In this document: positions 1 through 64,000 of the stretch, one piece after another
Layout of the letters: every line of letters begins with the position of its first letter
Numbering within the stretch: the first letter of the stretch is position 1
Notes under the pieces: model-generated
What the model was told of the DNA's origin: nothing
The model's input: the letters and a program-made list of their open reading frames with translations, nothing else
The model's database searches: none
Source: Crossaster papposus
Taxonomy: Eukaryota; Echinodermata; Asteroidea; Velatida; Solasteridae
Reading direction: 5' to 3'
DNA length: 64,000 nt
Assembly: GCA_037893245.1 (NCBI GenBank)
Contig: JBAIAA010000787.1
Span: forward strand, 1 to 64,000
Program-made: the position numbers and the translations under genes

Positions 1-128
1 TATTGCTTTCTTATTATGTTTTATGCTTCATTGGCATCATAAACTGCCATTATTATGAACAATTAAATTTGTTCCATTTTGTATACATGGTACAGTGTGT
101 GGCGTTCCACAGGTAAAATTTTTGATTT

Positions 129-2427
129 TTGGTCCTGGGTCAAGACATTTTGCAAATTTTCAGTCATAAGGAGAGGGATAATACAAAAATCCTTTCAATT
201 GCCCGATTCGAATTTATGTTTCTGCAATGGCAATGTTGTGCTGTTCGCAGGATTGACAAAACTGTATCTCTCAAAAAGGATGAACTGGCAGCAGCTTCCA
301 AAACCGGCACACTGTGGGTCAACTATCAGAAGATGTTAGGAATTGCTAGGACACTTGTTGCGGCCGATCGAATGGGGTCTTGGGAGATGCATCTCCATGC
401 CATCTCAGCTTGTTTGCCGATATTCGCAGCAGCTGGCCATCCGAATTATCTGAAGTCGGCTCGTCTCTATCTCCAGAAGATGCGTGCATTGGAAGATGAC
501 AACCCTGAGGTGTATCAGAAATTCCAATCTGGGTTCCATGTAACCAGACGCAGCAACCAATACTGGGCTGGCCTTGGGACGGATCTGGTCATAGAACAGA
601 CACTAATGCGCTCACTAAAAAGCCAAGGGGGCCTAACACGAGGAAGTGGGATGTCTGAGCACCAGAGAACAGTTTGGACTATGTCTTCAACTGTGTCATC
701 CGCGTACAACCTTGCCATGCAAGAACTGACCGCAAATAGTTATACAACAAGTGAACAACATAAGGAGTTGTCCACCTCCAGAGTGAATAGAGACGAGGCT
801 GACCTTGAAACAACTGCAGCAAAACTGGACAGTTTTACACCATTTTCAGAGGATAAGTCATTACGCAATATTATCACAGGTGTTAATGCAAATGAGGATG
901 TGAATGTACATGATCTCTTCACAATAGGAAATGATGTAGTTGGAAAGATGGATGGTCATTCTGTTTTCAAATATACACACAAAAGGAGTTCAACAGTCAA
1001 GACACTCGCATCTAACAGAGCAGTCAAGGTTGCTGATGATCGTACGATTGATCCAGCCTTGTTGTTCCAGAGGTTCGTTGTTGTGTCGCAGACGGGTGAT
1101 CTCCGGTTGGAAGAAGTCATGAAGTATGAACTCTGCCCGTATCCGATGGCATTGTTTGAAGCCAAGAACATCTTGCGCAATCCAGATAAGCCACAACTAG
1201 CAGAAGCGATACGGAACTACGCTAAATCCAAATCGGACAACGCCGTTACCGAGACGGTCCCGGTGACAGATCACTTTGTTCTAGATGGCGGATCACTTCT
1301 ACACCGCGTAAAATGGACGGAGGGATCCACCTACAGTTCAATAGCAGATGACTACGCCTCGTTCACGGTCAGACATTATGCCAGAGCCACTGTAGTATTT
1401 GATGGTTATGGGGTTGGGCCAAGCATAAAGGACGGTACTCATCAGCGTCGAAGTAGAACCAATGCGAACAAGGTGAACATAACAGAGACAACAACATTTG
1501 TTGGAAAAAAGGAAGACTAAGGAGGCAATAATCCAGCTCATCACAGAACGTTTGCGACAGAGAGACTGTATAGTGATTTAAGCTGAAGGAGATGCCGACG
1601 TTGACATTGCAAAAGCAGCTGTCACAATGTCTAGTTTCAAATCGACCACGCTCGTTGGAGAAGATACAGATCTCCTTGTGCTCTTGCTTCACCATGCATC
1701 ACCATCAAGCTGCACTGAACTCTATTTTCGTTCGGACAAGGGCAAATCAAATGTCTATAATATCAAGGTTCTTAAGCAGATACTTGGAGAGACAGTCTGT
1801 AATGATCTATTGTTTCTCCATGCCTTTACCGGATGAGACTCAACGTCAAGAGTATTTGGGATCGGAAAGAAGCCGGGGTTCCAAAGAATCATCAAGAACG
1901 AAAAAGGAATCAAAGACTGTTCGAAAGCATTATGTTCCCCAAAGCAAAGTCAGGATGTTGTGGAAACCAATGGCTGTAGGGCAACGGTGGCTTTGTTCAA
2001 TGCAAGTCAGAACGACTCACTGGAATCTATCCGATACACTATGCTCTGCAAGAAAGTTGCGAGAGCTAAGACTTTCGTCACGCCAGAACGACTACCACCG
2101 ACCACTTCAGCCTGTAATTTTCACTCTCTGCGGACTTACTACCAGGTAATGGAGTGGATGGGCTGTAGTGATGGAATTGAGCCGTCTGACTGGGGATGGA
2201 GAGTAGAAGGGAAAAAACTTGTTCCGGTGATGACAGACAAAAGTCCGGCTCCAGAGGTACTTATTCAGATGATTCACTGCAACTGTTTCGGAGGGTGCAA
2301 CACGCTAAAGTGTACCTGCAGAAAGCATGGACTGGAATGCACCAGCGCATGTGGTCATTGCCAAAATGGGAACTGTAACAATATGACTAATGATCCAGTG
2401 ATGGAAGAGGATGATGAACAAGACTGA
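129..2427 (+). pseudogene. Decayed FEN1-like nuclease / CXC-domain transposon gene (copy 1)
   Basis: Relative of the gene pair at 35,873-39,580. Family-like sequence starts near base 290 (LWVNYQKM) and runs to the stop at 2425-2427; residues before it look like non-homologous read-in. Visible parts in order: a helical region with GGLTRGSGMSE near 630-660; a PIN/FEN1-like core with FVLDGGSLL near 1,275, VFDGYG near 1,398, EGDADVD near 1,585 and VGEDTDLL near 1,657; the loop FGIGKK near 1,857; and a C-terminal cysteine cluster (CNCFGGC, CTCRKHGLEC, CGHC) at 2,278-2,370, a CXC domain. It is broken: a frame change in the A-run near 1,505, an in-frame TAA at 1579-1581, and a TGA at 1834-1836 where the sister copy has Cys in TGCD. 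The 3' half otherwise stays in one frame. The nuclease function is inferred from motif order; the left end lies outside the window. Confidence 0.75.
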
Positions 2428-2511
2428 ATATAAGAAGCCATGAGAATGCGTCACGTTATAGTAAGTTTGTTTAAAATACGGGTTGACCTTAGTAAGGACA
2501 TAAGAAGTCAC

Positions 2512-2975
2512 CCAACACCACTGAAAACATCTCTAAAAATGAATTATTGGCATCAAAAACATTGTGAAAGACACCAAATTTCCCTGTTGGCTAAAGCAGT
2601 TTCAAGTTAGTGCCCATTTGCAGATTTTTGTTACAACGGTCAGACGGGTTTTGGGCAGGGGTAACCCCCAAAATAGTTTAAGGGGCAACCAACACCACCG
2701 AAAACATTTTCAAATGCATTACTGACCCCCAAACATTGAAAATGATACCAAATTAACTTGTTTTGGCTGAAGTAATGTGGAGTTTTGGCCGATTGTCCAT
2801 CGGGGTGTGCGTTGTGGGGTAGGGGTACCCCCAAATATGGTATAAGGGGTTAACCAACATCACTGAAAACCCTTCCATATGAAAGATTGACCCTGAAAAC
2901 CTAGGTAAAGGTCCAATTTCTATTGATTTTTCATGAAAATTGACCAAGTTATGACTGTTTGAAGTTTTCACTTTT
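2512..2975 (+). repeat. Diverged ~165-177 bp tandem repeat, about three units
   Basis: Units begin with close variants of CCAACACCACTGAAAAC at about 2512, 2689 and 2853, each followed by a GACCCC/GGCATC box, an ACACCAAATT box and a GGGGTAACCCCCA-like box. They sit directly 3' of the decayed nuclease-CXC gene and may be its subterminal repeats. No coding signal. Confidence 0.7.
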
Positions 2976-3950
2976 TAATGGAAAATGAGTTAAAATGAGT
3001 TAAAATGAGTTAAAAACGGCTAATACTAATCTTCGAAATTAGTAAATTTCCTGGTCTTCAATTCTCCTAAACTTTTAGTATGTTATTGTCTAGACCCTTC
3101 CTAACATAAATCAACCATAAAACGTTTATTTGCAATTTTTTGGGGTTATGTGGTGTATTGACCTGCCTAATAACACGGTGGCTAATCAAACGGTCGCGTG
3201 TGACATTTGCATACAAGTGTAAGCTAAACAAACTGTTTCTGCTGTGCGCATCAATTTTCAATATTAAACTCATCACAATTTAATGTAGATTTCCCCGGAC
3301 GATATCACGAAATGTGCATATTAATTTGTAAATTAAAGATACATTGGTTTATTTTCGTTTGGCAATTGATAAGTGCATACAGTCGTTAAAAATAAATTAA
3401 ATTTGGCGTACGATTTCCCGAATTTGCACCGAATTTAGTATCTTGATAATTCAAGAACAAGAACGCTACACTGGTTAGTTTTTAGTGACTTCCCATCTAT
3501 TCTGATTACAGAGAGAGATTAATGGTAAACCGTACAGTTATCGTCATGCCAACACTGCGCGTAGGATGAACGCTAGAGTAAAAACGAATATTTTCACTTG
3601 CTTGTTAAGATGTTTTCGTGTATGCGTCCGTCACTGTACCCCGATAAAGTCATGCGTCATTACTGTTCCCAAATCTATATTGCATAAGTCTACATTCATT
3701 GATAACAGCAACGTTTGGGAACCAGGGAGAAATGGGTTTTTGGAGGGTTGTCGGTCTTTAAATATGCCAGCATTTTATTGGTGGCGATTGCGGCGTGCGT
3801 AGCACTAGCAGCAACCGTCCGTCGTGTGTACCTCAGCCTGTCGGTAGCAGGGCGAAGTCGAACGCGGCCCAAGAGCACCGCGCGTTGGCCGGTCACTCCA
3901 TTGAGAGCTACTCCGGGTTGACACGGGTCCGGTGCGCGGTGCTGTGCCTG
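2976..3950. other. Stretch without a gene
   Basis: Holds a three-unit copy of the 10-mer AAAATGAGTT (2981-3013) and, from 3286, a partial copy of the tip TTTCCCCGGACGATATC also found at both ends of the element at 10,830-11,630, so a solo or truncated relative of that family. I see no supported coding region. Confidence 0.6.
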
Positions 3951-5116
3951 ATGGCCCTGTCACACTAGAACGTTTTAGGCCAACGCATGAGTAGCGCGTT
4001 TAAAATAGTTGATACGCTGGCAAACGCTGAACTTCCACAGAAAAAGTCAAGTGGAACCGTGATTTCAGCGTGTCCATAACGCGTTGTTAACGGGTTCAAT
4101 GCGTTCGCCAGCGCGTGAGAAACGCGTTAGTAACGCGCTCGACGATTGATGAACGGCTGCCCAGCGCGTGAGTAGCGCGTTTCAACGCGCGCCAGCGTAC
4201 TGCAACGACCACATGGTTAGTTGTATAAAAAGCCGACGCGCTACTACACTAATGGCCCTGTCACACCAGAACGTTTTAGACCAACGTGTTGGAATTTCGG
4301 TAACACGCGGGTAAACGTTGACCAACGCTAGGCCAGCGTTCGCAACACGCTAAGCGCGTTACCCACACGCTGGAACACGCTGTCACACGCTGAGGCAAAA
4401 ATACATTTTTCAACATACCTAAAATTTTCAGCGTTTGCCAGCGTGTGCCTGCACACGCTGGCGGCGCGCAGGGTGGTCGTTAATCATGCGCCGAACGCGC
4501 TAGACGATCGTTACTAACCCACTACTCACACGCTGGCGACCCGCTGTCGTATTTTTACTATAAATCAGTGATACGTTCCTCACACGCTGAGCGCGTTCCT
4601 CACACGATACTCACGCGCTGGCATACGCTATGAACCCGTTATCAACCTGTATAGACACGCTGAAATCACGGTTCCACTTGACTTTTTCTGTGAAAGTTCA
4701 GCGATTGCCAGCGTATCAACTATTTTTAACGCGCTACTCATGCATTGGCCTAAAACGTTCTGGGGTGACAGGGCCATAACCAGCGTGTCACCAGAGTACG
4801 CCAGCGTACGCCAGCGTGCGCCAGTGTGTGAGTAGCGGGTTGATAACGATCGTCTAGCGTGTTCGACGCGTGAGTAACAAACCTCCAACGCTCCGCCATC
4901 GTGTACAGTCACACGCTGGCAAACGCTGGAAATTGTATGTATGTTGAAAAAAATATGTTTTCCTCAGCGTGTGACAGCATGTCTCAGCGCGTGAGTAACG
5001 CGCTCAGCGTGTTGCTTACGCTGGCCTAGCGTTGGTCAGTGTTTGCCAGCGTGTTGCCAAAATTACAACACGTTACTCACGCGTTGGCCTAAAATGGTCT
5101 GGTGTGACAGGGCCAT
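3951..5116. mobile_element. Two interleaved inverted-repeat elements with GGCCCTGTCACAC tips
   Basis: The tip ATGGCCCTGTCACAC followed by AGAACGTTTTAG occurs at 3951 and 4252, and its reverse complement ends at 4777 and 5116, giving two overlapping copies (3951-4777 and 4252-5116). Arms extend beyond 100 bp in the outer copy. The interior is saturated with short words such as CAGCGTGT, CACGCTGG and GCGTTACTCACGCG. No reading frame of note, so a non-autonomous element. Superfamily not assigned. The staggered order suggests tandem insertion followed by exchange, or insertion of one into the other with loss of an end. Confidence 0.8.
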
Positions 5117-5358
5117 TAGGGAAGGCGACGCCTGTTGCCGGTCCTTAACGGAAACATATTAACTACACTACCTGGCCTTGACGTAGCGATCGCAGACCGC
5201 AGCCGTACAAGGATATCTTTAATAATACAATATGAAGAGTACGCTTCACGTTTAGCTAACTTTGTAGTGTAATTAGTGTAATTACCCTCGCCGAAATAAA
5301 TACATGCATGTGCGATTAAGCGAGACATGGTTTCCTGTCCGTGCAGTGGGGATGTTAA

Positions 5359-5730
5359 AGGTAGGATACACCATTGGTAATTGCTTGAATTATCATGAAT
5401 GGGTGGATTGGGGGGGGGGGGGGGGGAGGGGTTAAATTTTATAGTAAATATCGTTTACCTGACCTGTCCGAAGTTTTACAATCATAGATGGCGAGAAAAG
5501 CATGAAAAACAGCGTTTGTTGTCAACCGGCGTCGGACAATTATTCTTATGTTTTTTTGTTTTTTCGCGATTTGATTTTATACAATTTAATTTTTCTCAAT
5601 AATTACAGGATATCTAGTGCAAAAAATTTGATGGATGCGTAGAATCATTATTTACTTTCAAATGAGTAAGATATTTCTTAATAATTTGGTAGTAAATATT
5701 TTCGATATCTGCCAATAGTGTATCCTACCT
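5359..5730. mobile_element. Non-autonomous element with TTAA duplications and AGGTAGGATACAC inverted tips
   Basis: TTAA at 5355-5358 and 5731-5734 bracket AGGTAGGATACAC and its exact reverse complement. The 372-bp interior is AT-rich apart from a G-run near 5,410 and is non-coding. The same tip, with TTAA, starts the 5.2-kb nuclease-CXC transposon at 35,175, and its inner sequence recurs at 40,359-40,541, so this looks like a deletion derivative mobilised by that family. TTAA target sites are known for piggyBac and Kolobok elements; the tips here do not settle which. Confidence 0.85.
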
Positions 5731-6111
5731 TTAAGGAACATATTAACCACACTACGGGATTGGTAGCGGATGTGTCCGGTATTGGACCGATTACATGCGT
5801 GTTATGTTGTATAATTATTAATAATGAAAAATGGTTGGTCTTAACTATCAATCAGAATGACCTACGGATTTCTGTATTGGAGAAATGTTTAAAAAGACAA
5901 ATAAAAGGAGTGACAAGTGTGCTGTCAGGAACTTTTCTCCAGTGGGTTGACCATGAAGTTGACCTTCCACTGACCCGGCCGCTGTTGAAGGACTGAAATT
6001 CCCTGACCGCACATAAAACTGCCAGTGTGTAAACCACAAGCCACAATATGAAGAATAAGTTAAGATAGGATTAAGGTACCAACTTTTACGAGAGTGTGTT
6101 GGTAATGATCC

Positions 6112-6935
6112 CTTTTTTGACCTAGTCCTACCGGGCTCTACCGTGCCTATATATTATGCACCTAAAACTCGCATCCCTTTTCTAAAAATCTCGCATCCCT
6201 TTTTTGACCTGGTCCTACCGGGCTCTACCGTACCTATATACAATGTATATAGACCTAAAACTCGCATCCCTTTTCTAAAAATCTCGCATCCCTTTTTTGA
6301 CCTAGTCCTACCGGGCTCTACCGTGCCTATATACAATGTATATGCACCTAAAACTCGCATCCCTTTTCTAAAAATCTCGCATCCCTTTTTTTCCTGGTCC
6401 TATACCGGGCTCTCCCGTGCCTATATACAATGTATATGCACCTAAAACTCGCATCCCTTTTCTAAAAATCTCGCATCCCTTTTTTTCCTGGTCCTATACC
6501 GGGCTCTACCGTGCCTATATACAATGTATATGCACCTAAAACTCGCATCCCTTTTCTAAAAATCTCGCATCCCTTTTTTTCCTGGTCCTATACCGGGCTC
6601 TACCGTGCCTCTATATATACAATATACATGTACATGCACTTAAACCTCGCATCCCTTTTTTACCTGGTCCTATACCGGGCTTTATCGTGCCTCTGTATAC
6701 AATGTATATGCACTTAAAACTCGCATCCCAAATACAAATCTCGCATCCCTTTTTTTACCTGGTCCTACCGGGCTCTATCGTGCCTCTATATACAATGTAT
6801 ATGCACTTAAACTCGCATCCCTTTATACCTCGCATCCCTTTTTCTACCTGGTCCTGCTGGGCTCTACATACTGTGCCTCTATATACAATGAATAAGCAAT
6901 TAAAACTCGCATCTCTTTTCTACAAATCTTTTTTG
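6112..6935 (+). repeat. Tandem repeat of ~90-100 bp units, about eight copies
   Basis: Each unit contains CTCGCATCCCTTTT, CTGGTCCTACCGGGCTCTA and a TATATACAATGTATATGCAC block. Units toward the right end are shorter and more diverged. It reads through in some frames only because the unit is short and regular, so it is not coding. Confidence 0.85.
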
Positions 6936-8678
6936 TTTACGTGACATGATAAGGTTCTTAGGAAGATTTCAAAGGAAACTAAAACGATTAAAGTTGGGAC
7001 CGAGTCGAGTCCGTTGTATCATCAAAAATTATATAACTGACATACAGATCCTTGTTGTTGATTGGGGGAACTTACACCACGTGACATTCATTATTGCACA
7101 TGTACAATAAGTAAAGACAAAACGGCAGAACAAGAGCAAACAGCTAAACAAACACTAGAATAATGCGGATGGAAGTCATGGCAACTGTATCTTTATCGGT
7201 CAATATACTTATATTTACACCGCAAAACTTAATTAGTGCTATTAATGTTGGCCTTATGTGCATGTCGGAGACAATTAAACCATTCATATTCAATCTTATT
7301 TGTATCCGTCTTCATATTTATTGCCACTGAATAAATGTAAATATAAAAGATTAAGACAAATGATTTCAACAAACAGAAGAAACAAAGTGGTGGACTTCTC
7401 CAAGCTTATATTGGAGACGTCAATGCTTTGCAACAGTTTGGAAAAAAATATTTATGTCAGGGGACGCCTATTACAAGTATTAGACACCAACTAGTTCAGT
7501 TAACCTACACATGAAGTAAAGTTTAAATTCTTTTGAGAACACGATTACGCCTTTATAGTCCAGACAAAAATTACGTTTCGTTTTTGTTTCGATTACGAAG
7601 CAACTACGTACGAGTTGAGCCACCTGTTGTTTTGAAAAAAAGATTGACTATGGCCTACCTTATTTTTTGACCTGAGACAGATTTCATTTTGAAATTAAAG
7701 TGTTTGTATGGGTTTAGCTACACGCATCCGATATGCAACCATTTGTTTATTTTTCATTTTGAATTACATGTGTATACCTTATATAATTAATGTTTAGTCA
7801 ATTTATTTTGCATTATTCCATGCATGTGCATGTACACTAAAGTCATCACAAAAAGTACCGGGACACTTAAACATTTGCCAATAATTAACGGTTCGAAATG
7901 GTATGGATTAATCGAAGCAAAAAAACAATGCATAATTTTGTTTTGCGTATTCTGACACCTCGATTGTCACGATGTTGCGGAGCGGAGATAGTCATAGGTC
8001 CAGTTTCAAAAGTGACAATCATGCATCCCTACATGCCCGCCTTTTCATTTGAATTTAAATCGCTTGTTTGTTGAATGTTGGATCGATCGAGATGACCATC
8101 GGCGTATCCTCGTCAGGAAGTGGCAACAAACAGACGAGCGCCGTATAGCTTCTAAACTTGTTTACAAATTGATAGCAAGAAAAGTGTTACTCTCTAAAAA
8201 CAGTTGTTATATAATATTATATTAATTCTAACAAGGATTTTAAAAAGCAAAATGTGTTTCTTGAACATTTCAAACTGACGTTTCACCTCGTCTTAGCAGT
8301 TTGTTATGTTTGCACGAATCATAATTTATCGATTGGTGATTAAAAGTGTATACACAAACAATGCATTATGCTTGTATGAACAATATACTTCACGGGTGGG
8401 AGAAGTCTCAATGCCTGAAGCTTGACAAAGTAAAATCTTGCATGTGTATGTGCATATAGTTTCTACAGCCCCATGTAAATTGTACATGTACATAGAAATT
8501 GTATACCATAAGTATATGCACTTATATGCACTGCGGTCAGCGAAAAGGTCATCTCCAAGGCTTGCGGCTTGGCCGCTGTCATGGGGGTCGTAAATAACCG
8601 TCTGATCCAGCTGGTAAGGTTTGTACAGAAAACCCCCGGTGTAGGGGGTTTTGTGTAGAAATATTAAGGTACCAACTT
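6936..8678. other. AT-rich stretch without a gene
   Basis: No coding frame with support. A box GGTACCAACTTTTACGA near 6,075 recurs as GGTACCAACTTTCACGA near 8,669, a dispersed repeat. A hairpin AAAACCCCCGGTGTAGGGGG occurs near 8,629. Confidence 0.5.
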
Positions 8679-8896
8679 TCACGACAACGTGCTGGTAATG
8701 TGAAGGACCTTGAAAACTTGTGGATCTTGTGTCGCAGCTTTAAGGGCTTCAGATGTCTCAAGAGATGCTTCATGTATGACATGTGCGACAGCTTCAAGAG
8801 AATCGCCTTGAGTAACACGGGATCGAACCAGCTGACGGAGGGCTTCAGACGTTTGTTCTGACTTCAGGGCTTTAACGTTCGGACGTTAAGGTCGAT
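8679..8896 (-). other. Short open frame, possible terminal exon or gene fragment
   Basis: A minus-strand frame of about 65 codons (stop at 8679-8681) reads as a regular, charged, alanine-rich helix (KSEQTSEALRQLVRSR, HEASLETSEALKAATQ) and looks more protein-like than its surroundings. A stop lies just upstream and no clear acceptor was found. The downstream GGTACC box is shared with 6,075, so it may be part of a dispersed element. Product not recognised. Confidence 0.25.
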
Positions 8897-9986
8897 AAAA
8901 TAGATAAAATTTAACTAAATGAAATTATCAGGAATCACAACACTTTCAGAATTTACAACTATATATCCTGTTAATAAATTTTAGGCCAATTCAGTATCAT
9001 AAAGAAAGAATTGAATTGGGTGCAATTAAAGGTTAATCATGCGAACGTTGACACTACGCTTGCCAAGATGAGCAAACACATTCTTTTTATTTTCATTACA
9101 AGAACAATTTTTCTCAATTTGTTACAAGTACATGCAGTGGTTTTGTCGAGGGGTACCTGATTCCCATTTTTAGAGGGGCACATCTTTTCTGTTGTTATGT
9201 TTTTGTTATGCTGTCAACTGAATATTGTATTGTTTTAAAGCCTAAATGTTAAAGCCTATTGATGTTTACCGTTTAATAAATTAGATTATAATGACATATT
9301 TTTGTGAGAGCAAGTGCAGTGGTAATGTCCACCAGATCAGAAAATATCAAGATTTCGGATAAGAATTCCTCAGATACAGATGCAAACAAAAAGACTTGAT
9401 GTTCAATTTTCAATATACATATACATGTACATAAAACAATTGTTCTTACTATATACGATTTCACGAAATGCCAAAGCAAGGCCTACCGCGGCACAGCCCC
9501 TATAACGGGGCGCACTTTGATTGTTTGAAATTTAATTTTTCAGCTTGTTAAATTTCCTCAACCTGTAAACATTCCTGTTCGTTTTGAGTTCACAAAATTA
9601 ACAAATTGGTAACAGAGGTTCAAGAGCACACATTATAAAGGCAAATGTTCCAAAATGTAGCTCCATGAATTTAAAGTCTATCAACAAAGAAGTTCGGAAA
9701 CGCCGCATCAGGAAAGTCGAGGGATACGTCAAGAAAGTGCGCCACGATAGGGGACCCCGATGTACATAATAATGGCCAACTTCGATGGAGTGTGAAAAAG
9801 TAACTGCAGCATTTTTGTTGGAGAACTTTTAACATGATGTTTGTGATGTAATAAACCTCACAAATATGCATTAAAAAGGAGACCCAGTGTTGCTAGAGCG
9901 AAACGCATTTTGTAGCCTGTTTTTAAGGTCAGCTGACGGCCTATACTACCTCGTTTGTGCTCCGGTGCGATTAGTTTGTTTGTAAT
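8897..9986. other. Stretch without a gene
   Basis: AT-rich sequence with small ACATGTAC words; I see no coding, RNA or element structure here. Confidence 0.5.
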
Positions 9987-10802
9987 CCCCGGTCACACCT
10001 TCACGGTGTTGCATTTACGACTGCGCCAAGATCTCTTTGACCTTAGTCTCCGACACCCGTGTGTTGAATCGAAGGGTTACCACGATTTTAAAATTCGTTT
10101 CGCACCCCCCCCCCCCCCCCCCCCCAAATAGTCGTAAGGCACTTCCGAACGCCGATTATAATACGAGTGACAGATAAAGCGATTGAGTACAACAATAAAG
10201 GAACTCCTCATTACATTCCCTTTGTAATCCCTGGCAATCGGCGGCAGTCTCTTCAGCGCAGTTGCGCCACCACTTTGCGCTCGTGTATAGACGATGTGCC
10301 TCTGTTTACATCTGTATTCAAATCAATATGCGTCAATATGCGCACGCATCATGTTTTACATAAATTTGGTTAAGAGATGACATCAGAGGTCATATAATTC
10401 AAAGGCGATCTGACCTGCGACGTCACTCTTTAAGCAAATTTTATGTAAAACACGATAGGTGCGCATCACTGCTGGGCACATTTGAATACAGATGTAAACA
10501 CGTGACGTCGGAGGGCACATCGTCTATAAACTGAGCCAATCGCCGCGAACTCCCTTTGAAACGACGTGCGACGGCAAGGGAAATCGAGATTTGTAGACGT
10601 CGCTTATACCACCGCCTTAAGCAGTCACTTCATTCTCGCAAACCACCTCTGAGCCGTCGCTGTGTCTCTTCGTTGCCCTTTCTGGAAGCCAAGCATGCCG
10701 ATTTCTCATCAACATCGCAATCAGTCGTGGGAATTTTTTTCGTGGACAGTCCCTTACACTCCCTGTCAGTCGTGATGCAACATTGTGAAGGTGTGACCGG
10801 GG
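9987..10802. mobile_element. Fold-back element with CCCCGGTCACACCTTCAC inverted tips
   Basis: The left tip CCCCGGTCACACCTTCAC is matched by GTGAAGGTGTGACCGGGG at the right. The interior also folds: GACGATGTGCCTCTGTTTAC near 10,290 pairs with the region near 10,490-10,525. A C-run (about 20) lies near 10,106. The frame 10,556-10,993 crosses the right edge of the element and is not believed. Non-autonomous; tips resemble those at 3951, 33,483 and 58,501. Confidence 0.8.
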
Positions 10803-10829
10803 CTTTAGCAGTTCTGTTTATTTATTGTA

Positions 10830-11630
10830 GGTTTCCCCGGACGATATCGGAAAATGTGCACATTCATTTTGTAAAAAATACACTCTATTTCGCGCTGATT
10901 TTTATAGCGACGTATATCCGGGTTTCATTTGTGCAAAAACGAGCATTCGATTTCATTTTGTTTGATATGTTTGTTTTATTTTGGAAAATATAGTCGACCA
11001 ATAGAAAAAAGTCTTTATGAATTGTATTTTAATATCTCTTTGCTCTCATTTTCCACACATTGGGGTGTATGCAGTGCGTTTCGCTAGTGTCACCTCTTCA
11101 ATGTTTTAAAAAACATTTGTAAAAACAGGGTTACGAACAAGAGTTGCAGTTAATGTATATTGTTTATGACTGATATTCGGCAGGATATTGCTTAGCATGA
11201 AAAGTACATGACGTTTTGGGTGGTAACCGGATTAGGGCTGAGCAAGACATGTTTGTGCAAAGCGAATTGTTGTGCTTAGCAGCTCCATAAAACAGGCCCC
11301 TGGTTCAGTTCCCCATAATGTTACTTTTGCAAACACATGAATGAATTCCAATGCTTACATAACAACAAAATGCCCAGGAAATCGGCTGCACATTTAGTGA
11401 AATTAATTGTTTATAAAATCAAAGAACACAGGATTAAGGATGTACATGTACATTCGAATTCGTGCTCAAATTAATAATTTTACGACTGAATGCAAATTCA
11501 TGGAAAAAGAAATATCAATATTATTGTTAAATAGAAAATGAGATTGTGAACGTTCATACTAATGCGCACGAAAACGAATGCATCTTTTACAAATTTATGT
11601 GCACATTTTCCGATATCGTCCGGAAAAACC
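10830..11630. mobile_element. Inverted-repeat element with CCGGACGATATCGG arms
   Basis: Arms of about 45 bp (GGTTTCCCCGGACGATATC at left, reverse complement ending in CGGAAAAACC at right) followed on both sides by GGAAAATGTGCACAT. Interior AT-rich, non-coding, containing a dispersed repeat at 11,150-11,302. A partial tip of the same family is at 3,286. Confidence 0.8.
11150..11302 (+). repeat. Dispersed short repeat (copy 1)
   Basis: About 150 bp ending in TTGTGCTTAGCAGCTCCATA, then AAACAGGCCCCTGG. A second copy is at 25,125-25,255. SINE-like in length, but no A/B-box promoter was recognised. Confidence 0.6.
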
Positions 11631-11645
11631 ATATATATTTTTGAA

Positions 11646-12632
11646 CCCTGCTGCGAGGGTGGTCGAGATCCTGCTGCGAGGGTTGTTGAGACCCTTCTAC
11701 GAGGGCTGTCGAGACCCCGCTGCGAGGGTTGTCGAGACCCTGCTGCGAGGGTTGTGGAGACCCTGCTGCGAGGGTTGTCGAGACCCTGCTGCGAAGGCTG
11801 TCGAGACCCTGCTGCGAGGGCTGTCGAGACCCTGCCGCGAGGGCTGTCGAGACCGTGCCGCGAGGGTTAGCGAGACCCTGCTGCGAGGGGTGTTGATACC
11901 CTGCTGCGAGGGTTGTCGAGACCCTGCTGCGAGGGCTGCCGAAACCCTGCTGCGAGGGCTGTCGAGACCCCGCTGCGAGGGTTGTCGAGACCCCGCTGCG
12001 AGGGTTGTCAAGACCCTGCTGCGAGGGTTGTGGAGACCCTGCTGCGAGGGTTGTCGAGACCCTGCTGCGAAGGCTGTCGAGACCCTGCTGCGAGGGCTGT
12101 CGAGACCCTGCCGCGAGGGCTGTCGAGACCCTGCCGCGAGGGCTGTCGAGACCGTGCCGCGAGGGTTAGCGAGACCCTGCTGCGAGGGCTGTTGAGACCC
12201 TGCTGCGAGGGTTGTCGAGACCCCTCTGCGAGAGCTGTCGAGACCCTGCTGCAAGAGCTGTCGAGACCCTGCTGCGAGGGCTGTCGAGACCCTGCTGCGA
12301 GGGCTGTCGAGACCCTGCTGCGAGGGCTGTCGAGACCCCGCTGCGAGGGCTGTCGAGACCCCACTGCGAGGGTTGTCGAGACCCCGCTGCGAGGGTTGTC
12401 GAGACCCTGCTGCGAGGGTTGTAGAGACCCTGCTGCGAGGGTTGTCGAGACCCTGCTGCGAGGGTTGTGGAGACCCTGCTGCGAGGGTGGGCGAGACCCT
12501 GCTGCGAGGGTGGTCGAGACCCTGCTGCGAGGGTGGTTGAGACCCTGATGCGAGGGCTGTCGAGACCCTGCTGCGAGGGCTGGGGAGACCCTGCTGCGAG
12601 GGCTGTCGATACCTTGCTGCGAGGGTTGTCAC
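11646..12632 (+). repeat. 24-bp GC-rich minisatellite, about 41 units
   Basis: Unit GAGACCCTGCTGCGAGGG plus GYTGTC, 24 bp. The length is a multiple of three and the unit rarely creates stops, so several frames on both strands stay open for hundreds of codons (repeating RDPAARVV, RGLSRPCC or SRQPSQQGL). These are not believed to be genes: no start context, no non-repetitive part. CpG occurs in every unit. Confidence 0.95.
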
Positions 12633-13204
12633 CTGCAAAGGTCATTGTATATAAATATTATAATTGAATGATTGTGAGTAAAAAATAATAAGACCAATTA
12701 TTGATCGTATTTGGAAATATTTGTCACTGTGAGGTTTATTTGCATTGTGAGGTTTATTATGATCAATTAGTGCTCTGTTACGGTCCTGTAATTATTCAAA
12801 CACAAAACGGTGGTATGTCCCTAGGCAAAGTCCGCCGTTCATTAATTGTCCCTCCTTGCGTCTATCCGCCACAGTATTAATCAGAAATTGTGTTTTTGAA
12901 GTCTTTATGCAAATTTTATTTTATGCAAATCGTGAATCTGCTGTCGGACATTACATACAGCTAGATAAATACGCGCTCTGATCATCAGTACAGTTCAGAC
13001 ATAATTACTGGGAGACTATAGTATCTGAAATTTGAATACTACAATAATGTAGCCTTGTTTTAACATTTAAAACACATTTTATATAATCACTTTCTATTTA
13101 ATTATCATGTAGCATGTGGGGGAAATGGCATACGCGAAATTATAACATCTGCCCCCCCCCCTCCAATTACTCAATGTTTCTACGTTTATGCAGGTAAATC
13201 CAGG

Positions 13205-13625
13205 TACATTATACAGTTCGTTTGCTGAGTAGCCAAGATCTCGTGTTCCTTGCACTTAGTCGGAGGCTTCAACTGGAGGAAGAGGTACATGGTGATGTAC
13301 AGCTCCAGGATCAGAAAAAGAGGTATAGAAGGAGGAGGATAGTGGGTCCGGCTAGTACGAGCAGCTCCTGAAGGGAATTGAGACTTGAAGATGTAGCATC
13401 CTTATACAGCTTCTTGAGGTTGGGCCCATGGCCTGTTCAAGGAGCTGGTATACAGAGTTGAATCTCGAAAGAAGACACCTTTTGGCGGCGGTGGATTCTG
13501 GTTTGAAGCTGGCTATCATCCTGCGTCACCTGGCAGCAGGCAAGACCCCCACGTACGGCATCAGAGCGCCTCACAACACCATCTTGAACAGTTTTATTCG
13601 GATTAGTCCTGGACTATTCTGACTC
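13205..13625 (+). pseudogene. PIF/Harbinger transposase fragment
   Basis: The frame 13,428-13,622 reads WYTELNLERRHLLAAVDSG then LKLAIILRHLAAGKTPTYGI and APHNTI, matching the N-terminal part of Harbinger (HARBI1-like) transposases, where a helix with LAITLRFLATG precedes the catalytic domain. An upstream basic stretch (QKKRYRRRR near 13,310) ends in a stop. The DDE domain is absent. Likely a relic or part of a Harbinger-derived non-autonomous copy. Confidence 0.6.
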
Positions 13626-14172
13626 GATTCTTGGTTATTCTTAATACATTCGCAGACAAATCTGGATATTTCGTATTACTGCTCAATTATATTATTCTTA
13701 AAAAAATCTGAGAGTAATAGTAACTTATTATTCTTATATTTATACAGTACCTAATACATTCGTGATGATTCGGTATGATTCTGAACCGTTAACACCAATA
13801 ATAACCCTACGAAAGTTACAACTAGAACAAGAACAAAGATTTGAAATTTGTTCCCGAATCACCCCGACAGTTTTGAACATGTCAAAAAATGTAAATGCGC
13901 TTCCCGATCTTTCACCAAACTACCATAATCGTCTCGAGGCAGCCAACAAGAACCATTTCCTGATTTACTCAAGAATTGCTGCTTGTGATGATTCGGCTTA
14001 GAAATCGGGAATGCATGCTTAAACCTAGTATAATCCATGATCCGTCTTCATTCATGCCCGACTCAAATCTAACTTGTGTGTGTGTGTGTTGGTTAGAATT
14101 AGATAAGGTTTTCCCCAACACTCCGCTATTGACTGATCGATTTCTTCCACACAAGCAGAAGGTTGCTACTTA

Positions 14173-14245
14173 TTATACATCGGCCAGCAATTTGATTTTC
14201 CTCCCAGCAGCTGGAACAAGCGTCTTCCAATATTTCTCGTTTGCC
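14173..14245 (-). CDS. BHMT: BHMT terminal coding exon
   Basis: Acceptor TGTGTGCAG, then 73 bp ending in TAA (14173-14175). It completes the arginine codon split from the 15.1-kb exon and reads [15 protein letters not shown], matching the family's EYWxxLxxASGR block. Ends without the usual C-terminal arm used in oligomer packing. Confidence 0.8.
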
Positions 14246-17200
14246 CTGCACACAAATTTGATCAAACACACAAAAAAATGAAATTTTGTTTGGCACAAGT
14301 TAAATGTTTGCTTTGCTTAACCAAGAGTGCTTTGCAGCCCACGTGTGCACGTGCATAATACATGTACTTTTGCTGTATTAAGTTATTTCTTATTTTAGCC
14401 TACATGGGTAGCCTCTTCAGTGAAATTCACTGCTCTCTTAAAGAGAAAACAATACAGTTTTATACGTAGGAGAAAATCCCTATTAGAATATTCTGAGGAA
14501 AAGTCCCGCTGATTGATATTTCAATCCCTACCCATTTTGGATGGGTTTCCCCGGAACATTCTCTTGGGGTTTCCTTCCCCAACTTAATTTTTCTTCTCGC
14601 TGTATTTAAACTCATTCAATGTAAACATTCAGTATCATAGCCTTCATTTTTAAGCTCGATTCCTCCGATATACAACTTATGTTTCAGTAAAATTAAGGCC
14701 TCATTCAACTATGGCACTGGCACTGCAACGTAAGGAAGATGTAAGAATAAATTAAACCGTGCCTTGAAATTTAAACAGACACGAAGTCAGCTCATCACAC
14801 AGCCCTATTTGCTGATCTGTAGCCATTTGTTGGCTTACAGTTAGCCAGGCTCAGTATCTTATCTAAACTTGTATGAACAACATTATCAAAACATGCTGAA
14901 TCTTTTGTTGAAAAGAATGTAGTATGACTCAGACGCTATTCCTGCGGTTGTGCACAAAGTCTATTGGAAAAGTTTCTTTAATAGTTCCAGATTCATGCCT
15001 GTTCAACATTGTTGCACTGGTTGACCTTCATTGAGATGATAATATGAAGAGAACAACAATTTTTTTATTTTTTGGGTAATAGATAGGCATAATAAAACAG
15101 TGTTGACCAAGTACTTTTTAACCAAATCATACCTGTCCCACATCTCTTCATAAGTACTTCCTTTCAAGGTATCAAATCCTTTGCTGCTGTTGTCTGCGCC
15201 TGGGATATCTCTACCCCTCTCGGGTGCCAACTGCAACAGACAAATTGTACTCAAAAAAATTTGTTGGGCTTATTATACATTGTAATACTATAACTAGACA
15301 TGTGTTTGTGGACAAACACAGTGCTGTTTCGGGTGTCTAACATTACTTTCTATATGTGTATCTGATGATGGTCTTTGTGTGTGCCAAGTCTGAAGTCGAT
15401 TGGATTTACACATTTGCCAAAGATATATTAGTTGAAAAAACGTGTACAAATCCTATGGGGAAAATTGAACCTTTAATGTGACGTCACATGACACCCGATG
15501 ATGTCATCATGATGTCATCTTAATTTACGTCTATGACACATTCTGGAATACTTGCATACCAAGTTTGGCCCCAATCAGACATGTACTTCCAGAGATAGAG
15601 GGTCCTAAAATCTGCCCCTTTAATGTGATGTCACATGACCCACGATGACGTCATCCTGACGATTTTCCCCTTGGCCCTCCTGGGTTTGATGGTCGAGGTG
15701 TGTGCTAAGTCTGAAGTCGATCGGATTTACCAAATTGTCAAATTCAATAGTCTGAAGAAAAACGTGTACAAAACCTATGGAGAAAATTGAACCTTTAATG
15801 TGATGTCACATGACACCCGGTGATGTCATAATTACGTCATCTTAATTTTCGTCTATAACACACCCTCGAATACTTTCAAACCAAGTTTGACCCCAACCGG
15901 ACTTGTACTTTCAGAGTTAGAGGGTCTTAAAAACTACACCTTTAATGTGACGTCACATGATCCGCGATGACGTCATCTTGAATATTTTTTTCTTGGCCCT
16001 CCTAAGGATGGTGGTCGAGGTCTGTGCTAAGTCTCAAGTCGATCGAATTGACAGAAGTGTCAAATTCAATATTTTGAAGAAAAACGTGTACAAAACCTAT
16101 GGAGAAAATTGAACCTTTAATGTGACGTCACATGACACCCGATGATGTCATAATTACGTCATCTTAATTTTCGTCTATAACACATCCTCGAATACTTGCA
16201 AACCAAGTTTGACCCCAACCGGACTTGTACTTTCAGAGTTAGAGGGTCTTAAAAACTACACCTTTAATGTGACGTCACATGATCCGCGATGACGTCCTCT
16301 TGAATTTTTTTTCTTGGCCCTCCTAAGGATGGTGGTCGAGGTCTGTGCTAAGTCTCAAGTCGATCGAATTTACAGAAGTGTCAAATTCAATATTTTGAAG
16401 AAAAACGTGTACAAAACCTATGGAGAAAATTGAACCTTTAATGTGACGTCACATGACACCCGGTGATGTCATAATTACGTCATCTTAATTTTCGTCTATA
16501 ACACATCCTCGAATACTTGCAAACCAAGTTTGACCCCAACCGGACTTGTACTTTCAGAGTTAGAGGGTCTTAAAAAAATACACCTTTAATGTGACGTCAC
16601 ATGACCCGCGATGACGTCATCTTGATTATTTTTTTCTTGGCCCTCCTAAGGATGGTGGTTGAGGTCTGTGCTAAGTCTCAAGTCGATCGAATTTACAGAA
16701 GTGTAAAATTCAATATTTTGAAGAAAAACGGACTTGTACTTTCAGAGTTAAAGGGTCTTAAAAAACTGCACCTTTAACGTGACGTCACATGACCCCCGAT
16801 GACGTAATCATGACGATTTTCCTCTTGGCCCTCCTGAGGATGGTGGTTGAGGTTTATATTAAGTCTAAAGTCAATCGGATTTACCAAAGTGTCAAAGTCA
16901 ATAGTCTGAAGAAAAACGTGTACAAAACCTATGGGAAAAAATTGCACCTTTAACGTGACGTCACGTGACCATGAATGACGTAATCGTTACGAATTTCTTC
17001 TAGGACTATCTGTGGGTGGTGGTCTTAGAGTATGCAAAGTCTCAAGTCGATCGGATCTACCAAAGTGTCAAAGTGTACTGGCTGAACAAAAAACGTGTAC
17101 AAATCCTATGGAGAATAGTCTGAAACAGAAGGAAAAAAAAAAGGAAAAAAAAAAAAAACTTTAACAAAAACAATAGCTGTTTCGGCTGAATTGCCGAAAC

Positions 17201-20200
17201 AGCTAATTAGCCCCAATCTACAAATCCTCCTGGCGGTTTTGGAATTTTGGAGGATTGAGGGTGAATAGCAAAATGTGTCAATTGATTTTGGAGGATACTT
17301 TGGGTCGAGTTCGTAGGCTGTATACCCAGCATTATTTATGTTCAGCCATGAATGTCATCGGCACTGACTCTATTTTCTATTAGCTGTCGAACATGAATGA
17401 CATACATGTTTTATTTGTGGCACTTAGATTGTTTAAATAAAAATAATAATGCTGTTGCTTAGAAGTGCTTTACGTGCATGTACACGTTTAAAATTTAAGT
17501 GTTGAATCAGAATTATAAGTGTGCGGTCAGTGACTAATCTTTAAAAGTTGTCCATACATTAAAAAGAATTCCATACATAAAAATTTCAACACTCAATGTG
17601 TTGAATAAAGTTTATTTTCTGAAATTCCAACTTTTGAAGAGTAGTTACTGACCGCACACGTAGTGTTGATTCAAATTTTACAATTGTTATACCTCTACAT
17701 GTAGTATGTCAAAGCGCTTTACAATTATTATCCCTGTTTACCAAAAAACGAAACCATTTTTCTTAAGACTTCAGCAGCTCAATATCAGCGCATGTGGTCT
17801 CTATCTACCTTCACAGGATACCAATTTAATATCCTGGGTGGAAAGAGGCAATGTGTAGCCTTTCATAATTGTGTGCAACTGCCTAAATACTTTAACAAAA
17901 AAACACCAGCTGATTGTATATTTTGTTTAAGCTGAATGTATCATGTTGGGGTTAGGGCTATTTATTATTTTTTTTTCTTCAGGCAACTCGTTTGACTCGT
18001 ACTTTAAAAACAAATGGTGCAAAACAAGTTTTAATACAAGAGTTTTTAAGCTGCAAAATGTTAAAAGTGTTTTACCATCGATTACTCATTTAACTCCCGA
18101 ATTTAACACACCTCTTCAGCAGTTGCTCTGATGTGATACGGTTCGTAACCACAGCAGCCTCCTATATATCGCACGCCTAACTTGTAAGCCTCCCGGGCAA
18201 AGTTCTGCACATCCATACGAGTTAACAAACGGGGCTCCATTGCTGTTTGAGATAATGAAATATTAAATTATCTTAACCTTAATGTCACCCAATACTGCAA
18301 AATACTACTTGAGTAAACTGCTGTGTGCAGTACTTATTACTATACCTCATAAATATTTATGAGCAAATTGGAGTGCGTCATTGGCCGATTCCGTCACGCG
18401 TCCGGGAAGTAAAAATGATACGCTACCAAGTCACGTCATCCCAGCGAGTGTCCACTGGGCGGTATTCCTTTCTTGTAGCAACAGAAATTCCCTCTGGAAC
18501 CAGCCTTGTAGGCATGTAGTCTGTGGCATGTAATCTTTACGGAATCAGTCTCAGTAACGTTACTAGACTCTCGTCATTGACCGACGAAGAACTTGACTAT
18601 CTTGTGTTGAATAAATATGCTAAATCTACGAAGGCCGTTACCGAAAAGGCAGTTAATATTTATGAGGTGCAGTAAAACTAATACAGCATGGTATATTTCA
18701 GGAAAGGTCAACTACTACCTCCCTCCGCTTCGTGTCGGAAGGTAGTCGAGCTGACCTACACCTTGGGACTAGTAATTCCCACTACTTCTCCTTTTTTTTA
18801 ATTTATTGTAATCTTTAAAGAGGGTAGCCCTTTTCAGTTAACAAACTGCTTTCCAAAGGAGCCCCCTTCAAACCATGCTGTATTTTTATAATAATACACT
18901 GGCCTATATGAGAGTCGAGTAGTATTTTGAAGTACTATGTGTACTTTACCTCCAAATAAATGGCTATACGACGGGTAACAGAGGATGACTTTGATGGAAT
19001 ATTTGTTCGTCTCTTTGTCAAGTATTTTTGTGGCTATTATTTCACATAGAATTTGATGCAACTAATTACAGTTTTTCTTAAAATTCAATTTCGCCCAAGT
19101 TCCCTTTTAACATCTATTCACTTTTTTTTTCTCTCTCCCATCATTCTAAGGTTAAAACTATTTTTCTCAATTTGGTACATGTATATACTTGTCTTGTAAA
19201 ACCACTTGCACACGCTTTTTTCATTTATCATTCAATTTCAACTTCCTTTTTAAACACTGGGTCAATAATATTTGTCACTCCACGAAGTTCCCATTATCCT
19301 TTGAAAGGCATTACATTTTGATGTGTTTTTTACACGCGTATAGAAGAACTAGCATTATAAATGCCTGTAACATCTTGATCTTTAATGTTTGACTATCGGG
19401 TCACTTCTTCCAAAGACTTGTTTATCCAGACTGTGGACGCTTTGCCAATTTTGATGACAACTTCGTGATATGTACACGCATTGTTGCTAGAAATAAGCCC
19501 ACCCAGAAATGTACGCAGTTTAACCATCTCAAGTTCTTCTCGATAAACTTATCTTCCTGCTGTGTGGGATATTTCTGGCTACTGTCACAACTTTGGTCTT
19601 CTTCGAGTGTACTCCTAAGCCCAACGTGGAAGTTTCTTCAAAAACTGGTTGGTCCTGCATATCATAAGAGTTGGTAGCAATTGTGGCGTACATACTTACA
19701 TGTACATAATTATGACAAACGGGACAATTCTGCCGTCATGCACTAAATTCTGGTAACACGTACCTTGTATTGTACGTGCCGATTAGTAAGATACGTACTC
19801 ACCGAACGGAAATTCCGGCAGGGCCAAATATCCGCGCGTGTCGTGCTCAATCTCCTGGGTGTGGTAGCCCACGGGTTGAGCCATGAGGTAGGCTTTGAGC
19901 CCTGCCTCCTCTAATCCCTGCTTCATCAGGGCTAGGGTCTTTAGACAAATGGCCGGGTCGAACATGCAGTTCACGCCAATGATGTCCGCCCCTGAAGACA
20001 AACAATATCCAATTAAAATATTGATGGATTGATACATTTTACATCTCTTCCTGTATTTTGGAAAAGTTCTCCGTCTTACAATGTCTCACACTGTCTTAAA
20101 TTCCCCATGTTTTTTCCGACAACTGAGGGCAATGTTGCAATGATGTCATTTCAAGGAGCCACTGTTCAGTTATTAGGGGTTTTCCATAAATTTATGATTT

Positions 20201-23200
20201 AAAAAGGTTGCTCTCATGCAGTGTACTTAAGAAAAAAATAAAACATTTCTAAATTTCCTAGTAAGTTTGTTTGTGAAAAAGCGGTAACATTAAAGGGATA
20301 GTATATCTTTTTTAATATCCAAATCGGATACTGCCTGGGAAGACTGAGGTTCATGAGTAGTCTTTGCTCTGCGCCTCTTGAGTCTGTGGTAGTGCCACTG
20401 ATTCTGACATTAAAATTGCCTCAACAACCCATCTGGCAATTGCGGTAAGAGCGGATGCAGGCGGATGGGTGTGACAACGATTGTTTTGATTCACTAAATC
20501 AGTGCGAGTCTGAGCGATGTAAAACTTCAGAGACCTGACTGGGCACCATAGCTTGTCCTCCAGAACACTAGAGAAGGATGCGAGACTGGGGACACAAATA
20601 TCTGGAGGTGACAAGCTTTGAAATTGGTTCTTGGCTAAGAACCCGATATGAGGAATCAAGCGAGCACCTCCTGGTTTCCAACCTAAATGGCCTGTTTTAA
20701 TGAAGAGAGCATGAAGCTCACTTATGCGGCAAGCTGTAGCTGCTGCTAGTAAGAAAGCTGCTTTTATGGTGAGGTTATGTAGAAACAAAAGAACCGGCTG
20801 GTTCGAAGGAAGATTTGGTCAGTTTGTGAAGCACTGTTGATAGATCACAGAAGGGAATCGGTTGTTATACTATAGAGGTCTTTCTTTCTTGATTAGTTGA
20901 GTTATTAGGGTGCTGTTGGTCAAGTTGGATCCATCTGAAAAACCGAGATGTACGATTGCTATCGCTGATCTATATCCACAAAATAGTAGAGATAACCAAG
21001 CTCGTATTGAACAGATGCATTGTCGGAATCATCAGCCTGGTCAGTACACCATCTGATGTGTTGTAGTGTTGTAATCGAATATCGTAAGTTCGTCGTGTAG
21101 ATTCTCAGAAAGGTCTGCTTTTCGCAGAGAGCGTTTGATAGCATTCAAGCTGATAGATGCAATATCGGCCCGTTTTGGTAGAATGATCGGAGGCCTAATG
21201 AGAAGATCCAGAACCTTGGGGAACCATGCCCGCCGTGGCCACAGGGGGACTATTAGAATAATTCTGCAGCTCTCTCTCTATATCTTGACCAAAACCCTGG
21301 ATAAAAGGGAGATCGGTGGAAAGGCATAGCCAAAGATGTTTGTTCATTCTATGTTAAGTGTATCTGTCGCTCATGCCTGCGGGTGGTAATGACGGCTGCA
21401 GAATGTCGGTAATTTGCAGTTCAGATGAAAAGTAAACAGGTCGATGTGTAGGATGTCGAGGGTGCTGAATATAGGTTGCACAGTGGGTCGATGAAGAGTC
21501 CACTCTGTAGGAATGGTCTTTCCCCGTGACAGAGCATCCGCAATTATATTTGTGTTCCCTGCTAGGTGGCTTGCCAGAAGAGAAATTATCAGGGGAATGC
21601 ACCAGTTGAAGAGTTCCCAGGTCTCCATACAGATGGAGGGAGAGGGAGTGCGTCCCTGACGATTCAATTAATACACTACTGTTGAGTTGTCCGATTTTAT
21701 CAGGACCAAGTTACCTAATACCAACTGTCGAACCTTCTGTAAAGCTCTGAAAACAGCCAAGATTTCCAGGTGGTTTATGTGAAGGAGTCTTTCCGACTGA
21801 GACCATATTCCTGAGAGAGATATGTAGTTGAGGCGAGGTCTCTGTGGTCAAGGTCACTGATGGAGACGGACGTGAATACTGTTCCTGTGCGGATGCTCTT
21901 GCGTGTCAGCCACCAATGTAGATGTGTTTGGATGAAAGGAGAAACTGGAACTGGTTTGATGATGGAATCTGACCAAGGGCGGTAATGATGAAGAAGATAG
22001 AGTTGGAGTGGTCGCATGTGCATCTTGAACCATGGAACCAAGTCTACCATGCAAACTGGCCATGAAACCCAGAAGACGAAGCAATGCTCGAGATGGAAGG
22101 AATACTACAGGAAGGAACATATGGATGCACTTCTACAGGGCTATGCATCAATCTAGTAATAAAGAGGCTCTGCCCGGGATTTTATTCAGGCTTGCGTCAA
22201 TAAATGTGGGTGTCTGTGTAGAGGTCACTGAAGATTTCTCCGCGTTGCTGATGAGACCGAGCTTTTGAGTGAGTTCGATAGTTTTTAAGAGAGCTTCCTT
22301 GGTTGGATGGGCCAACTATCAGCCAGTAATCCAGGTAAATGTAGAGATGCACATGTTTACATTGCAGGGCTGATGCAGCAATCTTTGTAATTCTGGTGGA
22401 GACACGTGGGGCCGTGGAGATGCCAAACGGGAGACACTGGAATTGGTAAGTTGTATCTTGGTGATGAATTATAATTCTTGATGATTCTTGTGGATAGAGA
22501 TGTAAAGATATGCATCTTTTTGATCTAGGGGGGTGGCCCACCATCCTTGTTGAAGTGTTTTAAAAAACGACAGGTAGCATCTTCATGCGAAAATGTTTCA
22601 GGAGAATGAAGGCATTTATTGACCAAATATTTATAATTGGACGCCAGTCGCCTGTCTTCTTTGGCGCCAGGAAGGTTAACGAAAACCCTGGGGTTGAGGA
22701 ATGGTGGACTGGAACTATTGCCTTCTTTTCTAGTAAGGATGAAATCTTCTTCTCGAGGAACCTCCGTCGGGAAGAATCTATAGGAACTGGAGTTGATCGG
22801 CGAGGGAATAATTTTGGGGAGTGGTAGCGTGGTAAATTTCAACTGGTTTCCCGAAGAGATCTGTCTGGAGAACCAAGGTATCTGAGGGTATTCGAGTCTA
22901 TTTGTGGGATAATTCCCGAGGTCTCGTAGATTGTGAGTGCGTCTATAAGCCAATACAGGGCTGTCAGGAATAGCACGGACAAGGTGATCTAAAGTGTGGA
23001 TGATGTAATGGCAGTGATTTCGCGAAGGGGAGGGAGACTGGGGTGACCAGGGGGTGTTGGGTTTAGCATCAGCCGGGGGGACCTTAACCTTGAGAGCTAC
23101 AATTTTTGGTACAGCTTTAACGTTGAACTTGGTGGTAGCTGTGACCCCTGGTACCCAAATTGGGATTCAGTACCTGTGAATAGCGGGAGAAAGTCGTTAG

Positions 23201-26200
23201 AACAAATCCTTTTGAGTCTGAGGGCCTGACTGAACGCTATACCGGTCTTACAATGCCTATTTGGAGGAATTGGTGTACTGGTGTGTGTCTCTTAAGTTTA
23301 GAATACACTTCAGTTGTTCTTAAGTCATCCTCCTTGCAGATGGTGACATCCAAGAAGTGGGCCTAATGATGCGACTACTCTGATGTATACTTGATAGTCC
23401 TGAAGTAGAAATTCATGAGATTAGTGAAAGTCAGCAGACTGTCCTCATCACTGGTCCAGATGAAAAATACTTTATCAATGTATGTGCACCAGATCCCTGA
23501 GGCAAGCATGCGTTCATCGATGTCACCCATGAAGAGGCATGCAAAGGAGGGGGTCATGCGAGTACCCATTGTATTGCAATGTACCTGTAGATAGTGCTTA
23601 TCTAGGAAGGATTTTTTTTTCGTTAGTACACATTTCATAAGGGCGCCAATATGGTACTGATTAGAGGAGTCGTGTGTCCTGCCTTATCCAGGGCAGGCAC
23701 AATTACCTTCGTCGTGTGACAAGGAAGAGACATCAAAAGTCCTAATGATGGCCGTGCTGGAAATCGCTTCTTGATTCCTTTGAGCTAGCGCAGTAAAACA
23801 AGGGGTTTGAGAAAACTGTCAATGAACAGGAGATGTGTTTCGTGGGTGAGCCGTTACCCGAGACGATGGGCCTCTACCGAGGTTACCTGTTTTGTGAATC
23901 TTAGAGAGAAGATAAAACCTAGCTCTTCTACAGTAGGTGAAGGACATTTGTGCGCTTTCTTGGACAGCTGATGGTTACGTTATCGCATGTCAACAAGCAC
24001 ATGCTGTATATTGTACCTGTGGGATCAGGGTCAATTAAGGCAGATATAGTTAGTACGGTTGTCCAATTGTTGGTGGGCCTCATCGATGTACTGCTGACAA
24101 TCCATGATGAGCTCGGCTTAGCCTTCATCTGCTGGCTTGCTGATGATGTCAGAACGAGAGTGCAAGGCAATGAGTGCAATACGCTTTTCTCTAGGGAGGT
24201 AATCATGGGTCCCCCACGACTTCCACGATGAGACTGATAGGTGCCTATCTAACCTTGACTCTATTCTTCTTAACAGGGGAAACAAAAAGATCGGTGGCTT
24301 GCTTGCCAAACAGCATCAACGCAGACACAGACGTTTCAGACGCCCCAAGCCCCAATCGACACTGTCGCTCCTCCCAATACTGTAATTAACCTTTCCTCCT
24401 CATCCATATCAGATGCTCAATATAAACTTATATTCAGGGGTCTCAACCTTTGTCTCTGTCCTACTCCCCGTACTGTGAACCAGGTTCAGCTCAGCCAAGA
24501 TTGCACGGAATACTATCGCATGATCCGTCTCTGTGAGTTTCTCTTTATTGCGACACTTGTGACCCAGAACCCGAGAGTGCATAGGTACTCGCCAAGAATC
24601 GTGTACCAGCCCTTAAGACATACGTTTAAGTTGTCATATCTAAAGTCACTGATCCTGATAACTTTCCCAACTTGTATTTATGTACAAGTATACAAACAAT
24701 TTACTGCTCATTTCCTATTTAAATATGTCTGTACTTATTACATAACACTCGTATGCCCATTAACTTACATTCCCACATACATGTACCCCAACATGCACTC
24801 TGCAAAACCTGCGAGTACTGCAAGTGATGTTACCAATATTTCTTTGAGTGATAACACATAATTGTTCAACAACTTACTTTATATTAAGGTAAACCCAAAA
24901 CTCCTTTTGAAATTATTCCTTCTGGCATACTTTTATTTTAACGAAAATAATAAAAATGCGTCTGCGCGTCTTCGGGATGCATTTTAGAAAATTTCCATTA
25001 GTAGTTGGTTCAAATAAAAATATTAGAATATTGTTTTATTAGAATATTAGTATTAGCCACTAAGCACACAAATTTGCCTTGCATGAAAATTCTTGGCAAA
25101 AATATTGTTACAAACCAATTTTCGGGGGACTTATAATATTGTTTGTGACTGGTATTCAGGTAGTTTTCTTTTGCTCAGACTGAAAAGCACATGGATTTTG
25201 TGCTGGTAATCTGCTTTTACTTGTTGTGCTTAGCAGCTCCATAAAATTGGCCACAGGTGTCAGATACCGCTTTTTATGTACACTGTACCTGCGTTGACCA
25301 TACGCACAGCGCACTCCTGTGGGAGAACACCATTCTCGTCTCCGATGGGCGGTATCCTCATAGTGCATGCCACAGGTTTATTGAGAGTCTTCATCATCTC
25401 AATGGCCCATTCTGCTTCCTCGATGCAGCCTAAAAACTAAAGAAATGAACAAGAGGACGTAGATATTAGGCCCGAAATATTATCAGAGTATATAGTGTAT
25501 ACTAATGTTTGGTTTTAGTTGACTGATGTTTAAAACAGCTTAATTGATGTTGTATCAACATTAAAAGATCAGAGATTTCTTTAAAAAAATCATGCGTTGT
25601 TGACCTTCAAAAACAAGTGTTTTGCATTGCTCTAACCAGGTGAGTTTGTTGTCTACAACAATACCTAAATATTTACAGGACTCAACAATTCAACATCACT
25701 GTTATCAAAACCAACTGGGATGATCGGTTCTTGTGTTTGTTTTGATCTGAAATAAAAATAAATATTTTCTTTGTTTTACTCACATTCAACTGTAAGTGAT
25801 TATCCTTACACCAGGTAGCAAATGTTTGAATGCTCTGTCTATATAGACTGTTTCACTATCTTTGACATAACCAACTGCAGGTATAATCTCCATTTTTAAA
25901 AACATCTACACCGTCTAAATAATGAACAACAGTGGAGATAAAATTCATTCCAGTGGCGTTCCAGTGTTTGTAATTAAACCTGTTTGACTCAATCCGGGAG
26001 CGAGTCACTAATCCACAAGATCAGCGACCGTTTGAGATTATGCAGTTTCTTAACAAGACGGTGTGATTGGATGGTATTAAGTGCCAAGGAAAAGTCAACA
26101 AATGTTACTTGTGCATAAAAACTGTTTTTTGTTTGTTTTGTTTTATAAATTATAATAACTACTAATTGTTATTGTTAAATGTACTTTAATGTGTTTTACA

Positions 26201-29200
26201 GCAGACATGTACATTTTCCATTTTATTCTAGAAATGGATACAAAAGAATTGACTTGAAATGAATGAATTGAATTGAATTACAAAAAGTCAGTCGCGATTT
26301 ACAAACAATGATGTGCATGCTGTAAAGAAATTTGCTCACACACTTATACAAATAAAAAAAATTTAAAAGAATGATTGTTGTCTCACTTCTAAAATCGTTT
26401 TTTTTTTCTTGAATTAAGAATTTAACAATAAAATAATTACCTCTCCCAGCACAAAATCTACATCTTTCTCTCTAAAGACATCCAGTTGTTTCATGAATTC
26501 CTTCTGGACATTATCTTTGCTCTTGTCTACACAGTAGCACATGACCGGGGACAGTCCGCCGGCTACCAGGGCGTCGCCCTTGGAGGCAACCTGCCTAGCC
26601 AAGTCACATGCTCGAAGGTTTAGAGCACGTGCCTGTGAACCACAGACAAAGATTACAGAATTAAAATGCATAAATGTGCATAAATGAAAATACTGGTGTT
26701 ATACCAAGTATAAACTTAGCCCGCCTTGAATGCAAAATCACATCATGCTCATTCCTAGTACACATGGTGCTACCCCAAACTAAACAGGTCAAAAGAAATA
26801 AGTGCCCCCTGGGAAATGTGCATTTTTCTGGAAGACAATTAGGCTCTTTAACCTGTTACACAAATGTAAAATGTAGTTTGAAATGTTACACATTTATTGT
26901 GCAAAAGAGTTTCATCCAACAGTTAACCTTCGCCTTGAAATGCTGGCATTGATGACTAATAAAAAAAATTACACTTTCTTGCATAGGATCGAGTGGACAA
27001 ATGGAGAAAATCATGTTTTTTACATAAAACAGGATGACAACTATTTTCTTAAAATTATATTTAAAAAAGGGCAACTTATATTGCCCCAAAAGTCAACTTT
27101 ATTCGTTTTCCCATGCAAATTCTATATTATTAACCTGATAAGATGCAATATTTGCCGTGACGTACTGATGCAGCTGGTTTTTAACACTAACAAATGCAAG
27201 TACATAAAATATGACACAAATTGGCTCTCGTTCAGTAGTAGTTTTATTAATAAACCAATCTTTCAAAATGAACAAAATGCTTTAATTTCTCCTACACAAT
27301 GTAAAAACCTGTTTTGTGGAAACACAACGCTTGTTATCTGTACAAAATAAACAAACAATTTGCCTTATAGTAAAAATAGTAATTACTAACACTGCCTGAT
27401 GGTAAAAAACACCTTTCACTAAAATCATCAAGGAGAAGTCACCATCTTTTTGTGTACTATCTGGTATATATTCATTTAAGAATTAATATGAAGTTCGTGG
27501 GATTACAAAAGTAATGATTTTATATGTTACACAAAATATACCAAAATATCTGAATAAATCTTGTCACTGCTGATGCTGCCTATGCCAATACATCGCAATG
27601 GCTGTTGTGTGATAACAAATTGGTGATTCCAATGCATATTCAGATGGACTCTCATAATAGCCGGTGTATGATCAGTGACCGGCTATTCCAATGAACTCTT
27701 ATAATAGCCGGTGTATGACCAGTGACCGGCTATTCCAATGAACTCTCATAATAGCCGGTGTATGATCAGTGACCGTCTATTCCAATGAACTCTTATAATA
27801 GCCGGTGTATGACCAGTGACCGGCTATTCCAATGAACTCTTATAATAGCCGGTGTATGACCAGTGACCGGCTATTCCAATGAACTCTCATAATAGCCGGT
27901 GTATGATCAGTGACCGGCTATTCCAATGAACTCTTATAATAGCCGGTGTATGATCAGTGACCGGCTATTCCAATGAACTCTCATAATAGCCGGTGTGTGA
28001 TCAGTGACCGGCTATTCCAATGAACTCTTATAATAGCCGGTGTATGACCAGTGACCGGCTATTCCAATGAACTCTCATAATAGCCGGTGTATGATCAGTG
28101 ACCGGCTATTCCGATGAACTCTCATAATAGCCGGTGTATAACCAGTGACTGGCTATTCCAATGAACTCTCATAATAGCCGGTGTATGATCAGTGACCGGC
28201 TATTCCAATGAACTCTCATAATAGCCGGTGTATGACCAGTGACCGGCTATTCCAATGAACTCTTATAATAGCCGGTGTATGACCAGTGACCGGCTATTCC
28301 AATGAACTCTCATAATAGCCGGTGTATGATCAGTGACCGGCTATTCCAATGAACTCATAATAGCCGGTGTATGATCAGTGACCGGCTTTTCCAATGAACT
28401 CTCATAATAGCCGGTGTATGATCAGTGACCGGCTATTCCAATGAACTCTCATAATAGCCGGTGTATGATCAGTGACCGGCTATTCCAATGAACTCTCATA
28501 ATAGCCGGTGTATGATCAGTGACCGGCTATTCCAATGAACTCTCATAATAGCCGGTGTATGATCAGTGACCGGCTATTCCAATAGTGGCCGGGGTGTTAA
28601 GAAAGTTATCCCTACTGATTAGGTGACCATAGGACAAATTCTGACCCCTACTGACAATTAGGTGACCATTGGATCCAGAAACGTTTCGTAATTTTGAACA
28701 AAACCTATTCCTACTGACCATTAGGCGACCATAGGCCAAATACCAACCCCAACTAACCATTAGGTGATCATTGGCTATACCATAGAGAAAGGAACAGACA
28801 GTTTATAACTGTTTTTTCCCCTGTTTTTTAAATCTTAAATTCTTAAATTAGAGAAAAACACTTCTGGGAGAGCTACGCAGCAATTTGCCCATTCCGAACA
28901 GGCACATTCAACGGGAACTGCACTAACTAGAGACAGTGAAATTATTATCCTGCATCAAGTTTTGTATACTTTTCTTTGAGCAATTCCTGAGTTTGTTTTT
29001 TTAAGCAGCTTTTGCTGGCAGTCAAAGCAAAATCCCACAATATTGCCATTCGTAGGTCTAGTAATTCTGTCATAGGTTTCCTATTTGGACCTACTCCATG
29101 AAACAAAGGTTTGCAAGGCCCTGTCCATGTCGAACTGTACCAGTGGACTAACATGGTCAAGTTGTCCTTGTCTGTCATCGTGACCTTTCCAATTTGAGGT

Positions 29201-32200
29201 AGCTGGCTTACATACTTAACATATAATGCAACAATCACACCTTCCTTTAAGGTGTCGAAATTGTCTACCATGGTGACTGTATTCACAGGAGGTTGCTTTC
29301 CCTGATCACCAATGATGATCTGAATTAAAAAGTAGAATAAAAAAAGAGGCTGGAATGAGTCAAGTTTTAAAGTTTGGATACGTACAAATTTTAGTTTATG
29401 TTTGCACAACGTCTATAGCTATACATCCAGTTTCAGTCAAGTTTAAAGTGCATTAGTTGATAAGTAGGGCCTAGTATAATAATCAGTTGGTATTATTGTT
29501 ATCATTTTAAAATGATTCTGTTAAAGGACAGCATATTTAGTGAGTAGTCTTTCTCAAACCAACAAAGAAAAGCCGGGTTACTTACAGTTGGGCACACTGC
29601 TTGAATCTTGTCCTCAATCCTTCTTAACTCGTCAGGCACTAAGCAGTATAGGGCAGGGACAGGTTGCTGCTGTTTGTGCTGCACGAGATCCATAAGTGGC
29701 CATGATTGTCTTCGGGGTGGTAACTGACAATTTGTAAAATATAGGTAATACGTACGTTCTATTAATATGTGTGTACAGAATTTGCAATGAAAAGAGAAAG
29801 CAATTTTTGCATAATTGCGGCTATCATCATAATATGCCAGAACCTCATTTTTTTAAACAAGTTATAGGGGCCATTCAAAATTTTCAATGTTTTACTATTT
29901 CGACCAAGTGGGTGGGTGGGTGGGTGAAAATCGAAAAACAGCAAAAGGAAAACCAAACCACGTAACAATCTTCCTCCATGCCTGAAACAACTGCGCACCA
30001 TGCGTTCCTCCACGATCTTTTCCAACTTCCCCCGTGAGACACTATCTACGAGCTTACATGTACATGTACATAACAATGTACATGTACAGCTGTGTTTGTC
30101 TTTCGTACTCACCGAGGAGTTGTACATGTAGTACAGACGTTTTCCTAGTTCCGGATCGCAAAAACAATTCAGGCTGTTTTCGGCAAGTCTAATCCTCGAA
30201 ATTCAAATGAAATAGGTTTAGTAGTTTACCTAAAGTGATAGAGAAACTACAGTTTTTGTTTCGATATTTATGCTCTTTTTAATTTGAAAATACGACGTCA
30301 AATATACTGACACCACTTTTCCTAGTTGCGGATCGGTTCAACCAATTCCGGATCGGATAAAAAACTGCTTCGTACATGAAAAATAATCACGCTAGAACCA
30401 ACCCGAATAAAGCCTATATTTCTGATAAAGTATTCATTATTTTATATAAATACAGTTTAAAATACATTTCAAATACTTCCACTTCAAATCAAGTTCAAAA
30501 AGAAGACTTGCAAGGTCCAAGCATGGAGGTAGCCCCTCCATGGTCCAAGCAAGGAAATGTTTTGAAATGTTTTGTCCGTGTAGCGTGCGCGACCGGTACG
30601 TGTGTGGCGCGGCAACGAGCCGATAAACATTGACCGATCACATCGCAGGCCCATCGCAGAACACGTCATATGAAAACGCTTGCGCGCGTGTAGTTGATGC
30701 ATGTATTTTACGCGCGATCCGGAACTAGGAAAAGATATACGTTCAGTCTTTGGCAGATTTTTTAATACTGGAGACTTTTAGACTTATTTTTACTCAACAA
30801 ATAATCGATGCATGAGTTTTATACAACTGTAGACTACAAAATGGCATAAATGAAATCAAACGTTTTGAGTGACATGTCGCAGAATATTTGTTCGTGGTTT
30901 TGCGGCTCCCGTGATTTCTACAAACCGTCCAAACATGTCAAAGTACGAGTCGAAAATCTAGCCAAAATTCCTTTTCTGGATATTTTATTGAAAAGATATT
31001 TATGTAACAAAAAGCTTGTATGTTTCTTCTCAAAATGCACTTCATCTAAAACAATAGTATTGGAGACCAAGCCATAAGAGGTAGGTTTTTATTTGAAGCG
31101 ATCCGGAACTAGGAAAAATCCGGAACTAGGAAAACAACTGTAGTACAGTATGTATTATGTACCGATTGCGGTATGTACTGTGTGTGTGATCCCACTGTGC
31201 AGAAACACCACGCGTTTGGAACGCAATGTGCGCCAATTATTATGTTAGCGAACTTTTATAGGCTACATAAAAAAAATGAATTGTTTCTCATCAGAACCTT
31301 TTTGAAAAAATGGTCCGTCAGGGCATTTTATATTTTATATTTTATAGAATAAAAATGTCGCCGAATCTTTGAAACTGGTATCTGACTAAACAACTACAGG
31401 CGCGCTGGTTTCGTTCGTGCCTACCGCATATACATACATGTACATGTTGATGAACCGGGCGTTGGTGGTAAGCGCTGATGTGCATTTAGCTCTGATTGGA
31501 TAATTTTTGTTGCGACCTGCGAACGTAGGTTACTACTTCCGTGGCTCAGCTGCGCGGCAGAGCATGTACGCTACCCAGAATGCCGTGCGTTTTTCTACAC
31601 AGAAATCTATGAAGCTCGTCAGGTGTTTTCCAGCGCCCAGTTATAGTATGGGCGCCACCGCGTGCGGGGGTGAAAGCGCTAGTTGACAAAAGCTTCGTTG
31701 GGACTTTGCAATCTTTATCTAAATTACAAATTGTTTTCGTTGATTTACTTTCCAAAACTGACCAATGCACACATTTCATATAGAATAAAAGCTCAAATAA
31801 TGTTGGTAGAAACTAGAAACACAAAAATATAGTTAAGTCGATTTATTTTCTCATATAATTTTGAGCACCCCAGGTTTTTTTAATGAAAGAGGCCCCACAG
31901 ACACCGTTCTCACTACTATTATACTCGGCTTCTCCGATCTCCTGTCCGCCGTCGATTTAGATTTTTCCGGCTTGCTTCTGCTGGAACATGTATGGCCACT
32001 AAAAACATTCACTTGGCCCGCGTGAGTTTTAACTGTTATTGCTTTCAACAGCGTGTTTTTACAGCATATATACAAAATTAAAAAAATAAAAATCTCGGAA
32101 TTTTCGGGCGTCCGGTACATTTATATTTTGTTTATAAAATATAAAAAAATACCCACCCGGCCCGAAAAATTGGCCCGGCCGCTGATGAGAAACAATTAAT

Positions 32201-35200
32201 TTTTTGTATGTAGCCTTAGCAAAAACGGCGAACGTCATTCCGAGTAGTCTAGCCCTAGACCCTTGTGTTATTTCGGCGCCCCACCACGCGCGCAGATTCG
32301 TTAACGCTGTCTCTTTTTCAAATCCCGGCTTCGTGTGCGTTCTGGTCTCACGCATGCGTAGTTTACAAAATGCGGCTGGATCCATGTTCGCACTGGAGCC
32401 GACGTTTGACAAACGTACATGATTTTGGATTCCCAGAAGGGTCTAGCACTAGTTGGCTAGCAATTGTTAACTTTAACCTTAGTTTTCGACGAATCTCCCT
32501 CGCTTTTCCGAGGGATCCAATCAGCGACCGAGTTTGAGCCTCATCATGAATTATTCATTATACACAAATATAAGATACTGTGTGTGTGTACACAAGACAG
32601 TGTACATGTACAATGTACATGTATGTGATGGTGACTGTATGCACGTGCATTGCGCGAAATGTGCAGACTTTTAATAGCATTGTACATGTACGTGTGTCCG
32701 ATCTTCCGGGGCATGGCAGTGCAAGCTAGCTACAGCCGGCCACCGGTACCGTACCGCGGGTCTGCCCGCTGCAGCATCGCTATGTTATGGTGCTTCAGCG
32801 CGGTGCGTTTTTTTGTATTCCAGTGTATCGAACGTACAGTACGTCAGTATTAGCCTCAAATCTAGTGAGGTCGTGCTTCATTTTGGCAAACAGTTAATTA
32901 CCTGCAAAAACTACCTTTCCCTGAAATAAAAGGGGAAATTTATGGTGGCTCTGCATGGAGGGACATAAAAGTCGTGAATTTGTTTGCGAGTAGTTGTGAA
33001 ACTATTCGCGACTTGTCGTGAATTTTAATATTCGCGACTGGTTGTTAATATTTTTGCGACTGTTCGTGAATATTTTTGCGACTAGTCGTATAATTCGTGA
33101 TTATTAGTGAATATTTTCGCTACTAGTCGCGAATTTTTTTCGCGACTATTGAAAATATTGACGACTATTCGCGAAAAAATATTTACGATTAGTAGCAAAA
33201 AATATGTCGTAAAAAATTCAGGACTCAAATTTGCGACTTGTCGTTAATTTATTTGCGACTGGTCGTAAATATTTTTGCAACTAGTCGCAAATAATTTCAC
33301 AACTAGTCGTGACAAAATTCGCGACTAGTCGCAAATTTTGTCACGACTAGTTGTGAAATTATTTGCGACTAGTTGCAAAAATATTTACGACTAGTCGCAA
33401 ATAAATTAACGACAAGTCGCAAATTTGTCGCGAAAATGTTCACGACTTTTGATATCCCTCAGGGCCACCATATAAATTAGTAGCCCCAGTCCCACTGAAG
33501 CCGGATATGCTACGGATCGCCCCGGATCGCCCCGGATGACCCCGGATGAAACTACGTTTGATCCGGGGTGGTCCGGGAAGGCAATCAAAAACAAAGTGAC
33601 ATGTTCCCCGATCCTACTACGGTTCTACTACGGTTTGACTACGGTTCTGCCACGAATGGGCCCGGATCACCCCGGTTCAAGCCTGTTTTTCCCCCATGAC
33701 CCCGGATGGTCACGGATTCACTACGGTTCCGCCACGGTTTCACTACGGATGCGCCACGGTTCATCCCGGATGTGCCACGGTTCACCCCGGATGACCCCGG
33801 ATACACTACGGTTCATCCCGGTTCATCCGGGAAATACCATGGTGACACCGTAGTGAATCCGTGGTGATCCGTAGTGGAACCGTAGTGGAACCAACTCCCG
33901 TTTCATCCCGGATAAACACGGTTACACTACGGTTACGCTACGGTTTATCCCGGATACACTAGGGATCATCACGATCGCACTACGGTTTCACTACGGTTCT
34001 TCGCCGCCCCCCTCTCCCTTCCCGGATGGCCCCGGATCACTCCGGATGCTAGATGCTGATCCAGGGTGACGCTCGACTTCCCGGACTCACTACGGATGTC
34101 CCCGGATGGTCCCGGATGCATGGCCCCGGATAGTCCCGGATAGTCCCGGATTATCACGGTTTGACTAAGGTTCCACTCCGGATGACCCCGGATATGAATC
34201 CGGGTTGATCCGTAGCGTATCCGGCTTTCGGTGGGACTGGGGCTTTGGAGGTTTTCACCATAGAGCAAAGTTGTTTCAATTCACCCGCAGTCACAAATAA
34301 ATGCCGGGGCAGCTATGATTTGCTGTGTCAATGTACATGTAAAGTACATGTACATGTACATGTACTGTATGGTGCGAAATACGGTACCTCTGGAGACGTG
34401 AACACAATGGGGACAATGGGAGTAAAAAGGTCTCCAAAGGGTGATTTATATTTAGGTCTCCATTAGGAATTTCACGAATTAGATTTTTGGATTGTACTTA
34501 AATTACTCAAAAGCTAGGGTTAGGATGTGGGTTAGTGTTTGGGTTAGGGTATAATATAGGGTATTATTGGTTGGAAATTTCAACCCAGGAAAATAATTGT
34601 GGTTAAAATGGGAGCATTTTGAAAAAAGTGCTCGACTTTCTAACCATTTTGTACACGCCCGAGAACATGTCATATGTTCGGTAAGGGAAGCCATGTCTCC
34701 GTCCACAGTGATACAAAAATGCGAATACATGTACAGTATAGTACATGCACATCACGCCGGCCGGGTCAATCGCGGCGTGTAACGTTTTGCGTAACCCTCG
34801 CACGAATTTGCCTATAACCGTCCATCATTATCACGTGATATGAATAATGCATATATTACAATAGTCTGACCACGCCCCCTGTGTGCCAACTTGTCCAAGA
34901 CCTTCGAGTGAGTCCACTGAGTTCGCGGGTGCGATTCGTCTGTAGAGGGCGCCCTCTATAACATCGGTGGTTTGTGTCAGTGATCGCGGAATAAACAACA
35001 CGAAGGTCTTGGAACCAAGACTACATTCCGAGCTGTTCGCTGTTGGCCAGTGACGTATTTTAAAGAAGGCAAAGAGGTTAGCAGTAGCACCAGGCGGCAG
35101 TGTTCTTGTTACGGTTTTGATTTACGTTTCAAACTTTTCGTTATAAACGTTTTGAGCAGTTACAGGGGTCTTAAAGGTAGGATACACCATTTAGTAGGCC

Positions 35201-38200
35201 AGCCAAAGTGTGAAAATACACTTTGGACGGCATTGTTTGTTAATGGCCGGCATCCATGCTAGATCTATTGTTCATGGGATCAGGAAGATGATTAGGGTGG
35301 ATGCCACGCTTGATTTTGAATTTTAAGGTCATTTTGAGGTCAAAAGGTCAAATAAGGTCAAAAATCTGTATTTTCAAAATTTGTGCAAATTTTAACCGCA
35401 ATTGATAGATCTACCCATAAAAGTTATTGTTAACTTCATGTTGATACACCAAACCTATGAAAATAACGGATAAACTTTGATCTTGTACACAAATATATAG
35501 CAAAATGAAACTTAAAAGGGTGATTTCTCAAAAAGTGCATATCTTAAGAATAACGAAGTTGTTTGCTCTCCCTATCTCAATGGTGCATATATTTGTTTCA
35601 AACAACTTTTTTTTCCAAGGTAAAGGTACCCAGGCAGTTTTTGATATAACAACAAATTCCATACCACATCTTCATATAATGTTAGGATGTAATAAAACAA
35701 GTAAATTTGAACGAAGTAAATTTAAACGTGTAGTGGTTTTATAGTTTGACATGGCACTTTGACAATTATTTCGTTGTGGCAGGGTGCATCACTTTTTTCT
35801 TTGTACATCAGAATAATTATGTGCCCACCTAAGCTTGCTCACAATAACAGAATGGAAAATTAGTTTACGAGTCTATTGGCCAGCTGGGTTGTTGCAGTCA
35901 GTTGCGTCACATCCGCAGGCATAAGTGCATCTTAGGTCCTTTTTGAAGCAAGTGCATCGGGATGTCCTGCACTTTGATTTGCATCCACAGGAAACTAGCT
36001 CAAGACATGCATCTGGGATAGGGGGTAGTCTTGTCCAGACAGCTTCCAGGTAACCTGACTCGTTCTTCCAAGCTGCTGTGTCTAGAGGAGATGGGACATC
36101 TATGTGTTCCTGGTCTGCCTGAAACCAAATCTTTGCCTGGTAGTTGGCGCGTACTGTGTGAAGTTCCAGTGCATCTCTTGTTGGCGGTAACATTTCCAGA
36201 CCCTTCTTCGCCTTACTAAAGAGTTGGAGTCTGGCATGGTTGATGGTTGGCTGCTCAGGTGCACCGTATAGGTGACATACAAACTGCTCAATGGGGGCAA
36301 GTTCTCCATCACAACCAATTCCCTTGACGAGTAGTGGTTGCTTCTCAAAGATTTTCCAGCACATTTTCTTCCCATGGCCATGGAAGGAGGAGGTTGTATC
36401 ACATCCTGTAAGGGCATAGCTGAGCAGGTTATCCCTCACAGGTTGTGCGAGTCTCTCAGATACTGCATGTATTGGATAACATTTGCGCTTCTTTGCCGTT
36501 CCAGAGATCATCCAAACTTCTGTTGCTTTTGAAGATAAAAAGTGCACCAGAAGTAGCATCACGTCTGTATCCCTGCAGATGACCACCACTCTTTGATATC
36601 CTTCATTGACTGCCTCACATGCATGGAGTATCAACCTGGTGTCAGCCTCTTCATGGTTTCCTCGAAGTTTTACATCATCTCTCCTCGTGGACCTGGCATC
36701 TGTAACATCAAGGAACCCACCGCCTGTTACTATCTCGTATCTTTGCAGTAGATCCTTGCCCTTCTGTACGATGGCGTTTGACAAGAACTTGGCGAGATCA
36801 GCTTTGTTCTCATCCAAGGCAATGAATTGGCCCCAAACCTGTGGGAGTGGGACCTGGGATCCATCGATGAGCTTTCGAATTGGCTTTTTTTTCCCCATTC
36901 GCTTTGATCGAGTCACTGCCTTGATGGAGCTCTCTCCAATGTAGCGATCAAATACCACGTCAACTCTTGTTGTATTCTTTCCAAAGTGTTGTGTCACACT
37001 ATTTATGAAAACACCAGCGTAATCACCAAAAGTTTGACACCCATGAGGCTTTCCAAGAGCTTGGATAAGTGCATGACCATCTATCAGCACACATGTCTTC
37101 ATGTTGGCATTCGGTATATTTGTGGGCGTGGTAAGCCCAGCCATTAAGATGTGGATCAGATTTGCCTTTGCTGTTGAATTCATCTCCCCTCTAGCCTTGG
37201 CGAGAGACAGTGGGACGGGAGACAGCTCATGCTGGAGAATATTCACCATTTCCAATGGTCGACCTCCAGTGGCAGCATTGAGCAATCGTTGCAGTAACTT
37301 TCTGTCGGATTTGATAATCTTCTGTACATTTTGTTTGGTGGAAACATTTGCTTTGTATAGATCAGCAAAAGTTTTGAAGCGATGTTTCTTCAGGGCGTCA
37401 TGAAAACCGACAGTTTCTTCAATCAGACGTTGCTTCACGTTGGTCATCAAATACTGCTTTCCACGATTTTCAGCCGTTAGAAGATCACTTACCACATCAA
37501 TTGGTGCAGTGTCTTTGGTTGCCAATGATACCAGTGGTATCTCTCTAGTATCATCATCAGCGTCAGTGTCGTCTTCTTCTTCAGCCAATGTTGGGTTTAC
37601 TCGGAACACATCAAATCTTGTTAGCTGTGTGGTAAGCTTCTTAACATCATCAACATCTCGCTTTGTGCGAGATGGAAGACTGTCAGAGCGGATGAAAGTG
37701 GTTTCTTCCTCATCATCTTCCAGATTGAAGAGAAATCTTATGTCTTGTGTGATGCGTGATCGCTCGGACCATGTGATACAAAATTTGTCCCTGGCTTGAT
37801 CATTTCTCGTAATTCCAATTATGCCATTCTGCATTTTGCATGTCCTATTCATCCACTCAGTTGCCTGATCAGCTGGAACCTGGTTGAAGCGCCGCTTTGT
37901 TCTCTTCACAACAAAATTTCCATTACTGAATTCTGCATAAACTTCTGGGGCTGTCTTCTCAAGGAGTTTCATATCTGCAAGATAAACAGGTCCCCACCGG
38001 GCATAGTTGCTGTGATCATAGATGGTGAGCCATGGTAGCATTGCTGAAAAAGCTTCCAGATGGAGGATCCAGTTTCCGTCCCTTTGAGCTCTGATAAAAT
38101 CTAGCAGAATCTCCACCATCTCCATGTAATGAGACCACAGTCGGAAGTTTGGATTCCCAGAGTGCTTGTTGTTGAATTCTTCGATGAGCTCTTGAACATT

Positions 38201-41200
38201 GTTACTGCTCAGAAAATCTGACAGCTGGCTTACTGCTTCGAAAAGTTCTGCTCTGTGATTGCCATCTCTCTTTTTGAACTGCTTAACCACACTTTGGGCT
38301 AGTTTGTCAACTTCCACATATTTTTGTTTACCATTTTCAACCAGCCAAGATTCAAGCATAGACCATTTGATGTGCCACAGAGCCTCATAGGTCAGTTGGT
38401 GTCCTCTAACGGCGCGGTAATAGGCTTTGCCTTGAAGCATGGTTTCAGTCGTGTTGGCTGCATAAACACCTGCCTCTGTCCACAGATCATCGAGCCCAGC
38501 ACTTTCCATGTGTTGACCAATATAGCCTTCAGGAAGTTGAAGCAGACATGGAGTCCTCCCATGAGAAAAATGACATTCTCAAACTTTGGATTCGCCCATA
38601 CGAGTTCTTTTCCTCTGCTGTATAGTGGCTGGTCCGCTGTGATGATGGTGTGTTTCTGACCTGTGTGGTTTGAAATGTCCACAAAGCGATTGATCACGGT
38701 GAAGAGTGTGTCATTGTCATCTGCTGGTGCCTGAAGAATGGGTAGCATCCCTGCTGTTGTCACAGAAGGGTCAACTATACTGGTGGCTTCATTGAGTGCT
38801 CCCCATGCAGGAACAGAACGATCCTCTCCATCATCATGTATGCGTGACACTACCCATGCTAAATCTTTTGCCCGTGCCTTTGGCCTTTCATTGCAGATGG
38901 TGTTGAACCACTCTGCCTCAATTTCCTTCTCACCACTAAACGAATGTGAAGGCCTCCTTCCTGATGGCAAGGTAGCATGATCAAGTCTTTGAAACTCCTG
39001 CAGAGCATCAGGCTTGATAGCCCTTGCTCTCAGGATGTGCTTGCTTTTTGGATCACCTTGACCTTGTTGTGGGGCAGGTCCTCTTTGCCATACCATCATC
39101 TGTGTGCAGTGGAAGGTGTTTTTTCCATCAAGTGTTGCTTCCAGGACATCAATGTTGTCACAAGAGCAGTGGATCATCCTCTCTTTTACAATATTGTCTG
39201 GGACATAAACATTGCCGTTCTGTGCAAATCTCTTGAGAATGTCATGAGCTATGGTTGTGTCAATTCTCCGCACAGTGTCGATACCGATGGTATGGTTGGC
39301 TGCATGAAACAAGTCAAGAAGTGCTTCAGAGCGGGTAGCTTGGTGGAGAGCAAGACCCAAACCAACATGCTTTGGCGTCAACTTCCCTTTATTGGAAACA
39401 GCAAAGACGATGTCTTGGGCAATACTGCATACAGTCTGCTTGACACTGTCGTCATCTTCAATGCCCCCAAACAGCAAGCAAAGAAGAAGATACAGGCTGT
39501 TTGGAATTACTTGATCCACGTGTTCTTGATTAAGTTCTTGCCAGGTGCAAGAATGTCCTGGCGTGTCAAGCAGATCTTTTAAAGGCTATAATTTATCACT
39601 GCACGATACCCCTATCGTGTAGGAACCTGGTATAACATATGAAAAAGCCAAATTGTACAAATGTTCAACATTTTAACTCATTGCAAGTTTGTTGACTGTG
39701 TTGGAGTCTGAACAATGTTTTACATGGAACGATTGGGAGTACAAACAATTTTGATATCAGACATACAGTTTTTGAGCAACTTGTCAAACTATAAACCCAC
39801 TACGCGTTTAAATATACTGCGTGAATAACATAACTTCTTGTTTCATTACGCCATTATGGTGTATTATAAAATGTGTGTTATAATTTTTTTTTTATTAAAA
39901 ACTCCCTGGGTATATTTACCTTCCAACAAAAAGTTGTTTGAAACAATTATATGCACTATTGGGATAGGGAGTGCAAACAACTTCGATATACTTAAGATAT
40001 GCACTTTTTGAGAAAATCACACTTTTAAGTTTCATTTTGCTATACATTTGTGTACAAGATAAAAGATTAACTTTTAATTTCACAGCTTTTATATGTCGAT
40101 ATGATGATAAAAATAAATTGTATTGATAGATCTACAACTTGGGGTCAAGTTTGGTGCAAAATCCAAAAATACAAATGTTGACCTTATTTGACCTTTTTGA
40201 CCTCGAAATGACCCTAAAATTCAAAATCAAGCGTGGCATCCACCCTAATCGTCTTCCTGATCCCATGAACAATAGATCTAGCATGGATGCCGACTATTAA
40301 CAAACAATGCCGTGGAAACTTTTTTTAGAGGACTTTTTCAAGTTTGGCTGGTCTACTAATTGGTAATTGCTTGAAGTATCATTAATGGGTAGATTTGGGG
40401 GTTGTATTTCATAGTAAATATCGTTTAACTGGCCTGTCCGAAGTTTTACAATCATGGATGCCGAGAAAAGCACGAAAAAACAGCGTTTGTTTTCAACCGG
40501 CGTTGGGCAGTTATTCTTATGTTATCTTTGTTTTTTCGCGATCGCCGTTCGCCGACCAAAAGTCGAAATTTTAAAACATTAAATATGTTGAATGGCCCCT
40601 TAATTATATGGATGTGTACAGTAGTTATTTGTACTGCTCAGTCACACGGCCCTTGGTTAAACGAAAACAGATGCTACAAAATATTCACATTAATATCAAT
40701 CCTAGTACATGTACTATGGGTGCACAATTACCACAATCAGCTTGTTCAAGTTAGACATAAATATCTTCCACCAATCCATTATGTATGGCTGAAAGCGTCC
40801 AATGTAGGCAGAGGGCATGTCCTTCCTCAGAGCTTCTGGGTCCATCTTGTCCAAAGAAGGTTTGACCAACTGGGGCACCTCTTTAACGTCTGGAACTGTC
40901 TGTGTCAAGACAAATGAAACACCCAAAGAAATAGTAGCCGTCCGCTTATTTATTTAACTGACTCCCAGTAAATGTAACGGCGTAAATATAGTATTTGTCT
41001 GCTTTATTTAAGGGAGACAAGATATATTAAAAGAGATATAACCTTCAAACAGAGAAGACCAAGAACATCTTCAACGCCTGGATCTCCGTTTTCCTCCGTT
41101 TGTGCCGGCTTTGGGTACCACTCGTCAGAAGACCATAGTCTGTAGTGCATTCTTACTCTGCCTTTTACAGACTTGAACCGGAAACAGTGAGGCTTGCTGT

Positions 41201-44200
41201 GATTGGCGAATGTACCATACATGTGTGGGGCCAACCACTCCTTTATGTTGTACACCTCACGAACTTCGAAAGTAGAAATCTCTGGAGAGTAGCTCCCTCT
41301 TATAGTGGTGTATAGATCTGATACAAGAAAATAACACGTTAATACAAGAAATATAAGTGCCAGCGATTTAAACCTGCTATTTCTAATTCTGAATTCATAC
41401 ACATTTGCTTTTAAATGGAACATCTAGAATACAGTAATTGTTGCGGTCAGTCCCCTCTTCCTAATCACTCTAAACTAGAAACTTTATCACGCCACCCGGA
41501 AAGAATTATGACTTTTGCTTTACCTTCCAAGGTGTATACATTGCTCTTTCTGATTTTAGTTGCAACTCTGGAAAACATTTGATCCACATCTTCATGCGTG
41601 TGGCCAACAGGCAAAAAGTTGATGCAAACCTGTCCAAACACACATTAAATTGTGCATGCAATAAGTTCAATTTAACAGCTGTGCAATAAAATGCATAGGC
41701 CTACAGAAGGAAAAAATTATTTTAAATATTTTTAGTCGATGTTTTAATTGCATCAGACTCCGGAGAGAGACTTTAATCGGTGTTTTCATGTTTGCACATA
41801 AAACACATTTTCTGTTTTTGTATATCTGATTGTTAGACTACATCTATCAACTTCATATATTTTACAATAAAACCAAAAAACACTTAAAAATGTAACGTTT
41901 TATCTCGAGACCGGTGTACCGTTATACTCAACCAGCAAAGATGCAAAGCACAACACGTAACGGTTTTTATTCTCTCTTGAGCAGTTATCCAGCTGTAGGT
42001 GTAGCGTATGGCCTAGATGAGACTTGTTGATCCACAGGGTTTTAAGTAGTATGTTTAATGTCAAATTCGGATCATGTGGAAATTGCTTCAAGTCAATGTA
42101 AGCCAGTGGAACCTTTCCAGACGGGACATCGGTATGAAGGATCGCACCTGAAAAGGAACACAGAAAGCCATCTTTAAATATGATACTGTGTACTCTTTTC
42201 AGTAATTAAATATGATGTTGTCTATCACCGAAACACAGTTAGTACGCAGAATTAAACTTGTATTATAACCAGTTCGACCTGAACCCGCCTCGGGTCGAGT
42301 TTCGTTAAAAATAATCTCGCACCTCGGCTCGGTGAATGTTACTATAATCCCGGCGCAAACTGGTTAAGTTTATATTACATAGTGCTTCTCGCCTGGTGAT
42401 TAAAATAACAGTATGCATATACTCACCTGTAACGTGAGTTGGAAGCCTTGTCAGGCATTGTGTGGCCTTGTCAACTTGGACTAAGTGAGGCAAGTCCGTC
42501 TTCCTTTGGTCCATTCCATCAATGATGAGTGCGACATGCTCTCTGGGCTCACTACGTGCTAAGTCACGGCAGTGATGATACTGCTTTCTTTCAAGTCTGG
42601 TTTGTAAACAAGGACAAATACATTTCATTTTGTACTTATATCGTGAAACTTTTGAAGTAAAGAAAACAATTGCAGAAGGGAAAGTTTAATTTGTAGGCCT
42701 ACTTACTTCACTCTTTCATCGTGAAGTGCCTTCAAACCCCGGAGGTCTGTTCTTTCCTTCTCACTGATACTGCGCCTGCTGCATTCTTCCAGCTCAACAC
42801 AAGTAGTGCAGACTGTAAAATCTGACCCCTTCAATTAGAAATCAATAATCGGTTAGAGATGTCCAGACCCGAAATGCTATTATTTTTTTCAAGTGGGTCA
42901 TGTAGAAACGTTAACCTTCTTTTTTATGGTCCATTTTATGGTTCATGGTCTCAAATAATTACTGTTTCTTACGGTTGTCAAGTACCTTTCTGATCTCTAC
43001 TTTTGGGAAATGCAGTCTCCATAAGCAAGTGAAGTATCCGTATGAAACCGTGGTGTCGATCCCTCTGTCAGCAAACTCGGCAATCATTCTTCTGTGAACT
43101 GCTCTTTTATCCCAAAATGAGGGAAGTCGAACCACATCCCTATCTGGCAAGTAATCACCAACAAGATCGAAAAGTGATTTCATCCATCCAATGGCAGAAC
43201 TCGTCTTCTCCTGCTGGCTGAATTTCCCGGTGTTCCCGTGCCTAATGTGTTCCACACCACATGCGAGCAGACGCTGACACTCTCTGAAACGCCATGATGA
43301 CACCCCAAAGATTAAACACCAAGCAGTATTGCAAATACGGTGTCCCCGAATCATCATGTAAATAGTCAGGCAATGCTTTGCTTGCTCTGTTGGAGACTTT
43401 AAGAAGGCCCTCAATTGTGAAATGATGAAAGATTTTTGCTCAGATTCATTTTTCTCTTTCATAGATTCTTGGCAAATCTTGACATCCTTTATTGAAAGAA
43501 GCTGCAGACAGTTATTCGAACAACATTTGCTGTTTAAAATGTCCAGGGGTACAACACTGACATTGATGTGATGTCTCGGCCTTTTTGCAGGTGTCGATGA
43601 CGCACATGGACATGCAGGTCGTCGTTTAGGTGTGTCGTCAAAATCTGTGATATTAAACGTAATTCATCAACACTGTTTTTTACCTAATAATGTAACATTA
43701 GGACAAATTAAGTTATGCACTTTTCTGACAGACGTTTGTTCCTTGTCTGTGTAATTAAAAAAAAAATGTGGTTGGCCGGTTAATGTCTGAGATATTTATG
43801 ACCTAACTCCCTAGAGTGTGTGCAAAATTATATTGATTTGGGAGGATTTGGAAGGGTTAGGGAATGTCTCCCGCAAAACAATAAATGAAATAATGCATTG
43901 TAATTAGTCCTACCCTGAAACGATGGTACATCTGAATTTGGAAACGATGGTGTTTCATCTTCATCACAGTCTTGTTGAAAGGTTGACCACTCGAATGACT
44001 CGTCAGCATGACTGTCTAACGTTGAGAAATCTTCGTCATTTGTTGTCTCTCTTGAAATCGAAAGCACGTCGTTTAAGTCATACTTGTCGTAATCTAAGTC
44101 ACACGTCGCGCTCCAACTGCTAAGACTGGAATTTGCAGCCATCTCCACAAGTACGTCCCAGGTCCGTGAAGAAGAATAGGGTTATGCGCTATAGCGTTCA

Positions 44201-47200
44201 GGTGGTACGCAGGGGTGTACGTACGTGTACGTGCAGTCATACGTTTTGTGCGCGCGCTGCACTTTGAAACTTTTGAACGAGGCGCGGCCTAGTACAGTAC
44301 AAGACATGCTTTGTTCGCGTACAGTCGTGTACGCGCGCGTCGTGGATAGTGCGTATAGTCGGGATAGTGCAAACGTACGTACTCCACGATTCGTTCATCA
44401 CACTTCATATCGTGCCGGCCAAAGATATGATTATGAGTGCTGAAAAATGACTTTTCCAAGGAAATGGTGGTAGGTTCTGAAGGAAAATGCTGTTTATGTC
44501 ATGGTAACATCTACAACGCCTCCATATGAAAGGCTGGAACATCAACGTCAGGCCTTGAGAATAATTAGGTAACTGTGGGTAGTCATATGGGCCTTAACAC
44601 ATATATGGTCCCCCCCCCCCCCCCCCCCCCCGTTTTGGGGGACCAAAGAAGCGAACAAACGGCACATAGGTCCTAGCCTATAACTTATTTGTATAAATAT
44701 AAGGCCACGAAATTATTAAATCTGGCAACTTTCAAATTAAGTTGCCATTTTTATTTCGTGGCCTTAGGCCATAGGCCGGGCCGCTATGTGTCGTTTCTTG
44801 TACATATCGTTAAGTATTTTACCGGTATTATAACGGCATATACAACAAAATGGACTCCATGTAGGACGTGATTGAAGAAGTTATAAATAGGATTACACTC
44901 CATAGTGGAAATAGTCTAGTTTATTGACATTACGGGCAAGATTTTTACATTTTAGATAATCTTCAAGAATGAGGGAGAAACTGCTCACGCCAAAAACAGG
45001 CTTGACTTTGACTGGAGCAAAAGTGCCTTTAGCAAGAACTTCAAAGCTGACGTGGACCCAGAATCGTTCGTCCACAAATTCAGACAACTAGTAGTAAGAG
45101 CTCAAGGTGAAAATGATTACAGCCAGCCAGCAAGAAATAACACCTTGGACATGTCACAGACACAAGACAACCAAAATACTGAGGCAGAAGAATCCCTGCC
45201 TAGCCAAATCTGGGTGATTAGGTAAGCCTAATGTAATAATTAAAATGTACCTGTACATAATTTTGTTCTTGTTTCCTGAAAATGAAATTATATGAAACGT
45301 AAGGTAAAACGAAGTTGTTCTTTGGGGGAAGGGTTGGCAATATATATTGTTTGGTGTTGGAAATATCACCCAGTGTTCTCTCCTTCAGGGACAGCCAACC
45401 TGAATTGGTGCCAATTGACGCTTCTACGCCCATGGAGTTAATAACAAGCTTCCAAGGAGGAGAAGAAAGGTATAACACCTTGTATGTAAACTGAATGTAG
45501 GCACCTTGTATGAATAAATTCATTTGGGACCGCCATGGAAATAAGTTTTGTAAAACTTGTTTGCCTTATCCCTGCTCTTTCCACTATTTTAACTCGTATC
45601 CTGAATTTATTTCATAATTATATAGCTCTACAGAGATGTATCGTGCACTTTGGATCGTTTCCTGGTTTTTAGTTGTGATTGTTGTCATTTGAAACTGGAA
45701 AATCTATCGAGACAAATTTCGATTTTACTTTATACGCAATTATTATTTACAGCTTGGAAAGCGAGCTAATTTTGTCATCCATTCTCTCCGAACCATTGGA
45801 ATCACCTCCACCAAGGTAAGTAATTAATAAAGAACAAATTGATAACAATTAAATATTAAATGCATGACTACCAAAACCATTATTGAAATTGAAGAAAACA
45901 AATTTAAAAGAAAAAAATTACCATTGTGTAAAATGCTGAAATCGTGTGCCGCTTAGAAGCCACCTTCTTTTTTCTAAACGTGGCACACACTCGAATTTGA
46001 GTGCTGGTGGGAATCAAACATATCTTTGAATCAACAAAAGCAAATAGGATAACACAATTGTTATTTGAAAGCTGATTTAGTTATCTTGAAGCTCATACAA
46101 ACATCAATAGCAAATGCTGAATATTGTGATAAGCCAAATGACACGTTCCAACAACCAACAACTTTAAAATTGGCACTGCAGTCATGGGTTCAGGGCAATA
46201 CACCCACCAATATTCAACTTCATACACGTTTCATTTTTTGGGACACCCAGTATATACCTTTAATTTTCCTATTCAAAACCAGATCAGCTCCAAGGAAGAG
46301 AACAAAACAAGAAGAAATTGCAGTGCCACCACTTGTAAAAAGACGAAATCAAGATGTGCCAGTCTTGGATGCTCGGAAGAAGATGATAAATGACGTGAAT
46401 AAAAAGAAAGTTGGTAAGTGTGTACATTGTATGCAGGTTGTGGTCACTGTGGTGCTACATTATCAAGAGAACAGTTTGCTTTGAAAGTTGTGATTGTTAA
46501 CCTCACTATATAGGTGAGTATTACGAAAATAATGTTCATTGTAAGAAACACATAATGTTATATAATATATATATAATGTTCTCATAATGTTATCTTTATC
46601 TTCATCCTCTTCAAGCTGAAGATATGTACATCAGTATAAATAATTTGGAAACCGGTGAGCAGATCAGGGATATAGATGAAAGTTTTGTGAAGCAGCTCAT
46701 GGCTAGAGTAGAGGATTACCATGACCAATCCTACCAGTCTCTGTGTGTCGTCGTGAAAGATCTCAATGGCCGAAGGTACAGTGAAATCAATGTGAGTGAA
46801 GCATCGGTGTTTATATCATTTTAAATAATGACTTGCTGTGGTCTTAATACATAGTGATATTGTTTCTCTTTAGCCTCTGCCGTTTCAAATATAATTATTA
46901 TTCAATTTATGTGACCATTACATTAATACATACAAAAAAGCTCTTTGTCTTGTGGAGTTTAGTCCGAGCACACTATGCTTTAGTGTGTATGCTGTACAAC
47001 ATTAATTTAGTTTAAATGTTACAGTGCAATGGGTTTAAGTACACCGTCATTGGAGGACAACACCTCTTCACAGCTACTAGAATGCTACACCAGCAGCACC
47101 CTGGTGAAGAGAAGTTTGCCACCCTCCGATGTGTTGTCTACGCTGACGTAAACTATGAAGAGACACTGTGGCTTGCTACTGAGCACAATACTACTAGTTG

Positions 47201-50200
47201 TTTCATTCATGCTACGAGCTTCCAGGAAAAGGTAGAAATGTCTGTTAATATTTCAAAGTACTTGAAGTCAGCTCTCAAAAACGTGTTTTGTAAGTAAAAC
47301 AACATAATCACCTGCAAATGAAGTACAAGTTTCTATTAAGACAAAAATACAAAGTGTGTGAAACTAAAAAACATATCTGAATATTAACACTAATAATAAG
47401 GGTGGTTAACTGACAGACAATTGTTGTTGTTTTTGCCTTTGTCTCTTATGAGTCTAGGTGCAAATGTGCAGGAAGCATTATATCAAGTGGCCCGAATCAC
47501 CAAACAAAGACAAAGACTGGAAACGCTCATGCTGCCTAATACAAGATCAGGTATTGCATTGCCGTTTATTGTGGCACTTGCCCCTTTTCAGTTTGTGCTC
47601 CCTCGTCCCAGGGTTCCAAGCATGCTCTGACGAATGACATATATTAACTAAGAAACTCATCCCGTATGTGAGACCAATGTTTCTCACATTTATGTGCAAA
47701 AGCAAGTATATTTGACCAGGTCACAACAAGTTTATAAAACAGAACAAGCCTTCAAAAATGTTGTCGTATAGTAACCAATGTTTCTCACATTTTATCTTTT
47801 TTTTAAAACAGAAATTGGTTAAACTGAAGACTGTTTTATACCTAGCGACACTGCAAACACGGCTGTACAATGTGTTGGAGGGGGTTTTCGATAAGTTTGA
47901 GGACGGCTCATTGAAGGGGCAGTCTCTCACAAGGAAGGAGCTAACTTCGAAGCCTGACATTGGCCGGTGTTCGTACACATTTAGTGGTTTAGCAGCACTT
48001 CCAGAGGAAACCACACTCCAGCTGCTTTTAGATGTGCGTGATGAGAAGTTGTCACTGACAGAACTCGCTCATGAAGCCACGTTGCTCAGAAAGCTCCTTG
48101 ATGTCCAAAGGGGTTTTGTGGCTCTTATGGGCTGTGTCTCCTGGAAAGAAGCTGTCAAGGACTATCCTGATTTCACAACAAGAGAGGTCTTGTCGCGCTT
48201 CACCAAAAGTGCGAAGGCCGAAGAAGACAAGAGGCTGGTCACATTCTGTCAGAAACTCATCAGTAGGAAACGCAGTGGTGCTACTCCATCACATGTTTGC
48301 AAGGGCAGTGCAGAAGGATTCGTACTGAAGGCTGATGTCCTGGAACTTAACCTGAAGCAGCTGTACGAAATTTGGCCAACCTTCAAAGGCGCACAACTCG
48401 TGATAGCAGACCCTCCAGACGTTTGTCTTTTTTTTTTTTTTATCAATGCAATGTCAATGTTTGTCCTCCAATTAAAGCATCAAATTTTGATTGTTTTCTT
48501 ATTCTACTTCAAACACAATGGTTGAAAGGACGGGTGGGGGGGGGGGGGGGGAATGGTTGTTTACATCGGACGCGGCGTGTACGCCTACGTGTTTCCTCAT
48601 GTGTCGTTTTCATATTAACATGTAGAAACTCTTTTTGTTTTGTTGCAGGAATGGAATCAGCAAGAGCTGAGGCAGTTCATCTCAGTGATCCACAACATCA
48701 ATTCGACAATGCAACTAGATCACTACTGTGTGTGTGTTCTCTGCACAACGCAGCAACTCGCAAATATGCAAGAAACACTGAGCAATTCAGGATTTTTCAA
48801 AGAGGTTGACGTGATATACTATCATATCAAAAACAAGAAAAATGGTAAATACAGACTTTTAGTATCGTGCATTTAAATGTCAATTAAATAAACAGCTTTC
48901 TGGTCCAGTAGGTTTAATACTTCATTATTTTCTATTTTCCCTTCCAATCTAGATGCATATGATATCAAAGAAGGCTGACACAAGTTAGTTCAATAAAGTA
49001 TTTTATTTTGTATAAAGGGCATATCTAAGCAAACTTGATTTGAAATTATGGTGAGGTTAATGCAGTTTTTCCCCACCGTCATTTTTCTCACAGTCAAGAA
49101 CAAGTTGACATTCACTGCATCAGTTTTCTGTGTGGTTGTTGCATACTGGACCAGTAAGCACCAGCTAGATCCAACTTGGTTCAACATCAATGGCCAGAAT
49201 GCCCTTAACTTCATAGCTGTTGAGGAGGAGTCCCCTCAACTGAATGATGAGGGGAAACCAGTAAACGAGCACCAGAAACCTCAAGAATTGTTCACCCACC
49301 TCATCACCTGCTTGTCCAATGAGGGAGACACTGTTATTGACTGCTGTTGCGGAACTGGTGAGATTATAATAATATAAACAAGGCCAGACTAGCTAGAAGG
49401 TGTCATAATTATATTTAATGAATTGCTGTATTGGCTTTGATGTTCATTGCTGCCGTTAATACTTGCAACCGATAAAAACTGTTGGCAATTAATGTTTTCA
49501 TTGGGCGACGTTTAATTAATTATCCGCCCGGCCTACATATTAATTATTTCGTTTTCAAACATTATTCTTGTTCACCGTGCAGGTGCTGCAACGATTGCAG
49601 CTATCACAAAAGAACGTTCTGTGGTTGCCGTGGACTGTGATCAGGACCAAATTGTACATGTCAGGGCAACATGTCTGATGTTATTTGGGGATTCAGAGTA
49701 GTATGGGGGAAGAGTGCAAGATGGACGAAAACGTTTGAAAGTAAAAGAAAATGTAATATTTGTCCCGAAATTATTTGGACTAGTGCAGTGCCCATTGAAA
49801 ACGTGCCTGTTTAAAATGGGTAAGTTGCCCTCCAGTATTGCAGCCTAAACACTTCCAAAGTTTTTTTTCTCTGATTTGTAATGATTTGCGGTTAAGTTGA
49901 TTTGTGTTTGTACAAAACGAGAAACTGATATGTCAACATTAAAGCCGAATGTCTTGATATAAATAGGCAGCACGCGATAACCTCTCTATGGTATAACATA
50001 ACAAAATGTGTTGTTATCTACACCTTATGCACTGTTGGTGATCTCCCCTTCAGAAAATGGTCGAGCCCCACCGCATAATTGCACAATTTCCCGTCTTCAA
50101 AAAAATATGGTAGAGCCCATCTAGTATCTAGTACTGCAGTATGTGTAGTACATGTACACATAATTGCCAGGTTTGCAATAAGTGGGCTTATGAACAATCT

Positions 50201-53200
50201 GACAGAAGTGGTCAATACAAAAAACGCTTTTTGCAGCTTTCTGAAAAACCAACAACTTCAAAACTTCACCCACCGATGTTCAACTTCATACAGTGCCCTG
50301 TTCTGGAGATAATCGAATTACGGACAGAAACAATATTCGTTTTGGTAGACTAAGTATAAAGCCACAACAGAAACCAACAGAAGGTGTGTTGTCTTGCATT
50401 TATAGTCATTTTCGTCATGTTTGTTGCCTCGCAGTAGCACCTTTCATGCAGTTAATGTGTATAATAATGGCGTTTTTTTATGGTGTAAATGGAGGACACA
50501 TGCCTGGCGACACAAAGGTGAATTGGGGTTAGGGTTAGAATCGAGGACGACCTCGATTGAGATTCGTGTACAAAACAAATGAGTGCCGTCGGAAAAAGTT
50601 ATATAGTACAAGCAAAGGAAATTATCGAGAGGAACAAAAAAAACTCCTTGATTTACACCATAAACAAACGTGATGGTACTTGTACATGTACCCTGATAAT
50701 ATAATAGACAGTGTAAGAACATTTGTGTAAGAATTGTGACTCAAGCCATTATGAGTGCACATTGAAATATCTATTGGAAAGGAAAATTTTGTATTATTAT
50801 TGTTTCTTATTATACTAGGCCTAAAAGTGTTTTTTAATAGGAATGGTCACGTGAGCCTGGTTTTCAAAGATTTGTGGTCAAATTCATCCCAAACTAAATT
50901 TATCTTTAATAACGATTTTGTTACTAATTTTTTCTTTCATGATGGGTTTGTGAAAGATAAACTATTGGTTTTGTAAATCTAAACATTGCCTTTTGTTACC
51001 ATCTCGCCATTTTGACTGAATAGCCGGTCACTGATCATACACCGGCTATTATGAGAGTTCATTGGAATAGCCGGTCACTGATCATATACCGGCTATTAAT
51101 TATGAGAGTTCATTGGAATAGCCGGTCACTGATCATACACCGGCTATTATGAGAGTTCACTGGAATAGCCGGTCACTGATCATACACCGGTTATTATGAG
51201 AGTTCATTGGAATAGCCGGTCACTGATCATACACCGGCTATTATGAGAGTTCATTGGAATAGCCGGTCACTGATCATACACCGGCTATTATGAGAGTTCA
51301 TTGGAATAGCCGGTCACTGATCACACACCGGCTATTATGAGAGTTCATTGGAATAGCCGGTCACTGATCATACACCGGCTATTATAAGAGTTCATTGGAA
51401 TAGCCGGTCACTGATCATACACCGGCTATTATGAGAGTTCATTGGAATAGCCGGTCACTGATCATACACCGGCTATTATGAGAGTTCATTGGAATAGCCG
51501 GTCACTGATCATACACCGGCTATTATGAGAGTTCATTGGAATAGCCGGTCACTGATCACACACCGGCTATTATGAGAGTTCACTGGAATAGCCGGTCACT
51601 GATCATACACCGGCTATTATGAGAGTTCATTGGAATAGCCGGTCACTGATCATACACCGGCTATTATGAGAGTTCATCGGAATAGCCGGTCACTGATCAT
51701 ACACCGGCTATTATGAGAGTTCATTGGAATAGCCGGTCACTGATCATACACCGGCTATTATGAGAGTTCATTGGAATAGCCGGTCACTGATCACACACCG
51801 GCTATTATGAGAGTTCACTGGAATAGCCGGTCACTGGTCATACACCGGCTATTATGAGAGTTCATCGGAATAGCCGGTCACTGATCATACACCGGCTATT
51901 ATGAGAGTTCATTGGAATAGCCGGTCACTGATCATACACCGGCTATTATGAGAGTTCATTGGAATAGCCGGTCACTGATCACACACCGGCTATTATGAGA
52001 GTTCACTGGAATAGCCGGTCACTGGTCATACACCGGCTATTATAAGAGTTCATTGGAATAGCCGGTCACTGATCACACACCGGCTATTATGAGAGTTCAT
52101 TGGAATAGCCGGTCACTGGTCATACACTGGCTATTATGAGAGTTCATTGGAATAGCCGGTCACTGATCATACACCGGCTATTATGAGAGTTCATTGGAAT
52201 AGCCGGTCACTGATCATACACCGGCTATTATAAGAGTTCATTGGAATAGCCGGTCACTGATCATACACCGGCTATTATAAGAGTTCATTGGAATAGCCGG
52301 TCACTGATCATACACCGGCTATTATAAGAGTTCATTGGAATAGCCGGTCACTGATCATACACCGGTCATATTCCGAGTTAAAAAGTGGAATAATCCCTAG
52401 TAGTCACACAATAGCCATTTCTAATGCAATAACAACGGTACGACATAGAATAAAACAAAAAGCAATGTTTTTACTGGTGAAAAATAAAGAATTAAAAGGG
52501 CCTTGTACCTTTTCTTAAGAAATTGCGAAAGTTCGGTTTTTCTGTCTACATTTCTTTGTATTTCGAGAATGTAGTAAAAACTTCCGTTTCTGTTTTACAA
52601 AGAATTTCCTTTCAAACTAATCTTAATATAAGAAAATAGTTTTCATCCTGTTAATAATTTATTTATATTCTTTCTTACTTAAATTAATTTTCTTAAAGTG
52701 TACAATTGTAAACATGCATTTAATGTTTTTGTTTTTGTTTACTTATCTTATTGCATGCAACGTCCGTATGACATTATACAATGTAACGTCCGTTATAATA
52801 AAACGTCCGTAAAGTGTACAATTGTAAACATGCATTTATTGTTTTGTTTTTGTTTACTTATCTTATTGCATGCAGCGTCCGTATAACATTATACAATGTA
52901 ACGTCCGTAAAACGTCCGTAACGTTATACAACATGCAACGTTCTAGTAACCCTAAATTAGCCATATATTGAGCCAATCTGTGAAAAAATTTAAAAGAAGC
53001 TAATTTCAACTGATTTTGGTGGGTATGGGTATGGACAACTAGAGGTCAAAGGTCATTGACCCCTGCCTAAATCACTAAAAATTATATTTCAGCAACAAAA
53101 TATGGTATATAGATGATCTTGGTGTCAAAATGCACAGAATTACAAAAGAAGATGACATCAAATAATTATTGACCCTTGGGACAAAATCCTGACCTCCGAA

Positions 53201-56200
53201 AATGAGGTCAAAGGTCAAAAAACTATTTTATTACTAAAATGTCATATTTATAACAAGAAAATTATCATTAAATAAAAATGAGCACAAACAAATCGAAGAG
53301 ACTAATTTTAACTTACGTGGCGGGTATGGGAGTTATTATTTATTCTAGGAGCAGAGGTCAAAGGTCATTGACCCTGGACTAAAACACTATAAATTGTATC
53401 TCGGCAACAACATATGTACTTGTATGATCTTGGTGTCAAAATGGTCATAATTACACTGGAAGTAGAAAAATGTAAATTCTTGTGATATAAATGTGGGATA
53501 CAAATTGACCGCCACATATGACCTTAAAGGTCAAAGGTCATTATTCGAAGCCCCATATTGAATCCACAAAGCACCACCCTAGAGATATACGTATAACATA
53601 AAACAACATGAATTATGTCTTTGTTTAAGAAGTGATTACTCATAACACCTAGTTAGCCTACATGTACCCTGACTAGTTACCCCAGTGAAGTGTGATGTCC
53701 CAAAGGTTTCCTATTAATAAGAAGAGGAGTTTGGTGCATCTTGCAGAGAGTCTTGTATACAGCAGAGAGATTCAGCACACCCTAAGTCGGTATTTGGCGG
53801 CTTAATCAAGGGCGAAGTGACTGGAACAACCGTATATGTACCCATTTAAAAGACTTTGAGGAGAGGGTTGAATTATTCAAGGACCAACTTAAAAAGCGCG
53901 GATACACAAACGAAGACCTAGCCCTTCCTCAAAGGGGCGAGCCTTCCGCGGACTCTAAGCGTGAAAAAAAACCCCAAAAACCACACCACAATACCCCACT
54001 GGTGTTCGTCCTACCATACTACCCACGAGTCGCGCACCCAGCTCTCAAACGGGCCCTCCTCAAACACTGGCACTGGATTAGTGAAAACGAATACCTAAAT
54101 ACATGTAGGCTATTTGATACCCAACTTGTTCGATCTAGGACTAAAGCATCTCCACAATCCAACCAAGAAGAAAACAACCTGGATGAGGAGAATGTGCAAA
54201 TCCTATTGGAACTATTGGAAGAAAAAAACAATGATCAAAGAAATGGCTCTCAAGACTAAAAAAAATAAATAAGTCAAGATGCCTTCCTTTCGATCAATAC
54301 CCCCCAAAAGCCGGTATTTGTCCTTGCAATCTGTCATATAAACCGACACACAAATAAAAACAAGGAAAAAGAAAAGTAAATTGAAAGAATGGTGACTGAT
54401 GAAGTGCATAATATAGCACAAACAATATGCCCTGCTCCCCTTCCAAAAAAGGAGAAAAAAAGGGGACGGCATATTTTTACCGGTAATAATCAATCACTGA
54501 GTGAACTAAAAACAAAGGACCACTGTTGCAATACACAAACCACAACCCCCCCCCCCCCAAAAAAAAAAAAAGAGTTAAGAATTACGCTCCGGAGAGGCCA
54601 GTCAAACAACCACTCTCTGGCATACCGGGCATACCCACTAGATAACGTACAATTACAGATTTAACTCAAATACAATCCATATGATACTTGTCAGCAGAAC
54701 CGCGTCTCAAGAAAATAACGAAAAACACGGAGGGGTTCTCTTGAAACTTGTACACGTAACCCCCCCCCCCTCCTCCTACCGACTGATTTATCTCGGCAGA
54801 CCAGTAACAGACATACAATCCTATGATTCTTCACGCAGAAGAACTGTTGCAGCATCTCCAAAACAATAATTAAAACGATGAGAAATAGTTCTGACTTGTG
54901 ACAACTTCCATAAACACCCTCCCCTTCCCATAGTAGAATGAGTTCTGATTCACTGCAGCTAACTATGGGATTGATCAAACAAACAACAACAAATAAACTG
55001 ATCATTCCTTGAAGTATGCCTGCATAAACCGGTTTCCCTTTGCTATTTTCTTGCAAAAGCACTTCATCTTTAACTAAAAAAACTAATAGTCTCACAGAAA
55101 AAGAAAACAATTCCACATAACCCAGCATTAGACGTCCTTCAATTTAATGTCCTTCCCATGTGACCGAGAATCGTTTTAATAATAAAAAAACGTAGGCTGA
55201 ATGTATGATTACGCTCCTTTCCAATAAACACCAAACATGATTATAAATGCACATATATACTTTACATACACAAACTATTTGACACTAATGAACTTTAACT
55301 CCCCCCGCCCAATTGCTCATTTTGACCTTTAACCTCGTATTTTGGTGGTGAAGAATCCATTTCATATTGTGTTTGTCTCCTAGTATAATTCTGTGCATTT
55401 GGACACCAAGATCATCTAGGCCTATGAAAAACATACTGCTGCTGAGATACAATTTATAATGTTTTAGTGCAGGGTCAAAGACCTTTGACCCTCAGAAAGG
55501 GAATTGCCCCCTTCTTCTTTGCTCTTGGAATAAATAATAACCCCCATACCCGCCACAATAAGTTGAAATTAGCCTCTTAGATTTGTTTTTGTTCATGGTA
55601 ATTTTCCTGTTATTTTACTAATATGACATTTTAGTAATACGTCTATTTTTGACCTTTGACCTCTTTTCTAAGGGTCAGTAGTTATTCTATGTCATCTTCT
55701 TTCATAATCCTGTGCATTTTGACACCAAGATCATCTATATACCATATTTTGTTGCTATAAATATGACATTTTAGTAATAAAATGGTTTTGTGACCTTTGA
55801 CCTCATTTTCGGAGGTCAGGATTTGGTCCCAAGGGTCAATAATTAGTTGATGTCATCTTCTATTGTAATTCTGTGCATTTTGACAGCAAGATCATCTATA
55901 TACCATATTTTGTTGCTGAAATATAATTTTTAGGGATTTGGGCAGGGGTCAATGACCTTTGACCTCTAATAAAAATAATTCCCCAACCCCTATCCCTCCT
56001 TCCTTTTTTTTGGTAGTTGTCCATACTCATACCTACCCAAATCAGTTGAAATTAGCTTCTTTTAAATTTTTTCACAGATGAACCTTAAGTTAGGGATACT
56101 ATTCGTAACGTTACAGTGTAACAATCGTAACAACAATGAATGTTTCTATAACATCGAACTTCCTGTCATTGTGTTTTATAGAATGCACTTATATAATCAT

Positions 56201-56964
56201 ATTGTAACAGAAACTGCAATACTTCAGTTCTAATTCTATTACATGCATTGTGCAGTTGACTACGTGCGTGACCGATAAACTGGTGACCTCCAGCTCACAG
56301 TTAAAAACTGCACCCAACTAGAGCTCAAAGCGCTTCAGTCATTTATTAGTGTTTGATGCTGACTAATCGGTGCGTGGTACGTGCTAGGTAGTGAGAGGTA
56401 TTACTCGGCAACAGTGTAGAAGTGATTTCTACTCATAATATCCTGCTTTTATAGAGGCGAATACGAACCAGAAAGCGAATACCACAGAAACGATTTTGAA
56501 TGCAAACATTTTAAAAATGTTTGCGTTGATGAACATGAATAGTCAACCAGCCCGTTGCTGCTGGCTGTGATGAAATTGAATGAACTAAGTGACCATTTCA
56601 AATTGAATGATTTTATTTGTCTAATGAATGCTCAAGCTTTAAAATTGAATGACTCTTTTTAAATGTTGAATGCTGATGTAGCTCAGAATTTATTTCCAAG
56701 CGAAATGAGCCGGGTATTAACTTGAATGTTTCTTTGTTTAAATTGGCCGAGAAAACCTATAATTAATTAAGCCTTTCTTCCACATAAAAATAATAATAAC
56801 ACTAAATAGTAATATTTCCTGTTAACTAACATCAGTAGTCTGGTCGTTGCCTGGTTCCTCGCTTCCTGCCCGAACAAATGCCAGCTTGCCATCCTGGGCA
56901 TAGAATGTAAAAGTTGTTAGGACGTCGGCGCCAGCCCGCATATACTCTCGATGCAGCTGGATCA
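14173..56964 (-). CDS. BHMT: Betaine-homocysteine S-methyltransferase, 3' seven exons (partial gene)
   Basis: Transfers a methyl group from betaine to homocysteine, giving dimethylglycine and methionine, in the cytosol. Exons (transcript order): 56964-56831, 26632-26441, 25436-25289, 19991-19803, 18242-18112, 15230-15133, 14245-14173. All junctions are GT-AG and the phases agree, giving about 321 codons. Zinc-binding cysteines of the family are present: IIGVNC in the 19.8-kb exon and GGCCG in the 18.1-kb exon. The N-terminal 70-80 residues, with the start and promoter, must lie beyond 64,000. The C-terminus stops soon after PAAGR and lacks the roughly 40-residue tail seen in vertebrate BHMT, so an alternative or missing last exon is possible. 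Introns are filled with transposable elements; the first one shown is 30.2 kb and holds a giant element. I cannot separate BHMT from a BHMT-like paralogue. Confidence 0.92.
15133..15230 (-). CDS. BHMT: BHMT exon (LAPERG block)
   Basis: 98 bp starting after GTTGCAG with [18 protein letters not shown] and ending TYEEMWD plus two bases. Matches the LAPERG region following the zinc cysteines in BHMT; phase 0 in, phase 2 out. Confidence 0.9.
15321..17203. repeat. Tandem array of ~320-bp units rich in CRE palindromes, in an inverted-tip element
   Basis: About five to six units of roughly 317-321 bp, each with CTTTAATGTGACGTCACATG, GATGACGTCATC, an AAACGTGTACAAAACCTATGG box and a CTTGGCCCTCCTAAGG box. 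I count about eleven full TGACGTCA octamers. Outer ends carry GTGCTGTTTCGG (15,321) and CCGAAACAGCT (17,193-17,203), and a perfect hairpin around TAGCTGTTTCGGC closes the right end. Lies in the BHMT intron between the 15.1-kb and 18.1-kb exons. Non-coding. Confidence 0.85.
17461..17716. mobile_element. Small palindromic inverted-repeat element
   Basis: GTGTGCGGTCAGTGACTA near 17,519 and its counterpart TAGTTACTGACCGCACAC near 17,640 form the core arms. Weaker matching continues outward through TTAAGTGTTGAATCA and a GCGCTTTRC box. About 250 bp, non-coding. Confidence 0.65.
18112..18242 (-). CDS. BHMT: BHMT exon with GGCCG zinc-binding cysteines
   Basis: 131 bp after CTCAAACAG; reads [20 protein letters not shown] then [20 protein letters not shown]. 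The CC pair of GGCCG provides two of the three zinc ligands that activate homocysteine. Phase 1 in, phase 0 out, continuous with both neighbours. Confidence 0.95.
18553..18675 (+). pseudogene. Captured exon of a Crypton-like tyrosine-recombinase gene
   Basis: Reads [20 protein letters not shown] then [12 protein letters not shown], the N-terminal helical motif of Crypton/KIAA1958-type proteins (usually ELLEExKDSxNTKKxTxxAVNxFREYL). It ends at GAG followed by GTGCAG, a plausible splice donor, then a stop. Flanking CTCATAAATATTTATGAG (palindrome, 18,346) and ATATTTATGAGG (18,657) suggest it lies in a small repeat element. No recombinase catalytic domain is near. Confidence 0.5.
18700..19800. 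other. Intron stretch without a gene
   Basis: AT-rich BHMT intron sequence. A CTACCTCCCTCCG...CGGAAGGTAG hairpin near 18,715-18,748 is the only structure noted. Confidence 0.5.
19803..19991 (-). CDS. BHMT: BHMT exon with IIGVNC zinc-binding cysteine
   Basis: 189 bp after TTTGTCTTCAG. Reads [20 protein letters not shown], then [20 protein letters not shown] and LALPEFPF. The Cys of GVNC is the third zinc ligand of the family. Phase 1 in and out. Confidence 0.95.
20340..22955 (-). mobile_element. Fossil DIRS-type retroelement
   Basis: Minus-strand remnant with parts in DIRS order from high to low coordinate: a reverse-transcriptase region (22,953-22,200, with [15 protein letters not shown] and the YLDY catalytic box), an RNase H region (22,120-21,370, with LNRQGRTPS and [10 protein letters not shown]), and a tyrosine-recombinase C-terminal region (20,788-20,351, with [12 protein letters not shown] and [15 protein letters not shown]). 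Broken by several changes and clearly old. Terminal repeats were not resolved. It lies in the BHMT intron between the 19.8- and 25.3-kb exons. Confidence 0.85.
23330..24370 (-). mobile_element. Fossil Penelope-like retroelement fragment
   Basis: Minus-strand reverse-transcriptase remnant: an upstream [17 protein letters not shown] block near 24,200 and a downstream [19 protein letters not shown] and CLFMGDIDE block at 23,375-23,638, both typical of Penelope-like elements. Broken by several changes and old; no GIY-YIG domain seen. Adjacent to the fossil DIRS element in the same BHMT intron. Confidence 0.8.
24371..25124. other. Intron stretch without a gene
   Basis: AT-rich sequence; the plus frame at 24,475-24,861 has no recognisable similarity and no coding texture. 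Nothing supported. Confidence 0.5.
25125..25255 (+). repeat. Dispersed short repeat (copy 2)
   Basis: Second copy of the repeat at 11,150-11,302, again ending TTGTGCTTAGCAGCTCCATA and a GGCC...GG tail. Ends about 35 bp from the BHMT exon donor at 25,289. Confidence 0.6.
25289..25436 (-). CDS. BHMT: BHMT exon (EEAEWAIE block)
   Basis: 148 bp. Acceptor chosen is CATTTCTTTAG rather than the nearer TTTTTAG, because only the former keeps phase 0 from the 26.4-kb exon and gives [20 protein letters not shown] then PVACTMRI and [10 protein letters not shown], as in the family. Confidence 0.9.
25560..26110 (-). pseudogene. LINE reverse-transcriptase fragment (CR1/Rex/jockey-like)
   Basis: Minus-strand remnant with [19 protein letters not shown] near 26,050-26,100 and [17 protein letters not shown] near 25,630, the start and end of a non-LTR reverse-transcriptase core. 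Frames change several times and about 100 residues with the YADD box are missing or eroded. Old fragment in a BHMT intron. Confidence 0.7.
26441..26632 (-). CDS. BHMT: BHMT exon (ACDLARQVA block)
   Basis: 192 bp, acceptor GTGGTTCACAG, donor GAG-GTAATT. Reads [20 protein letters not shown] then ALVAGGLSP and [19 protein letters not shown], matching human BHMT around ACDIARQVA. Phase 0 in and out. The upstream exon is 30.2 kb away. Confidence 0.95.
26633..27596. other. Intron stretch without a gene
   Basis: AT-rich BHMT intron between the exon and the giant element. The open plus frame at 26,883-27,350 is lysine/asparagine/phenylalanine-rich, without similarity to a family I know. Nothing supported. 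Confidence 0.5.
27648..28592 (+). repeat. 47-bp hairpin satellite, left array (~20 units)
   Basis: Each 47-bp unit holds AATAGCCGGT and ACCGGCTATT, a perfect 10-bp inverted repeat, around the 12-base spacer GTATGATCAGTG, then CCAATGAACTCTCAT. Roughly two thirds of the units keep GATC in the spacer and most of the others have GACC. Unit-to-unit differences are few, so the array is young or homogenised. The short open minus frame at its right edge is not a gene. Confidence 0.95.
28593..28770. repeat. Subterminal degenerate repeats inside the left array
   Basis: Four loose copies of a CCTACTGAYYATTAGGTGAC box followed by CATAGG or CATTGG, spaced about 45-65 bp, between the satellite and the 3' end of the DDE-like gene. 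Possibly transposase-binding or termination sequence; function unknown. Confidence 0.5.
28945..29319 (-). CDS. DDE-like gene, last exon
   Basis: Acceptor TTTTTAATTCAG; 125 codons to a TAA at 28945-28947. Reads [37 protein letters not shown] and [20 protein letters not shown]. No catalytic motif; probably a C-terminal accessory domain. Confidence 0.75.
   Translation of the reverse strand: MIIGDQGKQPPVNTVTMVDNFDTLKEGVIVALYVKYVSQLPQIGKVTMTDKDNLTMLVHWYSSTWTGPCKPLFHGVGPNRKPMTELLDLRMAILWDFALTASKSCLKKQTQELLKEKYTKLDAG
28945..44148 (-). CDS. Putative DDE-type transposase (DUF7869-like), ten exons
   Basis: Exons in transcript order: 44148-43914, 43644-42986, 42828-42707, 42596-42427, 42147-41933, 41629-41524, 41317-41043, 40899-40732, 29723-29586, 29319-28945; GT-AG junctions with agreeing phases give about 820 aa with no break. 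Order of parts: acidic N-terminus; Cys pair KCCSNNCLQ; helix-turn-helix-like [35 protein letters not shown]; Cys cluster [11 protein letters not shown]; then [22 protein letters not shown] and [16 protein letters not shown]. The three acidic residues, spaced D-83-D-32-E, look like an RNase-H-fold DDE triad, and the layout matches large multi-copy uncharacterised animal proteins I associate with DUF7869. Transposase activity is inferred. The 11-kb intron before exon 9 holds other elements. Starts 0.8 kb from the divergent methyltransferase gene. Confidence 0.75.
29586..29723 (-). CDS. DDE-like gene, exon 9
   Basis: 138 bp, phase 0 both ends, acceptor AAATTGTCAG, donor CAACT-GTAAGT. Reads [20 protein letters not shown] then [19 protein letters not shown]. 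Confidence 0.7.
29724..30138. other. Intron stretch with an end-like GGGGCCATTCAA box
   Basis: A GGGGCCATTCAAAATTTTCA box at 29,868 is mirrored, in reverse, near 40,606. ACATGTACATGTAC words near 30,055-30,090. No gene. Confidence 0.45.
30139..31135. mobile_element. Small element with GTTTTCCTAGTTCCGGATC inverted tips
   Basis: GTTTTCCTAGTTCCGGATCG at left is matched by GCGATCCGGAACTAGG and a second CCGGAACTAGGAAAAC at right; two inner copies of the box lie near 30,318 and 30,712. TGTAGTACAG occurs just outside each end (30,127-30,136 and 31,139-31,148), a likely target-site duplication. Non-coding. Inserted in the intron before exon 9 of the DDE-like gene. Confidence 0.8.
31261..32216. mobile_element. 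Fold-back element with GGCTACATAAAAA arms
   Basis: GGCTACATAAAAAAAATGAA TTGTTTCTCATCAG at left pairs with CTGATGAGAAACAATTAATT and TATGTAGCC at right. The minus frame at 31,851-32,120 ([20 protein letters not shown]) could be a captured exon but is not recognised. Confidence 0.6.
32938..33477. mobile_element. Palindromic element built of GCGACTAGTCGC words
   Basis: Arms ATTTATGGTGGCTCTG...GGGACATAAAAGTCGTGAA and, reversed, TTCACGACTTTTGATATCCC...CAGGGCCACCATATAAAT. The interior repeats CGACTAGTCGC in both orientations, and 33,226-33,427 is an almost perfect 202-bp palindrome (one mismatch seen between arms of about 95 bases). Non-coding, non-autonomous. Confidence 0.85.
33483..34243. mobile_element. 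Inverted-repeat element with GCCCCAGTCCCAC tips, CCCCGGATGA/CACTACGGTT interior
   Basis: Left GCCCCAGTCCCACTGAAGCC then GGATATGCTACGGATC; right end GATCCGTAGCGTATCCGGC then GGTGGGACTGGGGC. The interior is dozens of variants of CCCCGGATGAC and CACTACGGTTC. It abuts the previous element (6 bp between). Non-coding. Confidence 0.85.
34889..35013. repeat. Fold-back with TCCAAGACCTTCG arms
   Basis: TCCAAGACCTTCG near 34,890 pairs with CGAAGGTCTTGGA near 35,001. The interior has the perfect palindrome TAGAGGGCGCCCTCTA (34,944-34,960). Confidence 0.6.
35175..35765 (+). repeat. Left terminal inverted repeat of the nuclease-CXC transposon
   Basis: Begins AGGTAGGATACACCATTTAG and ends near GTGGTTTTATAGTTTGAC. 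Contains repeated AAGGTCA half-sites (35,325-35,365). Confidence 0.85.
35873..38509 (-). CDS. FEN1/XPG-like nuclease with C-terminal CXC domain (transposon protein, main frame)
   Basis: 878 codons. PIN/FEN1-like core in order: [13 protein letters not shown] (Asp 477), [11 protein letters not shown] (Asp 521) followed by a basic RSKRMGKKK stretch, [11 protein letters not shown] (about 618-626), [12 protein letters not shown] (Asp 647, Asp 649), and [17 protein letters not shown] (Asp 704), which mirrors the FEN1 GCDY plus helix-hairpin-helix loop. The C-terminus, about 838-878, is a CXC domain: [20 protein letters not shown] then [12 protein letters not shown], binding zinc and probably DNA. 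The first codons overlap the upstream frame (38,392-39,580); both read as one protein displaced by one frame change near 38,515. Domain assignments rest on motif order. The nuclease may cut flaps or act in transposition; no DDE domain was recognised. A relation to Academ-type elements reported to carry XPG nucleases should be tested. Confidence 0.8.
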   Translation of the reverse strand: MESAGLDDLWTEAGVYAANTTETMLQGKAYYRAVRGHQLTYEALWHIKWSMLESWLVENGKQKYVEVDKLAQSVVKQFKKRDGNHRAELFEAVSQLSDFLSSNNVQELIEEFNNKHSGNPNFRLWSHYMEMVEILLDFIRAQRDGNWILHLEAFSAMLPWLTIYDHSNYARWGPVYLADMKLLEKTAPEVYAEFSNGNFVVKRTKRRFNQVPADQATEWMNRTCKMQNGIIGITRNDQARDKFCITWSERSRITQDIRFLFNLEDDEEETTFIRSDSLPSRTKRDVDDVKKLTTQLTRFDVFRVNPTLAEEEDDTDADDDTREIPLVSLATKDTAPIDVVSDLLTAENRGKQYLMTNVKQRLIEETVGFHDALKKHRFKTFADLYKANVSTKQNVQKIIKSDRKLLQRLLNAATGGRPLEMVNILQHELSPVPLSLAKARGEMNSTAKANLIHILMAGLTTPTNIPNANMKTCVLIDGHALIQALGKPHGCQTFGDYAGVFINSVTQHFGKNTTRVDVVFDRYIGESSIKAVTRSKRMGKKKPIRKLIDGSQVPLPQVWGQFIALDENKADLAKFLSNAIVQKGKDLLQRYEIVTGGGFLDVTDARSTRRDDVKLRGNHEEADTRLILHACEAVNEGYQRVVVICRDTDVMLLLVHFLSSKATEVWMISGTAKKRKCYPIHAVSERLAQPVRDNLLSYALTGCDTTSSFHGHGKKMCWKIFEKQPLLVKGIGCDGELAPIEQFVCHLYGAPEQPTINHARLQLFSKAKKGLEMLPPTRDALELHTVRANYQAKIWFQADQEHIDVPSPLDTAAWKNESGYLEAVWTRLPPIPDACLELVSCGCKSKCRTSRCTCFKKDLRCTYACGCDATDCNNPAGQ
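38392..39580 (-). CDS. N-terminal part of the nuclease-CXC transposon gene
   Basis: About 390 codons open from just after an acceptor-like TTATAG at 39,581. Reads [60 protein letters not shown] and [17 protein letters not shown]. After the last motif the family sequence continues in the frame of the 878-codon ORF ([13 protein letters not shown]), so a one-base shift or a very short intron lies near 38,515. The start codon was not found; an upstream exon within the right terminal repeat is possible. Function of this region unknown. Confidence 0.7.
39778..40358 (-). repeat. Right terminal inverted repeat of the nuclease-CXC transposon
   Basis: Reverse complement of the left arm with scattered differences. 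Lacks the last ~20 bases (GGTGTATCCTACCT and TTAA expected), being fused to a partial small element. Confidence 0.85.
40359..40606 (+). mobile_element. Truncated copy of the TTAA small element, plus an end-like box
   Basis: 40,359-40,541 matches the interior of the 372-bp element at 5,373-5,572 (GGTAATTGCTTGAA, AAATATCGTTTA, GTCCGAAGTTTTACAATCAT). Its left tip is lost at the junction with the larger transposon and its right half is replaced by CGACCAAAAGTCGAAATTTT ending TTGAATGGCCCC, mirrored at 29,868. Confidence 0.7.
40732..40899 (-). CDS. DDE-like gene, exon 8
   Basis: 168 bp, phase 0 both ends, acceptor GTCTTGACACAG, donor GATTGTG-GTAATT. Reads [20 protein letters not shown] then [16 protein letters not shown]. 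The intron after it is 11 kb and holds the nested elements. Confidence 0.7.
41043..41317 (-). CDS. DDE-like gene, exon 7
   Basis: 275 bp. Reads [30 protein letters not shown] and [18 protein letters not shown]. Post-catalytic region of the putative transposase. Confidence 0.75.
41524..41629 (-). CDS. DDE-like gene, exon 6, third acidic motif
   Basis: 106 bp. Reads [20 protein letters not shown] then [15 protein letters not shown]. The Glu of GHTHED is the proposed third catalytic residue. Confidence 0.8.
41933..42147 (-). CDS. DDE-like gene, exon 5, second acidic motif
   Basis: 215 bp. Donor taken as TTTGCTG-GTTGAG because only this keeps phase with exon 6; reads [44 protein letters not shown]. 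The Asp of LDNC is the proposed second catalytic residue. Confidence 0.75.
42427..42596 (-). CDS. DDE-like gene, exon 4, first acidic motif
   Basis: 170 bp. Reads [20 protein letters not shown] then [15 protein letters not shown]. The first Asp of IIDGMD is the proposed first catalytic residue. Confidence 0.8.
42707..42828 (-). CDS. DDE-like gene, exon 3, cysteine cluster
   Basis: 122 bp; acceptor AATTGAAG gives phase 0. Reads [40 protein letters not shown]. Confidence 0.7.
42986..43644 (-). CDS. DDE-like gene, exon 2, N-terminal DNA-binding region
   Basis: 659 bp after ATTATCACAG. Reads [66 protein letters not shown] and [20 protein letters not shown]. Proline/arginine-rich start, then a Cys pair and a helix-turn-helix-like segment. 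Confidence 0.8.
43914..44148 (-). CDS. DDE-like gene, first exon
   Basis: Starts at ATG 44148-44146 ([20 protein letters not shown]), acidic throughout, donor TTTCAGG-GTAGGA. An upstream ATG was not seen in frame. Confidence 0.7.
44149..44955. promoter_or_regulatory. Shared CpG-rich centre between divergent genes, probable bidirectional promoter
   Basis: The DDE-like gene starts at 44,148 leftward and the methyltransferase gene's first located exon at 44,956 rightward. Between them 44,200-44,400 is packed with CG dinucleotides and CGTACGTGTACGTG-type words unlike the AT-rich neighbourhood, and a 20-base C-run lies at about 44,612. The methyltransferase start codon and any 5' exon should be here or just upstream but were not identified. 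No TATA box claimed. Confidence 0.5.
44956..45221 (+). CDS. ParB-methyltransferase gene, first located exon
   Basis: Acceptor TTTACATTTTAG, so an upstream exon with the start codon must exist. Reads [40 protein letters not shown] and [20 protein letters not shown]. Confidence 0.7.
44956..49701 (+). CDS. ParB-like domain fused to beta-class N4/N6 amino DNA methyltransferase
   Basis: Exons found: 44956-45221, 45389-45469, 45753-45815, 46283-46413, 46616-46791, 47025-47289, 47458-47550, 47812-48420, 48649-48844, 49094-49357, 49583-49701, all GT-AG, about 754 codons. Phases agree everywhere except 47550/47812, where a one-base change or an unseen tiny exon is needed. Parts: acidic N-terminus; basic APRKRTKQ and VKRRN, possible nuclear signals; ParB-like [17 protein letters not shown] and [14 protein letters not shown]; helical linker; methyltransferase motif IV VIADPPD; then motif I-like [14 protein letters not shown] and VVAVDCD. 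Motif IV before motif I is the beta-class order. It would methylate adenine N6 or cytosine N4; ParB-methyltransferase fusions are familiar from phages and bacteria. Introns show it is not contamination. Its place between the inverted arrays suggests transposon cargo. Confidence 0.85.
46616..46791 (+). CDS. ParB-methyltransferase gene, ParB-like exon A
   Basis: Reads [50 protein letters not shown], the N-terminal ParB/Srx fold half (R-x-I-D...L...I pattern). Confidence 0.8.
47025..47289 (+). CDS. ParB-methyltransferase gene, ParB-like exon B
   Basis: Reads [24 protein letters not shown] is the counterpart of the ParB GGxHR nucleotide-binding signature, with the usual Arg replaced by Leu. Followed by [20 protein letters not shown]. 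Confidence 0.8.
47812..48420 (+). CDS. ParB-methyltransferase gene, linker and catalytic motif IV exon
   Basis: 203 codons: helical segment ([30 protein letters not shown]) and, at its end, [11 protein letters not shown]. The last residue of the D-P-P-x motif is Asp here, where aromatic residues are usual. Confidence 0.8.
49094..49357 (+). CDS. ParB-methyltransferase gene, exon 10 (motif X/I region)
   Basis: Reads [40 protein letters not shown] and [12 protein letters not shown]. KPxEL then D-x-C-x-G-T-G corresponds to the S-adenosylmethionine site of amino methyltransferases. Confidence 0.85.
49583..49701 (+). CDS. ParB-methyltransferase gene, last exon
   Basis: Reads [39 protein letters not shown], then TAG. 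Completes motif I and the following acidic D-x-D. Confidence 0.85.
49702..51018. other. Stretch between the methyltransferase gene and the right array
   Basis: AT-rich; a GGGGTTAGGGTTAG word near 50,525 is too short to be a telomere relic. No gene supported. Confidence 0.5.
51019..52368 (-). repeat. 47-bp hairpin satellite, right array (~29 units), inverted relative to the left array
   Basis: Same unit as 27,648-28,592 read in reverse: AATAGCCGGT, CACTGATCATAC, ACCGGCTATT, ATGAGAGTTCATTGG. Most units keep TGATCA. Variants such as CACACACC and CACTGGTC recur at intervals, a sign of expansion of multi-unit blocks. Confidence 0.95.
52695..52930 (+). repeat. 116-bp tandem duplication
   Basis: AAAGTGTACAATTGTAAACA begins at 52,695 and again at 52,811; both units end in AACGTCCGT words. 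Non-coding. Confidence 0.8.
52940..56102. mobile_element. 3.2-kb element with very long inverted repeats and DR1 motifs
   Basis: Left arm about 52,940-53,560 and right arm about 55,310-56,102 are inverted copies (AGTAACCCTAA / AGTATCCCTAA tips; shared ATCTGTGAAAAAATTTAAAA, TATGGTATATAGATGATCTT). The arms contain repeated AGGTCAAAGGTCA. The centre holds a Penelope-like fragment and AT-rich DNA with A- and C-runs. No transposase found, so non-autonomous or gutted; superfamily unassigned. Lies between the giant element and the BHMT exon at 56.8 kb. Confidence 0.8.
53822..54259 (+). mobile_element. Fossil Penelope-like reverse-transcriptase C-terminal fragment
   Basis: Open for about 146 codons: [37 protein letters not shown], then [20 protein letters not shown] and HWISE. 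This matches the thumb/linker region of Penelope-like elements. Only this piece remains; no domain on either side. Confidence 0.6.
56831..56964 (-). CDS. BHMT: BHMT exon ([12 protein letters not shown] block)
   Basis: 134 bp after TTTATTCTCTAG, donor GAT-GTTAGT. Reads [20 protein letters not shown] then [16 protein letters not shown], matching the substrate-barrel start of BHMT (QLHREFLRAGSNV). Phase 1 in, phase 0 out, fitting the 26.4-kb exon. The upstream exon is outside the window. Confidence 0.9.
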
Positions 56965-57346
56965 CTAGAGAATAAAATATACACACAAAAGGCCGGATTG
57001 CAAATGATTATGTTTTTTTGTAATCATATTTAGCATCTTTTTGTTGCAGTATAGAGACATCATTGTGCTATGAAACACACCCTCCCCCCACAAGATTTTG
57101 TAAAAAGATTTTGTAAAATTGTGTCTGTCGGCAAAGCTAGACCACCTTTATCAAATGTGTCCAAGATTTTGCCTCCAAAGCAATCTACCCTTTCCCCTCC
57201 CCACTTCCACCTCTCCCCTCCCCTACCCCTTGAGAAATTCAGCATGGAGGGTAAGTACATGTATGTTGACAATTTGTTGGATCGCTGCGACAACCTTCAT
57301 TCAAATTGGTCTTGGCAAAATCCTGCAACTTGTTGACCATGATGTC

Positions 57347-58168
57347 AGGGGTGTAGCGAGGACATTTTCATTGGGGGTGTGGAAGTAAATTTGCGACTCA
57401 GAGCCGAGCGAGCGCGAAGCCATTTACGGCGTGGGTTCCGGGACCCGCCTAAGGGCCGCGAACAAATGTATAATCTAGATGCTCTGTGGTGCAATCTGAG
57501 GCATTTCCTGTCTACTTTCCTCTGATTCTTTGAACAAATTTGATAAATTGTTCTTGGCATTTCTTATGGCATTATTTTTCTTCAGAGCATAACTTATCAA
57601 GATCACAGAGCGAGGAGGGGGATGACTGGCATATTGCATGATAACAAGGTGATCAACATCAAGACATAATGTCATCACATATTAAACAGTTCACTGCAAA
57701 ATCGCCTACTTTTATCAATTCACTGTAGTGTTCACATTGTGTATAGGCCAATTTTACCAATAAAGGTTAATAATTCAGATTTATAGTTCTGTGGGAACTT
57801 GAACTTGGGTAAAGACATTAAGATTTGCTGTTCTGTGGTAACTTTGAACTCTCAGTGACCTGCCTAATGATCACTTACATGTAGTCTCAAGTCTCACTAG
57901 AACATACCGGTAGGGTCAAATGGGGGTCAATATACACAGTCCTGATGATAGCTAGACGATGATTGTATATGCTGGATAATTACTGAGAGGGCTTTCTGTG
58001 TTATTTCTCCAAGTCGGCATTTGGAGCCTCAGTCGGCAAAAATGTGGTGGCCCATTTTGTCGACTGAGTTGTTGTGGTCCAGTTGCCGACTGAGGCTCAA
58101 AATACCGACTAAGGGACATCATTAAGGGGGTGTGACAACCCCTCCCTCCCCCCAGTCACTACGCCCCT
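57347..58168. mobile_element. Element with AGGGGTGTAGCG / ACTACGCCCCT ends and CCATGATGT target duplication
   Basis: The ends are an imperfect inverted repeat of the widespread AGGGGCGTAGC type. CCATGATGT stands directly outside both ends (57,337-57,345 and 58,169-58,177), a 9-base target-site duplication. Interior non-coding. Inserted in BHMT 5' intron DNA. Confidence 0.8.
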
Positions 58169-58500
58169 CCATGATGTTATGGCCTTAAATCAGATCAGAT
58201 CAGATTATTCATTTAAGATCAGTGCGTCGTTCAGTGCACCCAACTTTTGTCAGGATTTGGAAGAAGCTAGCGCCTTTGCTAGCGCGCTGTGCGTACATAC
58301 ACGTTGGTCCAGCGAGCTCTGCGCGTGTCTGGCGTCCTTCTGGCGTGTACATTCATGCGTCCAGCTCAGCTCCGAGCACATTTGTGTTCACACACAGCGA
58401 ATGACAACTAGTGCATAGCGTTGATCCGGCGCGCTCGACAAACGAGTAACGAATGCTGACGCACACCTAGAAGACGACAACGCACTGGCCAAAATTGCTA

Positions 58501-59124
58501 AAGGCCCAGTCCCATTGCCAATGACGCATAAATGACGCATAAATCACGCATAAATCACGCATAAAATTGGTTTGTGCGTGATTGTTCGTGGAGAAATTGG
58601 TCATTTTCTGGGGTTGTGCGTGGTCAGAATCACCAATGAATCGCGTATAAACTGCGCATGTATCACTTACAATCACTGACAAAGAACATTCCACGCACAA
58701 TAATAATTTTGGTAAGTGATTGTAAGTGGAACATACGTGGATTGTGCGTGTTTTGTAAGTGATATGTGCGTGTTCTGTAAGTGATTCGTCAGTGATGTGC
58801 GTGCTAGGAGCCAGTTCCTGACGCACAAGCACTGACGGAACACTGACAGAACACGGACATATCACGCACCTTCCACGTCCAAACTACGTACAAACTGCGC
58901 ATAAACTGCGTATAATCGCGCACGTTGTGCGTGGAAAATTTTTGAACCGTTCAAAACCGGCGATCGCGCACAAACCCGTCTCCGCGTACAATCACTTACA
59001 AAAACTGATGCTCCACGTGTGAAACACGTGGGATTTACGCACATCACTGACGAATCACGCACGAAGAAAATGTTATGCGCAATTCATGAGTAATTCGTGC
59101 GCAAGTGCAGTGGGACTGGGCCTT
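58501..59124. mobile_element. Inverted-repeat element with AGGCCCAGTCCCA tips, ATCACGCAYAA interior
   Basis: AAGGCCCAGTCCCATTGC at left, GCAGTGGGACTGGGCCTT at right. Interior filled with ATCACGCATAA, GTGATTGTAAGTG and CACTGACRGA words in both orientations. Flanking TAA on each side may be the target duplication. Non-coding. Confidence 0.85.
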
Positions 59125-59181
59125 AACAGTGCGCGGGCCGTGCGTCGTGTATGTGTGACTGGCGCATAATTTAGTTTTTAG

Positions 59182-60725
59182 GCATTCAACTTCCTTATGC
59201 ATTATGTCTTTCAATCTACAAAGCCTCATGAATAAAACTCAATCCTTCTCTTCAAAAATAGCTAAACCTCATGTGATCCTCGCTACTGAGACTTGGCTAA
59301 CACCTACCATTAGCAGCAGTGAATGCTTACTACCATCCAACTACACTGCTTTTAGAAAGGACCGTACAGTGATCTGAATGGTATCTCGAGAGGAGGTGGT
59401 GTGCTTATTGCAGTTAGAAATGATATCATTGCAACTCATGTTGAAGAGCTGGATGTGGATACAGAAATACTATGGATCAAACTACAATTGGTTAACTCCA
59501 AGCCTGTTTACATTGGTGTCTTTTACCGTCAACCTAAACTGGGTGCCGAACCCCTCTGAAAGCTGCATGAATCCTTATTCAAAATTGATCTAGCCAAAAA
59601 CCCTATCACATGGCTTGGTAGAGATTTCAATGTTCCTGATATTGACTGGGCGGTCCCAACCAGGCAACCAGCTGGCGATTGCACCTATGGCGAGGAGATT
59701 ACATCTACTCTTCTTGACATAATTGGGGACTTTTTCCTGCATCAACTGGCTACTAAAGTCAACCATGTCTATCAGACAAGTGCTTAATATTTTCCAACTT
59801 ATCCTGGTGACCAATCATCAGGCGTTTCCACCTAATAATACCAGTCCAGGTATATCTGACCACTTTATACTGACAGCTGATCCAAATGAATCTGAAGCCA
59901 AGCTCCCAAAAGGCTCATCGTCGTAAAATATTTAAGTTCGACAAGGCAGATGTTGAAGGTCTAACAATCCATATGCAGAACTTTGCTATCACTTTTATGC
60001 CGAATGCCGATAAATCATCTCTAGAGGAAAATTGGCATAGCTTTGAGTCAACAATCATGTCGGCTAAAGATGCTTTTATTCCATCATCTTTTAGGAGTTC
60101 TAGATTCAATCCCCATTGGGTGAATAGACCTCTCAAGCGCCTTGTCAGGAGGAAACAAAGAGCTTTCTTTAAGGCAAAGATCAAAACCAACACTCATCGT
60201 AGCTGGGATCGCTACCGCTCCATCAGGAAAACTGTTCAAAAAGAAATGAGAAAAGCAGAACATAAACACTTGTCCACCACTGTGTTTGACTCTCTGCGTA
60301 CAAACTCAAAACGCTTCTGGTCTTTTATAAAAAGTAGACGCCAGGATTCTGCTGGAATTGCTGCACTATGGGATGGCCAGAAACTCGTCAGCTCAGCACA
60401 GGACAAAGCAGAAGTTCTCAGCAGTCAATATAAATCTGCTTTTACAAGGGAAGGTCGAGGCCCTTTACCTCATATAAAAGATAAAAAAACCTACTGCTCC
60501 ATTCCTCCACATATGATCTGAAGGCATCTTCAAACTGCTTCATAATTTATCTCCACACAAGGCTCGAGGCCATGATGGGATTCGCCCTTTTGTCCTCCAG
60601 AAGTGTGCCACTGAGATTGACCCAATTCTCACCAAAATTTTCAATCAAAGCATCACTCCAGCACTGGAACTTCACCATCATCTTGGACCAAAGCCAATGT
60701 TACAGCCATCCGTAACCATATCAGT
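59182..60725 (+). pseudogene. LINE fragment: endonuclease and start of reverse transcriptase
   Basis: APE-type endonuclease remnant: MSFNLQSLMNKTQSFSSKIA, VILATETWLTPTISSSECLL, GGGVLIAVRNDI, VYIGVFYRQP, then PGISDHFIL. Next a basic linker (WVNRPLKRLVRRKQRAFFKA) open for about 211 codons, and the beginning of a reverse transcriptase (PHKARGHDGIRPFVLQKCA). Several frame changes. Jockey/CR1-like layout. It stops abruptly near 60,725 before the catalytic YADD, unlike normal 5' truncation of LINEs, because piggyBac-flank DNA is joined there. Confidence 0.8.
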
Positions 60726-61723
60726 ACCGAGCGCGCCACCTGGGCTCAAAGTTGCATGGACGTTCGCAACCAGAGAGCTTGTATGTCCCCCATTATAATA
60801 GTCGTTACGTGACGAGCGTTCTCAGTTGGCACAAGCCGATTTTGCTTGCAACTGAAATGTCAACAGCGCCCTCACTTTTGGCAGCTGTGTGGTTTATTAT
60901 TGCTATTGGTTTCAAACTGGTTCAAAAGGACGCGCGCGTGCATGCGATCACTAGCAGTTTGCGTCCAGCGCCACTTAGCTGCCATCATGGCCGAAAACAC
61001 CACTGTGTTTGACTCTCTGCGTACAAACTCAAAACGCTTCTGGTCTTTTATAAAAAGTAGACGCCAGGATTCTGCTGGAATTGCTGCACTATGGGATGGC
61101 CAGAAACTCGTCAGCTCAGCACAGGACAAAGCAGAAGTTCTCAGCAGTCAATATAAATCTGCTTTTACAAGGGAAGGTCGAGGCCCTCTACCTCATATAA
61201 AAGATAAAAAAACCTACTGCTCCATTCCTCCACATATGATCTGAAGGCATCTTCAAACTGCTTCATAATTTATCTCCACACAAGGCTCGAGGCCATGATG
61301 GGATTCGCCCTTTTGTCCTCCAGAAGTGTGCCACTGAGATTGACCCAATTCTCACCAAAATTTTCAATCAAAGCATCACTCCAGCACTGGAACTTCACCA
61401 TCATCTTGGACCAAAGCCAATGTTACAGCCATCCGTAACCATATCAGTACCGAGCGCGCCACCTGGGCTCAAAGTTGCATGGACGTTCGCAACCAGAGAG
61501 CTTGTATGTCCCCCATTATAATAGTCGTTACGTGACGAGCGTTCTCAGTTGGCACAAGCCGATTTTGCTTGCAACTGAAATGTCAACAGCGCCCTCACTT
61601 TTGGCAGCTGTGTGGTTTATTATTGCTATTGGTTTCAAACTGGTTCAAAAGGACGCGCGCGTGCATGCGATCACTAGCAGTTTGCGTCCAGCGCCACTTA
61701 GCTGCCATCATGGCCGAAAACGC
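60278..61723 (+). repeat. 723-bp tandem duplication joining LINE and piggyBac flank
   Basis: Unit 60,278-61,000 is repeated at 61,001-61,723; I noticed one mismatch (60,470 T versus 61,193 C). Each unit is the 3' part of the LINE fragment plus about 275 bp ending in the piggyBac start (CATCATGGCCGAAAAC). The junction shares CACCAC. Either a recent duplication or an assembly duplication. Confidence 0.9.
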
Positions 61724-64000
61724 CTCCAAGATTTTGGAGGAAATCTTCGCAGATAGCAGTTCAGATATGTCCGATGATGAATCTTCTGTAGCAACATCTG
61801 ACGAATGAGATGAAGACGCAACACAAGCCTCTTTAACTTCGTCTGGAAAGCCAAATTACAGGTAGGGAGGTTATAAAAACACACCGTTCAACTTGGCTAT
61901 ATTCTCGAAATGTTTCGCATCCGACATTCATGGGCTACTGTAACGTAACCTTTGCTTTTTGATGACCATTTGCAGGGGAAATCATCAAAAGCACTGAACG
62001 TTTCAGTTTGCATTGCATAATCTCATGGAATCCAATTAGAAATTGATAAAAAATTTGATTTGTTATTGATTTATTGATTTTTTATTGATTTGAAAAAAAG
62101 AAAAGAATTTAAAAACAAAAAAAAATTTTGAACATGTTTTTTTGTTTAGATATTTTTAACTTTCTATTGATTGTAAATTTGTATCTATTTGTATATAATA
62201 ATCTTATTATATAATTTTATTTCATGAGATTTTATTTTATTAAAAAAAGGAGACTTATTTCAGTGGGAACACTACTACTTCATTACACTACAACTACTTC
62301 ATTTAATGAATGACCATATTTGACAGTCACGAAGGGTCTCGAGCATCCTGTGAAATCAGGGCACCTTGTGTGCTGTTCAGTTTTAACAAAACTGATATTG
62401 TTTAGCAATTTCCAAATTTGGTTGGCCAACCGTCGTCCCCCAAAATACTAAACCGCGGATAAATCCGTTTGACCCCCCCCCCCCCCCCCCAAAAAAAAAA
62501 AAAGAGCTAATGTTGTATACTACCCTTAAAAGAAAATGTGCCGTGAAATTAATAGTGTCCCGTTGACATTTCTGAATATTCAGGTGTAGATGGAATAAAG
62601 CAAGCACCTCTTATAGCACGAGCCCACCGATGAAATTCAGTGAAGAGACCGACTGTACGGGATATTTCAGTCACCTGTCGCCCATGCAAATCTTTCAGCT
62701 CTTCTGCCAAGCAGTGTGGGAGTTGATGGTGGATGAGACTAATCGGCGTTATGCTGACCAAACAATGTGTGCAGATGTAGCCAATCATCTGCCTGCCTGG
62801 AATCCAACTACTGTTCCTGAAATTATGCCATTCGTGGTCTTGCTTCTGTGCATGGGTATCAACAAAAGGTCTCGCTACCGCATGCACTGGTTCAGGTCCG
62901 AAGTTCTGCGAAGTCCCCTGTATTCGGCGACCATGTCTCGCATTCGATTCACTGCGATCCTTCGATTTTTCCATCTTGCCAACAACAGAGCTCAACTAGG
63001 TGATGCCTAGGTCTGCCCGCTGCTCGACATTGTACTGCCATCCTTTCTTCGCATTTACAAGTACTTGGAAGGTGTTCACCGGCTCTCAGCCCACATCAAA
63101 GGAATCTAGTCGACCTTCCGTTGGTTATGCTTCAACAGACCACGTGCACCAACCTAATATTACATCTGCTCGGCATGTAGTCCTCGACCTAATTACAGGA
63201 CTCGAACATAAGGGACATTTCATTTTTATGGACAATTGGTATACCAGCCCAGCTCTCATCTGCAAGTTGTCCCGGTTACAGTTTGGAGCTTGTGGAACTG
63301 CACGCTACACCACACTGGGAATTCTGCATTGTGCAAACCCAAAAAAGTTACACGTGATAAGAGGTGCTGACCCCTAGTTTTACACCAAAGCCGGCCAACT
63401 GTGCGTCGTTTGGCAGGATGCCAAACGTGTAACTCTTCTCACAACTGTTGAAAACTGCAATATCGACACGAAAGACATTCGAAGCAAAAACATTTTGAGT
63501 GGACTTCGCAGGCCCGTACGCAGAGGGGGTGCGACGGGTGCGTACGCACCCCCCCCCCCCCCCCCCCAAATTACCAAAAGGTCCACATTTTCCAGGGTGA
63601 ATAATACTATTTTGATGTAGAAATAACGGTACTGGCACACGAAAAGTGTTGGCCCCATTTTTGGTCCCATCAAGTACAAATTCGCACCCCCCCCCCCCAT
63701 AAAAAATCCTGCGTACGGGCCTGCTTCGTACGATCAAAAAACGTTCTGTCGTTAATGATTATAATAAATACATAAATACAAGTGATCTCGCAGCACAAAT
63801 GTGTCAGTACTACTCGCACCCTCACAAATCGATGAAATGGTGAAAAAGAGTTTTCGTGGCCATTCTTGACATCTGCTTGGTGAATGCTACTAATTCAGAG
63901 TCAAGGTGATAGAAGAGCTTATTTCCACTTGGAAGCACAACCCAGCTTAGCATGCCAGTCAAGTGTCACGTGGTTTCAGCCGCTTTCCACTCATCACTAT
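61711..64000 (+). pseudogene. piggyBac-family transposase gene, broken, continues past the window
   Basis: ATG at 61,709 in CATCATGG; reads MAENASKILEEIFADSSSDM then SDDESSVATSDE, the acidic N-terminus of PGBD4-like proteins, then a stop. 61,860-62,600 has no coding match and includes a C-run. Family sequence resumes at 62,630: FCQAVWELMVDETNRRYADQ, SRYRMHWFRSEVLRSP, FHLANNR; then GHFIFMDNWYTSPAL at 63,215 with FGACGTAR; finally SVVNDYNKYI, YYSHPHKSMKW near 63,750-63,840. DNWYTSP carries one of the catalytic aspartates. Several frame changes and stops; a small element interrupts it at 63,509-63,723. Its C-terminal cysteine domain would be beyond 64,000. Confidence 0.85.
63509..63723. mobile_element. 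215-bp element inside the piggyBac gene, CTTCG target duplication
   Basis: CAGGCCCGTACGCAG and its reverse complement CTGCGTACGGGCCTG form the ends; CTTCG stands outside each (63,504-63,508 and 63,724-63,728). C-runs of about 15 and 14 follow the arms. piggyBac coding sequence resumes directly after it. Confidence 0.9.

Follow-up and report, generated by a model that had tools for sequence, protein, structure and literature searches.

Organization of the locus

The window analysed here is a stretch of 64,000 nucleotides from the genome of Crossaster papposus. It contains a unit at 27597..52419, at present about 24.8 kb long (about 14.1 kb once the nested stretch 29866-40600 is subtracted), which is bounded by inverted repeat arrays with tips and holds two intron-bearing genes diverging around 44.1-45.0 kb, as the initial annotation had described (Table 1). 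One of the two genes belongs to the DUF7869 family and encodes a putative transposase, and the other encodes a protein of the N6/N4-type DNA methyltransferases.

The unit is located between two minus-strand exons of BHMT (56965-56882 and 26623-26441), one on each side and about 30 kb apart, as placed by tblastn with fragments of human BHMT, in agreement with the earlier placement of the unit inside this unrelated host gene. Since about 15 BHMT residues were unplaced between the two matches, a small additional BHMT exon in between is possible. BHMT and the DUF7869 gene have the same orientation.

Table 1. Positions of the features in and around the unit, in window coordinates.
Feature	Position	Strand	Evidence
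BHMT exons and intervening stretch holding the unit	26441..56965	-	tblastn
Left terminal tip, AATGGCTGTTGTGTGA	27597..27612	+	
Left 47-bp repeat array, 20 units	27637..28583	+	
Putative transposase exon 9, C-terminal domain	28945..29319	-	match to Ptychodera P0002 C-terminus
Possible outer nested insertion, ends AGGGGCCATTC	29866..40600	.	39-nt inverted repeat
Inner nested element, ~580-nt inverted ends	35186..40364	.	self-comparison
Putative transposase exons 1-8	44142-43914, 43644-42986, 42828-42707, 42596-42427, 42147-41912, 41629-41524, 41317-41043, 40899-40732	-	Pfam DUF7869
Methyltransferase gene, 11 exons	44956-45221, 45389-45469, 45753-45815, 46283-46413, 46616-46791, 47025-47289, 47458-47550, 47846-48420, 48649-48844, 49094-49357, 49583-49701	+	Pfam N6_N4_Mtase, PHROG
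Probable ParB-like domain, core VIGGQH...LWLATEHN (exons 5-6)	46616..47289	+	motif similarity and weak match
Right 47-bp repeat array, inverted, 29 units	51018..52365	-	
Right terminal tip, AATGGCTATTGTGTGA	52404..52419	-	

Terminal arrays and tips

The left array consists of 20.2 copies of a 47-bp satellite and the right array of 28.6 copies of its reverse complement (Tandem Repeats Finder), and the two arms are complementary by up to 97% over 720 nt, which bears out the inverted satellite reported before. Comparison of 18 of the 19 left units and 27 of the 28 right units (one unit per array with a length other than 47 was omitted) gave 9 distinct variants on the left and 11 on the right. Four variants were common to both arrays, which fits one inverted terminal repeat that was kept alike or recently formed. 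With up to 2 mismatches allowed, the window has two occurrences of the tip AATGGCTRTTGTGTGA, one at 27597 (+) and one at 52419 (-), a number reached in none of 100 shuffles, confirming the matching outer tips. The tips are outermost, 24 bp from the array on the left and 38 bp on the right, and the unit possesses the terminal inverted repeats expected of a class II (cut-and-paste) transposon.

Each 47-bp unit contains an imperfect 24-nt palindrome centred on TGATCA or TGACCA (GCCGGT...TGATCA...ACCGGC), which is mildly unusual, its 9 of 12 pairs being reached by 498 of 20,000 shuffles. The two array regions, taken with a small margin, contain 39 TGATCA and 10 TGACCA. The 47-bp repeat had no matches in the scan of viral contigs, and the Rfam search gave no matches. 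The unit had also been called mobile, a claim that found no backing in a clear target-site duplication: none was present at the tips, and the strongest match, with 8 of 11 bases at 4 bp outside the tips, was roughly estimated to be within chance for the 121 comparisons.

The DUF7869 gene

The nine minus-strand exons of the putative transposase gene encode 779 residues when joined, and the product scored 206.9 bits (E=2.9e-61) against Pfam DUF7869 (PF25273), placing it in this family, whose gathering score is 26. Exon 9 matched the C-terminus of the Ptychodera protein P0002 (36% identity, E=2e-23), indicating that the gene continues beyond a last intron of 11.4 kb (40731-29320), comes within about 360 bp of the left array and is longer than the initial annotation had implied. 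At E<=0.001 the protein had 157 relatives, and the best among the 120 listed were from Acanthaster, Ptychodera, Saccoglossus and Holothuria, with 43-51% identity. The junction 41912/41629 fits these relatives poorly, their sequence there not being reproduced, and this copy may therefore be impaired. In a tree of 27 of the 120 rows, the protein grouped with 10 hemichordate and echinoderm rows in an 11-row clade with a support of 100/100, and among the ambulacrarian rows the crinoid Antedon fell outside this clade. A scan of viral contigs with the alignment gave 42 pattern matches, none of which was confirmed.

In the transposase alignment, D345, D429 and D471 were each present in 77 of 78 rows (the remaining row has a gap at D471), while E468 was present in 69 of 78. 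The spliced model of the window gives a spacing of D-83-D-40-D, in which the E falls at 37, so that the D-83-D-32-E given before becomes D-83-D-37-E, and the conserved triad is considered to be D-83-D-40-D because the E is less conserved than the D three residues further on. The protein has the three conserved acidic residues expected of the RNase H-fold DDE/DDD transposases and integrases, and an RNase H-like catalytic fold appeared in the structure predicted for a relative. The DUF7869 protein is predicted to have an integrase-like fold with conserved acidic residues. Foldseek gave no match to the predicted fold at E<=0.001, and several top rows of the structure comparison aligned at an rmsd of 18-19 A.

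A separate observation concerns the C-terminal part of the family. The profile of DUF7869 proteins matched the C-terminus of human NIPBL at E=2.2e-9, and the C-terminus of Ptychodera P0002 by itself matched NIPBL at E=2.5e-12 over 94 residues, with the next match, unrelated, at E=0.006. Exon 9 of the window by itself had no match to NIPBL and is linked to it through P0002. This common domain raises the question of whether part of a transposase was taken into the cohesin loader of animals, or part of the loader into a transposase.

Nested insertions in the last intron

The last intron of the DUF7869 gene holds an inner nested element, with inverted ends at 35186-35751 and 39782-40364 (81% over the alignment), and around it a possible outer nested insertion that is tentatively proposed from its inverted repeat. 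The minus-strand protein of the inner element carries EADTR/DTD/GCD motifs, which we take to be PIN/NYN-like, and a CXC-like cysteine tail. Pfam gave just E=0.19 for NYN and just E=0.19 for TCR, and the PDB search gave one match (E=0.31). This PIN-like/CXC gene (35873-39585) was considered as a third cargo gene of the main unit and rejected, since it lies between inverted ends of its own inside the intron. A second, diverged copy of the gene is present at 312-2382, two pieces of which align at 24% and 30% identity.

The methyltransferase gene

The 11 exons of the methyltransferase gene read open over 742 residues, with junctions picked by hand for open, in-phase reading, under which 10 of 10 introns are GT-AG; a start exon could not be located. 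The GC content is 0.451 in the exons versus 0.334 in the introns, and 0.514/0.358/0.482 by codon position. The initial annotation had assigned the product as a ParB plus beta-class amino-methyltransferase, and the methyltransferase part of this assignment held. The C-terminal part scored 32.4 bits against Pfam N6_N4_Mtase (PF01555, cut-off 26.7) and matched PHROG methyltransferases at best E=3e-11, while the methylase models of NCBIfam were far under their cut-offs. The motifs run in the sequence IV, X (QKP) and I (DCCCGTG), an order that we take to be that of the beta class. Motif IV is DPPD in the spliced model, departing from the consensus (D/N/S)PP(Y/F/W) with an Asp in place of the usual aromatic residue; the amino-methyltransferases in the cited passages of PMC8885841 have Y, F or W at this fourth position.

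No relative of the methyltransferase protein was found in 5.8 billion proteins (8,000 candidates scored), and none was found there for its last 149 residues (62 candidates), the candidates being proteins of a length not far from that of the query. The pairing of transposase and methylase is therefore known from one locus. In the viral-contig scan with the methylase, 10 pattern matches were obtained and none was confirmed; phage tblastn gave 7 records, in which only the methylase part matched (best E=0.07), and plasmid tblastn with the whole protein gave nothing at E<=0.1. There was no TET/JBP gene among the Pfam matches of the two genes.

The ParB part of the assignment was not recovered by profile search and is carried by motif similarity and one weak ParB_N match, from which the middle of the protein is probably a ParB-like domain. 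Pfam gave 0 families up to E=10 with HMMER, whose filters discard most weak matches. Plasmid sequences gave 10 matches at E<=10, and the highest-scoring of them (35 bits versus 34 for the others, E=3) is annotated as a ParB N-terminal protein and itself matches PF02195, with 16 of 41 residues identical in the pairwise alignment. Phage tblastn gave 2 records (E=2 and 3), neither annotated as ParB, the PDB search gave 5 matches, none of them ParB, and a scan of genome contigs with a Myxococcus ParB_N protein gave 58 pattern matches, 0 of them confirmed. The predicted structure of exon 6 alone was uninformative, at a pLDDT of 52.

Proposed mechanism and alternative explanations

The locus is likely to be a single copy of a DNA transposon with a DUF7869 transposase, to which the methylase belongs as cargo. 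The reading as a transposon-like unit, as proposed initially, is well supported by the inverted arrays and tips, by the 3' end of the transposase gene adjoining an array, and by the integrase-like predicted fold with its conserved acidic residues. That the unit carries its own DNA methyltransferase is supported to the extent that an open, spliced gene of the N6/N4 type occupies the remaining half of the unit.

In the proposed mechanism, a short tip and an array of about 1 kb would together form each terminal inverted repeat. The DUF7869 protein is taken as a putative transposase or integrase of the RNase H fold. It would recognize the tips and the units of the arrays, and may cut and join the ends through a D-D-D (or D-D-E) metal site, if its fold is as predicted. 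The second gene would be the element's own cargo. Its product, a DNA amino-methyltransferase of bacterial type that probably has a ParB-like domain for DNA binding, would most likely bind or methylate the repeat DNA of the element, with the TGATCA palindromes as candidate sites. Such binding or marking of the repeats would steer transposase binding or host silencing.

The last step alone is open to a different explanation, which we regard as quite plausible though not the one we favour, in which the methylase-like protein lacks catalytic activity and assists the transposase solely by binding DNA, as a ParB-like clamp or array reader. The missing aromatic residue of motif IV points this way, and in the bdelloid N4CMT a change of SPPY to APPA abolished activity (PMC8885841). 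However, the motif X/I region is retained and scores as N6_N4_Mtase, the Asp may be particular to this copy, and the reading frame is open, so that the protein has not simply decayed. The earlier description of the unit as self-modifying is not sustained, given this Asp and the lack of relatives for comparison.

It is unlikely, in our estimate, that the methylase gene is only a passenger of a DUF7869 transposon, of host or foreign origin, which entered this copy or lineage between the transposase gene and the right array and has no part in the biology of the element. The absence of methylase relatives, compared with the 157 of the transposase, and the single locus of the pairing would agree with a passenger. 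On the other hand, the methylase gene occupies the space from the transposase start to the right array, it is divergent to the transposase gene and open over 11 exons, and the self-comparison at E<=1e-5 gave no repeats flanking it, although short terminal repeats would escape such a comparison. Two ordinary host genes lying by chance between unlinked satellite arrays would agree with the single copy known and with the lack of a target duplication, but this very improbable explanation was rejected on the array variants in common, the matching tips, the transposase-type (integrase-like) predicted fold and the position of the entire unit inside BHMT.

Beyond the transposon with a methylase as cargo, a wider proposal can be made, which we offer tentatively and hold to be rather doubtful. 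The DUF7869 proteins would serve as transposases in a large and unnamed superfamily of DNA transposons of animals, of which an ambulacrarian branch took up a bacterial ParB-methylase; the inverted 47-bp arrays would then be a platform for methylation and transposase binding, and the ends would be self-marked by a modified base that is not the host's own. The superfamily of the transposase may well be undescribed in itself.

The presence of real 6mA or 4mC in animal DNA, and the enzymes behind them, are disputed. A transposon with its own amino-methyltransferase, if true, would offer a concrete origin for such marks, with few candidate target sites, and a large DUF family would gain a function.

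Comparison with known systems

DNA-modifying genes in mobile elements and ParB-methylase fusions in bacteria are already known (PMC12730594, PMC5890265, PMC5512222). The DUF7869 family (PF25273), to which the transposase described here belongs, has members from animals, sponges included, and from metagenome sources among the relatives listed. The word DUF7869, and with it a transposase role for these animal proteins, is absent from the open-licence PMC papers searched, and the transposase may stand in Repbase under another name. The pairing of DUF7869 with an amino-methyltransferase was also absent from these papers, judged by titles and the starts of abstracts, and the cited part of a review of giant transposons names no DNA methyltransferase cargo (PMC6431247).

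In Bacillus cereus, Bce_0392 joins an adenine methylase to a ParB-like domain, a fusion comparable to the one proposed here, where the ParB assignment is weak; such bacterial proteins are described in the cited passages without a transposase, unlike the element here (PMC5512222). The bdelloid rotifer N4CMT is likewise a bacterial-type amino-methyltransferase in an animal genome, and it acts on transposons and certain tandem repeats; in contrast to the methylase here, it is a host gene with a chromodomain fusion and SPPY, and the cited passages do not report it as transposon-borne (PMC8885841).

Mobile elements with a DNA methylase of their own include LINE/DIRS-like elements of dinoflagellates, which carry DNMTs, and DIRS elements, which carry Dam-like adenine methylases, thus of the adenine type, and DNMT-encoding DNA transposons in marine viruses are mentioned in the same source (PMC5890265). 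The methylase-bearing retrotransposons are retroelements with Dam-like or C5 enzymes, whereas the element here combines a putative DDE/DDD transposase with a ParB-like/beta-class protein (PMC5890265). Fungal DNA transposons with TET/JBP genes, namely EnSpm, PHISTA, ESTA, IS3EU, hAT7, Harbinger and Dileera, resemble the element here in their terminal inverted repeats and in a base-modifying gene beside the transposase, but as described in the cited passages they are fungal, belong to other transposase superfamilies and carry a dioxygenase where the element here carries an amino-methyltransferase (PMC12730594).

Nested and tandem repeats

The window contains a PIN-like gene, bearing a CXC cysteine tail, in two copies that have diverged from each other. 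One of them is enclosed by a unit with inverted ends of ~580 nt, nested inside the last intron of the DUF7869 transposase gene, and the PIN-like/CXC units are likely another transposon family. A 39-nt inverted repeat (AGGGGCCATTC...) may form the borders of a further nested insertion enclosing this PIN-like element. A near-perfect palindrome was also found, surrounded by a field of CGACTAGTCG-type repeats, beyond which other short GC-rich repeats reach ~34141. Inside the BHMT gene, two open stretches, judged by eye, resemble the tyrosine recombinase and reverse transcriptase of a DIRS-type retroelement.

Positions of the repeats, gene copies and domain
Feature	Position	Details
PIN-like/CXC copies	35186-40364; 312-2382
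Inverted repeat	29866-29904; 40562-40600	39 nt
Palindrome	33226-33427	202 bp; arms 101 nt, 98%
Open stretches	20351-20818; 22525-23166	minus strand
Direct tandem duplication	60275-61001; 60998-61724	727 bp; identity 99.7%
Tandem array	11645-12630	unit 23 bp
Tandem array	15436-17111	units about 322/188/176 bp
Tandem array	6108-6929	unit 93-94 bp
Transposase C-terminal domain	28945-29319	compared via relative P0002

C-terminal domain of the transposase

The C-terminus of human NIPBL was matched by P0002, a Ptychodera DUF7869 protein (E=2.5e-12), and also by a DUF7869 profile built from 78 rows (E=2.2e-9), indicating that the C-terminal domain of DUF7869 transposases is homologous to the C-terminus of this cohesin loader. 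The module is common to DUF7869 transposases and NIPBL, either shared or borrowed.
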